From positions 124,001 to 188,000 of the forward strand of contig NZ_FNVQ01000007.1 in the NCBI RefSeq assembly GCF_900108065.1: a stretch of DNA of 64,000 bases, read 5' to 3'. The position numbers were made by a program, and so were the translations under genes. The notes under the pieces were generated by a model. It did no database searches. It was not told the DNA's origin and saw only the letters and a program-made list of their open reading frames with translations. Each line of letters opens with the position of its first letter. Position 1 is the stretch's first letter. This document shows positions 1 through 64,000 of the stretch, one piece after another. This DNA comes from Marinobacterium lutimaris (GTDB lineage Bacteria > Pseudomonadota > Gammaproteobacteria > Pseudomonadales > Balneatricaceae).

Positions 1-361
1 TTTCGGTGATCGACTTGCTGATGCTGGCAGGAAGAAGCCCCTGCTTGGATCCCAGTCCGGCTAGTACGCCAAGGGCGACGACGCTTGCCGATGCGGTGAG
101 AACCCGTCGCCTCTGCAGTAGCCGGCTGTTCGCTTCCTGTAACTTGCGGCTGGTTAATCTTGGGTTCGGTGTTTGGCTCAGCGGAGCGAAACGGCCGCAA
201 ACCTGCTCTACATAGCTCCAGGCGGTACGGTGCTCTGCAGCGGTATCAAGCCATTGCAGCCAGGCCTCATGTTGCGCAGGCGTGGCGGAATCGTCCCTGA
301 GCTTGGCGTACCAGTAGGCAGCCTGCTCCAGCGCGGCGTTGGAAGGCTCAGTGCTCGGCAT
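1..361 (-). CDS. FecR-family anti-sigma/signal transducer, partial (C-terminus beyond window)
   Basis: The first 120 codons of a FecR-type regulator, running off the left edge. The N-terminus shows the cytoplasmic FecR/DUF4880 features: an alanine-rich start, an AAYWYAKL helix, and the EAWLQWL tryptophan pattern. A hydrophobic segment at about residues 92-105, after a run of arginines, is the expected inner-membrane helix. FecR proteins carry a signal from a TonB-dependent outer-membrane receptor to their ECF sigma factor. The ATG lies inside the end of the sigma-factor gene (14-bp overlap), so the two are translationally coupled. The periplasmic domain is not visible. The usual partner receptor gene would lie further left, which is inference. 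Confidence 0.85.
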   Translation of the reverse strand, partial: MPSTEPSNAALEQAAYWYAKLRDDSATPAQHEAWLQWLDTAAEHRTAWSYVEQVCGRFAPLSQTPNPRLTSRKLQEANSRLLQRRRVLTASASVVALGVLAGLGSKQGLLPASISKSITE

Positions 362-884
362 AGAGCGGCAATTCCCTGGCCGTGAATCGGGCCTGGAGTT
401 GCAGGCAGATTAGCATCGCCTTGGCCACATGCTTGCGTACCATGCGTCCGGAAATACCCAGCTCTGTGCCTACCGCATCGTCGGTCATCTGACAGACTAC
501 GGCCAGCAGGAACGCTTTGGCAGTATTCGGGTGCAGGGCTTGTAGCATAAGACTGATCTCTTCGAGCGCCTCCATCACCGCGGCCTGATGCTCGGCAGAT
601 GGATGAAGCTCCTCCGGGCTGGCGGAAAGAGTCTCGAGCCAGGCGCGTTCGATTTCCTGCCTGCGCCAGAGGTTGAGGCATAGGTGCTTGGCTGTCGTGC
701 AAAGATAGCCACGGGCTTGAGCAACGGTGAAAAAGCGTGGCGGAGTGGAGCAGGTCAGCAGTCGAACAAAAGTGTCCTGAGCCAGGTCGGCTGCGGTATC
801 CGAGCATTCCAGCCGTTGTCGCAACCAGGCCCAGAGCCAGCCGTGGTGCTGCTGATAAAAACTACTCAGAGTGGTACTTGGCAT
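348..884 (-). CDS. FecI-like ECF sigma factor
   Basis: A 178-residue ECF sigma factor of the iron-starvation (FecI) type. Region 2 is seen in the FYQQHHGWLWAWLRQRL helix and the AADLAQDTFVRLL segment. Region 4 is the C-terminal helix-turn-helix around TDDAVGTELGISGRMVRKHV. It would direct RNA polymerase to a receptor operon when FecR signals. I place the start at ATG 884 rather than 932, because conserved region 2 begins directly after it and the extra 16 residues match nothing. The gene overlaps fecR, and a Fur-like site lies about 50-75 bp upstream. Iron-dependent control is likely but inferred from that site and the family. Confidence 0.85.
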   Translation of the reverse strand: MPSTTLSSFYQQHHGWLWAWLRQRLECSDTAADLAQDTFVRLLTCSTPPRFFTVAQARGYLCTTAKHLCLNLWRRQEIERAWLETLSASPEELHPSAEHQAAVMEALEEISLMLQALHPNTAKAFLLAVVCQMTDDAVGTELGISGRMVRKHVAKAMLICLQLQARFTARELPLYAEH

Positions 885-935
885 TAATTGGTGGCTGGAC
901 ACGGCGGAACTCCGAGAGAAAACGAATTCCACATA

Positions 936-957
936 AATATAAATGATTATGATTCGT
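936..957. promoter_or_regulatory. Candidate Fur box upstream of the FecI/FecR pair
   Basis: The AT-rich stretch contains AAATGATTATGATTCG. Read on the other strand this gives AATCATAATCATTT, close to the repeated NAT(A/T)AT hexamers of a Fur site. It lies about 52 bp before the sigma-factor start. Iron-responsive control of FecI-type genes by Fur is established in relatives; this individual site is a visual match only. Confidence 0.5.
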
Positions 958-1171
958 ATTCAAGTAATTCGTTTTGAATCTTCGGCACGGATGTCGCTGA
1001 ATTCTATGGTGGGTTCTGTCGGCGCAGGCGTAGGGCGCAACTTGTGCTTTTATCGTCAGAGCTTTCGCGGCAAAGTCTGGGGATCTATGGCATACTGTGC
1101 ACTTTACGACCGGCGTCTCGCTCAGTCGAAGTCGCCGCATCCTCCACTGTATAAAATTTCGGAATTTCCCC

Positions 1172-2758
1172 TTGCTGACCACTGCCAACATCACCATGCA
1201 GTTTGGCGCCAAGCCGCTGTTTGAAAACGTCTCCGTCAAATTTGGCGACGGCAACCGCTATGGCCTTATTGGCGCCAATGGTTGCGGTAAATCCACCTTC
1301 ATGAAGATCCTCGGCGGTGATCTGGAGCCGAGCAGCGGCAACGTGTCTACCGACCCGAACGAGCGTCTCGGTAAGCTGCGCCAGGATCAGTTCGCCTATG
1401 AAGAGTTCAGCGTCATCGACACGGTGATCATGGGCAACGAAGAGCTTTGGGCGATCAAGTCCGAGCGTGACGCCATCTACGCCAAGGCTGAGATGACCGA
1501 GGAAGACGGTATCCGCGCCGGTGAACTGGAAGCTGAGTTCGCCGAAATGGATGGTTACACCGCCGACTCGCGTGCGGGCGAGCTGCTGCTGGGTCTGGAG
1601 ATTCCGGTAGAGCAGCACTACGGCCCGATGAGCGAGATCGCGCCGGGCTGGAAGCTGCGCGTGCTGCTGGCGCAGGCTCTGTTCTCCGATCCCGATATCC
1701 TGCTGCTCGACGAGCCTACCAACAACCTGGATATCAACACCATCCGCTGGCTTGAGGGCGTGCTTAACCAGCGCACCTGCACCATGGTAATCATCTCGCA
1801 CGACCGTCACTTCCTGAACTCGGTCTGCACCCATATGGCGGATATCGATTACGGTGAGCTGCGCGTCTATCCGGGTAACTACGACGAGTACATGACCGCG
1901 TCGACCCAGGTACGCGAGAAAATGCTCTCCGATAACGCCAAGAAAAAGGCTCAGATCGCCGATCTGAAAACCTTCGTCAGCCGCTTCTCGGCCAACGCCT
2001 CCAAGTCGCGTCAGGCCACCTCCCGTCTGAAGCAGATCGACAAGATCCAGCTGGAAGAGGTAAAGCCCTCCAGCCGTCAGAACCCGTTTATCCGTTTCGA
2101 GCAGGCGAAAAAGCTACACCGTACCGCGCTGGAAGTGGAAGGTCTGTCCAAGTCCTTCGACGAGCCGGTGTTTGCAGGTCTGAACCTGAGCGTGGCGGTG
2201 GGCGAGCGGATCGCGATCATCGGCCCCAACGGTATCGGTAAGTCCACACTGCTGAAGTGTCTGGTTGGCGATCTGGAGCCGGATGCCGGCACCGTGAAAT
2301 GGTCTGAAAACTCCGAGCTTGGCTACTACGCCCAGGATCATGCGCATGAGTTTGAAGAGGACAAGAACCTCTACGACTGGATGTCCTACTGGGGCAAAGA
2401 GGGCGATGACGAGCAGGTAATCCGCGGCACCCTGGGCCGTCTACTGTTCTCACAGAAAGAGATCGGCAAGTCCGTGAAGGTGATCTCCGGTGGTGAACAG
2501 GGCCGTATGATCTTCGGCAAGTTGATCCTGCAGGAGCCCAACATCATGCTGCTCGACGAGCCCACCAACCACCTGGATATGGAATCGATCGAGTCGCTCA
2601 ACCTGGCGCTGGAAAACTACCCCGGCACGCTGCTGTTTGTCAGCCACGACCGGGAGTTCGTCTCCTCACTGGCGACCCGCATCATCGAGCTCAAGCCCGA
2701 CGGTATCGTCGATTTCCACGGTGATTACGACGACTACCTGAAAAGCCAGGAAAACTGA
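1172..2758 (+). CDS. ybiT: ABC-F family ATPase YbiT
   Basis: A 528-residue soluble protein with two ABC ATPase domains and no membrane segments, of the ribosome-associated ABC-F class. Walker A motifs are GANGCGKST and GPNGIGKST. Walker B regions read [11 protein letters not shown] and [11 protein letters not shown]. The second signature is SGGEQGR, while the first is the degenerate APGWKLR form found in YbiT. A charged linker ([12 protein letters not shown] onward) separates the domains. I chose the TTG at 1172: it gives [12 protein letters not shown], matching the N-terminus I recall for YbiT, and the length is close to the 530 residues of E. coli YbiT. The open frame continues upstream to 1097, but that part is not YbiT-like. 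ABC-F proteins act at the ribosomal E site; the role of YbiT is less settled. Confidence 0.92.
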
Positions 2759-2763
2759 TCAGC

Positions 2764-2790
2764 ACAGCGGGAACCGCTGCCCGCTGTTTT
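2764..2790 (+). terminator. Rho-independent terminator after ybiT
   Basis: ACAGCGGG and CCCGCTGT form an 8-bp perfect stem with an 8-nt loop, followed by TTTT. It sits 5 bp after the ybiT stop and between convergent genes. Confidence 0.75.
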
Positions 2791-2798
2791 CGCCTCGG

Positions 2799-3815
2799 CT
2801 ATCGGGGGTAACTAAGCAGCGTTTCCCGCGCTACGTTGATCCGCACCGGCTGGCCTGCCGACAGCAGGCGGTCGGTGAACAGCTTCACCGGGTGGCCAGC
2901 AACCACTGCCACCACCTCGTAACGGTCATCGATATAGAGGCTGCTGAGTACGGTGGCTTCTATTCCCTCATCCTTCCCTTGATCCATCTTGGCAGTATTA
3001 TCTGCCAGGCGCAGCGCGCTGCGCGGAATCATCACTTCGGCTTTTGCATCCGACAGCTCCGGTAATACCCGCGCCGGCAGGATATTTCCGGCATCGAGAA
3101 ATCGAGCCGCCCAGGAGTCCACCGGTGCGCGGAACAGCTCTTCCGGCCGTCCATACTGGTGGCAGACGCCATCCTTCATCAGTGCGATGCGATCCGATAA
3201 TAGTTGAGCCTCACGTCGGTCGTGGGTGACGTTAACGCAGGTCTGGCCGAACTGTTGCGCCAGTTGACGGATCTCCTGGCCCAGCTCTTCGCGCAGGTTG
3301 GCGTCCAGGTTAGAGAGGGGTTCATCAAACAGAATCAGCGTTGGCCGAGCGGCCAGTGCACGGGCGATGGAAACACGCTGCTTCTGCCCACCGGAAAGCT
3401 GCTCTGGCAACTTGGCCGCGTGCTCGGTCAGGCGCACGGCGCTGAGCACTTCGGCAATGCGGCTATCTATTTCGTGACGTGGCAGCTTGAGCATTTTCAG
3501 CGGGAACGCGATGTTCTTCGCCACGCTCATATGGGGCCAGAGTCCGTAGTCCTGAAACACAAAACCGAGGCGACGCTGCTGCGGCGGCAGAATTATCCCC
3601 TTGGCGCAGTCGACAAACTCCCGGTCACCGGCGCGGATTAAGCCGCTGTCCGGCGTTTCCAGCCCGGCGATGATGCGCAGCAGCGTGGTTTTGCCGCAGC
3701 CGGAAGGGCCGAGCAGCGTCATGATGCTGCCGGTTTCCACGTCCAGTGTAATATCGCGCAGAATCTGGCTGTTGCCGAAGCTCTTTGAGACCTGGCGGAT
3801 GGTGAGTTGGCTCAT
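2799..3815 (-). CDS. ABC importer ATP-binding subunit (FbpC/PotA-like)
   Basis: A 338-residue importer ATPase. Walker A is GPSGCGKTT at about residue 36. Q-loop, signature LSGGQKQR and Walker B LILFDEPLSNLD follow in order. The switch histidine lies in NVTHD. A C-terminal regulatory extension of about 100 residues resembles the TOBE domain of CUT1 and ferric importers. It would power uptake with the permease and binding protein upstream. The start ATG overlaps the end of the permease gene by 4 bp, so this is the third gene of a leftward operon. The substrate is not determined by this subunit; see the binding protein. Confidence 0.88.
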   Translation of the reverse strand: MSQLTIRQVSKSFGNSQILRDITLDVETGSIMTLLGPSGCGKTTLLRIIAGLETPDSGLIRAGDREFVDCAKGIILPPQQRRLGFVFQDYGLWPHMSVAKNIAFPLKMLKLPRHEIDSRIAEVLSAVRLTEHAAKLPEQLSGGQKQRVSIARALAARPTLILFDEPLSNLDANLREELGQEIRQLAQQFGQTCVNVTHDRREAQLLSDRIALMKDGVCHQYGRPEELFRAPVDSWAARFLDAGNILPARVLPELSDAKAEVMIPRSALRLADNTAKMDQGKDEGIEATVLSSLYIDDRYEVVAVVAGHPVKLFTDRLLSAGQPVRINVARETLLSYPR

Positions 3816-5509
3816 CGGATCTTGGCTCCCGGCAGGCGCTGGCCCAGCAGGATAATCGACCCCGAGACCAGAATAGTGACCAGGCTCATCGCCATACCGG
3901 CGTTGATCGAGCCCTGGTCGAATTGATGGAAAACGTAGGTGGCCACGGTCTGCACACCGGGCGGTGCTAGCATCAGCGAACTGACCAGCTCACGGGTGGA
4001 GATCGCGAAGACGATAAAGCCCGCCGCCAGCGCCACCGGTGCCAGCAGCGGTGCCAGTATGCGCAGGATTACCCGTGCTTCGCTGGCGCCAGAAATATAG
4101 GCCGCATCGTCCAGCGACTGGGGCAGCTGTTTCAGCGCGGCGCTGAGCATACGGATAGGGTAGGGCAGCGTCAGGCAGATGTAGGCCACCAGCAGAATCG
4201 CCGAACTGTTATAGGGCGTGACCGGCCAGAACGGCTGGTTCCAGGTCAGGATCAGCCCCACGGCGATCGCCATGCCCGGAATTGCATTGGGCAGGATCGA
4301 CAGGAAATCGAGCAGTGCCGTGCCGCGGGTACGCAGCCGCACCACCGTGAACGCGACAAGGATAGCGATCAGCACACTGCAGAGAGCGGCAGCCAGCGCC
4401 AGGCCAAAGCTGGTGCTGATTGCGCCCCAGGCTTCGCTGTCCAGGTCGAACAGGCCGCTGAGGTGCTTGAGGCTCATGTTGGCCAGGGTAAGACCGCCGG
4501 ACAGGGTGTCCAGCAATGAGCTTGCGGTAATGGTTAGCAATGGCAGCATGACCGCCAGAAAAAAGGCGCTGCCGAATAGCAGCAGGTCGATAAGGCGCTG
4601 CCTGCCGGTGCGCTCTGTCCCGGCGGCATCGACCTGCTGGTTATCGATGGCGGCGCTGAAGCGGTTGGCCAGACGCTGATGCAGACGATAGGCGGCAAAG
4701 GCGATCAGGATCAGGATGATCGACAGCACCGATGCGCCCGGCAGGTCGATGGGCCAGTCCGATAGCTTTTCGTGGATCGAGGTGACGATCACGCGAAAGC
4801 CGAAGCGGCTGCCGAGGATCTCAGGCGTGCCGAACTCCTCAATGGTGAGTACAAATACGATCAGCCCGCTGGAGAGCAGTGTAGGCAGCACCATCGGCAG
4901 ATGGATACGGGTAAAAATCTGCAGTGTAGAGCCACCAAAGACCCGCCCCACATCGCCGTAGCGGCGACCGATCACTGCGAACGCCTTGGACGTGGCCAAA
5001 TAGATCATCGGGAACAGGTGCAGCGCCATCACCGTGACGATGCCGGGAAAGGAGTAGAGAAAACTGGCCAGGTTGAACCCCAGCAGTTGCTCGCTGAAGC
5101 CGTTTACCTGCAGCAGCTGCATCCAGGAAAGAGCGCCGATATAGGGCGGGATCAGAAACGGCAGCATCAGCAGCGCATCCCAGATGCGTCCGCTGCTCTC
5201 TGGCAGCTGCGCCCTGCGGTAAGCCAGCGGCAGAGCAATTGCCGCCGATAACAGGGTGACGCTGAGGGATAGCGATAGGGAGTTCAGGGTGGCGCCGATC
5301 AGGTGCGGGTTCGCCAGATTTGGCAGCAGCACGCTGAACGGCTCAGCCAGCGACCATTCGTTGATATGCGGGAAGAGTGCATACAGCAGAATCGCCAGCA
5401 CCGGCAGGCCCACCAGTGTCAGCATAATCAGGGCGGCGAGCCCGAGCAGCAGCGGTCGGATCGACCGCGTCTGCCCGGAGCTTCGCGCCGGCAAAGCTAC
5501 AGCTGTCAT
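3812..5509 (-). CDS. ABC importer permease, two-domain fused (FbpB-like)
   Basis: A 565-residue inner-membrane permease made of two homologous halves, each with about six hydrophobic segments. The half-proteins join near residue 300. Each carries an EAA-type loop for docking the ATPase (around RRYGDVGRVFGGS in the first half and LDDAAYISGASE in the second). Fused permeases of this length are typical of FbpB, AfuB and related importers for ferric ions, sugar phosphates or phosphonates. The gene starts 21 bp after the binding-protein gene and overlaps the ATPase gene, so the three form one operon. Confidence 0.88.
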   Translation of the reverse strand: MTAVALPARSSGQTRSIRPLLLGLAALIMLTLVGLPVLAILLYALFPHINEWSLAEPFSVLLPNLANPHLIGATLNSLSLSLSVTLLSAAIALPLAYRRAQLPESSGRIWDALLMLPFLIPPYIGALSWMQLLQVNGFSEQLLGFNLASFLYSFPGIVTVMALHLFPMIYLATSKAFAVIGRRYGDVGRVFGGSTLQIFTRIHLPMVLPTLLSSGLIVFVLTIEEFGTPEILGSRFGFRVIVTSIHEKLSDWPIDLPGASVLSIILILIAFAAYRLHQRLANRFSAAIDNQQVDAAGTERTGRQRLIDLLLFGSAFFLAVMLPLLTITASSLLDTLSGGLTLANMSLKHLSGLFDLDSEAWGAISTSFGLALAAALCSVLIAILVAFTVVRLRTRGTALLDFLSILPNAIPGMAIAVGLILTWNQPFWPVTPYNSSAILLVAYICLTLPYPIRMLSAALKQLPQSLDDAAYISGASEARVILRILAPLLAPVALAAGFIVFAISTRELVSSLMLAPPGVQTVATYVFHQFDQGSINAGMAMSLVTILVSGSIILLGQRLPGAKIR

Positions 5510-5530
5510 CGTTGTATCGCTCTGGCTGGT

Positions 5531-6490
5531 TTATTTCGCAGCCATGATTTCGGCGAATTTGCTCTGGGTCTCGGCAGCCTGGGCGGCGGCTTCTCCGGCA
5601 TCGAAGTCGATGATTTTCAGGTCGTTCCAGCCCGGGCGTTTGGCCTGGATATCGGTGCGTGCCGGCAGGATGTACTGCTCAGCCACCAGCTGCTGTCCCT
5701 CGTCGGAGAGCAGGTAATCGACGAACTGCTTGGCTGCATCCTGGTGCTGGGATGACTTCATGATCATGACCGGACGCGGTGCCAGAACGGTGCCCTCGCT
5801 GGGGTAAACCACTTCAATGTTTTCGCCTTTCTGCTTGGCGTCGATGACGATGTAATCCACGGCTCCGAAGACCACGCTCTTGGCACCCTGAAGAACCGGG
5901 TTTAAAGCGGCCTTGTTGGCGCCCGGCACCAGCACGTCGTTGGCGGCAAGCTGGTCGAACAGGTTCCACGCTTTATCGGCATCCAGGGTGACCAAGCCCT
6001 GCACCAGCGTCAGCGCTGAGCCGGATTTGGCCGGGTCCGGCATGGTCACCTGATCGCGATACTCGGGCAGTGCCAGGTCGGCCCAGTGCTGAGGAGTCGG
6101 CACGCCTGATTTCGGGTTATAGGCGATGGCCAGTGCGGCGGCGCCCTGGGCCACGTAGCTGGAGGTTTTCAGCGACGCCGGTACGTTGGCCGCATTGGGA
6201 GAGGTGTACGCCAGCAGATCGCCTTCCTGATCCAGAGTGATGGCGTGGCCCCAGGAGGCGGAGATCATCACATCGGCATGGGGGTTGGATTTTTCCGCCT
6301 GGTAGCGCGCCATGATCTTGCCGGCGGTGGACTGAAACATCTCCACATCGATACCGGATTTTGCCTTGAAGCCCTTGGCCAGTTGATCGGACAGCGGCTT
6401 GGGGCCGGCACTGTAAACAACGAGGGTTTCGGCAAAAGCGGGAACGGAAAGGGTAAGTCCGATCACAAGACCGGCAACTAGCTGTTTCAT
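5531..6490 (-). CDS. Periplasmic substrate-binding protein (FbpA/AfuA superfamily)
   Basis: A 319-residue exported protein. The signal peptide runs to about ALA-type cleavage near PAFA-ET (residue 20). The mature part begins with LVVYSAGPKPL, typical of the FbpA/AfuA class, and includes a late APRPVMIMK segment. A GGAG sits 6 nt before the chosen ATG at 6490; the ATG 12 bp further up lacks a ribosome site. It captures the ligand for the downstream permease and ATPase. The paired tyrosines that bind iron in classical FbpA are not evident: the corresponding region reads AVDYIVID, with one tyrosine. Iron, a sugar phosphate or a phosphonate all remain possible. Confidence 0.82.
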   Translation of the reverse strand: MKQLVAGLVIGLTLSVPAFAETLVVYSAGPKPLSDQLAKGFKAKSGIDVEMFQSTAGKIMARYQAEKSNPHADVMISASWGHAITLDQEGDLLAYTSPNAANVPASLKTSSYVAQGAAALAIAYNPKSGVPTPQHWADLALPEYRDQVTMPDPAKSGSALTLVQGLVTLDADKAWNLFDQLAANDVLVPGANKAALNPVLQGAKSVVFGAVDYIVIDAKQKGENIEVVYPSEGTVLAPRPVMIMKSSQHQDAAKQFVDYLLSDEGQQLVAEQYILPARTDIQAKRPGWNDLKIIDFDAGEAAAQAAETQSKFAEIMAAK

Positions 6491-6620
6491 CTGCGGCTCC
6501 ATGCATGTTCAGTTCGATAGGCGAACGTTGCTAACGGGTTAATCGAACCATCATAGAACTGACATATGACCGAAAAGTGACCGCTTCGGCGGCTGGGTCT
6601 GGTGAAAGGCGTGGGGCGAT

Positions 6621-6644
6621 GCCACCCGGCGTGGGCCGGGTGGC
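6621..6644. terminator. Strong GC hairpin between the ParA-like gene and the importer operon
   Basis: GCCACCCGGC and GCCGGGTGGC form a perfect 10-bp stem with a 4-nt loop. There is no T-run on either side. It lies 27 bp past the stop of the leftward ParA-like gene, so a terminator or mRNA-end-protecting role is likely. Confidence 0.45.
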
Positions 6645-6671
6645 GGCAGGCTTGCTGTCTTTGAAGCAGAT

Positions 6672-7364
6672 TTACTGGCCAGCGAGCAGATTTTCGAGCT
6701 GGCTGTAGTTGTTCTTCAGCCATACCCGCATACGCTGACGCTCAGCGATGTTCATCATGTCACGGTTGTTGGCGGCGGCCCAGAAACTGGCGTTGGCGAA
6801 GTCCACCTTATGGGTCAGTTTGGCGTGCAGTTTGCCCAGTTCGAAAAGGCTGGCGCCGCGTGACTTGGCGCTCTGGTAAGCGTCGGAGTCATGCAGCTGG
6901 CTGAAGTCGTTGCCGCGGCCAAAGTTCTGTACCAGAACAAACTTCAGTTCCGGCTGTGGGTAGCGCGCCAGCGATTTGCCCAGCAGGTCGATGGAGTCGG
7001 CGCCATCGTCCATTACATGCCAGAGAAACACCTCGTAGCCGAGCTCGTCGAGCAGCCCGAAGACGTCGGTTTCATCGATCCATTCGCCGAGGCGTGTGGA
7101 GGTCTGCGCCGCCAGATCGATGATCAGATCGTGATCCGGCTTGGACTCGCAGGCTTCGAGAATGCCGTCCAGGCTGTCATCTTCGCCAACGATGACGGGC
7201 GAGGCGAACTCGCCATAGAAACGAGAAAAGGTGCCGTGGGAGGCATCGGAGTCAAAACCGAGGAACGGAAGTTCGCGGTCGATGTAGTACTGAGCTAACA
7301 AACGGGAGGTCATCGATTTGCCGACGCCGCCTTTTTCACCGCCGATGAAATGTACCTTACTCAT
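6672..7364 (-). CDS. Orphan ParA/MipZ-like P-loop ATPase
   Basis: A 230-residue soluble protein with the deviant Walker A motif GGEKGGVGKS at residues 8-17, which defines the ParA/MinD/MipZ group. LGFDSDASHGTFSRF and DLIIDLAAQTS provide the other nucleotide-site segments. No parB, minC or plasmid genes are nearby, and no membrane-binding tail is seen. The gene stands alone between an importer operon and the catabolic island. Its cargo or partner cannot be named. Similar single ATPases are sometimes labelled as mobilisation proteins, but nothing here supports conjugation. Confidence 0.75.
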   Translation of the reverse strand: MSKVHFIGGEKGGVGKSMTSRLLAQYYIDRELPFLGFDSDASHGTFSRFYGEFASPVIVGEDDSLDGILEACESKPDHDLIIDLAAQTSTRLGEWIDETDVFGLLDELGYEVFLWHVMDDGADSIDLLGKSLARYPQPELKFVLVQNFGRGNDFSQLHDSDAYQSAKSRGASLFELGKLHAKLTHKVDFANASFWAAANNRDMMNIAERQRMRVWLKNNYSQLENLLAGQ

Positions 7365-7515
7365 GAGCTTTCCCTGTTATGGAGCCAGTGGAGAATATGC
7401 TTGAATGCTAATACCTCTCTGATCATACCTCACTCCTGTGTCGAAACGGTGGCGGTTATGAGCCACAACAGGGAATCAAGTGACTAAAGATTAGGCGCTT
7501 GAGTTATTCGGCAGT

Positions 7516-8262
7516 CTAACAGGCGCGGCCGATAAGAGCGGCCAGCGCGGGAGTCAGCCCCTGATGCCCTTTCTCCGGTGGTGGCGCATAGCTACCGGCA
7601 CTGCGCGTCTGGCTGCCTGCCAGTACCTGCATCTGTGCCTGGCGTACGGCGCAGCTGACACCATCGAGTACCGGAACCGGGATCTGGTCCGCCAGGCTAC
7701 GTGCCAGACCTGCCAGCGGGGCACCAGCCATGATCAGACAGTCTGCACCATCCTTGTCTATCGCATCCTGAGCCAGGGCGAGCAGCCGTGCGCCCTGATC
7801 TTCCTGCACACGGCCGATATCGGCGAGTGGATCACTCAGAGAACGGATGCTGGCGAGGCGTTGGCCGAAGCCATGCTGCTCTGCGGTTTCCCGGTACCAA
7901 CTCTTGATCCGGTTGGAAATAGCGATAATTGAGCAACGTCCGCCATAGAGCGACGCGCTGGCGAGGGCAGCTTCGGTCATGCCGATGACCGGGCAGGGTA
8001 GCATCTCGCGTATAGCTTCGAGGCCGGGGTCGCCAAAAGCGGCAATCACTACACCGTCATAATCCGCGTAGTGCTCGGCGGCGAGCTGCATGGCGGCGAA
8101 GCCACCAATCAGCGCTTCAGCCCGGGTTTCTATATAGGCGACACCGAAGGGCGCTGTTATGACATCTACCTCGGTGCCAGGTAGTAAACAGCGCTCTGAT
8201 TCAGAGCGGATCAGCTCACTGACAGAGGTGGAGATATTGGGGTTGATTACGAGTAGTTTCAT
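7516..8262 (-). CDS. Asp/Glu/hydantoin racemase-superfamily protein lacking both usual cysteines
   Basis: A 248-residue cytoplasmic protein, last gene of the leftward catabolic operon, 13 bp after the TRAP permease gene. It starts MKLLVINPNIS and carries the family block FGDPGLEA, both typical of hydantoin and allantoin racemases. Known racemases use a cysteine just before FGDPGL and a second one in a GCAGM-like loop. Here the first position is alanine (AAFGDPG, residue 75) and the second loop reads MAGAPLAG (about 179-184). Two-base racemisation through cysteines is therefore unlikely. It may be an isomerase, a lyase or a ligand-binding homologue. The fold assignment is firm, the activity is not. 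Confidence 0.8.
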   Translation of the reverse strand: MKLLVINPNISTSVSELIRSESERCLLPGTEVDVITAPFGVAYIETRAEALIGGFAAMQLAAEHYADYDGVVIAAFGDPGLEAIREMLPCPVIGMTEAALASASLYGGRCSIIAISNRIKSWYRETAEQHGFGQRLASIRSLSDPLADIGRVQEDQGARLLALAQDAIDKDGADCLIMAGAPLAGLARSLADQIPVPVLDGVSCAVRQAQMQVLAGSQTRSAGSYAPPPEKGHQGLTPALAALIGRAC

Positions 8263-8275
8263 CGCGTTTTAAACC

Positions 8276-9556
8276 TTAATAGCCGAGCGCCTTTGGCAGT
8301 GCCGTGACAATGTCAGGGAAGATCAGGCACAGTGCCAGGACGAAGTACTGGAACAGGATAAAAGGCCAGGCGCTGCGGATCAGCGTTTGCAGACTGACAC
8401 CGGATACGCCGCACATCACGAAAAGCAGAACGCCCACCGGCGGCGTCATCATGCCGATGACCAGGTTGAATACGAACAGGAATCCAAACAGTAGCGGATC
8501 GATGCCGTAAGCTGCCGCCACGGGAGCGAGCAGAGGGACCAGCATGATGTAGGCAGCGTTGGATTCGATAAACATCCCGACAACCAGCAGCAGTCCCATC
8601 ACCAGCAGGATGAAAATCGTTGGGTCGTCAGTCAGTTGTTGTATCCAGCTGGAAAGCCGCATCGGCACCAGGTCGATAGTGAAGGCAAAGGTAAGCGTTG
8701 ATGCAAACGCAATCAGCGCACCAACCATCGCAGCGGTAATAGCCGCGTGGAACATCGCCGTTGGCAGGTCAGACAATTTGAGTTCACGGGTGACGAAAAA
8801 GCCCATCACCAGCGCGTAAACCACTGCGATCCCCGCACCTTCTGTGGCGGTGAATGCGCCGGCGACGATTCCGCCTACCACGATAACCGGCATCAGAAGA
8901 ATCGGTAGCGCACGCACAGTCTGACCAGCGATCTGTTTCAGGTCGAGTGAGTGCTCGCTCAGCGGGTAGCGTCTGCGCCAGGCGATCAGGCTGGCCAGTG
9001 CCATAAAGCCCAGTGTCAGTATCAGGCCTGGAACTACGCCTGCCATGAATAGGCCGCCCACCGACACGGTGGAGCCGGCCATCAACGCGTAGACGATCAT
9101 GGCGTTGCTTGGCGGGATGATTGCACCGAGATTGGCTGCGGAGGCGATGACGGCGCAGCTATAGCCCGAATCGTACTGTTTACGCATGGAGGGTACTAAT
9201 GTGCTGCCCAGAGCGCTGGCGCTGGCGGCGGCTGCACCGCTGACCGCAGCGAGAATCATACCCGCGACAATGGCAACGTGGGCCAGGCCGCCATGGACGC
9301 GGCCGATCAGCGAGTTGGAGAAGTCCACCAGGCGCTGGAGTATGCCTGCGGCCACCATCAACTCGCCAGCGAGCATGAACAGCGGGATTGCCATCAGCGG
9401 GAAGTTGTCGATAGCGTGCATCATGCGCTGCGGCATAATCGCCAGGTTCATATCGCCGACCCAAAGCCCGGCCAGGGAGGAGAGACCGAGCGCAAAGGCC
9501 AGTGGCATGCCAAGCAGCGCGAGGACAAGAAAGCTCAGAAGAATGGTAAGTGTCAT
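8276..9556 (-). CDS. TRAP transporter large permease (DctM family), island operon 1
   Basis: A 426-residue inner-membrane protein with about 12 hydrophobic segments and the DctM hallmarks: an early FPLMAIPLFMLAGELM segment, the SGAAAASASALGS glycine-serine loop, and PPSNAMIVYAL. It forms the sodium-coupled transport channel with the small DctQ subunit, fed by the periplasmic DctP protein. The start ATG overlaps the dctQ stop by 4 bp. It lies in a seven-gene leftward operon with hydantoinase-like and decarboxylase-like genes, so the cargo is probably the substrate of those enzymes. Confidence 0.93.
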   Translation of the reverse strand: MTLTILLSFLVLALLGMPLAFALGLSSLAGLWVGDMNLAIMPQRMMHAIDNFPLMAIPLFMLAGELMVAAGILQRLVDFSNSLIGRVHGGLAHVAIVAGMILAAVSGAAAASASALGSTLVPSMRKQYDSGYSCAVIASAANLGAIIPPSNAMIVYALMAGSTVSVGGLFMAGVVPGLILTLGFMALASLIAWRRRYPLSEHSLDLKQIAGQTVRALPILLMPVIVVGGIVAGAFTATEGAGIAVVYALVMGFFVTRELKLSDLPTAMFHAAITAAMVGALIAFASTLTFAFTIDLVPMRLSSWIQQLTDDPTIFILLVMGLLLVVGMFIESNAAYIMLVPLLAPVAAAYGIDPLLFGFLFVFNLVIGMMTPPVGVLLFVMCGVSGVSLQTLIRSAWPFILFQYFVLALCLIFPDIVTALPKALGY

Positions 9557-10041
9557 GGCACATCCTCGGGTTCCGGCATGCTGTCTTCAAGCAGCATAAC
9601 TAGCAGATGCAGTGATGAGTGAACGGCACAGATCAACACCGGGATGTAGAAGACAGCAGCTGTGATGTCGATGGTGGGCATCAGCTCCTGCCACTTGTCA
9701 GTGATGGCGCCAAATGAGAACCAGCTCAGCGCGAGCATCAGCACCAGGCTCAGCAGGGTGGTGAAACGCCAGCACCAGAGCCTGAGTGTTCTTGGCATTA
9801 CAGTGACGAGGGCGTCGATGCCTACGTGAACGCCCCGGGCGATGCCCTGGGGTAGCGCGAGAAATATGGTCCAGACGAAAAACAGCCTGGAGAGTTCTGC
9901 CGCTGAATCGATCGAAGAGGACAGAACGTAGCGCATAAATACCTGAACGGATACGAGTAGTGCCATCAGTCCAAAGGCTACCGCGATGGACAGGTATGAT
10001 GCCCGGTCGATATGTTCCAGTAGTCGCTTCAGTGTTTTCAT
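9553..10041 (-). CDS. TRAP transporter small permease (DctQ family), island operon 1
   Basis: A 162-residue protein with four hydrophobic helices, the size and pattern of DctQ. The conserved stretch ELSRLFFVWTIFLALPQGIARGVHVGID is the family signature between helices two and three. It is the membrane partner of the DctM gene that follows. The start is uncertain. ATG 10041 puts the first helix about 15 residues in, as usual, but has no clear ribosome site. A GTG at 10092, overlapping the dctP stop, would add 17 residues. A stable hairpin at 10049-10073 lies between the two starts, which argues mildly for 10041. Confidence 0.85.
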   Translation of the reverse strand: MKTLKRLLEHIDRASYLSIAVAFGLMALLVSVQVFMRYVLSSSIDSAAELSRLFFVWTIFLALPQGIARGVHVGIDALVTVMPRTLRLWCWRFTTLLSLVLMLALSWFSFGAITDKWQELMPTIDITAAVFYIPVLICAVHSSLHLLVMLLEDSMPEPEDVP

Positions 10042-10048
10042 CGGTAGT

Positions 10049-10073
10049 GGAGCGCGGGCGTAAGCCCGGCTCC
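10049..10073. promoter_or_regulatory. Hairpin between dctP and dctQ (operon 1)
   Basis: GGAGC-CGGGC pairs with GCCCG-GCTCC around a GTAA loop, with one bulged base. It lies between the dctP stop (10089) and the likely dctQ ATG (10041). Such hairpins often stabilise the upstream message, letting the binding protein be made in excess of the permease. That role is inferred. Confidence 0.45.
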
Positions 10074-10088
10074 CCTTTGTTGTGGCCG

Positions 10089-11084
10089 TCACTTGGCCAG
10101 TTCCGCTTCAACCTGATCGATGATCTCGGTGCCGAGTTTTTCTCGCAGTGTGTCCTTGATGCCGCTGGTGCGTGCACGCAGCTCGTCACGGGTTTCGTCA
10201 GAGATAGGTGTGAACACCATGCCTGCGTCGATCAGAGCCTGGCGTGCCTGCTTATCTTCAGCGGCTGCCTGCTCGCGCTGCCAGGATACGGCTTTTGCCA
10301 AAGCGGATTTCACGGCTGCCTGTTTTTCAGCGCTCAGCGAATCGAAGTTATCCTTGTTTGCCAGAACTACGATGAAATCGTAGAAGTGTTTGGAGTCGGA
10401 GAGGTACTTCTGTACCTCGTTGAAGCGTTTGGTCTCGATGATGCTGTACGGGTTTTCCTGGCCATCGAGCACGCCCTGCTGAAGCGCGCCGTAAAGCTCT
10501 TTTACATCCATGGATACAGGGTTAGCACCTAGCGCACGGAAGGTGGCCAGGTGAGTTTCGTTTGGCTGGAGACGAATTTTCAGGCCATCAAGATCATCAG
10601 CGCTTTCGATCGGGCGTTCATTGTTGGTGATATTGCGAAAGCCCAGTTCCATATAACCGAGTGCGGTGAATCCTTTCTTGGCGAGCAGTTCGTTAAACGT
10701 GTCACCAACAGGTCCATCGATTAGCTTGAATGCCTGCTCGCGGCTGTCGAATGCAAACGGCAGGCTGACTGCTTCAAGCTCAGGAACGATACGCGAGACG
10801 TAGGCGATACCGATCCAGGTGCCGAAAATGGCGCCGGAACGCACCTGGTCCACGTTTTCCTGCGCGCCACCTAGCTGCATCGCTGGGAAAAGCGCAGCAT
10901 CCACATCCACATCGGCTTTTTCCAGTTCGGCTTTGAATATCTCCATGGCCCGGCTGCTTGAATGATCCGCAGCAAAATTACCGCCCAGGCGCAGGGTTTC
11001 TGCCTGGCTCAGAGCCGGAAATGTCATGCCTGCGCACAACAGTGCCATGGAACAACCTTTCAGGATGGTCTGTTTGATCAGCAT
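10089..11084 (-). CDS. TRAP transporter substrate-binding protein (DctP family), island operon 1
   Basis: A 331-residue periplasmic protein. The signal peptide ends near ALSQA-ET (about residue 28). DctP features include GAQENVDQVRSG, ITNNERPI and GLKIRLQPN. The arginine of that last motif usually binds the ligand carboxylate, so an organic acid is expected. AAGGAG lies a good distance before the ATG. It delivers ligand to the DctQM pair just downstream. The gene follows the FAH-fold enzyme after a 36-bp gap in the same operon. The ligand is unknown; neighbouring enzymes suggest an amide- or imide-containing acid. Confidence 0.92.
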   Translation of the reverse strand: MLIKQTILKGCSMALLCAGMTFPALSQAETLRLGGNFAADHSSSRAMEIFKAELEKADVDVDAALFPAMQLGGAQENVDQVRSGAIFGTWIGIAYVSRIVPELEAVSLPFAFDSREQAFKLIDGPVGDTFNELLAKKGFTALGYMELGFRNITNNERPIESADDLDGLKIRLQPNETHLATFRALGANPVSMDVKELYGALQQGVLDGQENPYSIIETKRFNEVQKYLSDSKHFYDFIVVLANKDNFDSLSAEKQAAVKSALAKAVSWQREQAAAEDKQARQALIDAGMVFTPISDETRDELRARTSGIKDTLREKLGTEIIDQVEAELAK

Positions 11085-11120
11085 GGAATTTACTCCTTCC
11101 AGTAAATTTAGAGAGGGTTG

Positions 11121-11945
11121 TTATTTGCTTTGTTTGAAAGCACCCAGAAAGCGCACGGCGGTGGCGTCCTCTGCAGCTGAATCCAGGGTTGCATCGAAAC
11201 TGTCGAAGCCCTCCAGGGCTACCCGGAAATGATCGCCGGGTGCTAGCAGGTGCATGCCCGCCCAGGTGCCGGTTGCGATGACCGTTCCCTCAGATAGTGG
11301 CGCGTCATAGAGAGCCGCACTGAGGTTGGCGAGCCACGGCAGTGCTGCCAAAGGATGGTCCTGAGGGTGGGAGAGCAGACCCTCACTGATGAGGGTGTCG
11401 TTGATACTGATGGTTGGTGAAATCTGTTTCAGTTCATCCCGCCAGCCGGATAGCGGCGTGCCTGTAAGCAGGAAACCGCGACTCATCTGCTGATCCGCAA
11501 GACGATAGGTCGGCGGCAGCTCCTGCCAGTTCTCCGCGCGCAGATCGCACACCTCGATAGCCAGGTAGACCTCGGCAACCGCCGCACAGGCATCCTCCAA
11601 TGTGCAGCCAGGCTCCAACGGCTGTCCCAGGCGCACAGCCAGTTCAACCTCCAGTGCAGTGAAGTTGCAGGCATCATCGCTGAATAGCTGAACAGGGATG
11701 TCTGCTGGCACCTGCCTTACCAGCGAAATTGGTACGCCTGCTCCAGTTGAGCCGCCCTTGGGACCTCCCAGTTTCCAGAACTTGGGTCCCTCTGCGTCGA
11801 ACCAGCCGAGGGCTTTCCCGACTTGCTGCTGAATACTGTAGGCTTCGGGAAAGTCTTTAGGGGCAAGCTCTTTAGCCTGCTCTGCACTCAGGCTTGGGCC
11901 CGTGGTCCAGGCTTGGCTCAAAAGATCGATCAATGGGGTGGTCAT
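11121..11945 (-). CDS. FAH-fold hydratase/hydrolase (MhpD-like 2-keto acid family)
   Basis: A 274-residue enzyme of the fumarylacetoacetate-hydrolase fold, closest in layout to 2-keto-4-pentenoate and oxohept-enedioate hydratases. It shows the metal-ligand pattern ALEVELAVRLG (an ExE pair near residue 95) and a following AIEVCDLR segment. The loop KFWKLGGPKGG near residue 60 sits in the active-site region. Family members hydrate, hydrolyse or decarboxylate short 2-oxo or enol acids with a divalent metal. The ATG overlaps the dihydropyrimidinase-like stop (TAATG), so expression is tightly coupled. The reaction here is unknown; a step after ring opening is the simplest reading. Confidence 0.8.
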   Translation of the reverse strand: MTTPLIDLLSQAWTTGPSLSAEQAKELAPKDFPEAYSIQQQVGKALGWFDAEGPKFWKLGGPKGGSTGAGVPISLVRQVPADIPVQLFSDDACNFTALEVELAVRLGQPLEPGCTLEDACAAVAEVYLAIEVCDLRAENWQELPPTYRLADQQMSRGFLLTGTPLSGWRDELKQISPTISINDTLISEGLLSHPQDHPLAALPWLANLSAALYDAPLSEGTVIATGTWAGMHLLAPGDHFRVALEGFDSFDATLDSAAEDATAVRFLGAFKQSK

Positions 11946-13396
11946 TAGTTGCTCTCCCTGATGAAAGGCGAGTGGGTGACCTTGGGGCGTGCGGGCTCGG
12001 GTCGTTCGCAGGGCAGAAATTCGCCCATCCCTTCATGGCCGAGATATTGCCCATCCTTCCAGAGACTTCGGCCGCGACTAAGCGTGATGGCGGGCCAGGC
12101 ATTCAGGTGGATACCTTCATAGGGTGTGTAATCCACATTGTGATGAAGGTCGTCATTGCGGATAACCCTGTGGGTGTCGGTGTCCCAGATCACAAGATCC
12201 GCATCGGCGCCAACGGCGATGGAGCCCTTGCGCGGATACATCCCGTACATCTTGGCCACGCTGGTGGAGGTCAGGGATACGAACTGTTGAATACTGATCC
12301 GTCCAGTCAGCACGCCATGGGAGAAAAGCAGAGGCATGCGGGTTTCGACGCCTGGGATACCGTTGGCGACCTTGTCGAAACTGGGCTGGTCGCCCTCCGC
12401 CTGTTTCCCCTTGGGGTCGGCAAAGCGGAACGGGGCATGGTCGGACGAGAAAACATCGAAGGTGCCAGATTCCAGCGCATTCCAGATCACCTGCTGGTTA
12501 CCTTTGTCACGCGGCGGCGGACTGCAGATGCATTTGGTGCCTTCGTAATCGTCATCGCCGCCCAGATCTTCAGCGCTGAGGAAAAGGTATTGCGGGCAGG
12601 TCTCTCCGTAGATCCGAAGACCTTTGCTTTGTGCCCACTGGATCTGCTCAACAGCCTCGCGTCCTGATACATGCACGATCAGAATCGGAACATCGACCAG
12701 CTCGGCAAAACTGATAGCGCGATGTGTCGCTTCGCGCTCCACCAGCATCGGCCGTGACTCCGCATGGTACTTGGGTGCGGTATGGCCTGCCTTTAGAAGG
12801 CGCTCTGTCATCCAGGCGATGCAGTCGGCGTTTTCTGCGTGAACCATCACCATGGCGCCTTCGTTTCTGGCGACGGCAAGCACATCGATAAACTCCCGGT
12901 CAGAGAGCTTCAGGTCGTCATAGGTCATATAGATCTTGAACGATGTGTAGCCCTTTGAAATCAACTCCGGCAGCTCGTTACTCAGTACCTCTTCCGTAGG
13001 GTCGCTGATGATCATATGAAAGGAGTAATCGATGCATGCTTTCTGGCCGGCACGGCGATGGTAATCGGCAACCGCGTCCTTGAGGCTCTGACCGCGCTGT
13101 TGCAGGGCGAAGGGGATTACCGTTGTCGTGCCGCCACAAACCGCCGAGCGTGTTCCGCTGAGAAAATCGTCGGCCATCTCTGTGCCGTCGTTGGTCGGCT
13201 GGTCGAAGTGGCAGTGTCCATCTACGCCACCGGGGGTGACCCAGGCTCCAGCCGCGTCAATCTCTTCCTTACCTGCCGGCAGCGATTTACCGAGTGCTTC
13301 GATGACGCCGTTACGGATGCCGATATCGGATTCAAAGGTATCTGCAGCGGTGGCGCAGCGAGCGTTGCGGATCACCAGGTCGAAAGTCTGGCTCAT
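11945..13396 (-). CDS. Dihydropyrimidinase/D-hydantoinase-like cyclic amidohydrolase
   Basis: A 483-residue amidohydrolase. All binuclear-metal ligands are present: HCH at 61-63, the carboxylated lysine in SFKIYMTY (about 154), H186 in HAEN, H242 in HVSG and D319 in FSSDHAPF. The substrate-loop serine is in CSPPPRDK. Family enzymes open cyclic diamides and imides such as dihydrouracil and hydantoins to N-carbamoyl or monoamide acids. A GGAGG lies 7 nt before ATG 13396, so I reject the GTG 3 bp upstream. The start overlaps the preceding stop (TGATG). No N-carbamoyl amidohydrolase of the ureidopropionase type is present, so a plain pyrimidine or hydantoin pathway is not obvious. Confidence 0.9.
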   Translation of the reverse strand: MSQTFDLVIRNARCATAADTFESDIGIRNGVIEALGKSLPAGKEEIDAAGAWVTPGGVDGHCHFDQPTNDGTEMADDFLSGTRSAVCGGTTTVIPFALQQRGQSLKDAVADYHRRAGQKACIDYSFHMIISDPTEEVLSNELPELISKGYTSFKIYMTYDDLKLSDREFIDVLAVARNEGAMVMVHAENADCIAWMTERLLKAGHTAPKYHAESRPMLVEREATHRAISFAELVDVPILIVHVSGREAVEQIQWAQSKGLRIYGETCPQYLFLSAEDLGGDDDYEGTKCICSPPPRDKGNQQVIWNALESGTFDVFSSDHAPFRFADPKGKQAEGDQPSFDKVANGIPGVETRMPLLFSHGVLTGRISIQQFVSLTSTSVAKMYGMYPRKGSIAVGADADLVIWDTDTHRVIRNDDLHHNVDYTPYEGIHLNAWPAITLSRGRSLWKDGQYLGHEGMGEFLPCERPEPARPKVTHSPFIRESN

Positions 13397-14148
13397 CACT
13401 TCGCCTCCTGGAAAAAGCGTCCCCAGCCCTGGATCTGGCTGCTGTCAAAACCGGTTTCGCGGAGCATTTTCCAAAGCACTGTTGAGGTTGTATCGATGAC
13501 CGGGATGCCCAGGTGCTGCTCCCACTCGTCTGCCAGCTGTGCGGAACGTAGATTGGTGCAGTAGAGAAGAATGGCTTGAGGCGATGTCTTCGCCACCTCG
13601 GTGACGCACTCTGTAAGTGTTGCCGCATCTACTTCAGAAAAACTGAAGTTGTCGCTGATATCCAGGTGGCGCTCGGCCACACATTCGATCCCGATCTCTT
13701 GGTAGTTGGCGATGATTTTTTGCTGTACGTCGTCGGTATACGGCGATACCAGTGCGATTCGCTTGATTCCGAGACGGTTCAAAACCTCGTTCAAGGCCAG
13801 AATAGATGAGGTGGCCTTGATGCCGGTGGCTTCCTCTATTGCGGCGCATAGATGGATGTCTTGCTCGAAGCCAAGCCAGCCTGCAGCGGTTCCACTCCAG
13901 CCGATCATATTCACTTTAGCGTCGGCCAGTAGCTGAGCCGCGTTGATGATCGGTTCCAGGTCGAATTGACTCAGTCCCAGCTCGTCCAGTGTGATCTTAG
14001 TAACCCGGAAACGGGAGAAGTGCGCACTGACGCCCTTTGCCTGATCCAGGAGCGCACTGGTGAGTGGCTCCAGCGCAGTGTTTGAAGAGGGGGTCAGCAC
14101 GCCCAAGAGTGTGCGTGAGTCAGGTTGGTTTGAAGCTGTTGACGACAT
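13396..14148 (-). CDS. AMDase/maleate-isomerase-like enzyme with one catalytic cysteine
   Basis: A 250-residue member of the Asp/Glu racemase superfamily, in the branch holding arylmalonate decarboxylase, maleate isomerase and EutA-like proteins. The start-region motif TPSSNTALEP and the late motif YCTNLRSAQ (Cys197) fit this branch. In maleate isomerases and racemases a second cysteine sits in the first half. Here that place reads IGWSGTAAGW (83-90), without cysteine, as in arylmalonate decarboxylase, which uses only the later cysteine. A cofactor-free decarboxylation of a malonate-type acid, or a one-cysteine isomerisation, is plausible. It is the first gene of the leftward seven-gene operon. 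Confidence 0.8.
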   Translation of the reverse strand: MSSTASNQPDSRTLLGVLTPSSNTALEPLTSALLDQAKGVSAHFSRFRVTKITLDELGLSQFDLEPIINAAQLLADAKVNMIGWSGTAAGWLGFEQDIHLCAAIEEATGIKATSSILALNEVLNRLGIKRIALVSPYTDDVQQKIIANYQEIGIECVAERHLDISDNFSFSEVDAATLTECVTEVAKTSPQAILLYCTNLRSAQLADEWEQHLGIPVIDTTSTVLWKMLRETGFDSSQIQGWGRFFQEAK

Positions 14149-14168
14149 AATAGTCCACTCATTCTGTT

Positions 14169-14193
14169 CCAGACTGATAAGACATTAGTCTGG
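14169..14193. promoter_or_regulatory. Inverted repeat at the predicted transcription start of the leftward operon
   Basis: CCAGACT and AGTCTGG flank an 11-bp centre. The site lies between the predicted -10 element and the first gene. It could be a second operator or a stem at the 5' end of the message. It differs from the TTGTATGCAA sites next to it. Confidence 0.45.
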
Positions 14194-14196
14194 ATT

Positions 14197-14239
14197 ATTA
14201 TAAGTTGCATACTTCATTGTAAGAAATATTGTATGCAAT
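14197..14239 (-). promoter_or_regulatory. Promoter and GntR-type operators of the leftward catabolic operon
   Basis: On the minus strand a perfect TATAAT (-10) lies at 14202-14197. A full palindrome, ATTGTATGCAAT, sits at 14228-14239. A second copy of its half, TTGCATAC, is at 14205-14212, directly upstream of the -10. No good -35 is evident, as often seen at regulated promoters. The 12-bp palindrome is repeated exactly at 15290-15301 before the rightward operon. FCD-type GntR proteins commonly bind sites of this form, so repression by the adjacent regulator is likely. Confidence 0.65.
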
Positions 14240-14297
14240 TTGCTAAGCAGATAGCGTGCCAGCTTGAGTGGATTTGATTGTGAAGAGGGGGAGGTAA

Positions 14298-14322
14298 GGG
14301 CAAAGATAGAGGCACTTTGCCC
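14298..14322 (-). terminator. Hairpin after the GntR gene
   Basis: GGGCAAAG and CTTTGCCC make an 8-bp perfect stem with a 9-nt loop, 18 bp past the regulator stop. The following minus-strand sequence is pyrimidine-rich but lacks a true T-run, so termination may be partial. Confidence 0.45.
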
Positions 14323-14340
14323 TCGAAGAGAGAAAGGACC

Positions 14341-15027
14341 TCAGCCTAAAACCATATCCCAATCGACCTGGTCATCATCGAATCCGCCATCCAGGTTAAG
14401 CGCATTTTCGATGTGGGTGAGGTGATGCAGCATCAGTTCTACTCCCTTGGCGTCATCACCAGCTTCGATGGCGGCGACGATTTTGTCGTGTTCATCCTCT
14501 GGGCATGCGGGAGTCTGAGGCACATCGTAGAGAGCAATGACCAAACAGGTCAGGGGGCAGAGTTCTGCCATCATCTTCTCTATGTAGCGGTTGCCGCAGA
14601 TGCTAGCCAGCAGCAAATGAAAGTCGCCCGATAGACGTATGATTGTGCGTCGGTTAGAGGCGGCGCGAGCGTCCTTTTCGGCTTTGAGGTGCTCTTTTAA
14701 CTGTTTGATATCACTCTTTTTAGCCTGAGAAATCACCCCGCGAATAATTTCTGGTTCCAGTATTCGCCGCAGTGCGAACACCTCCCGCGCTTCCTGCACA
14801 GTGGGGCTGGCGATGAAGGCGCCCCGGTTGGGCAGCAAACGCACCAGACCACTCTCAGCCAGCATGGTCAGTGCCTGGCGGATCTTGGTGCGGGAAACTT
14901 TAAACGCCTCAGCCATGCGTGACTCAGAGAGTTTGCTGCCGGGGGCTATGCGATGCTCCATGACAGCATTGGTAATGGTTTCGGCGATTTTCTCTGCCTG
15001 CATTTTGTTGGAGTCATCAGCTGTCAT
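14341..15027 (-). CDS. GntR-family transcriptional regulator, FadR/FCD subfamily
   Basis: A 228-residue regulator. The N-terminal winged helix-turn-helix includes APGSKLSESRMAEAFKVSRTKIRQAL and the wing LLPNRGAFIA. The C-terminal helical FCD ligand domain spans about residues 85-220 (REVFALRRILEPE, then a metal-site-like H in DFHLLL and DEHDKIVAAIEAGD). I start at ATG 15027; the open frame extends upstream but the added residues are not GntR-like. It sits between the two catabolic operons, reading leftward. Matching palindromes lie in its own promoter and in both operon promoters. It probably represses the island until a pathway acid binds the FCD domain. Confidence 0.9.
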   Translation of the reverse strand: MTADDSNKMQAEKIAETITNAVMEHRIAPGSKLSESRMAEAFKVSRTKIRQALTMLAESGLVRLLPNRGAFIASPTVQEAREVFALRRILEPEIIRGVISQAKKSDIKQLKEHLKAEKDARAASNRRTIIRLSGDFHLLLASICGNRYIEKMMAELCPLTCLVIALYDVPQTPACPEDEHDKIVAAIEAGDDAKGVELMLHHLTHIENALNLDGGFDDDQVDWDMVLG

Positions 15028-15065
15028 GCTGTTCACCTGTCTGTATACGTAAAAGCATAAATGAA

Positions 15066-15124
15066 TTGTGTACAGTGAATTATATACATTTCCTGTAATC
15101 CTCGAAGAGCAGTTTTGTGTGCAA
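15066..15124 (-). promoter_or_regulatory. Promoter and candidate autoregulatory operators of the GntR gene
   Basis: On the minus strand TATAAT lies at 15084-15079. A TTGTGTACAG element (15066-15075) covers the expected start point. TTGTGTGCAA (15115-15124) differs by one base from the TTGTATGCAA sites of the two operons. Negative autoregulation is the simplest reading. Confidence 0.55.
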
Positions 15125-15289
15125 AATAAGTGCATTTTTTATATTAGTGCACTCGAATAGGGCCTGTATCGCGCTCTGAAACGCCTCCTGGTTAAATTGC
15201 TAGCACTTTTTTTAGCTAAATCCCTTGAAGTTAATATGCTTTTTTTAAGTTGGCATGCTTACTGCCTTGTGTTTTTTATTGTTGCCAAA

Positions 15290-15301
15290 ATTGTATGCAA
15301 T
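15290..15301. promoter_or_regulatory. GntR-type operator of the rightward TRAP/amidase operon
   Basis: ATTGTATGCAAT is an exact 12-bp copy of the site at 14228-14239. It lies 57 bp before the dctP start, in an AT-rich promoter region. No confident -10/-35 pair could be assigned around it. Confidence 0.6.
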
Positions 15302-15357
15302 ATTCAAATCTACCTCGAGATAACACCCGACCAACTGACTCGTTATGAGGATGAAAC

Positions 15358-16395
15358 ATGAAAGCTGTGAAGATGATCGCCGCCGGCGCAGTTGCCGCCA
15401 CGCTTGCAGGTAATGTGTTAGCTGAAAATATGCAGTGGAAAGCATTGGGACAGCCGGTGGCCACTGGCCTGATTCAGAGCCAAAAAGAGCAGCCGTTCTT
15501 CGAAAACTTCGCTGAACGCACTGGTCTGCCGATCGATGTTGACTACAAGCCGGTGGACACCACCGGTATCAAGGACACAGAAGAGCTGCGCATGCTCAAG
15601 TCCGGCCTGTTCGATATCGTTTCAATCCGTGTTTCACAAAATTCGCGTGACGAGCCGGCACTGCTTGGTCTCGACCTGGTTGGCCTGAATACGCAATATG
15701 ACAAGGGTGCCAAGGTTGCAGAGGCTTACACGCCGGTACTTGATGCGCAGCTTCAGAAGCGCTTCAACACCAAGCTGCTGGGTGTATGGCCCTTCGGCCC
15801 GCAGATTCTTTTCTGCAACGCTCCTGTAGACAGCTTTGCTGGCATTAAAGGTCTGAAGGTGCGTGTCTACGATCAGAGCCTCGCTAATTTCGTCGAGTCT
15901 GTCGGCGCGACTCCGGTGCCGATCAGCTTCCCCGATGTGCACCAGGCGCTGTCTACCGGGGTGATCGACTGTGCTATTACCGGCCCCAGCTCTGCCAACT
16001 CGGCTGGCTGGCCTGAAGTGGCAACACATCAGGTTCCGTTAGGCATGGGCATCGCGATGAATGGCTATGGCATCTCGCTGAAAGCCTGGAACTCGCTGGA
16101 TACCGATCAGCAGGAAAAACTGCAGGCGGCCTTTGATGAGTTGGGTGCTGAGATCTGGGATTACTCTGAATCGCTCTACGATGATGCGCTTAGCTGCAAT
16201 ACCGGTGGTGAATGCAAAACCGGCAAGCCGTTCGACCTGGTCAATGTCGATCCCACCGCGAATGACATGACGCTGGTGAATGAGGCGCTGATCAATATTT
16301 CGCTGCCGGCCTGGGCGGAAATATGCGATGCCTCAACCAAAGGTTGCTCCGACAACTGGAAGTCCAGTGTCGGTCCGATTATCGGCCTGAACTAA
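15358..16395 (+). CDS. TRAP transporter substrate-binding protein (DctP family), island operon 2
   Basis: A 345-residue exported protein. Signal peptide cleavage is expected near NVLA-EN (about residue 22). GLKVRVYDQS supplies the usual carboxylate-binding arginine, and SFPDVHQALSTGVIDCAITGP is the DctP signature. It differs clearly from the DctP of operon 1. It also carries extra cysteines late in the chain (SCNTGGEC and ICDASTKGC), which suggests disulfides in the periplasm. It is the first gene of the rightward operon, just after a GntR-type operator. A second, chemically distinct acid of the same pathway is a likely ligand. Confidence 0.92.
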   Translation: MKAVKMIAAGAVAATLAGNVLAENMQWKALGQPVATGLIQSQKEQPFFENFAERTGLPIDVDYKPVDTTGIKDTEELRMLKSGLFDIVSIRVSQNSRDEPALLGLDLVGLNTQYDKGAKVAEAYTPVLDAQLQKRFNTKLLGVWPFGPQILFCNAPVDSFAGIKGLKVRVYDQSLANFVESVGATPVPISFPDVHQALSTGVIDCAITGPSSANSAGWPEVATHQVPLGMGIAMNGYGISLKAWNSLDTDQQEKLQAAFDELGAEIWDYSESLYDDALSCNTGGECKTGKPFDLVNVDPTANDMTLVNEALINISLPAWAEICDASTKGCSDNWKSSVGPIIGLN

Positions 16396-16413
16396 AAGCA
16401 CCCGGAGGTCAGT

Positions 16414-17004
16414 ATGTCTGCACGTATCGAAACTCTGCTGGCTACGATCTTCGGGGCGATATTTATCGCCCTGTCGCTACTCGTAACGGTAGAAGTAGTG
16501 GCTCGGAAGTTCTTTGGCATTGCGCTGGAGGGATCGTTCGAGCTGGGAGGTTACGCCCTTGCTGTGGGGTCTACATTGGCTTTCACTCTGGCGCTGTTTG
16601 GGCGTAACCATATCCGTATAGACATACTGCATGACCGCCTTCCGGCGGCCATTCGTGCGATGTTGAATCTGATGTCGTTGCTGCTGATGGCCGCATTCGC
16701 CGGCTTGCTGGGTTATCTGTCGGTAGCGGTGATCGCCGATACACTCGATTACCGTTCGACCGCCCAGACCTCCTGGGCCACTCCACTTATATATCCGCAG
16801 AGCGCCTGGTTGGCAGGTCAGATGATCTTCATGCTGGTGAGCTTCGCGCTGCTTTGCAAAGGTGTCTGGCTGCTGGTGCGCGGGCGAGTTGGGCAGATAG
16901 ACGACGAGTTTCACCCCAAGAGTATCAAGCAGGAGCTTGAGGAAGAGCTCGATAATATGACTGAACGTTCTGTAATGCCTGAGCGTCGTGAGGAGGTGGC
17001 CTGA
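16414..17004 (+). CDS. TRAP transporter small permease (DctQ family), island operon 2
   Basis: A 196-residue protein with four hydrophobic helices and a charged C-terminal tail of about 45 residues (QIDDEFHPKSIKQELEEEL), longer than in most DctQ proteins. The middle motif LFGRNHIRIDILHDRLP is typical of the family. GGAGG lies 5 nt before the ATG. It begins 18 bp after dctP and its stop overlaps the dctM start (TGATG). It would be the small membrane partner of the permease that follows. Confidence 0.9.
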   Translation: MSARIETLLATIFGAIFIALSLLVTVEVVARKFFGIALEGSFELGGYALAVGSTLAFTLALFGRNHIRIDILHDRLPAAIRAMLNLMSLLLMAAFAGLLGYLSVAVIADTLDYRSTAQTSWATPLIYPQSAWLAGQMIFMLVSFALLCKGVWLLVRGRVGQIDDEFHPKSIKQELEEELDNMTERSVMPERREEVA

Positions 17005-18302
17005 TGTCCGTCACCTATGTGTTGATCGCCTTTGTGGCGATGCTGGGGATGATGCTGATCGGCATGCCGATAGCCGTCTCCATGGCAGTGATCGGTATCC
17101 TTGGCGGAGTGCTGGCCTACGGCGCTCCATTTATGGATTCGATCTCCCCTGTGGTTTGGGGCGTGCAGAACAATTTTCTGCTGACCTCGATTCCACTGTT
17201 TATTTTACTCGGCGAGCTGCTGCTGCGTGCCGGTATCGCCGATGGTATGTACCGAGCGTTTTCCGCCTGGCTTTCGCGCCTGCCCGGTGGTCTGTTGCAC
17301 TCAAATATCGGTACCTGTGCACTATTTGCTGCCACTTCCGGTTCATCAGTGGCGACAGCAGCGACTGTCGGTACGGTGGCGCTGCCTTCTCTGAAAAGTC
17401 GCGGCTACCGCATGAGCACTTCGCTGGGGTCGCTGGCGGCGGGCGGTGCGCTGGGCATACTGATTCCGCCGAGTGTGAACCTTATTGTCTACGGCTCGCT
17501 GACCAATACCTCCATCGGACAGTTGTTCGTTGGCGGTATCCTGCCCGGCATTATTCTGACCTTACTGTTCATGCTGTTCATCGCGGTGAGTAGCTCGCTG
17601 ATTAAAGAGGACCGCCCTCAGGAAGAGGTCGTCAGCTGGGCTGAACGCTGGCGCCTGTCGCTAGACCTGATTCCGCCGCTGGTGGTGTTTGCAGTCGTTA
17701 TGGGCAGCATTTACTCGGGCTTAGCCACGGCAACAGAGTCGGCGGCACTTGGTGTGGTAGCTGCGCTGATCTTTGCCGCAATGAAAAAGCGTCTGACCTG
17801 GTCTGTACTGCAGGTCTGTTTTGTCCAGACGGCGAGGGTGTCCGGCATGATCCTGTTGATCATTACCGCCGCGTTTATTCTCAACCTGACTATCAGTCTC
17901 ACCGGCGTGGCTGAAGAGATGTCCGAGTGGATCACCTCGCTGGGGCTGACGCCAACCGGATTCCTGCTGGCGCTGGTGATCTTCTATGTGGTGCTCGGCA
18001 TGTTTATGGACGTTCTGTCGATGCAGGTTGCCACCATTCCGATCACCTACCCGATGGCGGTGGCTCTGGGTATCGATCCGATATGGTTCGGTATCTTCGT
18101 GGTGATGATGTGTGAGATGGGGCTGATTACACCGCCCGTGGGGATGAACCTGTTTGTGGTGCAGGGTATACGCCCTGATAACGGAAGCATATCCGATGCA
18201 ATGTGGGGAGCGCTGCCTTTTGCACTGCTGATGCTGGTATTCACACTGGTGCTGATTACGCTACCTGGCATCGTCACCTGGTTGCCCGGCTTGATGCACT
18301 AA
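17004..18302 (+). CDS. TRAP transporter large permease (DctM family), island operon 2
   Basis: A 432-residue polytopic membrane protein with DctM features: LLTSIPLFILLGELLLRAGI, the ATSGSSVATAATVG loop, IPPSVNLIVYGSL and EMGLITPPVGMNLFV near the C-terminus. AGGAGG precedes the ATG, which overlaps the dctQ stop. It forms the transport channel with the preceding DctQ. Sequence motifs differ from the other two DctM proteins in this window, so it is not a recent duplicate. Confidence 0.92.
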   Translation: MSVTYVLIAFVAMLGMMLIGMPIAVSMAVIGILGGVLAYGAPFMDSISPVVWGVQNNFLLTSIPLFILLGELLLRAGIADGMYRAFSAWLSRLPGGLLHSNIGTCALFAATSGSSVATAATVGTVALPSLKSRGYRMSTSLGSLAAGGALGILIPPSVNLIVYGSLTNTSIGQLFVGGILPGIILTLLFMLFIAVSSSLIKEDRPQEEVVSWAERWRLSLDLIPPLVVFAVVMGSIYSGLATATESAALGVVAALIFAAMKKRLTWSVLQVCFVQTARVSGMILLIITAAFILNLTISLTGVAEEMSEWITSLGLTPTGFLLALVIFYVVLGMFMDVLSMQVATIPITYPMAVALGIDPIWFGIFVVMMCEMGLITPPVGMNLFVVQGIRPDNGSISDAMWGALPFALLMLVFTLVLITLPGIVTWLPGLMH

Positions 18303-18334
18303 ATGGCGTTGCAAGGCCGATGGAGTAAATCGAT

Positions 18335-19732
18335 ATGAACACGCCACTTTGGCAACTGAGCGCTACGGCGCTCGTAGAAGGGTTTAAGGCGAGAAGCTGG
18401 ACTCCGGTGGAGGCACTTGAGTCGGTGCTGGCGCGATTGGATGTGGTTAACCCGCAGTTGAATGCGGTTGTGGCACTGGCGCCCGACGCTCGCGCGAGTG
18501 CGGAGGAGGCGACCGAACGGTATCGGCAGGGAGTGCCGCTGAGCGATATTGACGGAGTCCCGGTCAGCATCAAGGACAACCTGATGTTGAAGGGGCTGCC
18601 CTGTGTCTGGGGTACCCGGGCGCTGGCCGGGAATATAGCCGACCATGACGAGCGTCCCGTCGCGCGTTTGAGGGAGCAGGGCGCGGTCCTTTTCGCCAAA
18701 ACCAACGTGCCCGAGTTTACCCTGGAGGGCTATACCGGAAATCCCGTTTATGGCGTTACGCGTAACCCTTGGGATCTGGTGACCACACCGGGCGGCTCCA
18801 GTGGAGGGGCAGTAGCCGCGGTAGCCGCAGGCATCGGCCCGCTTGCGCTGTGTACCGATGGCGGTGGCTCCATACGCCGCCCTGCCGCACATTCCCATCT
18901 GTTTGGCTTCAAACCCGCCATTGGTGCTATCGAACGCGGCGAAGGTCTGCCGCAGCTTTTGCTAGATATGGAGGTGGTCGGCCCGGTAGCGCGTTGTTCC
19001 GAGGATATTGAGCTGCTCTACCGTGCGCTGACTAAAACGAGTGCACCGGTCGAAAAAGCGCCTGTCGTGAGGCGGGTGCTCAGCGTTGAGCAACTGGGTG
19101 CTCATACACCTGTCGATCCTCAGATCCGTGCAGCAATGGAAAAAGGGAAGGCGTTGCTGCGTGAGCAGGGGCTGACGATAGTTCCGGGGCCGTTACCTAT
19201 AGACCTTGAGGCGTTGAACCACTGCTGGAGTCAGATCGGCGAAATCGGGTTGGCCCAGTTGGCAGAAAAATATCCCCAATGGATTGAACAGGCCTCTGAA
19301 CCCTACCGAGCCATGGCTGAACGCGGGGCGCGTGCAACGGCAGTTCAACTCTGGCAGATCCTCGATCTGCTCAATGAGCTGCGCGAGCAGATGGCCAGTA
19401 TATTTACGCAGTGGGATGCGATATTAACCCCGACTATTGCCGCTCCCGCCTGGACGGCCGAGCAGCGCTATCCGGAAACAATTGATGGTCAATCGGTGGG
19501 TCCCAGGGGGCATGCGGTGTTCACTGGTTGGGTCAATGCTGTTGGCAGTGCATCGATCAACCTGCCGTTGCCGGTCAGCTATCTGGCTCCGCGAGCGGGG
19601 ATGCAGCTGGTTGCCCCCCTGGGTAGAGAGGATGGACTGTTTTCGGTGGCGAAGCGGTACCAGGCGCAGATCGATCCACCTACTGAGTTTGAGGGCCTGT
19701 GGTTGCGGATTGGTGAGGCTGCTGCGTCGTGA
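18335..19732 (+). CDS. Amidase-signature-family amidase
   Basis: A 465-residue amidase-signature enzyme. The Ser-cisSer-Lys triad is visible: K80 in VSIKDNL, S155 in TPGGSSGG and S179 in DGGGSIRRPA. Spacing between the two serines is the usual 24. Family members hydrolyse amides, including carbamoyl and malonamide-type substrates, releasing ammonia. It follows the second TRAP permease by 32 bp with its own TGGAG ribosome site, ending the rightward operon. It is the most likely enzyme to cleave the open-chain amide made by the dihydropyrimidinase-like enzyme, though it could also act first on an imported amide. Confidence 0.88.
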   Translation: MNTPLWQLSATALVEGFKARSWTPVEALESVLARLDVVNPQLNAVVALAPDARASAEEATERYRQGVPLSDIDGVPVSIKDNLMLKGLPCVWGTRALAGNIADHDERPVARLREQGAVLFAKTNVPEFTLEGYTGNPVYGVTRNPWDLVTTPGGSSGGAVAAVAAGIGPLALCTDGGGSIRRPAAHSHLFGFKPAIGAIERGEGLPQLLLDMEVVGPVARCSEDIELLYRALTKTSAPVEKAPVVRRVLSVEQLGAHTPVDPQIRAAMEKGKALLREQGLTIVPGPLPIDLEALNHCWSQIGEIGLAQLAEKYPQWIEQASEPYRAMAERGARATAVQLWQILDLLNELREQMASIFTQWDAILTPTIAAPAWTAEQRYPETIDGQSVGPRGHAVFTGWVNAVGSASINLPLPVSYLAPRAGMQLVAPLGREDGLFSVAKRYQAQIDPPTEFEGLWLRIGEAAAS

Positions 19733-19797
19733 CATAATAACCGTCTTTCTTTCGGTTAATTCATGGCACTCTCGCCATTCTTGCTGGGCATCCGCAC

Positions 19798-21120
19798 GTG
19801 ACCACCTTTATCGATCTGAATCTCTGCCCCGAACTTAACGCCACCCTGGAAGCCCTGGGTTACAGCGAGCCGACCCCGGTCCAGGCCCAGGCGATCCCGC
19901 TGGTGCTGGCGGGGCATGATGTGATTGCCGAGGCACAGACCGGCACCGGCAAGACCGCCAGCTTCGCTCTGCCGATGATCGAGCGCCTGAGCAGGCAGCC
20001 GGCCAATCCCGAATATCGTGAGATCCGCGGCCTGGTGCTGGTGCCGACCCGGGAGCTGGCGATCCAGGTGGGCGATAACACGCTGGAGTACGCTCAGCTG
20101 CTGGGGATGCGGGTGATCTCCATCTTCGGTGGCGTGCGCTTCGATAATCAGATCCGCAAGATGAAGCGGGGCGCCGATATCCTCGTGGCAACGCCGGGTC
20201 GTCTGCTGGATATGCTGCAGCAGAAAAAGCTGTCCCTCGATCACCTCGAGATACTCGTCTTTGACGAAGCTGACCGGATGCTTGATCTGGGCTTTATCAA
20301 CGAGATTAAGGCGCTGCTGTCATACATGCCGCGGCAGAAACAGACGTTGCTGTTCTCCGCCACGCTGGATGACAGTGTTGAAGCGCTGGCCGATGCGCTG
20401 CTGAACAACCCGCAGCGGGTTCGTGTGGCACCGCGCAATGCCGCTGCCAGCCAGGTGCGGCAGCGGGTTTATGCGGTGGATAATGCCGACAAGGCCGATG
20501 TGCTTTGTTACCTGATCAAGGGCGCTCACTGGCGGCAGACACTGGTGTTCACCCGAACCAAACGCCGAGCCGATGATCTTTGCGCGGCACTGCAGGCGGA
20601 GGGCATAGAGGCGCTGGCGATACACGGCGACAAGCATCAGCGCGAGCGCATCGCGGCGCTGAACGCTTTTGTCGAGGGTGAGATCAGCGTACTGGTGGCC
20701 ACCGATGTGGCGGCGCGCGGGCTGGATATCGAAAGCCTGCCCCAGGTAGTTAACTACGACCTGCCTAACCAGCCGCAGGATTATGTGCATCGTATCGGCC
20801 GCACCGGTCGCGCCGGCCAAAAAGGTCTGGCGGTCTCGTTGGTCGGCCCGGATGAACGTCGTTTTCTCAAGCCAATATCCGACCTGATCAATAAACCGCT
20901 GCAGTTGCAGCCGGTGCCGATGGCCGAGAATGGCAAGCTGGTGGATGGCAAGGCGCTGCCGGATAAACAGCAGGGTGGGAAAGCCAAGCCTCTTAATGCT
21001 AAGTCCCAGAAAGGAAAGGGCGGCAAGAAAACCAAGTCGGCGAAGAAAGAGTTACCCCAGCAGGAAGAGGTCAAGGCACCGAGCCGCTCGGCCGGGCGGC
21101 GCTCGCTGTTCTCGAAGTAG
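19798..21120 (+). CDS. rhlE: DEAD-box RNA helicase, RhlE-type
   Basis: A 440-residue helicase. Motifs run in order: PTPVQAQAIP (Q motif), AQTGTGKTA (I), PTRELA (Ia), TPGRLLD, DEADRML (II), SATLD (III), then ATDVAARGLDIE (V) and HRIGRTGRAG (VI). The tail of about 75 residues is rich in lysine and glutamine, as in RNA-binding C-termini of RhlE proteins. It remodels RNA, usually in ribosome assembly or mRNA decay. The start is a GTG with no strong ribosome site; it fits the Q-motif spacing. It stands 65 bp after the amidase gene and is probably not part of the catabolic operon. RhlE rather than another DEAD-box class is a moderate-confidence choice. Confidence 0.85.
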   Translation: MTTFIDLNLCPELNATLEALGYSEPTPVQAQAIPLVLAGHDVIAEAQTGTGKTASFALPMIERLSRQPANPEYREIRGLVLVPTRELAIQVGDNTLEYAQLLGMRVISIFGGVRFDNQIRKMKRGADILVATPGRLLDMLQQKKLSLDHLEILVFDEADRMLDLGFINEIKALLSYMPRQKQTLLFSATLDDSVEALADALLNNPQRVRVAPRNAAASQVRQRVYAVDNADKADVLCYLIKGAHWRQTLVFTRTKRRADDLCAALQAEGIEALAIHGDKHQRERIAALNAFVEGEISVLVATDVAARGLDIESLPQVVNYDLPNQPQDYVHRIGRTGRAGQKGLAVSLVGPDERRFLKPISDLINKPLQLQPVPMAENGKLVDGKALPDKQQGGKAKPLNAKSQKGKGGKKTKSAKKELPQQEEVKAPSRSAGRRSLFSK

Positions 21121-21174
21121 TGGCCTGTTTAAGCTCAATGAACAGTGCAAGGAGATCAATCGTTGGAGCCTGAT

Positions 21175-21831
21175 ATGCCGGTAAAACTCAGAATAGATTT
21201 TGTCTCCGATGTGATGTGCCCCTGGTGCGCCGTCGGTTTGCATAGCCTGCTGCTTGGGCTGGAGCAGCTCAACGGAGAAGTAGAGGCCGAGATCCATTTT
21301 CATCCGTTTGAACTGACCCCCGATATGCCGGCAGAAGGTGAGCGGGTGATTCCCTACCTTTGCAACAAGTACGGGATAAGCGAGGCGCAGGTGGCGCAGA
21401 ATCAGGCCCAGATCACCGAGCGCGGCGCCGAGCTTGGATTTAAATTTGATTTCCACAGCGATAGCCGCAAGTGGAACACCTTCGATACCCACAGATTGCT
21501 GCACTGGGCGGGAGAGCAGGGCAGTGACAAACAGCTGGCGCTGAAACTGGCACTGTTCGATGCCTACTTCAGCCATAACCTTAATCCGTCCGACCGGGCG
21601 CTGCTCTGTGATCTGGCGGGACAGGTGGGTTTGGACGCTGGCGAGGCTGGGCGAGTCTACGATACTGACCGATATGCAGAAGAGGTCCGCAGTGAAGAAG
21701 CGCTCTGGCAGCAGCGCGGTGTCAGCTCGGTACCGGCCATCGTCTTTAATGAACGTTACCTGGTGTCCGGCGGGCAGCCGGTTGAAACCTTTGTGAAGGT
21801 GATTCGGGATCTGCTGGCCCAGCCAGCTTGA
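21175..21831 (+). CDS. DsbA-family oxidoreductase (FrnE-like)
   Basis: A 218-residue thioredoxin-fold protein. The active-site motif CPWC follows IDFVSDVMC at about residue 15, and the cis-proline region is VSSVPAIVF. A helical insertion lies between. There is no signal peptide, so it acts in the cytoplasm, unlike periplasmic DsbA. This layout matches the FrnE / 2-hydroxychromene isomerase-like group, linked in some bacteria to oxidative stress or polyketide oxidation. I start at ATG 21175, with GGAG 6 nt upstream; a TTG at 21163 is also possible. Its substrate is unknown. Confidence 0.85.
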   Translation: MPVKLRIDFVSDVMCPWCAVGLHSLLLGLEQLNGEVEAEIHFHPFELTPDMPAEGERVIPYLCNKYGISEAQVAQNQAQITERGAELGFKFDFHSDSRKWNTFDTHRLLHWAGEQGSDKQLALKLALFDAYFSHNLNPSDRALLCDLAGQVGLDAGEAGRVYDTDRYAEEVRSEEALWQQRGVSSVPAIVFNERYLVSGGQPVETFVKVIRDLLAQPA

Positions 21832-21862
21832 TCCTGGCCTCTGTGACGCCGTGAAGTGGCCG

Positions 21863-23305
21863 CTACTCGCGGCCATACCTGTCTTTGAGGCGCTCTATAT
21901 CCGACTCATCCAGGAGGTCGCCTGACTGAACCTCGATCAGCTCCAGCGGAAACTTGCCCGGGTTCTCCAGACAGTGGATTTCACCCACCGGGATAAAGGT
22001 GGACTGGTTCTCGGTAACGAGACTCACCTCTTTTCCTCGAGTGACGCGTGCAGTGCCGCGCACCACGATCCAGTGCTCGGCGCGGTGGCGGTGTTTCTGC
22101 AGCGAAAGTCCTTCACCCGGATTAACCCGCAGGTGTTTGACCCGGTAGTTGCCGCTGCTATGGACCACCGTGCTGGTTCCCCAGGGGCGATAGCTTTGCG
22201 GATGCTGGCTTATTTCCTCTCGGGCGTCAGCCTCCATCCGCGAGACCAGCAGACGTATATCCTGTACCCGCTCTTTTGGTGCAACGAGCACGGCATCGGC
22301 GGTTTCAACGACGATAAGGTCTTCAACGCCAAGTGTTGTCAGCAGCCGGCTTTGGGCATAGAAGTAGCTGTTACGGCTGTCTAATGCGATGACGTCCCCT
22401 TGAGTGACGTTACCCGCCTCATCTTTTTCGCTCGCATCCCAAAGCGATGACCAGGCACCGATATCGCTCCAGCCCGCATCAAGGGGAACCACCGCCGCGG
22501 CTGCTTTCTTGTTCGTATCCTGGCTCAAAGGCTCCATCAGAGCATGATCGATCGACAGATCCGGACAGTGTGAAAACGCTTCCTGGCTCACCCGTATAAA
22601 GTCCAGATCCCGGCTTTCCCCGGCCAATGCCTCGCGGCAGTGTTTGACGATCTCGGGATGGTAGTGACTCAGCTCTTCCACCAATCGGCTGGCGCGAAAC
22701 AGAAACATGCCGCTGTTCCAAAAATGCTTGCCGCTGCAGATAAAACGCTCGGCCAGTGCCCGGTCGGGCTTTTCCCGGAAACAGGCGACTTCGAAGCTCT
22801 CTGATTCCAAGCCCTCTGAAAGTGGAGCACCGCACTCGATATAGCCGTAGCCGGTGTGAGGCTCGGTGGGGATGATGCCAAAAGTGACCAGTTTTCCCGC
22901 CTCGGCCAGAGGCAGAGCCGCAACCAGGCTGCTGTGAAATGCGGTTTCATCCTTGATCAGGTGATCGGCCGGCAGCACCAGCAGTAGTGGATCATCGCCA
23001 CAGGCGCAGGCACGCAGGGCTGTCAGTGCGATGGCCGGCGCAGTGCCGCGAGCCTCGGGCTCCAGCAGCAGAGAGGCGTTCTGCAGTGAGAGCTGGCGCA
23101 GCTGTTCTGCGGCAAGGAAGCGGTGCTCTTCCTGACAGATCAGCCAGGGAGGCGCACTATCGATGCCTTTCAGTCGCTCAAGGGTTGCCTGTAGCAGAGA
23201 TAATGAGCTGTCTGTCAGTGCCAGAAACTGTTTCGGGTACGCCTGGCGCGATAGTGGCCAAAGCCTTGTACCTGAACCGCCGGCGAGAATGACAGGAAGA
23301 AGCAT
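21863..23305 (-). CDS. manC: Mannose-1-phosphate guanylyltransferase / mannose-6-phosphate isomerase
   Basis: A 480-residue bifunctional enzyme of the ManC/AlgA/CpsB type. The N-terminal nucleotidyltransferase shows GGSGTRLWPLSRQAYPKQF and FREKPDRALAE. The C-terminal cupin isomerase domain covers about residues 350-480, with GNYRVKHLRVNPGEGLSLQKHRH and EHWIVVRGTA. It makes GDP-mannose for exopolysaccharide or LPS sugars. No polysaccharide cluster surrounds it; the nearest related gene is the kinase-like gene to the right in the same direction. Whether it serves a capsule, alginate-like polymer or LPS cannot be told here. Confidence 0.92.
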   Translation of the reverse strand: MLLPVILAGGSGTRLWPLSRQAYPKQFLALTDSSLSLLQATLERLKGIDSAPPWLICQEEHRFLAAEQLRQLSLQNASLLLEPEARGTAPAIALTALRACACGDDPLLLVLPADHLIKDETAFHSSLVAALPLAEAGKLVTFGIIPTEPHTGYGYIECGAPLSEGLESESFEVACFREKPDRALAERFICSGKHFWNSGMFLFRASRLVEELSHYHPEIVKHCREALAGESRDLDFIRVSQEAFSHCPDLSIDHALMEPLSQDTNKKAAAAVVPLDAGWSDIGAWSSLWDASEKDEAGNVTQGDVIALDSRNSYFYAQSRLLTTLGVEDLIVVETADAVLVAPKERVQDIRLLVSRMEADAREEISQHPQSYRPWGTSTVVHSSGNYRVKHLRVNPGEGLSLQKHRHRAEHWIVVRGTARVTRGKEVSLVTENQSTFIPVGEIHCLENPGKFPLELIEVQSGDLLDESDIERLKDRYGRE

Positions 23306-23423
23306 GTGGAATCCTTGCGGAGTGATAGAGACGCTGTGACAGGCGATGAATTCTACAGTGGCTGGCCGGGTTGGGGTATCTAGTGCGCGGTGTACTCGTG
23401 GGAGAGGTTCCTTGCAATGAAGC

Positions 23424-23600
23424 CTGAGTGTCAGACAACACCGCTACTTCCCGTTTCTGTTTATCGTGATTCTGTTGATGGACGCAGGTGTATCGGCGGC
23501 TATGACGGTGCTGATCTATGTGATTCTGCTGCCGTTGGCGATCTGCGCTAATCGCCGGGACCAGCGTGTGCCGCGAAAACGGGTACACGCCAGTCTTTAG
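23424..23600 (+). CDS. Possible small membrane protein (uncertain)
   Basis: An open frame of about 58 codons ending TAG at 23600. It encodes a hydrophobic stretch (FPFLFIVILLMDAG, then MTVLIYVILLPLAICA) followed by a basic tail (NRRDQRVPRKR), the look of a small two-helix membrane protein. There is no ATG at the front: translation would need CTG 23424 or an internal GTG or ATG, and no strong ribosome site is seen. A competing ATG frame at 23417 gives a hydrophilic peptide. It may be a decayed remnant. Confidence 0.25.
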   Translation: MSVRQHRYFPFLFIVILLMDAGVSAAMTVLIYVILLPLAICANRRDQRVPRKRVHASL

Positions 23601-23641
23601 CTGAGCAGTGAACGAGGAAGTGATGGTGGGGATAGCGAGGA

Positions 23642-24397
23642 TCAGCTGCGGCTGCGAGAGCAGATCAGGCGTTTCAGGCGTCGTTTCAGGCGGGCAACCG
23701 GATAGCCACGGAAGATCCAGCGTTTACGTACCTGGTTATATTCTTCGAGGTAGACGGCATGCTCTGCTGGCAGAGGCTCCTCGCAGAGAATTTTCCACGC
23801 TTTGTAGACACCGGTGATATCGGCGCCTTTCATAAAACGTTGCAGGCCTGCAGGGAAAGAACGGAACCCGATAGCCGATTGAAAGTCGATGCAGTAAGGC
23901 TTCCCGTCCGGTCCTACCAGTACATTGCCAAGGTTGCGAAGGTCCAGGTGAACCAGTCCCTGCTGGTGCATACGGGAAACGAGCTTTTCGAAGTCGGTGA
24001 AAAACTGGCGTGGCAGGCGCTGCCCGGACTGCTTTATTTTGCTCAGCGGAGTACCTTCGATAAATGGGTACGCCAGCATGCTTTCAGAGAGTCTGTAGCA
24101 GTTTGGTGTAATGCCGGGCTGGCCGGCGAGCCGATTCAGTACCTGGGCTTCATGACCGACAATAAAACGCGCGAAGGTTTTACGTAACAACCAGTTACAG
24201 CGCGCGAAGTCCTTGATGACAAGGTCGAGGTTGTTGTCTTTGTAACGCATGACTACGGCGTTGGCGCAATGTCCGGTGTCGCGCAGCACGCTTAGATTCT
24301 CCGGGTGGAATCTAAGATCAGGGAATTGCTGCTGCAGCGAGGTAAGTACAGTGCTTTGCTGCAGACAGGATGGAGACAGGGTGAGGGTTTCGTTCAT
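23642..24397 (-). CDS. Protein-kinase-like / LPS-kinase-like phosphotransferase
   Basis: A 251-residue soluble protein with the core of a kinase fold. The catalytic loop reads VHLDLRNLGNVLV (about residues 150-162), giving HxDxxxxN. CIDFQSA provides the metal-binding aspartate. LVIKDFAR may hold the ATP lysine. The C-terminal third is strongly basic. The fold fits RIO-like and WaaP/KdkA-type LPS kinases. It lies near manC in the same orientation, which mildly supports a cell-surface carbohydrate role. The exact substrate, lipid A-core sugar or protein, is unknown. Confidence 0.65.
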   Translation of the reverse strand: MNETLTLSPSCLQQSTVLTSLQQQFPDLRFHPENLSVLRDTGHCANAVVMRYKDNNLDLVIKDFARCNWLLRKTFARFIVGHEAQVLNRLAGQPGITPNCYRLSESMLAYPFIEGTPLSKIKQSGQRLPRQFFTDFEKLVSRMHQQGLVHLDLRNLGNVLVGPDGKPYCIDFQSAIGFRSFPAGLQRFMKGADITGVYKAWKILCEEPLPAEHAVYLEEYNQVRKRWIFRGYPVARLKRRLKRLICSRSRS

Positions 24398-24672
24398 TAC
24401 AGCCGATTTAATAAAGCGTTAAGGATTGGTTAAATATAATTGTATCATGCAGGTAATTGCGTTCCGGTGATTACTCTGTGCCGAAAAAAGCGAATACTCT
24501 GTTTCCGAAAATGGAATCAAGAGCTATGTAAATAATTGATATGAATGATATTTATTAATTGAAGATCGGAAAGGGACAGAGCCCACTATAGTAAGAGTCG
24601 AACGGGCTTTTTCGAGGGACCGGCGCTGGACTTTCAGCTTGCGGCTTGGTCCTGAAAGCAGGAGGTTGAGGT

Positions 24673-25302
24673 ATGAAACGTTCAATATTGGCCTGTTGTG
24701 CCGCATCGATATTGCTGGCGGGATGCGCAGGCCCTTCCTACTGGCATGAGCCACCAGCTGCTGCGTCAGGAAGCGGTGAGCCTGATATATGGCAGGGGCT
24801 GGTACGCAATGGCACCCTGCATTACTTCAGCCGCGACAGACTGATGCATGCGATTTCCGTGCGCTGTGCTTCATATACGGATCTGGTCAGCCTGACACGC
24901 GAGGGGGACAGGGTTGAGATCAGCCTGGGCAGTGACCCTGCGCTGGAGTTTGATACGGGTATTGATGCCGATGGCCGTTTCAGCCTGGTGCAGCCAGTAG
25001 AGGGTGATACCTGGGTATACGGCGGTGTGATGTTGTTTGACGATGCACCGGAACTGCACCTCTGGGGGCAGTTGGATGAGGTCACAGGGTTGGGTGAAGG
25101 GCGCGTCAACGTGTCGCCGGGCGATGAGCGTCTGGGTTGCGTTGGTTATTTCCAGGTCAGCCGCAATGGCGGGTCTCCGGATGAGAGCGAGCGGGGGAGT
25201 GCATTTAAGGTTCGCTACTGGATCGACGAGGTGGATAGCTTTGATAATCCCTGGTTTTCAGGTCTTCCTCCCAGACCCTTTCCCCATTTCTGGCGCTACT
25301 GA
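24673..25302 (+). CDS. Hypothetical lipoprotein
   Basis: A 209-residue protein I do not recognise. It starts with a short signal and a clear lipobox, LLAGC (cysteine 18), so it should be lipid-anchored. The next residues AGPS do not carry an inner-membrane retention aspartate, so the outer membrane is likely. The mature part is acidic and tryptophan-rich, with two further cysteines (RCAS and LGCVG). AGGAGG lies just before the ATG. It stands alone, and its last codons fall inside a 17-bp tandem repeat. Confidence 0.75.
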   Translation: MKRSILACCAASILLAGCAGPSYWHEPPAAASGSGEPDIWQGLVRNGTLHYFSRDRLMHAISVRCASYTDLVSLTREGDRVEISLGSDPALEFDTGIDADGRFSLVQPVEGDTWVYGGVMLFDDAPELHLWGQLDEVTGLGEGRVNVSPGDERLGCVGYFQVSRNGGSPDESERGSAFKVRYWIDEVDSFDNPWFSGLPPRPFPHFWRY

Positions 25303-25371
25303 GTTTTTGGCGCTAATGAGTCTCTGGTACTAATGAGTTTCTGGCACTAGGAAGTTTTTGGCGTTACGAAA
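25287..25371. repeat. Five-copy 17-bp tandem repeat spanning the lipoprotein stop codon
   Basis: Five consecutive units, starting at 25287, 25304, 25321, 25338 and 25355, follow the pattern TTTTTGGCGCTAATGAG with a few changes each. The first copy encodes the last residues and stop of the lipoprotein. The unit is not a multiple of three, so copy changes upstream of the stop would alter the C-terminus. Confidence 0.8.
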
Positions 25372-25430
25372 TACCTTATCGGTATGGATGTTGAGGGGGC
25401 TGGATCTCAGGTACTTACCACTTAGCTGAA

Positions 25431-25456
25431 AGCCCGGGCATCTGCCCGGGCTTTTC
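25431..25456. terminator. Terminator between the lipoprotein and host-attachment genes
   Basis: AGCCCGGGCA and TGCCCGGGCT form a 10-bp perfect stem with a 2-nt loop, then TTTTCCGTTTT on the plus strand. The minus strand has a short CTTTC run, so it may act in both directions for these convergent genes. Confidence 0.8.
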
Positions 25457-25493
25457 CGTTTTAGAGAGTTAAAAGCGCTTGGCGCAGGCCTTC

Positions 25494-25904
25494 TCAGTCG
25501 CGAATGGTCGGGAAGGCGGCAAAGGCTTTCTGCACGTCTGCAACCGGCAGGTTAGTGAGCTTTTTACCTATATCGCCGCGCAGGTGCCGGCGTACGTGAT
25601 CATCCATGGCGTCGCGGACCAGTCCGAGAAATTGCGGCGGGGCAGACAGGTAGAATCCCCTGATCTCGTTGGTGTCGACGGCATTACGAAGTTTGGCGAC
25701 GATATCGCGCGCGAAGCGTTTATCTTCGGTTTCGCGGGCGGATGTTTTTGTGGGGATGCTCGGGGCATCGGTCACCAGGTCGCTCTCTTTGACCCGGGCC
25801 TGGGGGTGTACCAGATTTGTCAGCTCTTCCAGTTCTCCGCGGGGTTTCTCCTGTGTATAAATCACTGCTTTCGACGCATCTGCAACGACTATCCAATCTG
25901 GCAT
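25494..25904 (-). CDS. Host-attachment-family protein (pfam10116 type)
   Basis: A 136-residue protein resembling the family named for an Agrobacterium protein required for attachment to host cells. It begins MPDWIVVADASKAVIY, a strand-loop typical of the family, and ends with a fold-related stretch RRHLRGDIGKKLTNLP. I take ATG 25904; the frame is open further upstream but the added 77 residues look non-coding. The true biochemical role of the family is unknown, and many members occur in free-living bacteria. It is a single gene with a terminator beyond its stop. Confidence 0.75.
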   Translation of the reverse strand: MPDWIVVADASKAVIYTQEKPRGELEELTNLVHPQARVKESDLVTDAPSIPTKTSARETEDKRFARDIVAKLRNAVDTNEIRGFYLSAPPQFLGLVRDAMDDHVRRHLRGDIGKKLTNLPVADVQKAFAAFPTIRD

Positions 25905-26329
25905 AACACACCTCTTCTTCTGGGGTTGGCTTGTTGGTTTACGAGTGGGCCGCTTGCGGCCGAGATTCCTTTCCTTCAAAGGGCTATGTGTAGGAAATAA
26001 GACCCCGCGATGCGGTGTTAGATCCCTACAGCCTTCTATATGTTTAGACCAACTCGGCGTTTCCGACCTATCCTCGCGTTCGTTTGTGCGCGCTGATGAG
26101 GCGAAATCGCACCAGCGTGGTGAGCAATTGGGCAAGGGTTTTTCTAAGTTGCTGATTTATAATGACGCTAACGCTGGCATACCTGCTGCATCAACTCTGC
26201 TGTATCATCACACGCTGTTTCGCCCGGGCTTACCGGCCAAAAGGGTGAAATTCAGGTGGAGAATCCAAAAGATTCTTATCCACATCACATTTTCGGTTCG
26301 GACCGCCACAAGCGGAGGGAGTCGTACAC
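25905..26329. other. Intergenic region, no gene seen
   Basis: This 425-bp divergent gap must hold promoters for the host-attachment gene and the YitT-like gene. The open frames crossing it have no homology pattern I recognise. I see no RNA gene, repeat or clear operator. Confidence 0.5.
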
Positions 26330-26929
26330 ATGGTTACTACACATCGCTGGCTTTCCATTCTGGAAGGCTGTCTGCTCGTTGCCTTGGGCATACATCTACT
26401 TGAAGCCTCGGGTCTGCTGATCAGCGGTACCGCGGGGATGGGCCTTATTCTTAAACAGGTCACCGACCTGAGTTTCGGTCAGCTGTTTTTTCTGTTGAAC
26501 CTGCCGTTCTATCTGCTGGCCATACGCTGCCTGGGCTGGGCGTTTGCCTTGCGTACCTTTGTGGCAGTCAGTATTTTGTCGGGGCTGTCTGAGCTGATGC
26601 GGCTCTGGGCTGACTTCAATATGCAGGAGCCGGTCCTGGCGGCCGTACTGGGCGGCATGCTGGTGGGCTTTGGCCTGATTATCCTGTTCCGTCATCATGC
26701 ATCCCTGGGCGGTGTGAATATCCTGGCGATCTTTTTTGAAAAACGGTTCGATATCCATGCCGGGAAAACGACTCTGGCCTGTGATCTGCTGATCGGGGCC
26801 TGCGGCTTTGCGGTTTATTCACCGGTGCAGATGGCCTGGTCGCTGGCGGCGTTCCTGGCGCTGAGCTCAGTCGTTGGGCGCTATCATCGGCCACCGCGCT
26901 GGGCAAGGGTGCCTCAGCAAGTGGGATAA
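26330..26929 (+). CDS. YitT-family membrane protein
   Basis: A 199-residue inner-membrane protein with about five hydrophobic segments. The pattern ISGTAGMGLILKQV near residue 30 and the later GLIILFRHHASLGGVNILAIFFEKRF segment fit the YitT/DUF161 family, whose N-terminal domain has five helices. The larger relatives carry an extra C-terminal DUF2179 domain, which is absent here. Family function is not established. It stands alone before trpB, 101 bp away, and there is no sign that the two genes work together. Confidence 0.7.
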   Translation: MVTTHRWLSILEGCLLVALGIHLLEASGLLISGTAGMGLILKQVTDLSFGQLFFLLNLPFYLLAIRCLGWAFALRTFVAVSILSGLSELMRLWADFNMQEPVLAAVLGGMLVGFGLIILFRHHASLGGVNILAIFFEKRFDIHAGKTTLACDLLIGACGFAVYSPVQMAWSLAAFLALSSVVGRYHRPPRWARVPQQVG

Positions 26930-27030
26930 AACAGGCTAACCGATTGCTTTTACACAAAGGTTGGGTTGCTTCGACCTGTCGTTGATTTTATGTTGTCTTC
27001 ACAACGAACAGTCAACAGTAAGGCAGCGGT

Positions 27031-28230
27031 ATGAGTTATCTGAAGCAGTATCCAAACCAAGATGGTTATTTCGGCGATTTCGGCGGTGCTTTTCTGCCGC
27101 CGGAACTGGAGTCCCAGTTTGCCGAGATCAACAGGGCATATCTGGCGCTGGGTCGCTCGGCGGATTTTCTCAATGAGCTGCGTTATATCCGCAAGCACTA
27201 CCAGGGGCGCCCAACGCCGGTTTCTTACGCCCGTAACCTGAGCCGCGAAACCGGTGCCCAGATTTACCTCAAGCGTGAAGACCTGAACCACTCCGGCGCT
27301 CATAAGCTTAATCATTGTATGGCCGAAGCGCTGCTCGCCAAGCACATGGGCAAAACCAAGCTGATCGCCGAAACCGGTGCCGGCCAGCACGGCGTGGCGC
27401 TGGCCACTGCGGCCGCCTACTTCGGCATGGAATGCGAGATCCACATGGGCGAGATCGATATCGCCAAGGAAGCGCCCAACGTTACCCGCATGAAGCTGCT
27501 TGGCGCTGAAGTGGTGCCGGTAGGCTTTGGCGGTCGCAGTCTGAAAGAGGCAGTGGATTCCGCGTTCCAGTCCTATCTCGGTCAGGCGGAAACGGCGCTG
27601 TTCGCCATCGGTTCGGTGGTCGGTCCGCATCCCTTCCCGCTGATGGTACGAGACTTCCAGTCCGTGATCGGTACCGAAGCCAGGGAGCAGTTCCTGGAAC
27701 TGGTGGGCGAACTGCCGGATCAGGTCGGCGCCTGCCTCGGTGGCGGCTCCAACGCCATGGGTATCTTCAGTGGTTTTATTGATGACGAAGGCGTCAGCCT
27801 CAACGGCGTCGAGCCCCTGGGTAAGGGCACCAAGCTTGGTGAGCACTCCGCCACCATGACTTTCGGCAAGCCGGGCATGATCCACGGCTTCAAGTGCCTA
27901 CTGCTGAGCGATGAAGAAGGCAACCCGGCTCCGGTGCACTCCATCGCTTCTGGCCTGGATTATCCGGGCGTAGGCCCTGAGCACTCCTTCCTGAAAACCT
28001 CCGGCCGCGTGAATTACCATGCCATCAGCGATGATGAAACGCTGGACGCTTTCTACAAACTGTCACGTATGGAAGGGATCATCCCTGCGCTTGAGAGTGC
28101 TCATGCCGTGGCCTGGGCTATGAAGCATGGCCGCGAGAATCCTGGCGAAACCATCCTGATCAACCTGTCCGGTCGTGGTGATAAGGATATCGATTACGTC
28201 GCTGACAACTTTGGCTTTGAAGGAAGCTGA
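27031..28230 (+). CDS. trpB: Tryptophan synthase beta chain, stand-alone
   Basis: A 399-residue PLP enzyme of normal TrpB length. The PLP lysine is K92 in HSGAHKLNH, the catalytic glutamate is E114 in [11 protein letters not shown], and the PLP-phosphate loop is GGGSNAMG. The COMM region and [11 protein letters not shown] are present. It would condense indole with serine. No trpA or trpF follows; a strong terminator ends the transcript. The motif HSGAHKLNH, against HTGAHKINN in most TrpB proteins, and several other blocks are divergent. It could be the only TrpB, with trpA elsewhere, or a paralogue working without TrpA. Confidence 0.9.
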
Positions 28231-28238
28231 CCGGCGAA

Positions 28239-28268
28239 GGGTGACAGCACCCGCTGTCGCCCGTTTTT
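28239..28268 (+). terminator. Rho-independent terminator after trpB
   Basis: GGGTGACAGC and GCTGTCGCCC pair over 10 bp with one G-T wobble and a 4-nt loop, followed by TTTTT. It begins 9 bp after the trpB stop. Confidence 0.85.
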
Positions 28269-28354
28269 GCTTACTGTCGCAGTATTAATACCCAAGCTAA
28301 GGCGATACACTTTAGTGGTTACTGTTATAGGCGCGATGCCTGGAGAACAGCTCA

Positions 28355-29275
28355 ATGGCATGGCGCTTGAGCGGCATAAGCAACCGACTTCTTTTTCTTA
28401 CCTCTGTGTTGATGTTGATGCTTCTGGCGGCAGGTCCGCTGAAGGCGGAGACTCGTCCACAGGACTCTGTAAGCATCAGCCTCGCCACCTATCCCTTTGG
28501 CGATGCGGCGAGCATCCACCAGGCGTTTTCGCCGCTGGCTCAGTATCTTGAAACGCGTTTGGGAGTCAGGGTTAACCTGATCGTGACGCGGGATTACGCG
28601 GAGCTGGCGCGGCGGCTTGATGAGGGAACCGTGGATCTGGCCTGGATCGGGTCAGCCAACTACGTCAGCACTTTCGATAGTGAGCGGCGCCCGCAATACA
28701 TTGCGACTTACCGTGAGCGCTCCAAGGAGAGCGGAGAGGTTCATGCCTTTTACCGTGCCGTCATACTGGCGCTGGCAAGCTCCGGTTATTCCGGGCTGGC
28801 CGATCTTCAGGGTAAACGATTCGGTTTCACCGACCCGGATTCCACCTCGGGTCATGTCTATCCCCGGATGATGCTGGAACAGCAGCAGATCGACCCGGAA
28901 CGCTTTTTCTCCGATACCTATTTTCTGGGCACCCACCGCAGCGTGATTGAAGCGCTGCTCGCTGGTTCTATTCAGGCGGGGGCGGTTTCCGATGGCACCT
29001 ATTACACCGCTATGGCGGAGCACCCCGGCGAGCTCCAGGTGCTGGCCTGGTCTGACCCTATCCCACTGGATGCGATTGTGGCGGCGTTTGATCTATCGTC
29101 GGAGACCGTCGATCAGGTGCGCCAGGCCCTGCTGGATATTGGCACTGGCGACCATCCTGTTAACCTTGCGATTCAGCAAAACCTTGCCTGGCCCGCGGCC
29201 GGTTTTGAACAGCGCTCCGCGGAGTTCTACCTGCCACTGAAACGTGCGCTTGCAGGACCTTCTCTGGAGCCTTGA
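28355..29275 (+). CDS. PhnD-like periplasmic binding protein, partner of a diguanylate cyclase
   Basis: A 306-residue exported protein. A long signal peptide ends near PLKA-ET (about residue 32). The mature part follows the PhnD/phosphonate-binding pattern: SISLATYPFGDAASI, FSPLAQYLETRLGV, DLAWIGSANYV and FGFTDPDSTSGHVYPR. No ABC permease or ATPase genes follow. Instead the stop overlaps the start of a membrane diguanylate cyclase. This arrangement suggests a ligand sensor that signals through the cyclase rather than an importer subunit. The ligand, perhaps a phosphate or phosphonate compound, is unknown. Confidence 0.85.
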   Translation: MAWRLSGISNRLLFLTSVLMLMLLAAGPLKAETRPQDSVSISLATYPFGDAASIHQAFSPLAQYLETRLGVRVNLIVTRDYAELARRLDEGTVDLAWIGSANYVSTFDSERRPQYIATYRERSKESGEVHAFYRAVILALASSGYSGLADLQGKRFGFTDPDSTSGHVYPRMMLEQQQIDPERFFSDTYFLGTHRSVIEALLAGSIQAGAVSDGTYYTAMAEHPGELQVLAWSDPIPLDAIVAAFDLSSETVDQVRQALLDIGTGDHPVNLAIQQNLAWPAAGFEQRSAEFYLPLKRALAGPSLEP

Positions 29276-30816
29276 TGAAGCTGGTAAGGCAGGTTCTTCT
29301 CACCGCGATTTTGCCCCTGGCTGCAGTGTTGCTGGCCGGCGTCTGGCTGCTAAGCAGCTCGGTCGACAAGCAGGAAAAGCAGATCCAGCAGGAGGATGAA
29401 CTGCTGCAGCAGGTTGTTCGCGCCCGCGTGATTAGCTTGCTGGGCAGTGTTGATGCGGCCAGTAAAATACTGGCGTTGAATCGTGAAGCAGTGCTCGCGG
29501 TGCGGGATCATAACGTCAATATCCTCTACGAGCTGGGCCGGCAATATGAACCGCTGCAGCTTAGCCGCATCACCTATCTGGATCTGCAGGGGCGGGTGCT
29601 GAGTCGTTCTGATGATCGCTACCGTTTTGGCGATGACCTCAGTAAACGCGATGAAATTAGCCAGTTGCTGGCCGATGGAGTGCAGGCCGGAGATCGGGTT
29701 GCCGGGCTTTTTCAGCAGGAGGACGGCCTCTATTACCTGATCGCCCGACCTGTGCTGCAGTATCAGGAGATTCCCATTGGCATCGTCGTCAGCCAGGTCA
29801 AGGTCACGCCTGAGCGACTAAAGCAGCTGGTGCTGGGGACCGGTGCAGATATTGAGATTCAGATCGGCGGTCAGCGTTTCTCATCGATTGATGAGCCTGA
29901 AGGTGCAGCAAAGGAAACGGTTCGGCGCGTTGTGCCGATGGCCTTTGGCGGTCGCAGCGCAGGCCTGGTCGTAGAAGAAGCGCAGCTTCTGCTCTGGCCC
30001 GATCGCGGCATCCATTCTGTGGACAGCCTGGCGCGTCAGTTGCTGGTTCTCTTCGTGGTGTTGCTGGTTCTGTTGCCGGTTCTATTGATGTGGATTTTGC
30101 GCCGCTATCTTCGTCCCTACGCCGAACTGGTTGAAGAGCTGCAGCAGCTGTCGGTGGGTAGTGTCGATCTGGGAGTGATCCGCAACAAGCTGGGGCGTGA
30201 TTTTTGCGACGCGCCGGAACAGGTGGGTCGTGTGGCTCAGGCGATCTCCGGTATGGCGCAGACATTGGAACGCCAGATGGATGAGCTTGAGCATCTGGCG
30301 GTCACTGACCAGCTCACAGGCCTTAAGAACCGACGTTTTCTGACCGCCTCGATGCAACATGCCATGGCGCGCATCTATCGTCACGGTGGGCAGATGAGCG
30401 TTCTGTTGATCGACCTGGACGAGTTCAAGCGGATCAATGACCGCCTGGGCCACGACAAGGGCGATGAACACCTGCGCAGTGTGGCTGGCATTTTCCGCGA
30501 TAACTGTCGCAGCAGCGATATTATCGCTCGCTGGGGCGGGGAGGAGTTCATGCTGCTCTGCCCGGACCTGGAGCTGGAAGGTGCCGGTGAACTGGCCGAA
30601 AAGCTCCGTCGGCTGGTGGAGGCGCAGCGCAGCAATGAGGTGAAGCTGATCGGCTCTGAGGGCTATGTCGGGACCCTGAGTGTTGGCGTCACCCAATGGC
30701 AGCCGGGTGAAACCACCGAACAGCTGCTGCAGCGTGTCGACAGGGCGCTGTACCGGGCAAAACAGCAGGGACGTAACCGGGTGGAGGTCTGCCAGCAGGT
30801 CGGAGCGTCGGCCTAG
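29275..30816 (+). CDS. Membrane-bound diguanylate cyclase (GGDEF)
   Basis: A 513-residue protein. One helix lies at about residues 8-28 and a second near 247-267, enclosing a periplasmic sensing domain of about 215 residues. A HAMP-like linker leads to a GGDEF domain. The active site is GGEEF, and an inhibitory RxxD site (RSSD) sits five residues before it, so the enzyme should make cyclic-di-GMP and be product-inhibited. The ATG overlaps the binding-protein stop (TGATG), with GGAG 5 nt upstream. Tight coupling suggests the PhnD-like protein binds the periplasmic domain and controls the cyclase. Confidence 0.92.
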   Translation: MKLVRQVLLTAILPLAAVLLAGVWLLSSSVDKQEKQIQQEDELLQQVVRARVISLLGSVDAASKILALNREAVLAVRDHNVNILYELGRQYEPLQLSRITYLDLQGRVLSRSDDRYRFGDDLSKRDEISQLLADGVQAGDRVAGLFQQEDGLYYLIARPVLQYQEIPIGIVVSQVKVTPERLKQLVLGTGADIEIQIGGQRFSSIDEPEGAAKETVRRVVPMAFGGRSAGLVVEEAQLLLWPDRGIHSVDSLARQLLVLFVVLLVLLPVLLMWILRRYLRPYAELVEELQQLSVGSVDLGVIRNKLGRDFCDAPEQVGRVAQAISGMAQTLERQMDELEHLAVTDQLTGLKNRRFLTASMQHAMARIYRHGGQMSVLLIDLDEFKRINDRLGHDKGDEHLRSVAGIFRDNCRSSDIIARWGGEEFMLLCPDLELEGAGELAEKLRRLVEAQRSNEVKLIGSEGYVGTLSVGVTQWQPGETTEQLLQRVDRALYRAKQQGRNRVEVCQQVGASA

Positions 30817-30930
30817 CAAGCATCCCGAGGGTCGCTCGTCCCAAACCGTCAGAGCGGATAATTAGGGCCTATAGCCGGGCGAGAGACCGGGCAGCGTGGT
30901 GCCGAAATCTTATTCAGGACGGGACAAGCC

Positions 30931-30966
30931 AAAAAAAAAGCCGGAGCAGATGCCCCGGCTTTTTTA
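30931..30966. terminator. Bidirectional terminator between the cyclase and valS
   Basis: GCCGGAGC and GCCCCGGC form an 8-bp stem with one mismatch and a 4-nt loop. It has nine A on one side and six T on the other, so it can end transcripts from both convergent genes. Confidence 0.85.
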
Positions 30967-30980
30967 GTTTTGCCTCTGGA

Positions 30981-33836
30981 TCAGAGCGCCTCAATCTTGG
31001 CGTACTGTTCCTGCAGCTTGGTCTGTGCTTCCTGAGAAGCGGCGATCTTCTCGCGCTCCTTGGCGACCACGGCTTCCGGCGCATTGGCGACGAACTTCTC
31101 GTTCGACAGCTTGCCTTCCACACGCTTGATCTCGCCGGTGAGGCGGTCGATCTCTTTCTGCAGACGCGCCAGTTCCGCTTCCTTGTCGATCAGGTCGGCC
31201 ATCGGTACCAGCACTTCCATCTTGCCGACCAGCTGGGTCGCGGACATCGGTGCGTCTTCCGGGTTGTCCAGCCAGGTCAGTGAGCTGAGTTTGGCTAGTT
31301 TTTTCAGGAACGCAGCGTTATCTTCCATACGACGCTTGTCGTCGGCGTCGCCGTGGGCGAACAGCAGATCCAGATCCTGAGACGGCGCGATCTTCATCTC
31401 GCCACGGATGTTACGCACACCGGCGATCACACCCTTGAGCCATTCGATATCGGTTTCCGCCTGAGCGTCGATCTTGCTCTCTTCAGCGACCGGGTAGGAC
31501 TTGAGCATGATGGTGTCGCCATCGGTGCCGGCCAGTTCCTTGATCGCCTGCCAGATCTCTTCGGTGATGAACGGCATGATCGGGTGCGCCAGACGCAGGA
31601 TCGCTTCCAGCACGCGTACCAGGGTGCGGCGGGTGCCGCGCTTGGCTTCGGCGGAGGCGTTGTCGTCCCAGAGTACCGGTTTGGACAGCTCCAGGTACCA
31701 GTCGCAGTACTGGTTCCAGACGAAGTCGTAGATGGTCTGCGCCGCCAGGTCGAAGCGGAACTCGTCCATATGCTTGGTGACGGTGCTTTCTGCGCGCTGC
31801 AGTTCGCTGATGATCCAGCGATCCGCCAGGGACAGGTCCACGTCGCCACCGCTCTGACCGCAGTCTTCACCTTCGGTGTTCATCTGCACATAGCGTGCAG
31901 CGTTCCAGATCTTGTTACAGAAGTTACGGTAGCCTTCCAGACGCTTCATATCCCAGTTGATATCGCGGCCGGTGGAGGCCAACGCCGCCAGGGTGAAACG
32001 CAGGGCGTCGGTACCGTGAGCGGCGATCCCTTCCGGGAACTGCTTCTCGGTACGCTTGCCGATTTTCTCGGCCAGTTGCGGCTGCATCATGTTGCCGGTA
32101 CGTTTTTCCAGCAGTTCCGGCAGGCCGATACCGTCGATCATGTCCAGCGGGTCGAGTACGTTGCCCTTGGACTTGGACATCTTGTCGCCGCTTTCGTCGC
32201 GGATCAGGCCGGTAACGTACACGTTCTTGAACGGAACTTGCGGCTTGCCATCCTCGTCCTTCATGAAGTGCAGCGTGAACATGATCATGCGTGCAACCCA
32301 GAAGAAGATGATGTCGAAGCCGGTGACCAGCGTATCGGACGGGTGGAATGTCTTCAGGCGGTCGGTATTTTCCGGCCAGCCCAGGGTACCGAAGGTCCAC
32401 AGCGCGGAGCTGAACCAGGTGTCGAGGACGTCATCGTCCTGACGCAGTTCGGTTTCCAGGTCCAGGCCGTATTTTTCGCGGGCAGCTTCGGCGGAGGCGG
32501 CTACATAGACGTTACCGGCATCGTCATAGAACGCCGGGATACGGTGGCCCCACCAGAGCTGACGGGAGATACACCAGTCCTGGATATCGCGCATCCAGGC
32601 GAAGTACATGTTTTCGTACTGCTTGGGTACGAACTTGATATCGCCATCTTCGACCGCCTTGATCGCAGGCTTCGCCAGGGTCTTGGCATCGCAGAACCAC
32701 TGGTCGGTCAGCATCGGCTCGATCACCACGCCACCGCGGTCGCCGTAGGGCACGGTCATATCGTTTTCGTCGATCTTGACCAGCAGGCCGGCCTCTTCCA
32801 TATCGGCAACGACCTGTTTGCGCGCCGCGAAGCGCTCCATGCCGTGGTATTTCTCCGGCAGGCTCGGGTCCAGTTCGTTGTTAACGGTGCCGTCGAAGTT
32901 GAACACCTGGGCTTCGTCGCGGATATCGGCGTTCAGGGTCAGCACGTTGATCATCGGCAGCTTCTGACGCTGACCTACCTGGTAGTCGTTGAAGTCGTGC
33001 GCCGGGGTGATCTTCACGCAGCCGGTGCCTTTCTCCATGCTGGCGTGCTCATCGGCCACGATGGGGATGCGGCGGCCGGTCAGCGGCAGCTCGATGAACT
33101 TGCCGACCAGGTTGTCGTAACGCTCATCTTCCGGGTTAACCGCAACGCCGGTATCACCGAGCAGGGTTTCCGGACGGGTAGTACCGACAACGATGTAGTC
33201 CAGGCCATCTTTGGTCTTTTCGCCATCGGCCAGCGGGTAACGCAGGTACCACATCTTGCCTTTGACTTCGCGGTTCTCCACTTCCAGGTCGGAGATGGCG
33301 GTGTGCAGTTTCGGATCCCAGTTGACCAGGCGCTTGCCACGGTAGATCAGACCCTGATCGTGCAGGCGGATAAACACCTCCTGCACCGCGTGGTAGAAAC
33401 CGGAGTCCATGGTGAAACGTTCGGTGGGCCAGTCGACCGAGTTACCCAGGCGGCGCATCTGACCGGTGATGGTGCCACCGGACTGCTCTTTCCACTCCCA
33501 GACCTTCTCGATAAACGCATCGCGGCCCAGGTCGTAGCGGCTCTCGCCGGTTTCGGCGGCCAGTTTGCGCTCAACCACCATCTGGGTGGCGATACCGGCG
33601 TGGTCGGTACCTACCTGCCACAGGGTGTTGCGGCCCTGCATACGGCGGTAGCGGATCAGAGAATCCATGATAGTGTGCTGGAAGGCGTGACCCATGTGCA
33701 GGCTGCCGGTGACGTTGGGCGGCGGGATCATGATGCTGTAGGCGTCGCCTTCACCGGAGGGCGCGAAGTAGCCCTTCTCTTCCCAGGTCTGGTACCAGGA
33801 TTTTTCAATCTCGTGTGGCTGGTAAGTCTTGTCCAT
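30981..33836 (-). CDS. valS: Valyl-tRNA synthetase
   Basis: A 951-residue class I aminoacyl-tRNA synthetase, the usual length. It attaches valine to tRNA-Val. The HIGH motif appears as HMGH in [13 protein letters not shown] (about residues 40-50). KMSKSKGN is the KMSKS loop. The editing domain lies between, with the [12 protein letters not shown] segment. The end is a coiled coil ([18 protein letters not shown]), as in other ValRS. I start at [18 protein letters not shown] 33836, and reject the longer frame to 33944. In E. coli valS follows pepA and holC; here those genes lie about 13 kb away on the same strand. Confidence 0.97.
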
Positions 33837-33974
33837 TGGGTCCGTATCTCTGATCGTTTTGGCCGCTCGGATGGCTGTCTGACGCGGGCTGGGCGTAACT
33901 GATCGCGCTACTGTAAAGTACGCTGCGTTAGGCCTGTGGAGCACCGGGCGTCGGCAACTCGGTCGAAACCGGGC

Positions 33975-33980
33975 ATTATA
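33975..33980 (-). promoter_or_regulatory. Candidate -10 element of valS
   Basis: The minus strand reads CTGTATAATGC here, a perfect TATAAT, about 140 bp before the valS start. The -35 region is weak (TGTAAT at 17-bp spacing). This predicts a leader of about 130 nt. Confidence 0.45.
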
Positions 33981-34080
33981 CAGTCTGGGAGAGGTCGATT
34001 ACAGGGCCGTGACCCGGCTTGAAGCGGGCACAGAGCATCGCGAAAATGGGACCTAAACAGTTCAGAAACGGAAGCCGCTG

Positions 34081-35190
34081 ATGGATCAGGCCGAGCCTGG
34101 AATAGAACAGGGTGCAACAACGCGACTGCTCGGTGAGTGGACGCTGTCGCGGCACGCCCAGATCAAGCGCCTGCTGGCTCAGTCTCCGGTGCCCGAGGGC
34201 GATCTCTGCCTGAAACAGATCAGCGCCCTGGATACCGCCGGGGCGACGCTGCTGATTCGCTGGCTGGGTGTGGAACGGTTACAGCAGATCATTAGCAGCG
34301 ACACCGAGCTGCAGCCGGAGCGCAAGGCGCTGCTGGAAACCCTGACCCGCGCCATGGGCCGAGAGCCGGCTGCGCGACAGAAACCACCCAATGCGCTGAT
34401 TCAGGCGCTGGAGCTGTTGGGCCAGCAAACCGAGACCCTGGCGCGGCATTTCTGGCAGCTGAGCGGCTTTGTCGGTTACGTGCTGCAGACGCTGGCCACA
34501 GTGCTGCCGCGACCCTCACGCTGGCGCATGACGGCGCTGGTGAACCAGATTCATCAGACCGGCCTCAATGCGGTGCCGATTGTGGCGCTGCTCACCTTCC
34601 TGGTGGGCGCGGTGGTCGCCTTCCTTGGCGCCACGGTACTGGGCGAGTTTGGCGCCGAGATCTATACCGTCAACCTGGTGGCTTACTCCTTTCTGCGCGA
34701 GTTCGGCGTGATCCTGGCGTCGATTCTGCTCGCCGGGCGCACGGCCAGCGCCTTTACCGCCCAGATCGGTTCCATGAATGCCAATGAGGAGCTCGACGCC
34801 CTGCGAACTCTGGGGCTCAGTCCCATCGAGCTGCTGGTGGTCCCCAGGGTACTGGCGCTGCTGATTACGCTGCCGCTGCTGACCTTTGTGGCAGTGGTGT
34901 CGGGGCTGGTCGGTGGCGCCTTGGTGTCGGTGGTTTCGCTGGATATCGCCCTGAGCCAGTACCTGTCGATTCTCGCCGATGTGCCGCTGAAGCATTACCT
35001 GGTCGGTATGGTCAAAGCCCCGGTGTTTGCCTTTGTCATCGCGGTGATCGGCTGCATGGAGGGGTTCCGGGTCGGTGGCAGCGCTGAGTCCGTGGGGCAG
35101 CACACCACCTCCAGCGTGGTGCAGTCGATCTTTATGGTGATCCTGCTCGATGCCGTGGCGGCGTTATTCTTCATGGAGATGGGCTGGTGA
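34081..35190 (+). CDS. MlaE-type permease with an N-terminal STAS domain
   Basis: A 369-residue protein with two parts. Residues 1-110 form a STAS-like domain comparable to MlaB (note SALDTAGATLLIRWLG). The rest is an MlaE/YrbE permease with about five or six hydrophobic helices, including LREFGVILASILLAGRTASAFTAQIG. In E. coli these are separate proteins, MlaB and MlaE. The permease moves phospholipids or other lipids between membranes with the ATPase, MCE protein and lipoprotein that follow. The gene overlaps the ATPase start by 4 bp. It is divergent from valS. Confidence 0.88.
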   Translation: MDQAEPGIEQGATTRLLGEWTLSRHAQIKRLLAQSPVPEGDLCLKQISALDTAGATLLIRWLGVERLQQIISSDTELQPERKALLETLTRAMGREPAARQKPPNALIQALELLGQQTETLARHFWQLSGFVGYVLQTLATVLPRPSRWRMTALVNQIHQTGLNAVPIVALLTFLVGAVVAFLGATVLGEFGAEIYTVNLVAYSFLREFGVILASILLAGRTASAFTAQIGSMNANEELDALRTLGLSPIELLVVPRVLALLITLPLLTFVAVVSGLVGGALVSVVSLDIALSQYLSILADVPLKHYLVGMVKAPVFAFVIAVIGCMEGFRVGGSAESVGQHTTSSVVQSIFMVILLDAVAALFFMEMGW

Positions 35191-36008
35191 CGGACGAAGC
35201 CATTATTGAGGTGCGAGGCCTGAGTAACCGCTTTGGCGATAACTCGGTGCACGAGAATCTGGATCTGGATCTGTATCGCGGAGAGATCCTGGGTGTTGTG
35301 GGTGGCTCGGGTACCGGCAAGTCGGTGCTGTTACGCTCCATCGTCGGTCTGAACCGACCCAGCGCCGGTGAGGTCAGACTGTTCGGTCAGAACCTGCTGG
35401 CGCTGCCGGTGGAAGAGCGTTCACGACTCGAGCAGCGCCTTGGCGTGCTGTTTCAGGGCGGAGCGCTGTTCAGTTCTCTGACCGTGCGGGAAAACGTCGC
35501 GCTGCCGCTGATCGAGCATGCCGGTCTTAGCCGTGACGATGCCGAGGAGCTGGCGGAGGTGAAGCTGGCGCTGTCGGGCCTGGCGCCTCATGCCGGTGAT
35601 CTTTATCCCGCATCGCTGTCCGGCGGCATGATCAAACGCGCCTCGCTGGCGCGGTCCCTGGCGATGGACCCGGATGTGCTGTTTCTTGATGAGCCCACGG
35701 CAGGGCTCGATCCCATCGGCGCGTCCGATTTCGATCAGCTGCTGCTGACGCTGCGCAATGCGCTGGGGCTCACCGTGTTTATGGTCACCCATGATCTGGA
35801 TTCGCTCTGGACCGTGTGTGACCGTATCGCCGTGCTGTCGCAGAAACGGGTGCTGGTGGCGGATGCGCCGGAACGGGTGGCGGAATACCCGGACGATTGG
35901 ATACAAAGTTATTTCAAAGGTCCCCGTGGGCGGGCTGCTCATAGATCTTTGAACGAAAGCTCAGTAGAAAATAGCGCCGTTAAAGAGAGTGGGTTGCAAA
36001 GGAGCTGA
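35187..36008 (+). CDS. MCE-system ABC ATPase (MlaF-like)
   Basis: A 273-residue ATPase. Walker A is GGSGTGKS, the signature is LSGGMIKRASLAR, as in MlaF and TtgA-type proteins, and Walker B is VLFLDEPTAGLDP. The switch histidine lies in MVTHD. It would power lipid movement through the preceding permease. The start is a GTG overlapping the permease stop. The C-terminus carries an extra polar tail of about 25 residues. It is the second gene in a four-gene operon. Confidence 0.92.
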   Translation: MTDEAIIEVRGLSNRFGDNSVHENLDLDLYRGEILGVVGGSGTGKSVLLRSIVGLNRPSAGEVRLFGQNLLALPVEERSRLEQRLGVLFQGGALFSSLTVRENVALPLIEHAGLSRDDAEELAEVKLALSGLAPHAGDLYPASLSGGMIKRASLARSLAMDPDVLFLDEPTAGLDPIGASDFDQLLLTLRNALGLTVFMVTHDLDSLWTVCDRIAVLSQKRVLVADAPERVAEYPDDWIQSYFKGPRGRAAHRSLNESSVENSAVKESGLQRS

Positions 36009-36009
36009 T

Positions 36010-36948
36010 ATGGAAACGCGCGCGCATCATGTAGTGGTCGGCCTGTTTACGCTGGTGGCGTTATTGGCGGCGCTGGGCTTTGGCGTATGGCTGGTGAACT
36101 CCGGCAAACAGGAGGAAACCCTCAGCTACCGGGTGGTGTTCAACGAGGCGGTCAGCGGCCTTAGTGTGGGCAGCCAGGTGAAGTACAGCGGGCTGCGCGT
36201 GGGCGAGGTGCGACAGCTGGCGCTGGATCCTGCCGATCCACGCCGCGTGCTGGCCGATATCGAGGTTAACGCCACCACACCGATCAACCAAGCTACGGTG
36301 GCGAAACAGGCGATCGCCAATATCACCGGCTCCGCCAATATCCTTTTGACCACCGATAACCCCAAGGCGCCGCCGCTGGAGAGGCATGAGGATGCGTTGC
36401 CGATTATTCAGGCGGAGCCGTCTGCCTTTGGTTCGCTGATCGGCAACAGCGAAACCCTGTTTGCCAATGTTAACGAGCTGGTGGAGCAGGGCGCCAAGCT
36501 GCTCTCGCCTGATAATATCGAGCGTATCGGCCTGATTATCCACAACCTGGAACGGGTATCCTCCGATCTGGCCGATTCGCGCAGTGACGTTTCGACCAGC
36601 CTGAATGAGCTGACCCTGGCCGCGCAGGAAGCGCAGCGGGTGATGCTCGATGCCCGGGAACTGATGGGCCATGCCGATGAGCTGCTGGTGTCCCGCGGCG
36701 GTCCCATGTTCGATGAGGGGCAGAAGGCGATGCGTTCTCTGGCCAGCAGCAGCGAACAGCTGGAAGGCTTGCTGAGCCGCAATGCCACGCAGCTGGATAA
36801 GGGCTTTCAGGGTGTAGCGGAGATTGGGCCTGTGATGCGTGAGCTGCAGCGCAGCCTGGGCACGCTGAACCGTATCCTGTCGCGACTGGAAGAGGACCCG
36901 GCGGGTTACCTGACCGGCCAGGCTCCGGCCAATGAATTTACCCCTTAA
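36010..36948 (+). CDS. MCE-domain protein (MlaD/PqiB-like)
   Basis: A 312-residue membrane-anchored protein. An N-terminal helix (about residues 8-28) is followed by one MCE domain, with YRVVFNEAVSGLSVGSQVKYSGLRVGEV at about 37-65. The C-terminal half is helical, possibly coiled coil. MCE proteins form rings that carry lipids across the periplasm. The length exceeds MlaD (183 residues) because of the helical half, as in longer MCE proteins. I start at ATG 36010, with AAAGGAG upstream, rather than 35989. It follows the ATPase directly. Confidence 0.9.
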   Translation: METRAHHVVVGLFTLVALLAALGFGVWLVNSGKQEETLSYRVVFNEAVSGLSVGSQVKYSGLRVGEVRQLALDPADPRRVLADIEVNATTPINQATVAKQAIANITGSANILLTTDNPKAPPLERHEDALPIIQAEPSAFGSLIGNSETLFANVNELVEQGAKLLSPDNIERIGLIIHNLERVSSDLADSRSDVSTSLNELTLAAQEAQRVMLDARELMGHADELLVSRGGPMFDEGQKAMRSLASSSEQLEGLLSRNATQLDKGFQGVAEIGPVMRELQRSLGTLNRILSRLEEDPAGYLTGQAPANEFTP

Positions 36949-36958
36949 GAGGCAGAGC

Positions 36959-37591
36959 ATGTTGCGATCTGAGGCGCCGAAAAAAGTGAATAAGGGATTA
37001 GTGCTTGGGCTCTCCCTGGTGTTTATCTCTGCCCTGGGCGGCTGCAGTTTGATCCCGGAGTCCGATCCGGTACAGAGCTGGACACTGCAGCCGGTCGCCA
37101 AGCAGGATCTTGGGCCCGTTGAACTCTCTGATCTGCGTGTGTTGCGCGCCCAGGCACAGGATCTGCTCAGCGGCCGCTACCTGCTGGTGGTACCCGAGGG
37201 GCAGCCGGTCAGCGTGTACAAGGGCAACCGCTGGAGCGCCAACGTGCCGACACTCTGGCGCGATTACCTGGTCCATGCGCTGCAGAGCGACAGCCGCTTT
37301 GCCCATATCAGCAGTGACAGCGCCAGAATCGACGCCCGCTATGAGCTGGTCAGCCGGCTCGATGCTTTTCAGAGCGAGTATCGCGATGGTGAACCGGTGG
37401 CGGTGATGCGCGGCTATCTGCAACTGATCGACAGCGATAGTCGGACGTTGATTGCCGAGCGGGCCATCGAACTATCGAAACCGGCCGCTGGCACCGAGGT
37501 CAGCGCCGTTGTAGATGCGTTTTCCGAGGTAATGGCGGATGCCGTTGAAGAGATTAAAACCTGGCTGCTGCGGGTGACGCCGAAGGGCTGA
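36959..37591 (+). CDS. ABC-type transport auxiliary lipoprotein (PqiC-like)
   Basis: A 210-residue lipoprotein. After a basic start, the lipobox SALGGC puts the lipidated cysteine near residue 29. The mature part matches the PqiC/DUF330-type auxiliary family: SWTLQPV, PTLWRDYLVHAL and a late AVVDAFSEVM helix. PqiC-like proteins receive lipid at the outer membrane from an MCE protein. I choose ATG 36959, with AGAGG upstream; the frame to 36932 is less likely. It ends the MCE operon. Confidence 0.82.
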   Translation: MLRSEAPKKVNKGLVLGLSLVFISALGGCSLIPESDPVQSWTLQPVAKQDLGPVELSDLRVLRAQAQDLLSGRYLLVVPEGQPVSVYKGNRWSANVPTLWRDYLVHALQSDSRFAHISSDSARIDARYELVSRLDAFQSEYRDGEPVAVMRGYLQLIDSDSRTLIAERAIELSKPAAGTEVSAVVDAFSEVMADAVEEIKTWLLRVTPKG

Positions 37592-37600
37592 GCGTTATCC

Positions 37601-37645
37601 AAGCAACGTAAGCAAAGTAAGCAACGTAAGCAACGTAAGCAACGT
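37601..37645. repeat. Five-copy 9-bp tandem repeat
   Basis: Five units of AAGCAACGT follow one another without gap; the second has AAGCAAAGT. They lie between the convergent ends of the MCE operon and the MacB-like operon. No protein is encoded across them. Confidence 0.85.
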
Positions 37646-37654
37646 AGGCCCAGC

Positions 37655-38848
37655 TTATTCGCTCTGCAGCGCGATAACCGGATCGAGTCGCGCCGCCTGG
37701 CTGGCCGGAATAACGCCGGCCAAAAGACCCACCAGGGCGGAGAGCCCCAGCGCCAGGAGTAAAAACAGCGGGCTGATCTGAATCGGCAGCGCTGGAATCG
37801 CCAGCGCCAGAGCCGCCAGCAGCAATCCTGACAGCAGCATGCCGACCAGGCCACCGGCCAGTGAAAGCAGGGTCGCCTCGGCCAGAAACAGCAGCAGCAC
37901 CTGCCGGCGTGTGGCGCCGATGGCGCGCAGCAGCCCGATCTCGCCGTGCCGCTCGCGTACCGTGGTGACCATGATCGTCAGTATGCCGATGGCGCCCACC
38001 AGCAGTGCAATCCCGCCCAAACCGCCGATCGCCAGCTTGAGAATGCCGAGAATCCGATCCAGGCTGGCGAGCATCTCGTCCTGGGTGATGATGGTGAAAT
38101 CCTCGGCGCCGTGACGGGCGATCAGCCGGTTGCGTATGCGTTCGGCCATCGCCTCGGCGCTTGTGCCGGGCTGGTAGGTGATATCCACCTCCATCAGACC
38201 GGTGCGGTTAAACAGACTCAGGGCGCGGTCGATGGGAATATAGACGATATCGTCCAGGTCGAAGCCGAGCATCTGTCCCTTCTCTTCCATCACGCCCACC
38301 ACGCGATAGCGCTCACCACCGACGCGGATAAACCTGCCCAGGGGATTTTCGGTGCCAAATAGCTCGTTACGCACCTTGTGGCCAACCACGGCAAAGGGCT
38401 GTGAATAACCGGCGCTGGGTGGCAGAAAACTGCCCAGCGCCACGCGGAACAGCCAGGCATCGGCCGCCTCCGATCCGGTGCCGAGAATATCGGTATGTCT
38501 GACCCGTTTGCCGTACTCGATGGCGCCGGCGCCCTGGACCACCGGCACCACATGGATAGCGTAGGGCAGGTTGCGCAGGCTGTTGGCATCTTCAATGCTT
38601 AGCGGGCGCGTGCTGGAGAGCAGTCCGCCGATTCCGCCGGTCTGGTTTTTGCCGGGGCTTACGGCCACGATGCGGCTGCCGAACTGGGAGAAGTTCTCCA
38701 GCACGTAGAGGCGCAGTCCTTCGCCGAGGGTGGTCAGCAGTATCACGGCAGCGATACCGATGGCGATGCCGAGGATGGTCAGCGCCGAGCGCATGCGCCC
38801 CGAGTGAAGGTTGCTAAGCGTGAGGCGAAGATAGTCGCGGCTAAGCAT
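37655..38848 (-). CDS. MacB/FtsX-type permease, second copy
   Basis: A 397-residue permease of the MacB fold: one N-terminal helix (about 20-42), a large periplasmic region, and three helices at the end. MRSALTILGIAIGIAAVILL and the final ASQAARLDPVIAL are typical. It lacks an ATPase domain, which is encoded two genes upstream. I start at ATG 38848, which overlaps the preceding permease. With that permease it could form a heterodimeric exporter. MacB-type systems drive mechanotransmission for export or lipoprotein handling. The cargo is not known. Confidence 0.87.
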   Translation of the reverse strand: MLSRDYLRLTLSNLHSGRMRSALTILGIAIGIAAVILLTTLGEGLRLYVLENFSQFGSRIVAVSPGKNQTGGIGGLLSSTRPLSIEDANSLRNLPYAIHVVPVVQGAGAIEYGKRVRHTDILGTGSEAADAWLFRVALGSFLPPSAGYSQPFAVVGHKVRNELFGTENPLGRFIRVGGERYRVVGVMEEKGQMLGFDLDDIVYIPIDRALSLFNRTGLMEVDITYQPGTSAEAMAERIRNRLIARHGAEDFTIITQDEMLASLDRILGILKLAIGGLGGIALLVGAIGILTIMVTTVRERHGEIGLLRAIGATRRQVLLLFLAEATLLSLAGGLVGMLLSGLLLAALALAIPALPIQISPLFLLLALGLSALVGLLAGVIPASQAARLDPVIALQSE

Positions 38849-40058
38849 GGCCGACCTCCCCGTGCAGCGCTTCCACCGGTGGCAGGCGGGCGGCGCGGCT
38901 GGCGGGCAGCCAGGCAAACAGGGCGGCAACGCCCAGTGCAATCGAGAGCGCACCGAGCAGCGCCCAGAGCGGTACTGAGACGGGGAACTGAGGCCAGAGG
39001 CTGTGGCCGAGCCAGAGCAGGGCGTAGCCGCTACCGATGCCGATCAGAGCGCCGAGCAGTGCCAGCAGCATCGCTTCGCTGAGAAACAGCAGGCGGATAT
39101 CCTTGCTACTGGCGCCGAGCGCCTTCAGCAGGCCGATCTCGGCGGTGCGCTGGCTGACGCTGATCAGGGTGATGTTCATAATCAGGATGCCGGCCACCAC
39201 CAGGCTGATCGCCGCGATGGCGCCGACGCTTAACGTCAGTAACTTCAATATATCGTCGAAGGCGCCGAGCAGCGCATCCTGGGTGATCAGGGTGACATCG
39301 CGCTCGCCGCCGTGACGTTTCTGCATCAGATCGATAATTTCGCTGCGGGCCTGCTGCATGGAGCTGCCGGGGCGAACCTTCAGGAACACACGGAACATCC
39401 CCTGCACATTGAAGATCTGCTGCGCCGAGGCCACGGGGATAATCAGCTGATCGCTGACATCCATGCCGAGGGATTGGCCGCGGTCCTCGATAATGCCGAT
39501 CACCCTAAAACGGCGCTCGCCGATCCGTAGCCACTGGCCCAAGGCCTGGGCGCTGCCAAACAGGTCAGCCTTGGCTTTCGGGCCGATCAGGCAGACCGCC
39601 TCGGCGCGCTCCAGCGGTATCAGCGGTAGAGAGCGCCCCTGTTTCAGGGTCAGTTCGCGGATCTCGAAAAAACGTGCGCTGGTGCCCAGGGTCATCACCT
39701 CGCGGTTGCGGCCGGCATAGACGACCTGGGCGTTGCCGGCGATCAGAGGCGCCGCCAGCGAGATGCTGCTGAGGCGCTCCAGCGCCGCCACATCGGCCAG
39801 GGTGATATCGCGACTGCCTTCCCCGGTCAGTGGCGGCAGGCCGCCGGTGGTCTCCTTGCGTCCGGGCAGCATAATCAGTGTGTCCTGACCCAGCAGGGAG
39901 AACTCCTCCAGAACAAAGCGGCGGGCGCCCTCGCCAAGGCCGGTCAGCAGCAGCACGGCAGCGACGCCCACGGCGGTGGCCAGCAGGATCATCAGGGTAC
40001 GAAACCACTGGCGTGTGAGCAGGCGCAGGTTGAAGCTCAGAAGGTCAGCGCTGCGCAT
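38841..40058 (-). CDS. MacB/FtsX-type permease, first copy
   Basis: A 405-residue permease with the same four-helix layout as the gene that follows, to which it is related. Its first helix follows RQWFRTLMILLATAVGVAAVLLL, and the last motif is ASRAARLPPVEAL. The sequences differ enough to suggest an old duplication. It overlaps the ATPase gene upstream by 14 bp and the second permease gene by 8 bp. Together with the ATPase and the periplasmic adaptor it makes a complete export unit, apart from an outer-membrane channel. Confidence 0.87.
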   Translation of the reverse strand: MRSADLLSFNLRLLTRQWFRTLMILLATAVGVAAVLLLTGLGEGARRFVLEEFSLLGQDTLIMLPGRKETTGGLPPLTGEGSRDITLADVAALERLSSISLAAPLIAGNAQVVYAGRNREVMTLGTSARFFEIRELTLKQGRSLPLIPLERAEAVCLIGPKAKADLFGSAQALGQWLRIGERRFRVIGIIEDRGQSLGMDVSDQLIIPVASAQQIFNVQGMFRVFLKVRPGSSMQQARSEIIDLMQKRHGGERDVTLITQDALLGAFDDILKLLTLSVGAIAAISLVVAGILIMNITLISVSQRTAEIGLLKALGASSKDIRLLFLSEAMLLALLGALIGIGSGYALLWLGHSLWPQFPVSVPLWALLGALSIALGVAALFAWLPASRAARLPPVEALHGEVGHA

Positions 40059-40782
40059 CGTCGCTACCTTTTCGATCTTTGCGACCTGTCCGACCTTCGC
40101 GACTTTCGGCGTCGAGGTTCTCCCCGGTCAGCCTGCCATCCTGCATCCATAGCCTGCGGTGGGCGCGCTCGCCGATCTTCGGATCGTGGGTGACCACCAG
40201 CAGGGTGATTCCCTCGCCGTTGAGCTCCTCCAGCAGTTCGATCACCTCGTTGCTGGAGTGGCTGTCCAGGTTTCCGGTGGGTTCGTCCGCCAGCAGCAGC
40301 GCGGGTTTACGGATCACGGCCCGGGCGATGGCCACCCGCTGGCGCTGGCCACCTGATAGCTGGTGAGGCAGGTGCAGGGCGTGTTTTTCCAGTCCCAGAC
40401 GCTGCAGCAGCTCATCGATCAGCGGGCGACGCAGTTTCGGTGGGGTGCCATTCAGTACTAGTGGCAGCTCGATATTTTCGCGGGCGTTGAGCCGATCGAT
40501 CAGGTGATAGGCCTGGAACACGAAACCTATGCGCTGGTTACGCAGGGCGGCACGCTGCTCCTCGTTAAGTAGGCTAACTTGCTGCTCCTCAAGCCAGTAC
40601 TCGCCGCTATCGGGCGTATCCAGCAATCCAAGCATATTCAGCAGCGTGGATTTCCCGGAGCCGGAAGGCCCTATCACCGACAGATAATCGCCGGCAGCGA
40701 TGGCAAGATCCATATGATCCAGGGCGTGCACGCTTTCGCCGCCCAGGTGATAGGTTTTGCACAGCTGCTCGAGCCTGATCAT
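40045..40782 (-). CDS. MacB/LolD-type ABC ATPase
   Basis: A 245-residue ATPase. Walker A is GPSGSGKST, the signature LSGGQRQR, Walker B LLLADEPTGNLD, and the switch histidine is in VVTHD. This is the standard LolD/MacB sequence pattern. It should energise the two permeases encoded next. The C-terminal tail reads GRTGRKDRKGSD and is encoded by five near-identical 9-bp units, which is unusual. The start overlaps the adaptor gene by 4 bp. Confidence 0.93.
   Translation of the reverse strand: MIRLEQLCKTYHLGGESVHALDHMDLAIAAGDYLSVIGPSGSGKSTLLNMLGLLDTPDSGEYWLEEQQVSLLNEEQRAALRNQRIGFVFQAYHLIDRLNARENIELPLVLNGTPPKLRRPLIDELLQRLGLEKHALHLPHQLSGGQRQRVAIARAVIRKPALLLADEPTGNLDSHSSNEVIELLEELNGEGITLLVVTHDPKIGERAHRRLWMQDGRLTGENLDAESREGRTGRKDRKGSDDAQR
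40059..40103 (-). repeat. Degenerate 9-bp tandem repeat at the end of the ATPase gene
   Basis: Five units at 9-bp spacing read, on the coding strand, GTCGCGAAG, GTCGGACAG, GTCGCAAAG, ATCGAAAAG and GTAGCGACG. They encode the three-residue pattern G-R-K/T/E. The last unit overlaps the start of the next gene. Confidence 0.7.
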
Positions 40783-41945
40783 TCCGCGTTGACCTTTCCT
40801 TCAAGGCTGCCTTCAACCTTGCCCTCAACCTCGGCGCCATCCACCGCTCCCTCGATATCGAGCCGGGAAAGGATTTGATCGCCCGCTTCGAGTCCGGAGG
40901 TAATAGAGGTCCAGGTCCAATTTGCGGCGCCGGTGGTAACGGCGACCTTCTCAAGCGTTGAGCTGTCCGGGTTAAAGCGCAGCACATAGCTGCCTTCAAG
41001 CAGTGTCTCGGTGGGGATGCGCAGCTGATCGGCATGTTGCTCGATGATCACCTCCACATCGGCGCTGTAGCCCACCAGTAATCGGGTGGTTGCAGGGACT
41101 GGCGTGAAGTAAACATCCACATCCACGGTGCGGGCCTGTTTCTCCAGCTCCGATACAAACGGCGCGATGCGGGTCAGGGTGCCGCTGAAGCTCTCGCCCC
41201 TAAAGGCATCCAGGGTAATGCGAGCACTCTGGCCGGGTGCGAGGTGAGCGGCTTCCACCTCATCGATAGGGGCGCGCACGTAAAGGCAACTGTCATCGAT
41301 CAGATCGACGGCGGGTGGTGTCGCTACGCCGGGAGGTGAGGGTGTGGTGTATTCGCCGGGCTCGCCGTTGATCTCGGCAATAATTCCGGCAAAGGGGGCG
41401 CGTAGCTGGCGCTTTTCCAGCTGAGCGGTATAGAGGGCGAGCTGGGCTTGAGACTGGGCGATGGCCACCTGAGCTCGTTCACAGTCGAGGGCGCTGGTGC
41501 GCGCTTCGGTGCTTAACCGGTCCAGCTGTTCGGCGGAAACCAGTTTGCGGGCGGCAAGGGATTGGGAGCGTTTCAGCTCGCGCTGGGTGAGATCGGCGTT
41601 GAGGCAGGATCGCTGCTGTTCCAGTTGTGCCGCTTCAAGATCGGCCCTGGATTGAGCGACCAGTGCCTGCTGCTCGTCATCGTGGAGCTGTAGCAGCAGT
41701 TGCCCGGTTTTGACGCGGTCGCCTTCGTCCACCAGCAGCTGTTCCACACGACCGCCAAGAGGAACGGCAAGACGGGAACGCTGACAGGCGCGAATACTGC
41801 CGGCACGGCTGTTGGCGGCAATCACCTCGACCGGGCCGCGTTCGACCTGGATCAGTGTGACGGCAATGGGTTGAGGGCGGGAGAAATACCAGATCGCTGC
41901 CGCAAGCGGCAGCAGTATCGTCAGAAGTATCAGTGCTCGTTTCAC
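40779..41945 (-). CDS. Periplasmic adaptor protein (HlyD/MacA-like)
   Basis: A 388-residue membrane-fusion protein. One N-terminal anchor helix (residues 5-20) is followed by a lipoyl half-motif (GRVEQLLVDEGDRVKTGQLLLQL), a long coiled-coil hairpin (about 90-175), and a second lipoyl half (RAPFAGIIAEINGEPGEY). It links the MacB-like exporter to an outer-membrane channel, which must be encoded elsewhere. The C-terminus is made of a 12-bp repeat giving EVEG-KVEG-SLEG-KVNA. It is the first gene of the operon. Confidence 0.87.
   Translation of the reverse strand: MKRALILLTILLPLAAAIWYFSRPQPIAVTLIQVERGPVEVIAANSRAGSIRACQRSRLAVPLGGRVEQLLVDEGDRVKTGQLLLQLHDDEQQALVAQSRADLEAAQLEQQRSCLNADLTQRELKRSQSLAARKLVSAEQLDRLSTEARTSALDCERAQVAIAQSQAQLALYTAQLEKRQLRAPFAGIIAEINGEPGEYTTPSPPGVATPPAVDLIDDSCLYVRAPIDEVEAAHLAPGQSARITLDAFRGESFSGTLTRIAPFVSELEKQARTVDVDVYFTPVPATTRLLVGYSADVEVIIEQHADQLRIPTETLLEGSYVLRFNPDSSTLEKVAVTTGAANWTWTSITSGLEAGDQILSRLDIEGAVDGAEVEGKVEGSLEGKVNAE
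40791..40838 (-). repeat. 12-bp repeat at the end of the adaptor gene
   Basis: Four related 12-bp units encode the tetrapeptides EVEG, KVEG, SLEG and KVNA at the extreme C-terminus. They are low-complexity and probably arose by slippage. Confidence 0.55.
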
Positions 41946-42035
41946 CGGGGTCTTTTCCTGTCCCTTGCTTCACTCTCAGTATAGAGCGCTGAGAGCAGGC
42001 GTCAGGGCAGGAAAAGAGCCGTGCGGTGATGGCGG

Positions 42036-42830
42036 TCAAACGCCGGGTTTTAGTCCCAGCTGGCGCTGCCAGAGACGCTCAACACCCGGTGGACGGGTGG
42101 CGCTGTAAACGGCCTTTGGCTCGCCTTTGTTCAGCGCCCAGAGCTGGTTGCCGAAGTCGTAGTGCCACCACTCGCTGGGCAGGTTGGTGAAGCCTACCGC
42201 GGTCATCACGTTGTAAAGGATACGGCGGTTGGTGCGGGCTTCCTCGTTGCTGCAGCTGTCGCCCTGTTCCTCAAGCGCTGCGCTCCAGGAGAGCGGACTG
42301 GCCTCGTCGAACAGGGTGCCCATATCCAGCAGATGACCATCGGTATCGCTGAGGGTGACATCCACGGAACCACCGGTCAGGTGCGGACTCGGCGCTACGG
42401 GATCGGCACTGGGCGGAGATACCAGGGTGCGGGCAAAGGCGTATTGCTCCTCGGCGCTGAGCTCGGGTTTGGCGTGCTGGATCAGGTTGTTCAGGGTATC
42501 GAACAGGTACTGCTGGACGATAAACGGCCGCCAGCCGTCCAGCACCACCAGCCGCAGCCCCTCAGGCAGCAGCCGGTTCGCCTCGATCAGACGATCGAAG
42601 ACGCTGCGGCGCACGAAGCACTCATCCATGGCGTTGGGCACGCCCATCTTGTAGTAAGCCGGGTAGGTGGTGATCACCGGGCTCAGGCTAAGCGGCAGCA
42701 GCGGTTCCTGGTTTTCTACCAGAGGCATGGCGCGCAGGCTCTCCCAGTCCGGCATCGGAATGGACGGAATCACCTGGTCTATCGGTGCAGCATTGTCTGC
42801 TTGAAGCGGTGTTGTAGCGTTGTCTGTCAT
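42036..42830 (-). CDS. ddpX: D-alanyl-D-alanine dipeptidase (VanX/DdpX family)
   Basis: A 264-residue cytoplasmic zinc peptidase. The metal site is PHLTGGSVDV (histidine and aspartate) and EWWHYD (catalytic glutamate and histidine), as in VanX and DdpX. VVLDGWRP holds the conserved arginine. There is no signal peptide. It hydrolyses D-Ala-D-Ala; E. coli DdpX serves nutrient scavenging with a Ddp ABC importer, whereas VanX gives glycopeptide resistance. Here the gene starts 2 bp after a TRAP permease gene, and no vanH, vanA or ddpA-F genes are present. A nutritional role is more likely. Confidence 0.88.
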   Translation of the reverse strand: MTDNATTPLQADNAAPIDQVIPSIPMPDWESLRAMPLVENQEPLLPLSLSPVITTYPAYYKMGVPNAMDECFVRRSVFDRLIEANRLLPEGLRLVVLDGWRPFIVQQYLFDTLNNLIQHAKPELSAEEQYAFARTLVSPPSADPVAPSPHLTGGSVDVTLSDTDGHLLDMGTLFDEASPLSWSAALEEQGDSCSNEEARTNRRILYNVMTAVGFTNLPSEWWHYDFGNQLWALNKGEPKAVYSATRPPGVERLWQRQLGLKPGV

Positions 42831-42832
42831 GG

Positions 42833-44113
42833 TTATCCCAGCAGCTCTGGCAGGAACAGAGTAATTTGAGGCAGTAAAATCATCAGGATCAGAGTGCTCA
42901 GGGCCACCAGTACAAAGGGCCAGATCGCGCGGAACATGACGCTCAGATCCAGTTTGCTCACCGCCGCGGCGACGAATACGCAGGCGCCCATGGGCGGCGT
43001 GATCAGCGCGATGGTGATGTTCATGGTGACGATAATCCCCAGATGCACCGGATCCACACCCGCCTGCATCGCTACCGGCAGGAATACCGGTGTCAGTAGC
43101 ATCAGCGCGGAAACCTCTTCCATCAGCATGCCGGTGACAAAGGTGATCAGGCTGAGCAGCAGCAGGGTGATGATCGGGCTGTCGGAGAAGGGCGCCAGCA
43201 GCACCGAGAACTCGCTCGGCACCTGGGCGAACGCCAGCAGCCAGCTCACCACCGCCGATGCAGCGATTATCAGGAATATAGCGCAGGAAAGCCGGGTGGT
43301 TTCGCAAACCGCGGATTTAATCCCCTGCCAGTCCAGATGACGGCTGAAAAGACCGGCGATAATGGCGTAGGCCACGATCAGCGCACCGGATTCGGTGGGG
43401 GTCACAAAACCGAACACGATACCGGCGACGATAATAAACGGCGCCATCAGTGCAGGAGCGGCCTGGAACAGTGCGACGGTCACACCCCTGATCGTAGGAC
43501 GGGTACCGGTCACCGCCAGCTGCGCCTTGCGGGCATAGGCCCAGTTCATGATCATGAAGGCAACGCCGAGGATCAGGCCCGGAATTACGCCGGCGAGGAA
43601 CAGATCACCCACCGAGGTGTTGGTCAGCGAGGCGTACAGAATCATGAAAATGCTGGGCGGAATAATTGGCCCGATCAGCGAGCTACCGGCGGTGAGGCCC
43701 GCCGCGTAGGCGGTGGAGTAGCCCTCTTTCTTCATTGCCGGAACCAGCAGCGAGCCCAGCGCGGAGGTATCCGCTACCGCCGAGCCGTTAACGCCGGCAA
43801 AGAACACGCTGGAAACCACGTTGACGTAGCCGAGGCCACCGCGCAGGTGGCCCACCAGGGCCTTGGCCAGGTCGATCAGGCGCGGGGTGAGGCCCGCGCT
43901 GTTCATCAGGTTACCGGCCAGGATAAACAGCGGAATCGCCATCAGCGAAAACACGTCGATGCCGGCGAACAGCTGTTGCGGCAGCATGCGTGGCAGCAGC
44001 GACAGATCGACGAAAAAGAAACCGACCACCGCAGCCAGCAGCAGACAGACAAACAGGGGCAGCCCCAGTAGAACGTTGGCGACAAAAGCCGCCAGCATCG
44101 AAGCTAGCATCAT
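42833..44113 (-). CDS. TRAP transporter large permease (DctM family), dipeptidase operon
   Basis: A 426-residue polytopic membrane protein with DctM features: FSLMAIPLFILAGNLMNSAGL, the AGVNGSAVADTSALGS loop, PPSIFMILYASL and ALITPPMGACVFV. It forms the transport channel with the small DctQ subunit encoded 3 bp upstream. Its stop lies 2 bp before the dipeptidase start, so transport and hydrolysis are closely coupled. Confidence 0.93.
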   Translation of the reverse strand: MMLASMLAAFVANVLLGLPLFVCLLLAAVVGFFFVDLSLLPRMLPQQLFAGIDVFSLMAIPLFILAGNLMNSAGLTPRLIDLAKALVGHLRGGLGYVNVVSSVFFAGVNGSAVADTSALGSLLVPAMKKEGYSTAYAAGLTAGSSLIGPIIPPSIFMILYASLTNTSVGDLFLAGVIPGLILGVAFMIMNWAYARKAQLAVTGTRPTIRGVTVALFQAAPALMAPFIIVAGIVFGFVTPTESGALIVAYAIIAGLFSRHLDWQGIKSAVCETTRLSCAIFLIIAASAVVSWLLAFAQVPSEFSVLLAPFSDSPIITLLLLSLITFVTGMLMEEVSALMLLTPVFLPVAMQAGVDPVHLGIIVTMNITIALITPPMGACVFVAAAVSKLDLSVMFRAIWPFVLVALSTLILMILLPQITLFLPELLG

Positions 44114-44116
44114 GGA

Positions 44117-44596
44117 TCAGTTCTCAGTTGAGTGCGCGGTATGGGTCACGGGGCCGCGGAGCAGCGTCAGCAGGCAGAGTGCGCCAAAACCGATGGGTAG
44201 ACTCAGCAGAGGAATACTCTTGCTGATGCCAAGTCCCGGTGTCATGAAACGTTGGATGGAGATCGCGTAGCGGGCGCTGACCCAGGCGATAAAACCGGTC
44301 AGCAACAGGACAACCAGCCAGTGATAGAGCGCCAGCAACTGGCCCCAGCGGCCGGTGGCGAAGCGGTTGATGATATTGACCCGCATGTGCTCATCGCGCA
44401 GATAGACGGTGCCGGCGCAGAGCATGACGCTGGCTATCACCAGGTAGCGGGCAAGCTCATCCATCCAGATCGGCGAGGCATTAAGCAGGTAACGCGCAAA
44501 GACGCCGTAGAGCAGTATCGCCAGGTTGATGACCAGCAGAGAGCAGGCCAGCAGCAACAGCCCCTGGGACAGACGCGTGCGTAGTGTTTCGATCAT
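44117..44596 (-). CDS. TRAP transporter small permease (DctQ family), dipeptidase operon
   Basis: A 159-residue protein with four hydrophobic helices. The family pattern is seen in IWMDELARYLVIASVMLCAGTVYLRDEHMRVNI. It partners the DctM protein that follows. A perfect 8-bp inverted repeat lies between it and the dctP gene upstream. Confidence 0.9.
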   Translation of the reverse strand: MIETLRTRLSQGLLLLACSLLVINLAILLYGVFARYLLNASPIWMDELARYLVIASVMLCAGTVYLRDEHMRVNIINRFATGRWGQLLALYHWLVVLLLTGFIAWVSARYAISIQRFMTPGLGISKSIPLLSLPIGFGALCLLTLLRGPVTHTAHSTEN

Positions 44597-44612
44597 AAGC
44601 TAAGGTCTCGAG

Positions 44613-44646
44613 GTGGGTACCCCGGCATTCAGACCGAAGTACCCAC
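44613..44646. promoter_or_regulatory. Inverted repeat between dctP and dctQ (dipeptidase operon)
   Basis: GTGGGTAC and GTACCCAC form a perfect 8-bp stem with an 18-nt loop, filling the 59-bp gap between dctP and dctQ. As in island operon 1, it may stabilise the binding-protein message or partly stop transcription. Confidence 0.5.
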
Positions 44647-44655
44647 GCGTTCTGG

Positions 44656-45687
44656 TTATTGCGCCAGACCGGCATCCTTCAGAGCGCTGTCGATCCATTT
44701 CTGGTCGATGTTCTGCTCTTTCAGCCATTCGATGTAGGAGGGCTGACCGATCTTCTGGAATTCAGCCAGCTCTGCTTCGGTCGGCTTGTACACTTCCATA
44801 CCCTGTTCTTCCAGGTACTTCACGTGTGACTCGACCTGAGATTCCACCGCTTCACGGTTGATCTCGTTGGCTTCAACCACGGCTTCCTGCAGGGCTTTGC
44901 GATCTTCTTCGGACAGGCTGTCGATCAGCTCGCCGTTACCGATCAGGAACTGGTCGGAGTACTGGATATCAGCCAGGGTCAGGTACTTCTGCACCTCAAA
45001 CAGGCTGCCGAGGATGATGTACATCGGCGGGTTCATCTGGCCATCGGCCACACCGGTGCGCAGCGCCATGTAAACCTCGGTCCAGGGGATCGGGGTGCCG
45101 GAAGCGCCGAAGGATTCGAACAGGGCTACCTGGCTCTTGTCCATGGCGCGGAAGCGCAGGCCGTCGAAGTCGGCCGGTGAGTGGATCGGACGTTCGTTGT
45201 TGGTGAACGCCAGGAAACCACCCTCTTCAACGACCGCCAGGATGCGGGCGCCGGTACGGTTGTAGAACTCTTCCTGGGAGGCTTTCCAGTATTCACCGTT
45301 GTCAAAGAAATCACGGGCACTGTCGAAACCATCAAACATGAACGGGATAGCGCTGACAAAGATCTCCGGGAACTGCGGAGAGACACCGCCGAAAGAGGCG
45401 ATGTTCAGGCTGGGGGTGTTCATGACCTGTTCCATGCGCTCCTGCTCTTCACCCAGCATGCTGTTGGGGTAGAGTTTCAGCTCCAGCTCGCCGCCGGTTT
45501 TCTCTTCAACCAGCTTCTTCAGGTTGGAGGCGAACAGGTGAACGGCGTTCTTTTCCGCGTCGGGCGCGCCGTTGTAGCTCAGGTTGATGGTCTGCGCCTG
45601 CAGGCTGCAGGCAGTGGCCAGGCCAGCACCGAGAACCAGGCCTTTCAGCAGGCTCAGGGGCTTCTTGATGAAACGCTGTGAGGTCAT
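44656..45687 (-). CDS. TRAP transporter substrate-binding protein (DctP family), dipeptidase operon
   Basis: A 343-residue exported protein. The signal peptide ends near SLQAQ-TI (about residue 33). The carboxylate-binding arginine lies in GLRFRAMDKS, and TNNERPI is present. It brings a carboxylated ligand to the DctQM pair. Because the same operon ends with a D-Ala-D-Ala dipeptidase, a D-amino-acid dipeptide is a reasonable but unproven ligand. The gene is preceded by a LysR gene in the same direction, 90 bp away. Confidence 0.92.
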   Translation of the reverse strand: MTSQRFIKKPLSLLKGLVLGAGLATACSLQAQTINLSYNGAPDAEKNAVHLFASNLKKLVEEKTGGELELKLYPNSMLGEEQERMEQVMNTPSLNIASFGGVSPQFPEIFVSAIPFMFDGFDSARDFFDNGEYWKASQEEFYNRTGARILAVVEEGGFLAFTNNERPIHSPADFDGLRFRAMDKSQVALFESFGASGTPIPWTEVYMALRTGVADGQMNPPMYIILGSLFEVQKYLTLADIQYSDQFLIGNGELIDSLSEEDRKALQEAVVEANEINREAVESQVESHVKYLEEQGMEVYKPTEAELAEFQKIGQPSYIEWLKEQNIDQKWIDSALKDAGLAQ

Positions 45688-45777
45688 GATCTCTCCCTAG
45701 TATTGTTGTCAGTAACCTGACGGTCACAGTATCCGTTGCGTTGTTGACCTTTCAATGGGGTTTGTGTTGCTTTTAAG

Positions 45778-46710
45778 TCAACGAAGATGGGGCGAAACGT
45801 CGCTATTCAGAAACTGAGTATGGCTTTTCAGGTGATCCAGCAGTGCCTGGGCCGGTAATGTCAGATCGCGGCCAGCGATACTGAGCACGCGGGCCCGCGC
45901 ATTGGCGAGTACTCCATCCTGCATCGGCAGCGCCTTGATAATGCCTGCCTCGATCTCCGAACTGACGGTGAGTGCGGGCATAAAGGTGATACCGATGCCG
46001 GCGGAGACAAAGCTCTTCAGCACCGATACCGAGTTGGTCTTCAGGTGTGGTTCCAGGCGCAGGTGATTGCTCTCCTGGGCCAGGTTGACCAGCCTTCCCA
46101 TACCGGTGGTGCTGTCGATCAGTGCCAGTGGGTAGTCGACGATCTCGTTCAGCGCGAGGGGAGTGTCGCGGCTACTTAGCGGATGCTGGGCCGGCACGAT
46201 CAGATCCAGCGGATGCAGGGTCTCTACATGATTATGCAGCTTGGGGTTCGGCGCCGAGGCATAGGTAACGGCGAAGTCGATCTGGTTGTCTTCCAAAAGC
46301 TGCACGGCGTTCAGTGCGCCGGCCATCTGGATGCTCAGCCGTATGCCGGGGTAGGCGGCGATAAAACTCTGCAGCGAGGAGGAGATCAGATCGGTGATAA
46401 AGCCCTCGCCCAGGGCGATGCTTATCTGACCGCGCTGAAGCTCCTTCAGGTCGTGGATCCGTGACAGCGCCGCCGCCTCGTTGGCGCGCATCTGCCGGTA
46501 GTAAACGAGCAGCTCGTTGCCGGCTTCGGTCAGCGGTGATTGACTGTTACTGCGCTCCCAGACCGGCATCTCCACCGCCTGTTCTAGCTGGCTGATCAGC
46601 CGACTGACGGAGGCGGGATCGACGCCAAGACGCGCGGCCGCCTTACGCAGACTGCCTGAGCGCGACAGGGCATTGAGATACTCAAGAGCACGAGGGTTAA
46701 GTTGGCGCAT
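45778..46710 (-). CDS. LysR-family transcriptional regulator
   Basis: A 310-residue regulator. The N-terminal helix-turn-helix is seen in ALEYLNALSRSGSLRKAAARLGVDPASVSRLISQLE (about residues 8-43 in total). The C-terminal ligand domain has two alpha/beta lobes. It lies directly upstream of the TRAP-dipeptidase genes on the same strand, so it probably controls them, perhaps also being co-transcribed. LysR genes are more often divergent from their targets, so this arrangement is slightly unusual. Confidence 0.9.
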   Translation of the reverse strand: MRQLNPRALEYLNALSRSGSLRKAAARLGVDPASVSRLISQLEQAVEMPVWERSNSQSPLTEAGNELLVYYRQMRANEAAALSRIHDLKELQRGQISIALGEGFITDLISSSLQSFIAAYPGIRLSIQMAGALNAVQLLEDNQIDFAVTYASAPNPKLHNHVETLHPLDLIVPAQHPLSSRDTPLALNEIVDYPLALIDSTTGMGRLVNLAQESNHLRLEPHLKTNSVSVLKSFVSAGIGITFMPALTVSSEIEAGIIKALPMQDGVLANARARVLSIAGRDLTLPAQALLDHLKSHTQFLNSDVSPHLR

Positions 46711-46731
46711 GGGTGGGGCTTGTTCGCAGCT

Positions 46732-47163
46732 TTACTGGCGTTGACGCATATCGTTGCGGTGCAGCTCGATGCCCTGATCGCGGCAACGCTGGTAGTTGAG
46801 ACGGGTTGCGCCCAACACCTCCTCATCCTGCACCACGATCTCGACAATGCGCTCAAAGGCGAAGGCATCCTCGGGCAGCTGCAGGGCCAGGTTGATAAAT
46901 ACCTGCTGATGATCCGGGCGCTGCTCGCCGCAGCCGATCTCTATCGGTGCGGACGGGGTTTTGCCAAGAATTACATGGGGTATAAAGGCATCGGCGCGGA
47001 ACGACCAGAGGTGGGCGTCGAGACGCTCCACCTCGGTCTCGTCCGAGACATGAATGTAGATCCGCTTGCCCAGGGCAAGCACCTTCTCGCAGAGCCGGCA
47101 CAGGAACTGCTCACGGCTGTCCCGGTCGGCTTCTGCGAGGATGTAGTAGTCGGCGCGACTCAT
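46732..47163 (-). CDS. holC: DNA polymerase III chi subunit
   Basis: A 143-residue protein matching HolC. It begins SRADYYILAEADR and has the family pattern CRLCEKVLALGKRIYIHV, then HLWSFRADAFIPH. Chi binds psi in the clamp loader and contacts single-strand-binding protein at the replication fork. It lies 16 bp after pepA, as in many gammaproteobacteria. The valS gene that usually follows is displaced here. Confidence 0.92.
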   Translation of the reverse strand: MSRADYYILAEADRDSREQFLCRLCEKVLALGKRIYIHVSDETEVERLDAHLWSFRADAFIPHVILGKTPSAPIEIGCGEQRPDHQQVFINLALQLPEDAFAFERIVEIVVQDEEVLGATRLNYQRCRDQGIELHRNDMRQRQ

Positions 47164-47179
47164 CGGATCGTTTTCAGTC

Positions 47180-48688
47180 TCAGTCTTCAGCCAGGTCTTT
47201 CTGCTCTGACAGATCCAGCAGGTACTGGCTCAGCAGCGGTACGCAGCGACCGGTAGCGCCTTTCGCCTTGCCGCTGTTCCAGGCCACACCGGCGATATCC
47301 AGGTGCGCCCAGCGGTACTCGGTGGTAAAGCGGGACAGGAAGCAGGCCGCGGTGATAGTACCGGCCGGGCGACCGCCGATGTTGGCGATATCGGCAAAGT
47401 TGGAATCCAGCTGCTCCTGGAACTCGTCCCACAGCGGCAGCTGCCAGGCGCGATCGGCGGCGTAGTCGCCAGCATCGAGCAGGGACTCGGCCAGATCGTC
47501 ATCGTTACTCAAAAGGCCGGTGGCCTGATGACCCAGGGCGATGATGCAGGCGCCGGTCAGGGTAGCGATATCGATCACGCTCTGTGGCTCGTAACGGCCC
47601 ACGTAGGTCAGGGCATCGCAGAGTACCAGGCGGCCTTCCGCATCGGTGTTCAGAATCTCAACAGTCTGGCCGGACATGGTGGTGACGATATCACCCGGCT
47701 TGGTGGCCTTGCTGCCCGGCATGTTTTCGGCGGCCGCGATCACGCCGACCACGTTGATCGACAGGTGCATCTCGGCCACGGCTTCCATGGCACCGAGTAC
47801 GCTGGCGGCACCGCCCATGTCGTACTTCATCTCGTCCATGGCCGCGCCCGGTTTCAGGCTGATACCGCCGGTATCAAAGGTGATGCCCTTGCCGACCAGG
47901 GCATGGGGTTTTTCCTCGGCGTCGTCGGCGCCGGTGTAGCGCATAACGATCAGCTTGGAGGGTTCGGCGCTGCCACGACCGACCGACAGCAGGGAGCCCA
48001 TACCCAGCTCTTCCATCTGTGCTTCATCGAGCACTTCAACCTCGATGCTTTCGTAGGTTTCGGCCAGGGCGATGGCGCGCTCCGCCAGGTAGCTCGGTGT
48101 GCAGATATTGCCCGGCAGGTTGGCCAGGTCGCGGGCGCTGTTAACGCCATTGGCGATGGATACGCCGTCGAGCAGAGCGCCTTCGCCCAGTTCGGTGTCA
48201 TCTTCAGACAGCAGCAGGGAGATCATCTCCAGCTTGATCGGATCTGCTTTCTTGCTCTTGGTAGCATCGTACTGATACAGCTCGGCGGTGATCCATTCCA
48301 CCAACTGACGGGTCTGGCGGTAGGTGTCTTCCTGGTCAGAGGCGAGACCGTCCAGGGCGATGGTAGCGCTGGCTATGCCCGCTTTTTTCAGACCGCCTGC
48401 GATGGCGGTAACCAGCTTGCGGTAGTGTCGGTCTTTGCGCTCGTCTGCCTTGCCAAGGCCCACGACCATGACGCGGCGCGCTTTCAGACCCGGCAGTTTG
48501 AACAGGGTGACCAGCTCGCCGGCCTTGCCGGTGATATCGCCGTTGTCGATCAATTCCTTGAGATAGCCAGAAGTAGCTTTGTCCAGGGCGGCTGCGGACG
48601 GGGAGAGCTTGCCCTCCGCTTCAACGCCGACGACGATACAATCGGTTTCCAGAGTTTCCACCGGGCCATTGACGATCTCGAAATCCAT
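47180..48688 (-). CDS. pepA: Leucyl aminopeptidase PepA
   Basis: A 502-residue dinuclear-metal aminopeptidase (M17). Metal and active-site motifs are present: VGKGITFDTGGISLKPG (lysine and aspartate), MKYDMGGAA, and NTDAEGRLVLCD (the family signature with aspartate, glutamate and arginine). It removes N-terminal residues from peptides; in E. coli it also acts as a DNA-binding protein. I begin at MDFEIV, ATG 48688. It is divergent from lptF and followed by holC. Confidence 0.95.
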   Translation of the reverse strand: MDFEIVNGPVETLETDCIVVGVEAEGKLSPSAAALDKATSGYLKELIDNGDITGKAGELVTLFKLPGLKARRVMVVGLGKADERKDRHYRKLVTAIAGGLKKAGIASATIALDGLASDQEDTYRQTRQLVEWITAELYQYDATKSKKADPIKLEMISLLLSEDDTELGEGALLDGVSIANGVNSARDLANLPGNICTPSYLAERAIALAETYESIEVEVLDEAQMEELGMGSLLSVGRGSAEPSKLIVMRYTGADDAEEKPHALVGKGITFDTGGISLKPGAAMDEMKYDMGGAASVLGAMEAVAEMHLSINVVGVIAAAENMPGSKATKPGDIVTTMSGQTVEILNTDAEGRLVLCDALTYVGRYEPQSVIDIATLTGACIIALGHQATGLLSNDDDLAESLLDAGDYAADRAWQLPLWDEFQEQLDSNFADIANIGGRPAGTITAACFLSRFTTEYRWAHLDIAGVAWNSGKAKGATGRCVPLLSQYLLDLSEQKDLAED

Positions 48689-48888
48689 GACGACTCCATA
48701 CAAGACATTGCAGACTGATTGCGGGATAATGCCCCGCCTATAACGACGCTACGAATTAAGTCTATCGCTTCCTTCGTACTCGCCGCACTATACAGCGGTT
48801 ACGGGAAGCAGTGCCAGACTCGGCACTGGTTTAACTTGAGCCGTTAACCCGAACACCATCCTTCAGTAATCGCGACAGGGATTGAGTT

Positions 48889-50013
48889 TTGATCATTTTT
48901 CGGTATCTCTCCCGCGAGGTTTTAATCTCCACCACCGCAGTCACCGCGGTACTGCTGCTGATTATCACCAGCGCCCGGCTGATCAAGTATCTGACCGAAG
49001 CGGCCACCGGCAAACTGGACGCCGACTTTGTCCTGTTGGTGCTGGCTTACCGTATTCCCGGCTTTCTTGAACTGCTGCTGCCGCTGGGGCTGTTTCTCGG
49101 CATTTTGCTTGGCTTTGGCCGCCTCTACCTGGAAAGCGAGATGGTGGTGCTGCGTGCCTGCGGCGTCAGTCATAAACGCCTGGTGCTCTATGCCCTGGGG
49201 CCGGCGGTGCTGGTCTCGGTAATCGTCGCCGGCATATCGCTTCTGGTAGCGCCCTGGGGGGTCGGGCAGGCAAAGACTATCTTTGCCCAGCAGGATGCAC
49301 GCAGCGAGCTGGAGCTGCTGACGCCCGGACGTTTCCAGTCGCAGAGTGATGGCCGTCAGGTCACCTATGCCCAGAGTCTCGATCAGGAGAGCTCGGCGCT
49401 GCAGCAGGTGTTTATCGCCCAGCGTAACGAAGACGGTCACCCGATGCTGCTGGTGGCGCAAAGTGCCAGCCAGAGGACCATCGATGATCAGGGGCGCTTC
49501 CTGGTGCTGGAAAACGGCTACCGCATCGATGGCCTGCCGGGCAAGGCTGACTACGGCATCACCCGCTACGGCGAATACGGTATCCGTCTGCCGGAAGCCC
49601 AGGCCGCTGAAATCGACGAAATCGAAGCGGTACCCACCGCAGCGCTGCTCAATGGTTCTACGCCGAAAGAGCGCGCACAGCTGCACTGGCGCCTGTCGCT
49701 GCCGGTGCTGGCTTTTATCGTGACGCTGATCGCGGTGCCGCTGTCGCGCACCAATCCGCGCCAGGGCCGTTTCGCCAAGCTGATACCGTCGATCATCATC
49801 TACCTGCTGTACGTTACGCTGCTGACCGCCACCCGCTCAGCCATCGAGGATGAGAAGATCGGTGTCTGGGCGCTCTGGGCGATCCACCTGGGCTTCCTGG
49901 CGCTGGCGGCGAACCTGATCTTTGCCGGCCGCTTCTGGGAGGCGCTGTTCGGACGCCTGCCGTCGCTGCCAAGGATTCGCAGTCGCAAGTCGCAAACGGA
50001 GGGCGAAGCATGA
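48889..50013 (+). CDS. lptF: LPS export permease LptF
   Basis: A 374-residue inner-membrane protein of the LptF/LptG family, with three helices at each end and a periplasmic beta-jellyroll between (about residues 115-275). The N-terminus MIIFRYLSREVL and the segment LESEMVVLRACGVS are typical of LptF. It forms the LptB2FG complex that extracts lipopolysaccharide and feeds LptC. The start is a TTG at 48889, supported by the LptF N-terminal pattern. It overlaps lptG by 4 bp. Confidence 0.95.
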   Translation: MIIFRYLSREVLISTTAVTAVLLLIITSARLIKYLTEAATGKLDADFVLLVLAYRIPGFLELLLPLGLFLGILLGFGRLYLESEMVVLRACGVSHKRLVLYALGPAVLVSVIVAGISLLVAPWGVGQAKTIFAQQDARSELELLTPGRFQSQSDGRQVTYAQSLDQESSALQQVFIAQRNEDGHPMLLVAQSASQRTIDDQGRFLVLENGYRIDGLPGKADYGITRYGEYGIRLPEAQAAEIDEIEAVPTAALLNGSTPKERAQLHWRLSLPVLAFIVTLIAVPLSRTNPRQGRFAKLIPSIIIYLLYVTLLTATRSAIEDEKIGVWALWAIHLGFLALAANLIFAGRFWEALFGRLPSLPRIRSRKSQTEGEA

Positions 50014-51077
50014 TATTTGGGCAACTGGACCGTTATATCGCCCGCCATGTGCTGTCTGCCATCGCCGTGGTGCTGCTGATCGTCGTTGGTCTGGATCTGC
50101 TGTCGGCACTGATCGATGGGCTGGGGGATCTGACCGAACAGTACAATTTCGTCGGCCTGCTGCATTACCTGGTGCTGACGACCCCGAAGCGTATCTACGA
50201 GATGTTGCCGCTGAGCGCTCTGGTCGGCTGTCTGATCGGGCTTGGTTCCCTGGCCAGCCAATCAGAGCTGACGGTCATGCGAGCTGCGGGTTTTTCCACC
50301 GCCCGTATCGTGCTGGCGGTTTTCAAACCGGTGCTGCTGCTGATGCTGTTCGAGCTGGTGCTGGGGCAATATATCGCGCCGGCCAGTGAACAACTGGCGG
50401 TAAACAGCCGCGCCATCGCCAAGGCCACCGATGGTGTGCTGGACGCTGAAGAGGGCGCCTGGCATCGCGAAGGCAATGAATTTATCCACATAGCGGCGAT
50501 AGAGCCCGGCGGCGCTATCCACGGCATTACCCGCTACGAGTTTAATGACCAGCAGCAGTTGCTGCGCTCAAGCTATGCCCGTATCGGTGAGGCTACCGAC
50601 GATGGCTGGATTCTGCGCGACGTTCGTGACACCCGCTTTGTGGACGATCGTACCGAGGCGGGGCAGGAACCGCAGGAGCACTGGAGCACCGGGCTGACGC
50701 CGGACCTGCTGTCGGTGATTATCGTAGAGCCGGCAGACCTGTCGATCACGGGGCTGTCCAGCTACTCCGGCTACCTGGAGGAGCAGGGCGTTAACTCCGA
50801 TGCCTATCGACTGGCGATGTGGGGCAAGCTGCTGCAGCCGTTTTCCATCGCAGCGCTGGTGCTGATCGGCGTCTCGTTTATCTTCGGCCCGCTTCGCAAT
50901 GTAACGGCTGGTCAACGGGTGATCGCGGGGGTGATCTGCGGTGTCTGCTTCAAGTTCGCCCAGGATATGCTCGGCCCGGCCAGCAGTGTGTTTGGCTTTG
51001 AACCGCTGCTGGCGGTGGCTGCTCCGATACTGCTCTGCTTCGGAGCAGGTTTCTGGCTGCTGCGCAGGGCGGGCTAG
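50010..51077 (+). CDS. lptG: LPS export permease LptG
   Basis: A 355-residue partner of LptF with the same six-helix and jellyroll layout. GQLDRYIARHVL at the start and QSELTVMRAAGFS are typical of LptG. It functions with LptF and the ATPase LptB, encoded elsewhere. The ATG overlaps the lptF stop, so the two are translationally coupled. It ends convergent to the histidine kinase gene. Confidence 0.95.
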   Translation: MIFGQLDRYIARHVLSAIAVVLLIVVGLDLLSALIDGLGDLTEQYNFVGLLHYLVLTTPKRIYEMLPLSALVGCLIGLGSLASQSELTVMRAAGFSTARIVLAVFKPVLLLMLFELVLGQYIAPASEQLAVNSRAIAKATDGVLDAEEGAWHREGNEFIHIAAIEPGGAIHGITRYEFNDQQQLLRSSYARIGEATDDGWILRDVRDTRFVDDRTEAGQEPQEHWSTGLTPDLLSVIIVEPADLSITGLSSYSGYLEEQGVNSDAYRLAMWGKLLQPFSIAALVLIGVSFIFGPLRNVTAGQRVIAGVICGVCFKFAQDMLGPASSVFGFEPLLAVAAPILLCFGAGFWLLRRAG

Positions 51078-51143
51078 GCTCTGTTCTGATTCCGGGCCTG
51101 ATCCAACGGCTGATTCGGGTCTGAAAAAGAGCCGAAACCCGGT

Positions 51144-54100
51144 CTAGTTCAGATTTTCCCTCAGCCGCGTGGCGCTGCCGTACGCGGCCTCAAAATCGAA
51201 ATTGTCCGCCTGTTTCAGCAGGCGGGCTACCGGTGCGGCCAACGGCCCCGGCGGGGTTATCTCCGCCAGGTGGCGGGCCTTTTCAATGCTGTCGATATCG
51301 CCCACTTCAAGTAGCTGGATCAGCTCATCCAGCGTGCTCGCCATCTCTTTGTCATCGATCGAAAGCCTGGGGTTAGCTTCCCGCTCCTCTTCAATGGCGG
51401 ATGGTTCAGAGTAGCCCCTCATCGCCTCTATGGCCTGGCCCAGCGCCTGCTGGAAGCTTAGCAGCAGGTCCTCTGACGGTCGTTTGTTGCGCCGCAGTGA
51501 GTCTTCCAGCTCCGCGCTTTGCTGCTTCAGATCGGCCAGGGCAAGGTTGCCGGCGATCCCCTTCAGCGAATGTGCGATCAGCGCGGCCCGGGCAGGCTCT
51601 TCCTCGGCTATGGCCGCGGTGATGCGTTGGGCATCCTCGCTGTGCTGTTCGATGAACTGATCGCAGAGATGTTTCAGCAGCTGCTCATCGCCGCCGAAGC
51701 GGCGCAGCGCTGACTTGGTGTCGAAGGTGGGTACCTCAGCGTTGTCTTCGGCACTGACCTGCCAGCGTACCAGGCATTCCTGCAGGGGGGTGATATCCAG
51801 CGGCTTGCCCAGCAGGTCGTTCATGCCGGCTTCGTGCACGTTTGCAAGACACTCGGCTTCGTCGTGGGCGGTGAGGGCGATGATCGGCGTTCGGTTGTCC
51901 TGCTCGCGGATTTTACGGCTGGTTTCATAACCGTTGAGCCCCGGCATTTCGATATCCATCAGAATCAGGTTAAAGCGCCGTTCGCTGCTTAGCCTGATCG
52001 CATCCTCGCCATTTTTACAGTGGCTCACCTTCAGGCCCAGGCGTTCAAGCATGCGCCGGGCGATCAGCGCGTTGATGCTGTTATCTTCCACCAGCAGGAC
52101 ATGGGGGGCAGCCGGTCTTGAAAAAGCGGTTTCCAGCGCGTTTGCCAGGGCGCGGGCCGTGAGCAGGTTGCATCCCACCGCCTTGTTGGAGCTGCGCTCC
52201 GCATTGAAGCGTTCCAGCTGTTCAGGTGCGGCGAGGAGAATCAGCGGGGCGTCGCTGGAATAATGGCCGATCTCTCTCTCGTTGCCGACGCAATACAGGT
52301 CGATCAGTGTGGCTGTCGGCTGTGTTTCACCGCTGTCTTGCTCCTCCAGCGGTTGGTAGCCGAGAAGATTGCACAGTGGCGCCAGGCGTCCCTGTGGATC
52401 GATCAGGTGAACGGTACGCTGCTGGAGCGTTGTTGGAGGAGTCGGCTGGAAGGGTAGCTCCAGTCTGAGTGTAAAACAGCTGCCTTCGCCCTCTGTACTG
52501 CTGACATCGATCACCCCGCCCATGGTGTGAGCGAGGCGGTAGCAGATCGAGAGGCCAAGCCCGGTGCCGCTGAAGCGACGGGTGGTGGAACTGTCGCCCT
52601 GGGAAAAGGGAGTACCGAGCAGCGCCAGTTTCTCGGCGCTGATTCCCACGCCTTGATCGGAAACCGAGATGCTGAGCTCCAGCTTGTCCGCTGTGCTCTG
52701 CCGGCTGCTGACCTGTACTCTGATTCTACCCTTGGGGCTGAATTTGATGGCGTTGTTGGTCAGCTTGACCAGGATCTGCCGCAGCCGCATGGGGTCGCCG
52801 ATCAGCCGGTGGGTGTCTGGCGCCAGGTTTTCGATCATCAGGCTCAGACCCTTGTCGTGGGCCTGCATCGATTCGCCGTCATAGACTGCCTGCAGGACCT
52901 CGTCTAGATCGAAGCAGCTGTTGCGCAGCTTCAGCGTGCCGGAGTCCAGGTCGGAGAAGTCGAGTACATCGTCGATCACTTCCAGCAGGCTATGGGCAGA
53001 GACGCGGATTTTGCTGGCGTAGTCCTTCTGCTTGGGCTCCAGTGGTGATTGCAGCAGCGTATCGCTGAAGCCGAGCAGGGCATTGAGTGGTGTGCGGATC
53101 TCATGGCTCATGTTGGAGAGGAAGTTGGACTTGGCCGCCGCAGTGGTCTGGGCGGCATGCAGGGCTTTCTCGCGCGCCTCTTCCAGCTGCTGGGCTGTGC
53201 TGATATCGCGGATCACACAGACCGCACGCAGATGAGCCTCATCCTGCACCAGCGGGCTGGCTACCAGGCTGACCGGAAAGGACGAGCCATCAGGGCGGAT
53301 AAACTCGAAGACCTGTTCTTTCTGCTCGCGGCTTGCGCCCAGGGTGCTTAGCACCGGGTCTTCCGGCAACTGGTCGAAGCCGGCCATTACCCCTGGATGC
53401 AGGACGCTATTGAGGCACTCCTCCCGCTGGCGCCCCAGAAGACGCGCAGCAGCCTCGTTGATAAACAGGCAGATACCCTGGTCATCAATGACGTACACGC
53501 CCTCATCCATGCTGTCGGTAAGGTTCTTGAGGAAGTTTTTCTCCTCTTTGAACGCCTGCTCCAGGGCCTTGGCGCCGGTCAGGTCCGTCTGGATCGCGAT
53601 AAACTCAACCGGGGCGTTATTTTCATCGAAAATCGGCACGATGGTGGCTGCAACCCAGAAATTACTGCCGTCCTTGGCGCGGGAGTTTATCTCGCCACTC
53701 CAGACTTCGCCGCGCAGCAATTGAGCGTCCATCTGCTCGAAGAACTCGGGCGGATGGTAAGCGGAGTGCACCAGGTCGTAGGTGCCGCCGAGAATCTCCT
53801 CACGAGCGTAGCCGGAGAGCTTGCAGAAGCGGTCATTGACGTAGGTGACGATGCCGTCTGTATCGCTGATGCTGACGATGGCGTGCTGGTCGAGGGCAAA
53901 TTTCTGCCGCGCCAACAGCTTCTGGACGCGGGCATTATCATTGATCAGACCGGCCAGCAGAGAGGGCAGTTCAGCGGTGCTGATATTCGTGTTGCGGGGT
54001 TCCGCAGAGGTTTTACGCAGCAGCTGGTTGATCGAAGACTCAACGGTTTCGATCATTTCGCTCAGTTGTGAGCGTTCCTGCTCAAGCTGTTGATTGGCGG

Positions 54101-54200
54101 CAAAGAGTTCTGCCGCCTTGTCTTCCAGCAGGCTTTCCGCCTCTTTGCGGGCGGCTCTTTCTCTCTCCAGGCGGCGTTGCCAGAGTGCTTCATCGGTCAT
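51144..54200 (-). CDS. Hybrid sensor histidine kinase (PAS-PAS-HisKA-HATPase-REC-Hpt), H-NOX partner
   Basis: A 1018-residue soluble kinase with no membrane helix. In order: a coiled coil (1-65), PAS (about 100-215), PAS (220-340), HisKA with H366 in NMSHEIRTPLN, HATPase (about 465-585; DQGVGIS, GTGLGLS), a degenerate receiver-like stretch (595-690), a receiver with D749 in LILMDIEMP, and an Hpt with H877 in AHSLKGIAG. It should pass phosphate along H-D-H-D to a separate response regulator. Its start overlaps the H-NOX gene by 4 bp. H-NOX proteins commonly inhibit such kinases when they bind nitric oxide; that link is established in relatives and inferred here. Confidence 0.92.
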   Translation of the reverse strand: MTDEALWQRRLERERAARKEAESLLEDKAAELFAANQQLEQERSQLSEMIETVESSINQLLRKTSAEPRNTNISTAELPSLLAGLINDNARVQKLLARQKFALDQHAIVSISDTDGIVTYVNDRFCKLSGYAREEILGGTYDLVHSAYHPPEFFEQMDAQLLRGEVWSGEINSRAKDGSNFWVAATIVPIFDENNAPVEFIAIQTDLTGAKALEQAFKEEKNFLKNLTDSMDEGVYVIDDQGICLFINEAAARLLGRQREECLNSVLHPGVMAGFDQLPEDPVLSTLGASREQKEQVFEFIRPDGSSFPVSLVASPLVQDEAHLRAVCVIRDISTAQQLEEAREKALHAAQTTAAAKSNFLSNMSHEIRTPLNALLGFSDTLLQSPLEPKQKDYASKIRVSAHSLLEVIDDVLDFSDLDSGTLKLRNSCFDLDEVLQAVYDGESMQAHDKGLSLMIENLAPDTHRLIGDPMRLRQILVKLTNNAIKFSPKGRIRVQVSSRQSTADKLELSISVSDQGVGISAEKLALLGTPFSQGDSSTTRRFSGTGLGLSICYRLAHTMGGVIDVSSTEGEGSCFTLRLELPFQPTPPTTLQQRTVHLIDPQGRLAPLCNLLGYQPLEEQDSGETQPTATLIDLYCVGNEREIGHYSSDAPLILLAAPEQLERFNAERSSNKAVGCNLLTARALANALETAFSRPAAPHVLLVEDNSINALIARRMLERLGLKVSHCKNGEDAIRLSSERRFNLILMDIEMPGLNGYETSRKIREQDNRTPIIALTAHDEAECLANVHEAGMNDLLGKPLDITPLQECLVRWQVSAEDNAEVPTFDTKSALRRFGGDEQLLKHLCDQFIEQHSEDAQRITAAIAEEEPARAALIAHSLKGIAGNLALADLKQQSAELEDSLRRNKRPSEDLLLSFQQALGQAIEAMRGYSEPSAIEEEREANPRLSIDDKEMASTLDELIQLLEVGDIDSIEKARHLAEITPPGPLAAPVARLLKQADNFDFEAAYGSATRLRENLN

Positions 54201-54742
54201 GGTTGGGTCGTGATGTAAAAGCTGGCTTTGTTATCTTCGTTGTCGCGGGCGCGAACCACTTCGATCTCATATTGCTGACCGTAATGGTTGGCGGCACCCT
54301 GGATCAGGCCCAGTGCGAGATTGACGAAAGGCCGTTTTGATTCGTATTGCATGACAAGGTGGTTATCCGCTTCGCGGATGCACTCAAAGCTGGGCAGGCT
54401 GGCGCTGGGGTAGAGCGCCCGGACCTGGGTGTGAATGCTGGTCTCTATCCCCTGAAGAAGATCGAGCATGCTGTGACAATCCTCGATCATCTGGGGGTAA
54501 CGCTGCACCAGCTGGTGAAACAGATATTCGCCGAAGGCCGGCACCAGATCGTCGGCGGGTATGCCGCTTATTTCGCTGAGGTGGATCGCCATACGGATGA
54601 TGTCGTGGTGCTCATAGGAGCCCACGGCGGTATAGATGCCGCCGTACTGCAATTGGGGGTTTGCCAGCAGCTGGTCGGCAATTTCGGGAGAGAACTTCTC
54701 CTCGACCATCTCGATAAAGCTCGTATAGACAACACCTAGCAT
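54197..54742 (-). CDS. H-NOX heme-binding gas sensor
   Basis: A 181-residue heme nitric oxide/oxygen-binding protein, the normal length for a stand-alone H-NOX. The proximal heme histidine is H104 in GIETSIHTQV. The propionate-binding YxSxR motif is Y133-E-S-K-R137. The N-terminus MLGVVYTSFIEMVEE matches the family. It senses nitric oxide, or oxygen, in the cytoplasm; no oxygen-stabilising tyrosine can be placed with certainty, so nitric oxide is favoured. It lies between an HD-GYP response regulator and the hybrid kinase in one leftward operon. Confidence 0.92.
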   Translation of the reverse strand: MLGVVYTSFIEMVEEKFSPEIADQLLANPQLQYGGIYTAVGSYEHHDIIRMAIHLSEISGIPADDLVPAFGEYLFHQLVQRYPQMIEDCHSMLDLLQGIETSIHTQVRALYPSASLPSFECIREADNHLVMQYESKRPFVNLALGLIQGAANHYGQQYEIEVVRARDNEDNKASFYITTQP

Positions 54743-54773
54743 CGCTGCGCTCCCGTCTTAACAGGCGAAAGGG

Positions 54774-55871
<1,098 letters not shown>

Positions 55872-55940
55872 GGCGGCGACATGGGCTTCTTTTATTGTTG
55901 TTTACACTAGCCGACAGAGGGAACTGGTGTCGAGTCCTGG

Positions 55941-56414
55941 CTAGCGCCCGGACTTCTTTTTCTTTTCCCGTTTAGGCAGGCTGACGACGCTGGTTTCCGA
56001 CCAGCGGTCATGCCAGGTCAGGCGCTCGTCACCGACTAGCATCCACAGGAAGCCAAGGCCAGCGGGAATCCAGGAAACGATGGAACAGAGAAAACGGATC
56101 AGTGCCTGGGTCCAGCTGATGCGCTGGCCATCAAAGGTCTGCACCCGCAGGCGCCAGGCCTGCATCCCCAGCGTCTGGCCATTTTTGGTCCAGAAATAAC
56201 CGAAAAACAGGAAGCTGCAGCAGAACGCTGCTGACTGCATCGCTGCGCGACCCAGCGGGGAGATCACGCCCCCCTGATTGATCATCGTGCCGACAATGGC
56301 GACGCCGAGCCAGATCGATATCAGGATTAAGCCGTCGTAAACCATCGACATGAGGCGTTTGCCAAAGCTGGCGGGGCGGATATCGCTGATCTCTTCTCGA
56401 AAGGGGCGCTGCAT
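55941..56414 (-). CDS. RDD-family membrane protein
   Basis: A 157-residue protein with about three hydrophobic segments. The family name comes from a conserved arginine-aspartate-aspartate; here the pattern ASFGKRLMSMVYDGLILIS is present at residues 15-33, with R19 and D28. TLGMQAWRLRV and RWSETSVVSLP are also typical. Family function is unknown, possibly transport. It lies 69 bp before the HD-GYP gene on the same strand. Confidence 0.85.
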   Translation of the reverse strand: MQRPFREEISDIRPASFGKRLMSMVYDGLILISIWLGVAIVGTMINQGGVISPLGRAAMQSAAFCCSFLFFGYFWTKNGQTLGMQAWRLRVQTFDGQRISWTQALIRFLCSIVSWIPAGLGFLWMLVGDERLTWHDRWSETSVVSLPKREKKKKSGR

Positions 56415-56495
56415 GTTCGGGGAAATCCTGGGCGGCAGAGAGGAAGCGGGCAGGGCCGGGGGCCTTTACCCGCTGGATCTGTTTCCGTGAGTGAA

Positions 56496-57305
56496 TCAGT
56501 TGCTGAACGGATCGATATATTTGCTCTTGAGCTCTTCGGCCAGCGCCTGAGCTTCACTGAGCTGGGCATCGGTCAGCTTCATCTTCATGCGGGTCTCGAT
56601 GGCGCTGGCGGTACGATCACCCTGCTCCGCCACGTTGTAGAGCCAGGCGTAGGCGATGACGTCTGAATCCTTGCTGGTGTCGGTGCCATGATTGGTGGCG
56701 TACAGCGTCCCGAGGAAGAACATCGCCTGCTGATGGCCCTGTTCGGCAGCCTTGAGATACCACTGCTCGGCGGTCTCGTAGTTCTGCTCGACACCGGTGC
56801 CGAAGTTGTAGGCGCGTCCTAGGTTGTGCCAGGCGGTCACGTTGCCCTGGTCGGCGGCTTTCTGGTACCAGCTGAAGGCGGTGTCCGGGTCGCGATCCAC
56901 GCCCTGGCCGAATTCATACATTTCACCAATGCGGTTCTGGGCGCTGGCGTTGCCGGTTTCCGCGTCCGGCAGCAGGCTGTCGAACTCTTTCTTGAACGCT
57001 TTGTTTTTCAGGGCGCGAATGCTGTTGACGCTATCCAGGTTGCCCTGGCGGGCACCGCGCTCGTAGTAGCGCATCGCCTGTTCCGGGTCCGCTTCAACGC
57101 CCCAGCCGTTTTCGTACATCTTGCCGAGCATATTCAGTGCGTCGGCGTTGCCCTCTTGTGCCAGAGGGGTCAATTCCGTCATCGCTTCGGAGTAGTTCTG
57201 CTCATCAAAGGCGCGCTTTGCAGCGCTGATCGAAGCGGCTGAGGCCAGCTCAACTTGGAAGCTGAGCAGCAGGCCGGCGGTTGTCATCAGTGCGATCTTT
57301 TTCAT
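56496..57305 (-). CDS. Sel1/TPR-repeat exported protein
   Basis: A 269-residue protein with a signal peptide ending near ASA-AS (about residue 23). The mature part consists of Sel1-type repeats: ADALNMLGKMYENGWGVEADPEQAMRYYERGA, then two or three similar 36-residue units, ending in a shorter one. Sel1 repeats usually scaffold protein-protein contacts. I take ATG 57305, MKKIALM, which begins a clear signal peptide; upstream starts add a non-signal extension. A role in the H-NOX operon is not evident. Confidence 0.85.
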   Translation of the reverse strand: MKKIALMTTAGLLLSFQVELASAASISAAKRAFDEQNYSEAMTELTPLAQEGNADALNMLGKMYENGWGVEADPEQAMRYYERGARQGNLDSVNSIRALKNKAFKKEFDSLLPDAETGNASAQNRIGEMYEFGQGVDRDPDTAFSWYQKAADQGNVTAWHNLGRAYNFGTGVEQNYETAEQWYLKAAEQGHQQAMFFLGTLYATNHGTDTSKDSDVIAYAWLYNVAEQGDRTASAIETRMKMKLTDAQLSEAQALAEELKSKYIDPFSN

Positions 57306-57499
57306 TAAACCCATGCCTTGCGAAATAACTGACTGTCCCGGGCCCACGCTGGGCGGGCCCGCCGGTAAACTCTGCATTCGGCTACACATCTACCCCGCAA
57401 GGTCCGGAAAAGCTGAATCCGAACATTAGGAGTAACTTAAGTTTCTTCTAATATGGGTGCAAATTGTACCGGATTTCGCCGGCAGACGCAGCCCGGGCG

Positions 57500-57892
57500 T
57501 CAGTCTTTGCGCTGTGGGCTAAGCAGTTCGATCATGTAACCGTCTGGATCTTTGATGAAGGCCAGGATGCTGGTGCCATGCTTCATCGGCCCCGCCTCGC
57601 GAACCACTTCGCCACCCTTGGCCTTGATCGCATCACAGGCGGCGTAAACATCTTCAACTTCGATGGCTATGTGGCCGTAACCGCTGCCCAGGTCATAGGC
57701 GCTGGTATCCCAGTTATGGGTCAGCTCCAGTGCAGCCTGTTCCGACTCATCGCCATAACCGACAAAGGCAAGGGTGAACTTGCCTTCCGGATAGTCTTTG
57801 CGACGCAGCAGTTTCATGCCCAGGATGTCGGTGTAGAAGGAGATCGATTTATCCAGGTCGCCGACCCGAATCATGGTGTGAAGAAAGCGCAT
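57500..57892 (-). CDS. gloA: Lactoylglutathione lyase (glyoxalase I)
   Basis: A 130-residue metalloenzyme of the glyoxalase I family. The metal ligands are H5 (FLHTMIRV), E56 (AALELTHN), H74 (GYGHIAIEV) and E122 (YMIELLS). GDLDKSISFYTDILGMKLLR and ILAFIKDPDGYMIEL are the family blocks. It converts the methylglyoxal-glutathione adduct to S-lactoylglutathione. It reads leftward as a single gene upstream of the Sel1 gene. Confidence 0.95.
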   Translation of the reverse strand: MRFLHTMIRVGDLDKSISFYTDILGMKLLRRKDYPEGKFTLAFVGYGDESEQAALELTHNWDTSAYDLGSGYGHIAIEVEDVYAACDAIKAKGGEVVREAGPMKHGTSILAFIKDPDGYMIELLSPQRKD

Positions 57893-58021
57893 GAGAGTAC
57901 CTCGTGAAATTTTGCCAAACCGGCGTCTTGCGAAGATAAGTCTACAATGCTTAATTAAAGGAAACTGCGATTGAGTCAGTAGCTTCCTCTATAAGTAAAT
58001 AACATAAGGATGGGGTGCGGC

Positions 58022-58345
58022 ATGTTTCAAGATATGAACAAAATGTTCAGCCAATCGATGGAACCGTTTAAGGAACTGGTCGATATCCAGACGAAGATGC
58101 TGGAAGAGCTGACCCGTCACCAGATGGATTGCACCAAGGCCTGTATCGAGGCCACCGTGCATCAGACACGGGAGCTGCAAAACTGTAAGACGCCTGGCGA
58201 TATCCTACAGCTTCAGCAGGCCTATGCCAAAGAGCTGGAAGACACGCTTAAATCCGCCAATCAGCAAAACCTCAAGGCACTGACCCAGGCCAGAGAGGCG
58301 ATGGAAATCCTGACCAAAGGCGCGATGGATAAGTTCAGCGGTTAA
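58022..58345 (+). CDS. Phasin-family-like small helical protein
   Basis: A 107-residue helical protein without cysteine-rich or membrane motifs. MEPFKELVDIQTKMLEELTRHQMDC and the amphipathic, alanine- and glutamine-rich remainder resemble phasins, which coat polyhydroxyalkanoate granules. I take ATG 58022; the ATG at 58010 has its purine stretch directly adjacent, with no spacing. No PHA synthase is nearby, so the granule role is inferred only from the family. Confidence 0.6.
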   Translation: MFQDMNKMFSQSMEPFKELVDIQTKMLEELTRHQMDCTKACIEATVHQTRELQNCKTPGDILQLQQAYAKELEDTLKSANQQNLKALTQAREAMEILTKGAMDKFSG

Positions 58346-58443
58346 GTTTCAGCCTGAAAATTAACGCGTTTGAAAAACAGCTGGGTTAGAAACTGAGTCA
58401 GAAAAACTAAGCCGGTAAGATAAAAACGAGTCGGTTAGAATGG

Positions 58444-58471
58444 AAAAGCAGCCCGCGAAGGCTGCTTTTTT
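58444..58471 (+). terminator. Rho-independent terminator
   Basis: AAAAGCAGCC and GGCTGCTTTT form a 10-bp stem with a 6-nt loop and a T6 run. It lies about 100 bp after the phasin-like gene and 30 bp before the flavodoxin gene. Confidence 0.85.
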
Positions 58472-58501
58472 GTTGTTTAAGTTAGTGAACTGGATTGATA
58501 G

Positions 58502-59017
58502 ATGGAAAAGATTGGCCTTTTCTACGCCAGCACCACCGGCAACACCGAAACGGTTGCGGAACAGATCGCCGGACTTATCGGCGGTGAAGCGGTCGACCTG
58601 CACGATCTGGCGGTGGACCCGGTCAGCAGCATCAATGATTATGAGCGGCTGATCTTCGGCATTTCGACCTGGGATTACGGTGAGCTGCAGGAAGATTGGG
58701 ACGCGATCTGGGAAGAGCTTAAACAGCTCGACTTCAGTGGTCGTCGGGTGGCGCTGTTTGGCCTGGGTGATCAGATCGGCTACGGCGAATGGTTCGTAGA
58801 TGCCATGGGGCTGCTGGCGGAGCTGCTGCAGGAGCGCGGAGCAGAACTGGTCGCGCCCTGGTCGGCCGAAGGTTATGAATTTGAGGAGTCCAAGGCGCTG
58901 ACCGAAGATCGTAGCCAGTTTGTGGGCCTGGCTATCGATGAGGACGCCCAGTCCGGAGAAACCAGCGAACGTGTGGAGCGCTGGGTGCCGGAAGTGCTGG
59001 CAGCCTTCGATATTTGA
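58502..59017 (+). CDS. Flavodoxin
   Basis: A 171-residue long-chain flavodoxin. The FMN phosphate loop is STTGNTETV at residues 10-18. STWDYGELQEDW supplies the aromatic FMN-stacking loop, and FGLGDQIGYGEWF the second. It is a low-potential one-electron carrier in the cytoplasm. It may be induced under low iron, which suits an iron-starvation context, but no Fur site was found here. The gene stands alone. Confidence 0.92.
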   Translation: MEKIGLFYASTTGNTETVAEQIAGLIGGEAVDLHDLAVDPVSSINDYERLIFGISTWDYGELQEDWDAIWEELKQLDFSGRRVALFGLGDQIGYGEWFVDAMGLLAELLQERGAELVAPWSAEGYEFEESKALTEDRSQFVGLAIDEDAQSGETSERVERWVPEVLAAFDI

Positions 59018-59094
59018 GTTGTGCACTGCGGAACTTGATGCATCAGCATCGTCTAACAAAGTTGAAAACCATCCCAATAGAAGGAATCTAGAGA

Positions 59095-59538
59095 ATGAAG
59101 AAGCTTGTCATTGCAACACTCGGCGGCGCCCTGCTTGCAGGCAGCCTGAATGTATACGCTGACGATGTAGAGGACGCTATCGAGTATCGCCAGGGGGTTT
59201 TCCAGGCGATCAAATGGTACTTCGGTCCGATGGCCGGCATGGCCAAGGGCGATATCGAATATGATGCGGCCGAGTTTACCCGCCGTGCCGAGATGCTGAA
59301 CCAGCTCAGCTACATGCCGGAAGAGGGCTTTATCGCCGGTTCCGACAAGGGCGACACCGATGCACTGCCGGCGATCTGGGAAGATATGGATCAGTTCAGC
59401 GCCGGTTTTGACAAGCTTCAGGAAAACACCGCAGCCCTGGCAGAAGCCTCCAAGTCTGGCGACATGGCCACCATCATGCCGGCCTTCGCCGAAGTGGGTA
59501 AAACCTGCAAGGGCTGCCACGACAACTTCCGCGACTGA
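59095..59538 (+). CDS. Cytochrome c' (class II c-type cytochrome)
   Basis: A 147-residue periplasmic cytochrome. The signal peptide is cleaved near VYA-DD (about residue 22). The heme motif CKGCH lies near the C-terminus, as in class II cytochromes. The rest is a four-helix bundle, with QAIKWYFGPMAGMAKG and ANQL-type helices. Cytochromes c' bind nitric oxide and can reduce nitrosative stress. It is followed convergently by a cytochrome b561 gene that may supply or accept its electrons. Confidence 0.92.
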   Translation: MKKLVIATLGGALLAGSLNVYADDVEDAIEYRQGVFQAIKWYFGPMAGMAKGDIEYDAAEFTRRAEMLNQLSYMPEEGFIAGSDKGDTDALPAIWEDMDQFSAGFDKLQENTAALAEASKSGDMATIMPAFAEVGKTCKGCHDNFRD

Positions 59539-59596
59539 TTTTTATCGCGAATATCAGCAGATGTCGTGAGATCTGTGTGGGGTCTGCGGCAAGAGA

Positions 59597-59621
59597 AAGG
59601 GCGCCATCTGGCGCCCTTTTC
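59597..59621. terminator. Terminator between the cytochrome genes
   Basis: AAAGGGCGCCA and TGGCGCCCTTT form a perfect 11-bp stem with a 2-nt loop, then TTTTC. AAAG on the other side allows action in both directions. Confidence 0.85.
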
Positions 59622-59653
59622 TGTTTTTGCAGGCTGTGTTTTCGAGTAGGGAA

Positions 59654-60328
59654 TCAGCCGATCCAGTAGAGCGTGCCAAACAACGCTATTGCGATAACGG
59701 CGACGACAGCGCCGCGCATGAACGGTGCCAGCGCCGGGTGACTGTGGACGTCGCTTACTGGTTTGCGGCCGTGGATCATCCCCTGTACCAGCGGCTCACG
59801 CTTGAAGCGCTGGTGATAGACCACACCCAGCAGATGCAGCCCCACAGCGGTGAGCAGAATATTGAAGTTGATCTTGTGCACGCTGGTCAGGAAAGAGGCG
59901 GTATCGCCACTGACCATGGAGGTCAGCGGACCTTCGGTAAAGATATCGTCGGTGGCAAACAGACCGGTGATTCCCTGTACGGCACACAGAAGGATCAGCG
60001 CCAGGACCATCCAGCCGCCCAGCGGATTATGACCGGTGTAGGTGGGCGCTTTGCCGCTGAGCACCTGTTTGAGGTAGCTCAGCGTAAAACCGGGGCTGCG
60101 CAGAAAGTCCTTGAAACGCGAGTAGGGGCTGCCGGTAAACCCCCAGATCAGCCGGAACAGCACCAGCGAGACCACCGCGTAACCGGCGATCATATGCCAG
60201 CTCATCCACATGCCGCCCTCTTCGCCGCTCCACCAGGCAAAGCCTATGGCGCCGACCAGGCCCCAGTGAAACAGGCGGGTAAAAACGTCCCACACGGGGA
60301 GTGCTTGGGTTTTGGTACTGGCGTCCAT
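59654..60328 (-). CDS. Cytochrome b561-family membrane protein
   Basis: A 224-residue inner-membrane protein with four helices. Heme-ligand histidines lie in RLFHWGLV (helix 1), SWHMIAGY (helix 2), TSVHKINF and GVVYHQRF. The WDVFTRLFHW start is typical of the bacterial di-heme b-type family. It would carry electrons between the quinone pool and a periplasmic acceptor. Convergence with the cytochrome c' gene suggests, without proof, that the two are partners. Confidence 0.92.
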   Translation of the reverse strand: MDASTKTQALPVWDVFTRLFHWGLVGAIGFAWWSGEEGGMWMSWHMIAGYAVVSLVLFRLIWGFTGSPYSRFKDFLRSPGFTLSYLKQVLSGKAPTYTGHNPLGGWMVLALILLCAVQGITGLFATDDIFTEGPLTSMVSGDTASFLTSVHKINFNILLTAVGLHLLGVVYHQRFKREPLVQGMIHGRKPVSDVHSHPALAPFMRGAVVAVIAIALFGTLYWIG

Positions 60329-60632
60329 GTGTCTGGCTCCATTTGATCGTCACTGACAGGCTGTATGGCGGGATCTCGCTGCGGAGAACTTGGCCATATT
60401 TAAGGTTATAGATTTTAAGAGAAAAGCGTGACGAATTGGTTCCCAAATGAGCCGATTCCGAACGGTTTTTCGGTGAAAACCTGCTCGGCGCGGCAAACAG
60501 CGCCAGGGTTGCGACTGTTGCGACAGTTTTCCTGAGAGTTTCCTGCGATGTGGCGGCGTACACAATTCAAACAGCGGCCCGGATCAGGTAGAATACGCTC
60601 CTTTTTCCAAGCAGCGAGTTTTTGAAACCCAG
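60329..60632. other. Divergent intergenic region between cytochrome b561 and prfB
   Basis: This 304-bp gap should hold the promoters of both genes. Minus-strand open frames here only extend the cytochrome gene or overlap it in another frame. No RNA gene or repeat is seen. Confidence 0.5.
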
Positions 60633-61727
60633 ATGGAAATTAACCCGATACTGAATAGCCTCAAGGATATCGGCGAGCGCACCCAACTGCTGCGTACCTA
60701 CCTCGAATACGACGTCAAGAAAGAACGCCTCGAAGAGGTAGAGCGCGAGCTCGAGGATCCTGAGGTCTGGAACAACCCGGAAAACGCCCAGCAGCTGGGC
60801 CGCGAGCGCTCCAGCCTGGAAGGCGTGGTCAGCACGATTGATGCGCTGGAAAGTGGTGTCAGCGATGCCCGCGAACTGCTGGACCTGGCCGTTGAAGAAG
60901 ACGACGAAGATACCGTCGCCGAAGTTGAGTCCGAAGTCGCGTCCCTGACCGAGAAGCTGAGCCAGCTCGAGTTCCGCCGCATGTTCTCCGGCGAAGCCGA
61001 CGGTAACAACGCATTCATGGATATCCAGGCCGGCTCTGGTGGCACCGAGGCCCAGGACTGGGCCAACATGATGCTGCGTATGTACCTGCGCTGGGGTGAA
61101 GCCAAGGGCTTCAAGACCGAACTGATCGAAGTCTCCGACGGTGAAGTGGCCGGTATCAAGTCCGCCACCATCCGTTTCGAGGGCGAGTACGCCTTTGGCT
61201 GGCTGCGCACCGAGACCGGCGTGCACCGCCTGGTACGTAAGTCGCCGTTCGATTCCGGTGGCCGCCGTCATACCTCGTTCTCGTCTGTCTTCGTCTCTCC
61301 TGAGATCGATGACAACGTGGATATCGAGATCAACCCGGCCGACCTGCGCGTAGACGTTTACCGCGCCTCCGGCGCCGGTGGTCAGCACGTTAACCGTACC
61401 GAATCCGCCGTGCGTATTACCCACGAGCCGTCCGGTATCGTCGTGCAGAGCCAGTCCGCGCGTTCGCAGCACCAGAACCGCGACACCTGTATGAAACAGC
61501 TGCGCGCGAAACTCTATGAGATGGAGATGCTCAAGCGTCGCGAAGCCGCCCAGGAAGTGGAAGACACCAAGGCCGATATCGGCTGGGGCAGTCAGATCCG
61601 CTCCTACGTGCTCGACGACCAGCGCATCAAGGATCTGCGCACCGGTGTGCAGACCTCCAACTGTGATCGCGTACTCGATGGCGATCTCGACCAGTTTATC
61701 GAAGCAAGTCTGAAGGCCGGTCTCTGA
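60633..61727 (+). CDS. prfB: Peptide chain release factor 2, without programmed frameshift
   Basis: A 364-residue release factor that terminates at UGA and UAA codons. The SPF tripeptide for stop-codon reading is in [10 protein letters not shown], and the GGQ motif is in [14 protein letters not shown]. The N-terminus MEINPI...LRTYLEYD is read in one frame. In many bacteria, including E. coli, an in-frame UGA after a Shine-Dalgarno-like stretch sits just before the YLDYD equivalent and requires a +1 shift. Here that place reads ACC TAC CTC GAA, with no stop. Full length is therefore made without autoregulation. lysS follows 50 bp later. Confidence 0.96.
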
Positions 61728-61777
61728 TCCGGATCCTTTAGAAACGATATAAGCCGACTTTTTAAGGTACAGACCTG

Positions 61778-63286
61778 ATGTCCGACAACGCTCAGACCCC
61801 TCAACAAGATGAAAACCGCCTGATCGCCGAGCGCCGCGAAAAACTCGCTGCGCAGCGCGAGCAGGGCAACGCCTTCCCCAACACCTTCCGACGCGACAGT
61901 TATGCCGGCGATCTGCAGAAGGAACACGGTGAGAAGAGCAAAGAGGAGCTGGCCGAAGCGGGCATCAAGGTATCCGTCGCGGGACGTATCATGCTTAACC
62001 GTGGCGCCTTCATGGTGCTGCAGGATATGAGCGGCCGTATCCAGCTGTACGTCACCAAGGAAGCGCGTCCGTTCGCCAAGTCCCTGGACCTGGGCGACAT
62101 CGTCGGTATCACCGGTACGCTGCAGAAGTCCGGTAAGGGCGACCTGTACGTGAACCTGGATGAATACCAGCTGCTGACCAAGAGCCTGCGTCCGCTGCCG
62201 GACAAGCACAAAGGTCTGCAGGACATGGAGATGCGCTACCGTCAGCGCTACGTGGACCTGATCACCAACGAACAGTCCCGCACCGTGTTCGAGACCCGTT
62301 TCCGTATCGTCGCCGCGATCCGCCAGTTCCTGGCAGAACGTCGCTTCCTCGAGGTGGAAACCCCGATGCTGCAGGCGATCCCGGGTGGCGCCAGTGCGCG
62401 TCCGTTCGTGACCCATCACAACGCGCTGGATATCGACATGTACCTGCGTATCGCGCCGGAACTGTACCTCAAGCGTCTGGTCGTTGGCGGCTTCGAGCGC
62501 GTGTTCGAGATCAACCGTAACTTCCGTAACGAAGGGCTGTCGACTCGTCACAACCCCGAGTTCACCATGATCGAGTTCTACCAGGCGTACGCGGACTACC
62601 ACGACCTGATGGACCTGACCGAAGAGATGCTGCGCACTGTGGCGCAGAGCGTCCTCGGCACCACCACCCTGATCAACACCGTGCGTGATGAAGAGGGTGA
62701 GGTGATGGAAACCTTCGAATACGACCTGTCCAAGCCGTTCGCGCGCATGTCTGTGTTTGATGCGATCCTGCACTTCAACCCGGATATCACTGCCGAAGCG
62801 CTGGCCAACGAGCATGCTGCCCGTGAAATCGCCCAGCGTCTGGATATCGATGTGAAAGACGGCTGGGGCCTCGGCAAGATCCAGATCGAGATCTTCGAAG
62901 AGACCTGCGAGCACCGCCTGCAGCAGCCGACCTTCATCACCGAATACCCGACCGAAGTCAGCCCGCTGGCCCGTCGCAGCGATGACAACCCGTTCGTTAC
63001 CGACCGCTTCGAGTTCTTCGTTGGCGGCCGCGAACTGGCCAACGGCTTCTCCGAGCTTAACGACGCCGAAGACCAGGCCGAACGCTTCCGCAAGCAGGTG
63101 GAAGAGAAGGACGCCGGTGACGACGAAGCGATGCACTACGATGCGGACTTCGTTAACGCCCTGGAATACGGCCTGCCGCCGACCGCTGGCGAAGGTATCG
63201 GCATCGACCGTCTGGTGATGCTGTTTACCGACTCCGCATCAATCCGTGACGTGATCCTGTTCCCGGCCATGCGCCCGCGGGTCTGA
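61778..63286 (+). CDS. lysS: Lysyl-tRNA synthetase
   Basis: A 502-residue class II synthetase. The N-terminal OB-fold binds the anticodon (about residues 65-150). Class II motifs follow: motif 1 near [10 protein letters not shown], motif 2 [11 protein letters not shown] with [10 protein letters not shown], and motif 3 [12 protein letters not shown] near the C-terminus. It charges tRNA-Lys. It follows prfB, the usual order. A terminator lies 24 bp beyond. Confidence 0.97.
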
Positions 63287-63309
63287 TTCGCGCAGGTGTA
63301 GATGTTTAC

Positions 63310-63338
63310 AGAAAGCCGCTCAGTGCGGCTTTCTTTTT
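63310..63338 (+). terminator. Rho-independent terminator after lysS
   Basis: AGAAAGCCGC and GCGGCTTTCT form a perfect 10-bp stem with a 5-nt loop, followed by a T run. Confidence 0.88.
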
Positions 63339-63380
63339 GGCTGAAATCCAAAGCGGGCCGAGCCCCGTTGGGAGAAAACC

Positions 63381-63827
63381 TTGGGCTTCAAGCAGATTCT
63401 GTTTCCGCAGACCTCCCGGGAGATTCCCGGCAAACGCTATATCAGCCTGACGTTGCGCGGCCTGCATCTGGTCGGTGTGGCGGGTGTGGCGGGGCTGTTT
63501 CTGTTCCAGCTGCCGTTTGAGCAGTGGCGTATCTACGGCCTGCTGGCGCTGGCCAGCGGTGTACTGATGATGGCGATGGAGATCTGGGGCGATGGTGTCT
63601 GGCTGTTTCAGCTCAGGGGCCAGGCGGTACTGTTGAAGCTCGTGTTGCTGGTGCTGGCGCTGATCTGGCCGGCCAGCGCCGCGATCAACTTTATTATCAT
63701 TGTGCTGCTGTCGGCCTTCTTCTCCCATGCGCCGGGCAAGATTCGTTACTATTCGATCTGGCACGGTGAGGTGGTCAAGGCGCTACGTACCGCCGATGGC
63801 CGTATCCGCAACAGCGGCCAGCGATGA
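63381..63827 (+). CDS. Hypothetical small membrane protein
   Basis: A 148-residue protein I cannot name. It has about four hydrophobic segments (around residues 28-44, 50-68, 80-97 and 100-115) and a basic, cytoplasmic-looking C-terminus ending RTADGRIRNSGQR. The start is a TTG at 63381, with GGAGA 5-6 nt upstream. It lies between lysS and ung, in the same direction, and may be cotranscribed with ung. Confidence 0.7.
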   Translation: MGFKQILFPQTSREIPGKRYISLTLRGLHLVGVAGVAGLFLFQLPFEQWRIYGLLALASGVLMMAMEIWGDGVWLFQLRGQAVLLKLVLLVLALIWPASAAINFIIIVLLSAFFSHAPGKIRYYSIWHGEVVKALRTADGRIRNSGQR

Positions 63828-63868
63828 AATAAATTGCAATATGAGTCCCTGGGACAAATGAGGTAAAG

Positions 63869-64000
63869 ATGGCACTGGATAACGCCCCCAGCTGGCAGCC
63901 GCTGCTGGCGCAGGAGTTCGAAAAGCCCTACATGGTTGAGCTCAAAGCGTTTCTGAAACAGCGCAAGGAGCAGCACGTCACCATCTACCCGCACTCCAGC
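63869..64000 (+). CDS. ung: Uracil-DNA glycosylase, partial (N-terminus only)
   Basis: The first 44 codons are visible before the window ends. They begin MALDNAPSWQPLLAQEFEKP and continue to TIYPHSS, matching the N-terminus of family 1 uracil-DNA glycosylases. The catalytic motif GQDPYH would come just after the edge. The enzyme removes uracil from DNA. GAGG lies a short distance before the ATG. Confidence 0.85.
   Translation, partial: MALDNAPSWQPLLAQEFEKPYMVELKAFLKQRKEQHVTIYPHSS

Follow-up and report, generated by a model that had tools for sequence, protein, structure and literature searches.

Arylmalonate decarboxylases (AMDases) carry a glycine at the first-cysteine site together with a second cysteine, a combination listed as distinguishing them from racemases, and some AMDase gene clusters have TRAP transporters as neighbours; dihydropyrimidinase, amidase, amidohydrolase, fumarylacetoacetate and GntR are not mentioned in the paper describing them (Maimanakos 2016, PMC4996985). 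Two DctP proteins of Bordetella pertussis, according to a passage of a review, were crystallised with pyroglutamic acid (PMC5812351). The other described systems that resemble parts of the locus are the maleate cis-trans isomerases, the allantoin and hydantoin racemases, and the reductive pyrimidine (Pre/Pyd) pathway.

In the 64 kb window (the whole stretch of DNA analysed), 11 enzyme and transporter genes and one GntR regulator gene are arranged as two divergent operons at 7516-19732, and all 12 genes lie where an earlier note on this DNA had placed them. Neighbouring leftward genes either overlap by 1-4 bases or are separated by 13-36 bases. The genes occupy a discrete, acquired genomic island of about 12.3 kb (7459..19805), because in G437, a genome of the same genus, the counterparts of window positions 7458 and 19806 are only ~104 bases apart and the ~12.3 kb between them is absent; the island flanks are ~90% identical to G437. 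The view that the gene set is a coherent, co-inherited catabolic island is supported.

The reading that we favour, and for which we consider the case evenly balanced, is that the island is a horizontally acquired, GntR-controlled unit for the catabolism of an anionic cyclic amide, in which ring opening by a dihydropyrimidinase-like enzyme (DHP) would be followed by decarboxylation by the AMDase-like protein (AMD). The substrate would most likely be a cyclic ureide or imide carrying a carboxylate. The second TRAP transporter (DctPQM2) would import this compound, and DHP would cleave the imide bond of the ring, which would release a second carboxylate. The one cysteine of AMD could then serve as proton donor, most simply decarboxylating the resulting malonate-type intermediate, and the amidase would hydrolyse the remaining amide or carbamoyl group. 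A cysteine-free racemase-like protein may act on or bind either the cyclic compound or its ring-opened ureide by a process other than classical racemisation, and an MhpD/NahK-like enzyme would process a downstream oxo acid, although an enzyme of this type is hard to place in the route. We infer the GntR control, every reaction and the identity of the substrate. The interpretation put forward in the earlier note is partly supported; it had not recognised the set as a described pathway, and our literature search, which covered few subscription journals, likewise returned no paper describing it.

AMD (13396..14148, reverse strand) was assigned by family, alignment and predicted fold to the maleate isomerase/AMDase branch as a single-cysteine member, with G86, T87, Y137 and C197. 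Like the B. bronchiseptica AMDase, it has the fold, glycine at position 74, cysteine at position 188 (G86 and C197), Thr75 and Tyr126; in the alignment, 56/56 AMD relatives have glycine in place of the first cysteine and retain the second. The published dioxyanion hole (T75, S76, Y126, G189) is not conserved overall: T87 and Y137 are retained, but the S76 position is alanine in the window AMD (serine in 49/56) and the G189 position is threonine in all 56 relatives. Of the proline pair P14 P15, AMD keeps P14 and has serine for P15. The hydrophobic pocket (L40, V43, Y48, V156, M159) is not recognisable over a stretch where the alignment, made against two AMDase-like proteins that match a fragment of the prototype at 47-49% identity, is weak; polar H43 and R46 are invariant in the AMD relatives instead. 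On the published criteria, we rejected the identification of AMD as a prototype AMDase (Maimanakos 2016, PMC4996985). The label "AMDase-like enzyme" holds for the family branch and for G74/C188, but not for P15, G189 or the pocket.

Decarboxylation and isomerisation had both been suggested for this protein. AMD shares with the maleate isomerases the second of their two active-site cysteines but not the first. The maleate isomerase mechanism requires the first cysteine, and classical two-cysteine isomerisation by AMD is unlikely because that residue is absent in 56/56 relatives; decarboxylation or another one-cysteine proton transfer appears more likely. Counting against decarboxylation, AMDase substrates carry an aryl or alkenyl group, and a plain alkyl malonate has neither. 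An alternative is a cyclic imide route of the succinimide/maleimide type, in which DHP would act as an imidase, the amidase as a half-amidase, and AMD would catalyse a variant maleate-isomerase-like step on an unsaturated diacid. The predicted fold of AMD is slightly nearer to the maleate cis-trans isomerases (2xed, 4fq7; TM 0.85-0.87) than to AMDases (TM 0.73-0.84), a PSSN motif is common to AMD and the maleate-isomerase-like paralogue of the host, and the island does contain an amidase. However, in sequence AMD matches AMDase better (E 4.3e-19; maleate isomerase, E 4.4e-13), the cysteine that the isomerase needs is glycine throughout, and carbamoyl-amidase-like genes in some relatives point to ureides, so that we regard this route as unlikely.

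The racemase-like protein (7516..8262, reverse strand) belongs to PF01177 and resembles the allantoin/hydantoin racemases 3qvj and 5lfd in fold and at 30-32% identity, with a predicted fold nearest 5lg5/3qvk. Unlike these racemases, it has alanine and glycine (A75, G180) in place of the two catalytic cysteines, and the loss is common to 22 of 25 homologues, namely every homologue of 38% identity or higher. Its earlier placement in the racemase superfamily is borne out by family and fold, but a classical racemase active site is not present. That its nearest fold is an allantoin racemase favours a narrower form of our main proposal, in which the substrate would be a ureide that bears a carboxylate and arises when purines or pyrimidines are oxidised; a hydantoin-5-carboxylate, alloxanate among them, is one example. 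In such chemistry, the ring would be opened to a ureidomalonate, which AMD would decarboxylate to a ureidoglycolate-type product. PuuE-like genes lie inside the cluster in three relatives (L007, L053, L089), the one in L007 scoring just under the cut-off (420.7 vs 424.6); a BhcA-like aminotransferase is found in 5/56 loci; and xanthine-permease-like and 8-oxoguanine-deaminase-like genes adjoin AMD in L079 and L092. On the other hand, the island's family matches include no uricase or allantoate enzyme, the L053 PuuE-like gene scores only 298.6 against 424.6 and the BhcA-like gene 463.6 against 650, and a narrow literature search on such compounds returned no paper; this specific form is, in our judgement, rather improbable. 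Three other candidates were also considered and set aside. The allantoin route was rejected, as the PuuE allantoinase of the host is over the cut-off twice, both times outside the island. The purine route of Barba 2013 (PMC4016543), which uses a carbamoyltransferase according to the portion of that paper available, does not match the island. In the NCBIfam model scan, the ergothioneine enzyme ErtD scored 233 against a cut-off of 650.

Two TRAP transporters, each with its three subunits encoded together, are present in the island. The first comprises, on the reverse strand, the large permease DctM1 (8276..9556; TIGR00786, 381 bits), the small permease DctQ1 (9553..10092; PF04290, 87 bits) and the solute-binding protein DctP1 (10089..11084; TIGR00787, 216 bits), whose best solved matches are 4p47 and then 7bbr. 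Beside DctP1 lies the gene of the FAH-fold enzyme (11121..11945, reverse strand; PF01557, 43 bits), which is of the MhpD/NahK hydratase-decarboxylase type (NahK 5d2i, E 3.8e-12) and for which no NCBIfam model was over its cut-off. The second transporter, on the forward strand, comprises the solute-binding protein DctP2 (15358..16395; PF03480), the small permease DctQ2 (16414..17004; position, and a BLAST family with 19 loci) and the large permease DctM2 (17004..18302; a BLAST family with 20 loci). Family models identified P1, Q1, M1 and P2, whereas Q2 and M2 were recognised through their homologues in other loci. The best solved matches of DctP2 are 2pfy (E 1.6e-16) and 2pfz (E 6.6e-14), which we take to be the two pyroglutamate-bound B. 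pertussis structures. Although these are its closest solved relatives, the relationship is distant (63.8 bits for 2pfy). Because its nearest solved relatives bind pyroglutamate, an acidic cyclic amide is suggested as the DctP2 ligand. The amidase (18335..19732, forward strand) belongs to the amidase signature family (PF01425, 261 bits, cut-off 27), and its scores for the 25 NCBIfam amidase models listed all fall below the respective cut-offs.

The GntR/FCD regulator (PF07729 and PF00392; 14341..15135, reverse strand) probably has its true start near 15027. A motif scan found TTGTATGCAA, a palindrome-like site, upstream of both the AMD operon (14229..14238, forward strand) and dctP2 (15291..15300, forward strand), and a site TTGTGTGCAA at 15115..15124 (forward strand) that is upstream of the regulator gene only if this gene starts at ~15027. 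The motif, picked post hoc after repeats had been seen, has 3 matches in 64 kb vs 0.17 expected; its one-mismatch form has 4 vs 4.9 expected. The 56 loci together (1.07 Mb) contain 18 copies of the symmetric motif, a frequency that we judged to be no higher than expected from base composition, so that only its placement is unusual. Related sites are present in promoter zones of other loci, these zones having been defined after the sites were seen; eight motif sites lie outside the window, two of which adjoin a different GntR gene at the L053 edge. Through this operator-like motif the GntR protein may control the island. We give little credence to the idea that two unrelated catabolic operons, one per TRAP transporter, happen to be side by side. 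DctP1 relatives are present in just 12/56 AMD loci, and DctP1 and DctP2 resemble different DctP proteins, which speaks for such an arrangement; against this stand the single island boundary, a motif shared by the upstream regions of all units, and a Defluviimonas locus (L088) in which AMD, DHP, amidase, racemase-like and hydratase-like genes and two TRAP sets are all on one plasmid.

DHP (11945..13399, reverse strand) is a cyclic amidohydrolase of the PRK13404 subfamily of dihydropyrimidinases, with scores far beyond chance for NF009941 (798 bits, cut-off 647) and TIGR02033 (554.8, cut-off 393.25). The residues that we take to be the metal ligands of 4kqn (His-x-His, Lys, His, His, Asp) are kept in the alignment, as in a dihydropyrimidinase or D-hydantoinase, and the ring opening of a cyclic amide proposed earlier is therefore plausible. 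A plain dihydropyrimidine may also be its substrate, since the enzyme passes TIGR02033. Its homology to the Pre/Pyd enzyme is a likeness to the reductive pyrimidine pathway, but the island's family matches lack dihydropyrimidine dehydrogenase and ureidopropionase, and an amidase-signature amidase and TRAP transporters are present instead. The earlier statement that ureidopropionase and carbamoylase are missing is accurate for the island's family matches but not for the genome, where PreA, a neighbouring PreT-like flavoprotein, a second DHP and a carbamoylase-family amidase lie together elsewhere (G000:C10), an apparently complete reductive pyrimidine set. A standard pyrimidine or hydantoin route was accordingly judged unlikely, and a second copy of it in the island is highly improbable: both DHPs are over the TIGR02033 cut-off (609.1 for the C10 enzyme), but they are just 38% identical, the C10 enzyme scores 404.5, below the PRK13404 cut-off of 647 that the window DHP passes, and none of the island genes was found to encode a pyrimidine reductase.

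Searching other genomes for this gene set and its arrangement, as had been proposed earlier, recovered related sets in several bacterial groups, among soil, plant-associated and sediment bacteria and often on plasmids. The 56 loci comprise 52 gathered by AMD, including the window, and four (L087-L090) gathered by the racemase-like gene; ten (L071-L080) are from one genus. DHP is found in 40 of them, the racemase-like gene in 22, amidase, DctP2 and DctM2 in 21 each, DctP1 in 12 and FAH in 10. Among 25 AMD-positive genomes (31 such genomes were found), 20 encode a DHP homologue no more than 10 kb from AMD, vs a rough chance expectation of ~0.2 genomes, given 46 DHP homologues, counted by eye, across the 25; the grouping is not due to chance. 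In 16/56 loci, some of them on short contigs, no DHP reached 200 bits, so the two enzymes need not be partners in every locus, and in L081, L084 and L087 the DHP is just 32-36% identical to that of the window. We also considered a mutual exclusion between the amidase (21 loci) and a carbamoyl-amidase-like family (c21, six loci), which occur together in 0/56, but it is weak because four of the six c21 loci are from one genus and two of those are short contigs.

It is possible, though doubtful, that the island encodes a new route in which a carboxylated cyclic ureide or imide would be opened by DHP to a malonate-type acid and decarboxylated by a new single-cysteine family, with a cysteine-free "racemase" in attendance. 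The single-cysteine family in that route is placed between the maleate isomerases and the AMDases. If the route is real, soil, plant-associated and sediment bacteria would share a module that handles a cyclic nitrogen acid for which our literature search returned no pathway, two families of the Asp/Glu racemase superfamily with altered catalytic residues would gain a testable role, and the automatic names "arylmalonate decarboxylase", "maleate isomerase" and "hydantoin racemase", which are at odds with the active sites, would be corrected.

The closest loci, L070 and L053, have the order amidase-M2-Q2-P2 / GntR-AMD-DHP-FAH as in the window; neither has DctPQM1 beside FAH, and L070 is also without the racemase-like gene. 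Relatives also place AMD in a ureide context, which favours our main proposal. In L081 and L084, an AMD relative sits in a pyrimidine-like run of genes on one strand, together with a carbamoyl-amidase-like gene, NMT1-type ABC genes, a DHP homologue and a protein with a Fer4_20 domain, a domain of dihydropyrimidine dehydrogenase.

The island (7459–19805) is a real, mobile catabolic unit with relatives in several bacterial groups and two altered catalytic families. The 12 genes claimed in the earlier note were all located, with open reading frames. On the reverse strand, the leftward operon, encoding an AMDase-like protein (AMD, 13396–14148), a dihydropyrimidinase homologue (DHP), an FAH-fold enzyme, DctP1, DctQ1, DctM1 and a racemase-like (rac-like) protein, is joined by 1–4 base overlaps or 13–36 base gaps; the forward-strand operon, DctP2-DctQ2-DctM2-amidase, is spaced by 18 and 32 bases at two junctions and overlaps by 1 base at the third. 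Genome comparison revealed that in G437, a genome of the same genus with flanks ~90% identical to the window, the counterparts of 7458 and 19806 lie only ~104 bases apart, with 12.3 kb absent. A second stretch absent at that place in G437 (2761–6681) holds an iron-type ABC binding protein and permease (3812–6502). In the genomes G441, G435 and G438, the counterpart of ~2740–2750 adjoins that of ~19807–19812 and everything between is absent at that place, including the iron-type transporter and ParA-like genes. AMD was found in none of the seven same-genus genomes compared at E 1e-40 (two of them at most 90% complete), and in 15 of 116 genomes of the family and 17 of 398 drawn evenly from the phylum, the window's own genome being counted in both; an annotated plasmid collection yielded 45 matching records at E 1e-30. 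G+C content falls to 51% within 14001–16000, and ARAGORN detected no tRNA in the window.

Conservation was assessed across 56 AMD loci, comprising the window, 7 loci from a homologue search, 14 plasmid stretches (selected matches) and 34 genome stretches; 10 of the 56 (L071–L080) belong to a single genus, and some of the stretches stop early. BLAST with the window genes detected DHP in 40 loci, the rac-like gene in 22 (a count inflated by four plasmid stretches, L087–L090, selected by that gene), the amidase, DctP2 and DctM2 in 21 each, DctP1 in 12 and FAH in 10. Of the 25 AMD-positive genomes examined (of 31 found), 20 have AMD and a DHP homologue no more than 10 kb apart. The conserved gene set and order envisaged in the earlier note recurred in part, with L070 and L053 sharing amidase-M2-Q2-P2 / GntR-AMD-DHP-FAH and DctPQM1 being absent there. 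Layouts differed elsewhere: one Defluviimonas plasmid (L088) carries AMD, DHP, amidase, rac-like protein, 2-keto-4-pentenoate hydratase and two TRAP sets; Arthrobacter has the order MFS-GntR-rac-DHP-AMD, its DHP only 32% identical to that of the window; and a Leptolyngbya plasmid has an amidase, AMD and an amidohydrolase. Thus, transporters and accessory enzymes are variable, and the pairing seen most often is that of AMD and DHP.

AMD matches PF17645 and PF01177. Alignment of 56 AMD relatives demonstrated that in all 56 the first-cysteine site reads Gly-Thr and the second Cys-Thr-Asn, with Asn23, His43, Arg46, Gln61, Phe62, Trp84, Trp91, Tyr137 and Asp219 also invariant. In a tree with only four outgroup sequences, the family stood apart (support 0.90) both from the EutA-like and maleate-isomerase-like paralogues of the host and from a pair of AMDase-like proteins. 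Structure prediction (pLDDT 88.9) gave a model nearest to maleate isomerases (TM 0.85–0.87), followed by AMDases (0.73–0.84), whereas by sequence AMDase ranks first. Of the AMDase criteria published in PMC4996985, AMD has G74, C188, T75, Y126 and P14 but departs from others; the same paper considers arylmalonate activity unlikely for proteins without the hydrophobic pocket. With one cysteine, decarboxylation or a related proton transfer would fit AMD better than racemisation or maleate isomerisation. The rac-like protein has allantoin racemases as its best solved relatives (fold TM 0.86–0.90), but has lost both of the cysteines that these possess. Among 25 homologues in the loci, all 22 with at least 38% identity have Ala and Gly at the cysteine sites; the other three (30–33%) deviate, one retaining both cysteines. 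Conservation of the cysteine-free set, with invariant residues including T36, R47, D78, E97 and W122, argues that these proteins are probably functional rather than decaying.

The island genes are distinct from the host's pyrimidine or allantoin genes. Host contig G000:C10 encodes PreA (702.6 bits against a cut-off of 335), an adjoining PreT-like flavoprotein for which no model passes cut-off, an amidase of the hydantoinase/carbamoylase family, and a second DHP, 38% identical, that passes TIGR02033 and scores 404.5 bits with PRK13404, below the 647 cut-off. Two copies of the allantoinase PuuE score above cut-off in the host. At L053, a PuuE-like polysaccharide-deacetylase-fold protein (15797–16774; G050:C1:4542162) lies inside the cluster and scores below the PuuE cut-off; a separate PuuE above cut-off lies outside the cluster in that genome (G050).

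The best solved relatives of DctP2 are 2pfy and 2pfz, which we take to be the two pyroglutamate-bound B. pertussis DctP proteins. The window DHP retains its metal ligands. At two loci, L081 and L084, whose AMD relatives are 42% and 39% identical, AMD shares a same-strand run with genes for an alcohol dehydrogenase, an SDR, NMT1-type ABC proteins and a carbamoyl-amidase-like protein that scores 237 bits, short of its cut-off. The run also includes a DHP homologue with 36% identity to the window DHP and a protein carrying Fer4_20, a domain of dihydropyrimidine dehydrogenase, and a divergent aldehyde dehydrogenase gene lies alongside; this arrangement gives a hint of an oxidised pyrimidine, for example a 5-carboxyl derivative. 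Together, the DctP2 relatives, DHP ligands and this gene run make an anionic cyclic ureide or imide the favoured candidate substrate. Co-crystallisation of pyroglutamic acid with two B. pertussis DctP proteins is described in a review (PMC5812351). DctP1 resembles other DctP proteins (4p47, 7bbr) and may carry a different acid from DctP2. The island chemistry proposed here is hypothetical.

A motif chosen post hoc, once repeats had been noticed, TTGTRTGCAA, has three copies in 64 kb against 0.17 expected: one upstream of the AMD operon, one upstream of dctP2, and a third that is upstream of GntR only if that gene starts at ~15027, a start read from the sequence. The symmetric form TTGYRYRCAA has 18 sites over the 56 loci, 11 of them upstream of AMD, of GntR-family genes or of binding-protein genes, in zones that cover 3.2% of bases and were set only after the sites were known; excluding the window, the count is 8 of 15.

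Other neighbours of AMD were also observed. At L075, L076, L079 and L092, where no DHP was found at 200 bits, AMD lies near varying sets of UbiD, UbiX-like, CobW and xanthine-permease-like NCS2 proteins, and at L079 and L092 also beside an 8-oxoguanine-deaminase-like amidohydrolase. One BLAST family adjoins the module at L052 (13022–13438; DUF3830, PF12903) and L007 (7665–8117), and an NAD-dependent epimerase-like and SDR gene pair recurs near AMD at L002, L049, L058 and L090. The AMD matches at L023, L025 and L027 contain one stop codon within the matched stretch, perhaps merely the terminal stop.
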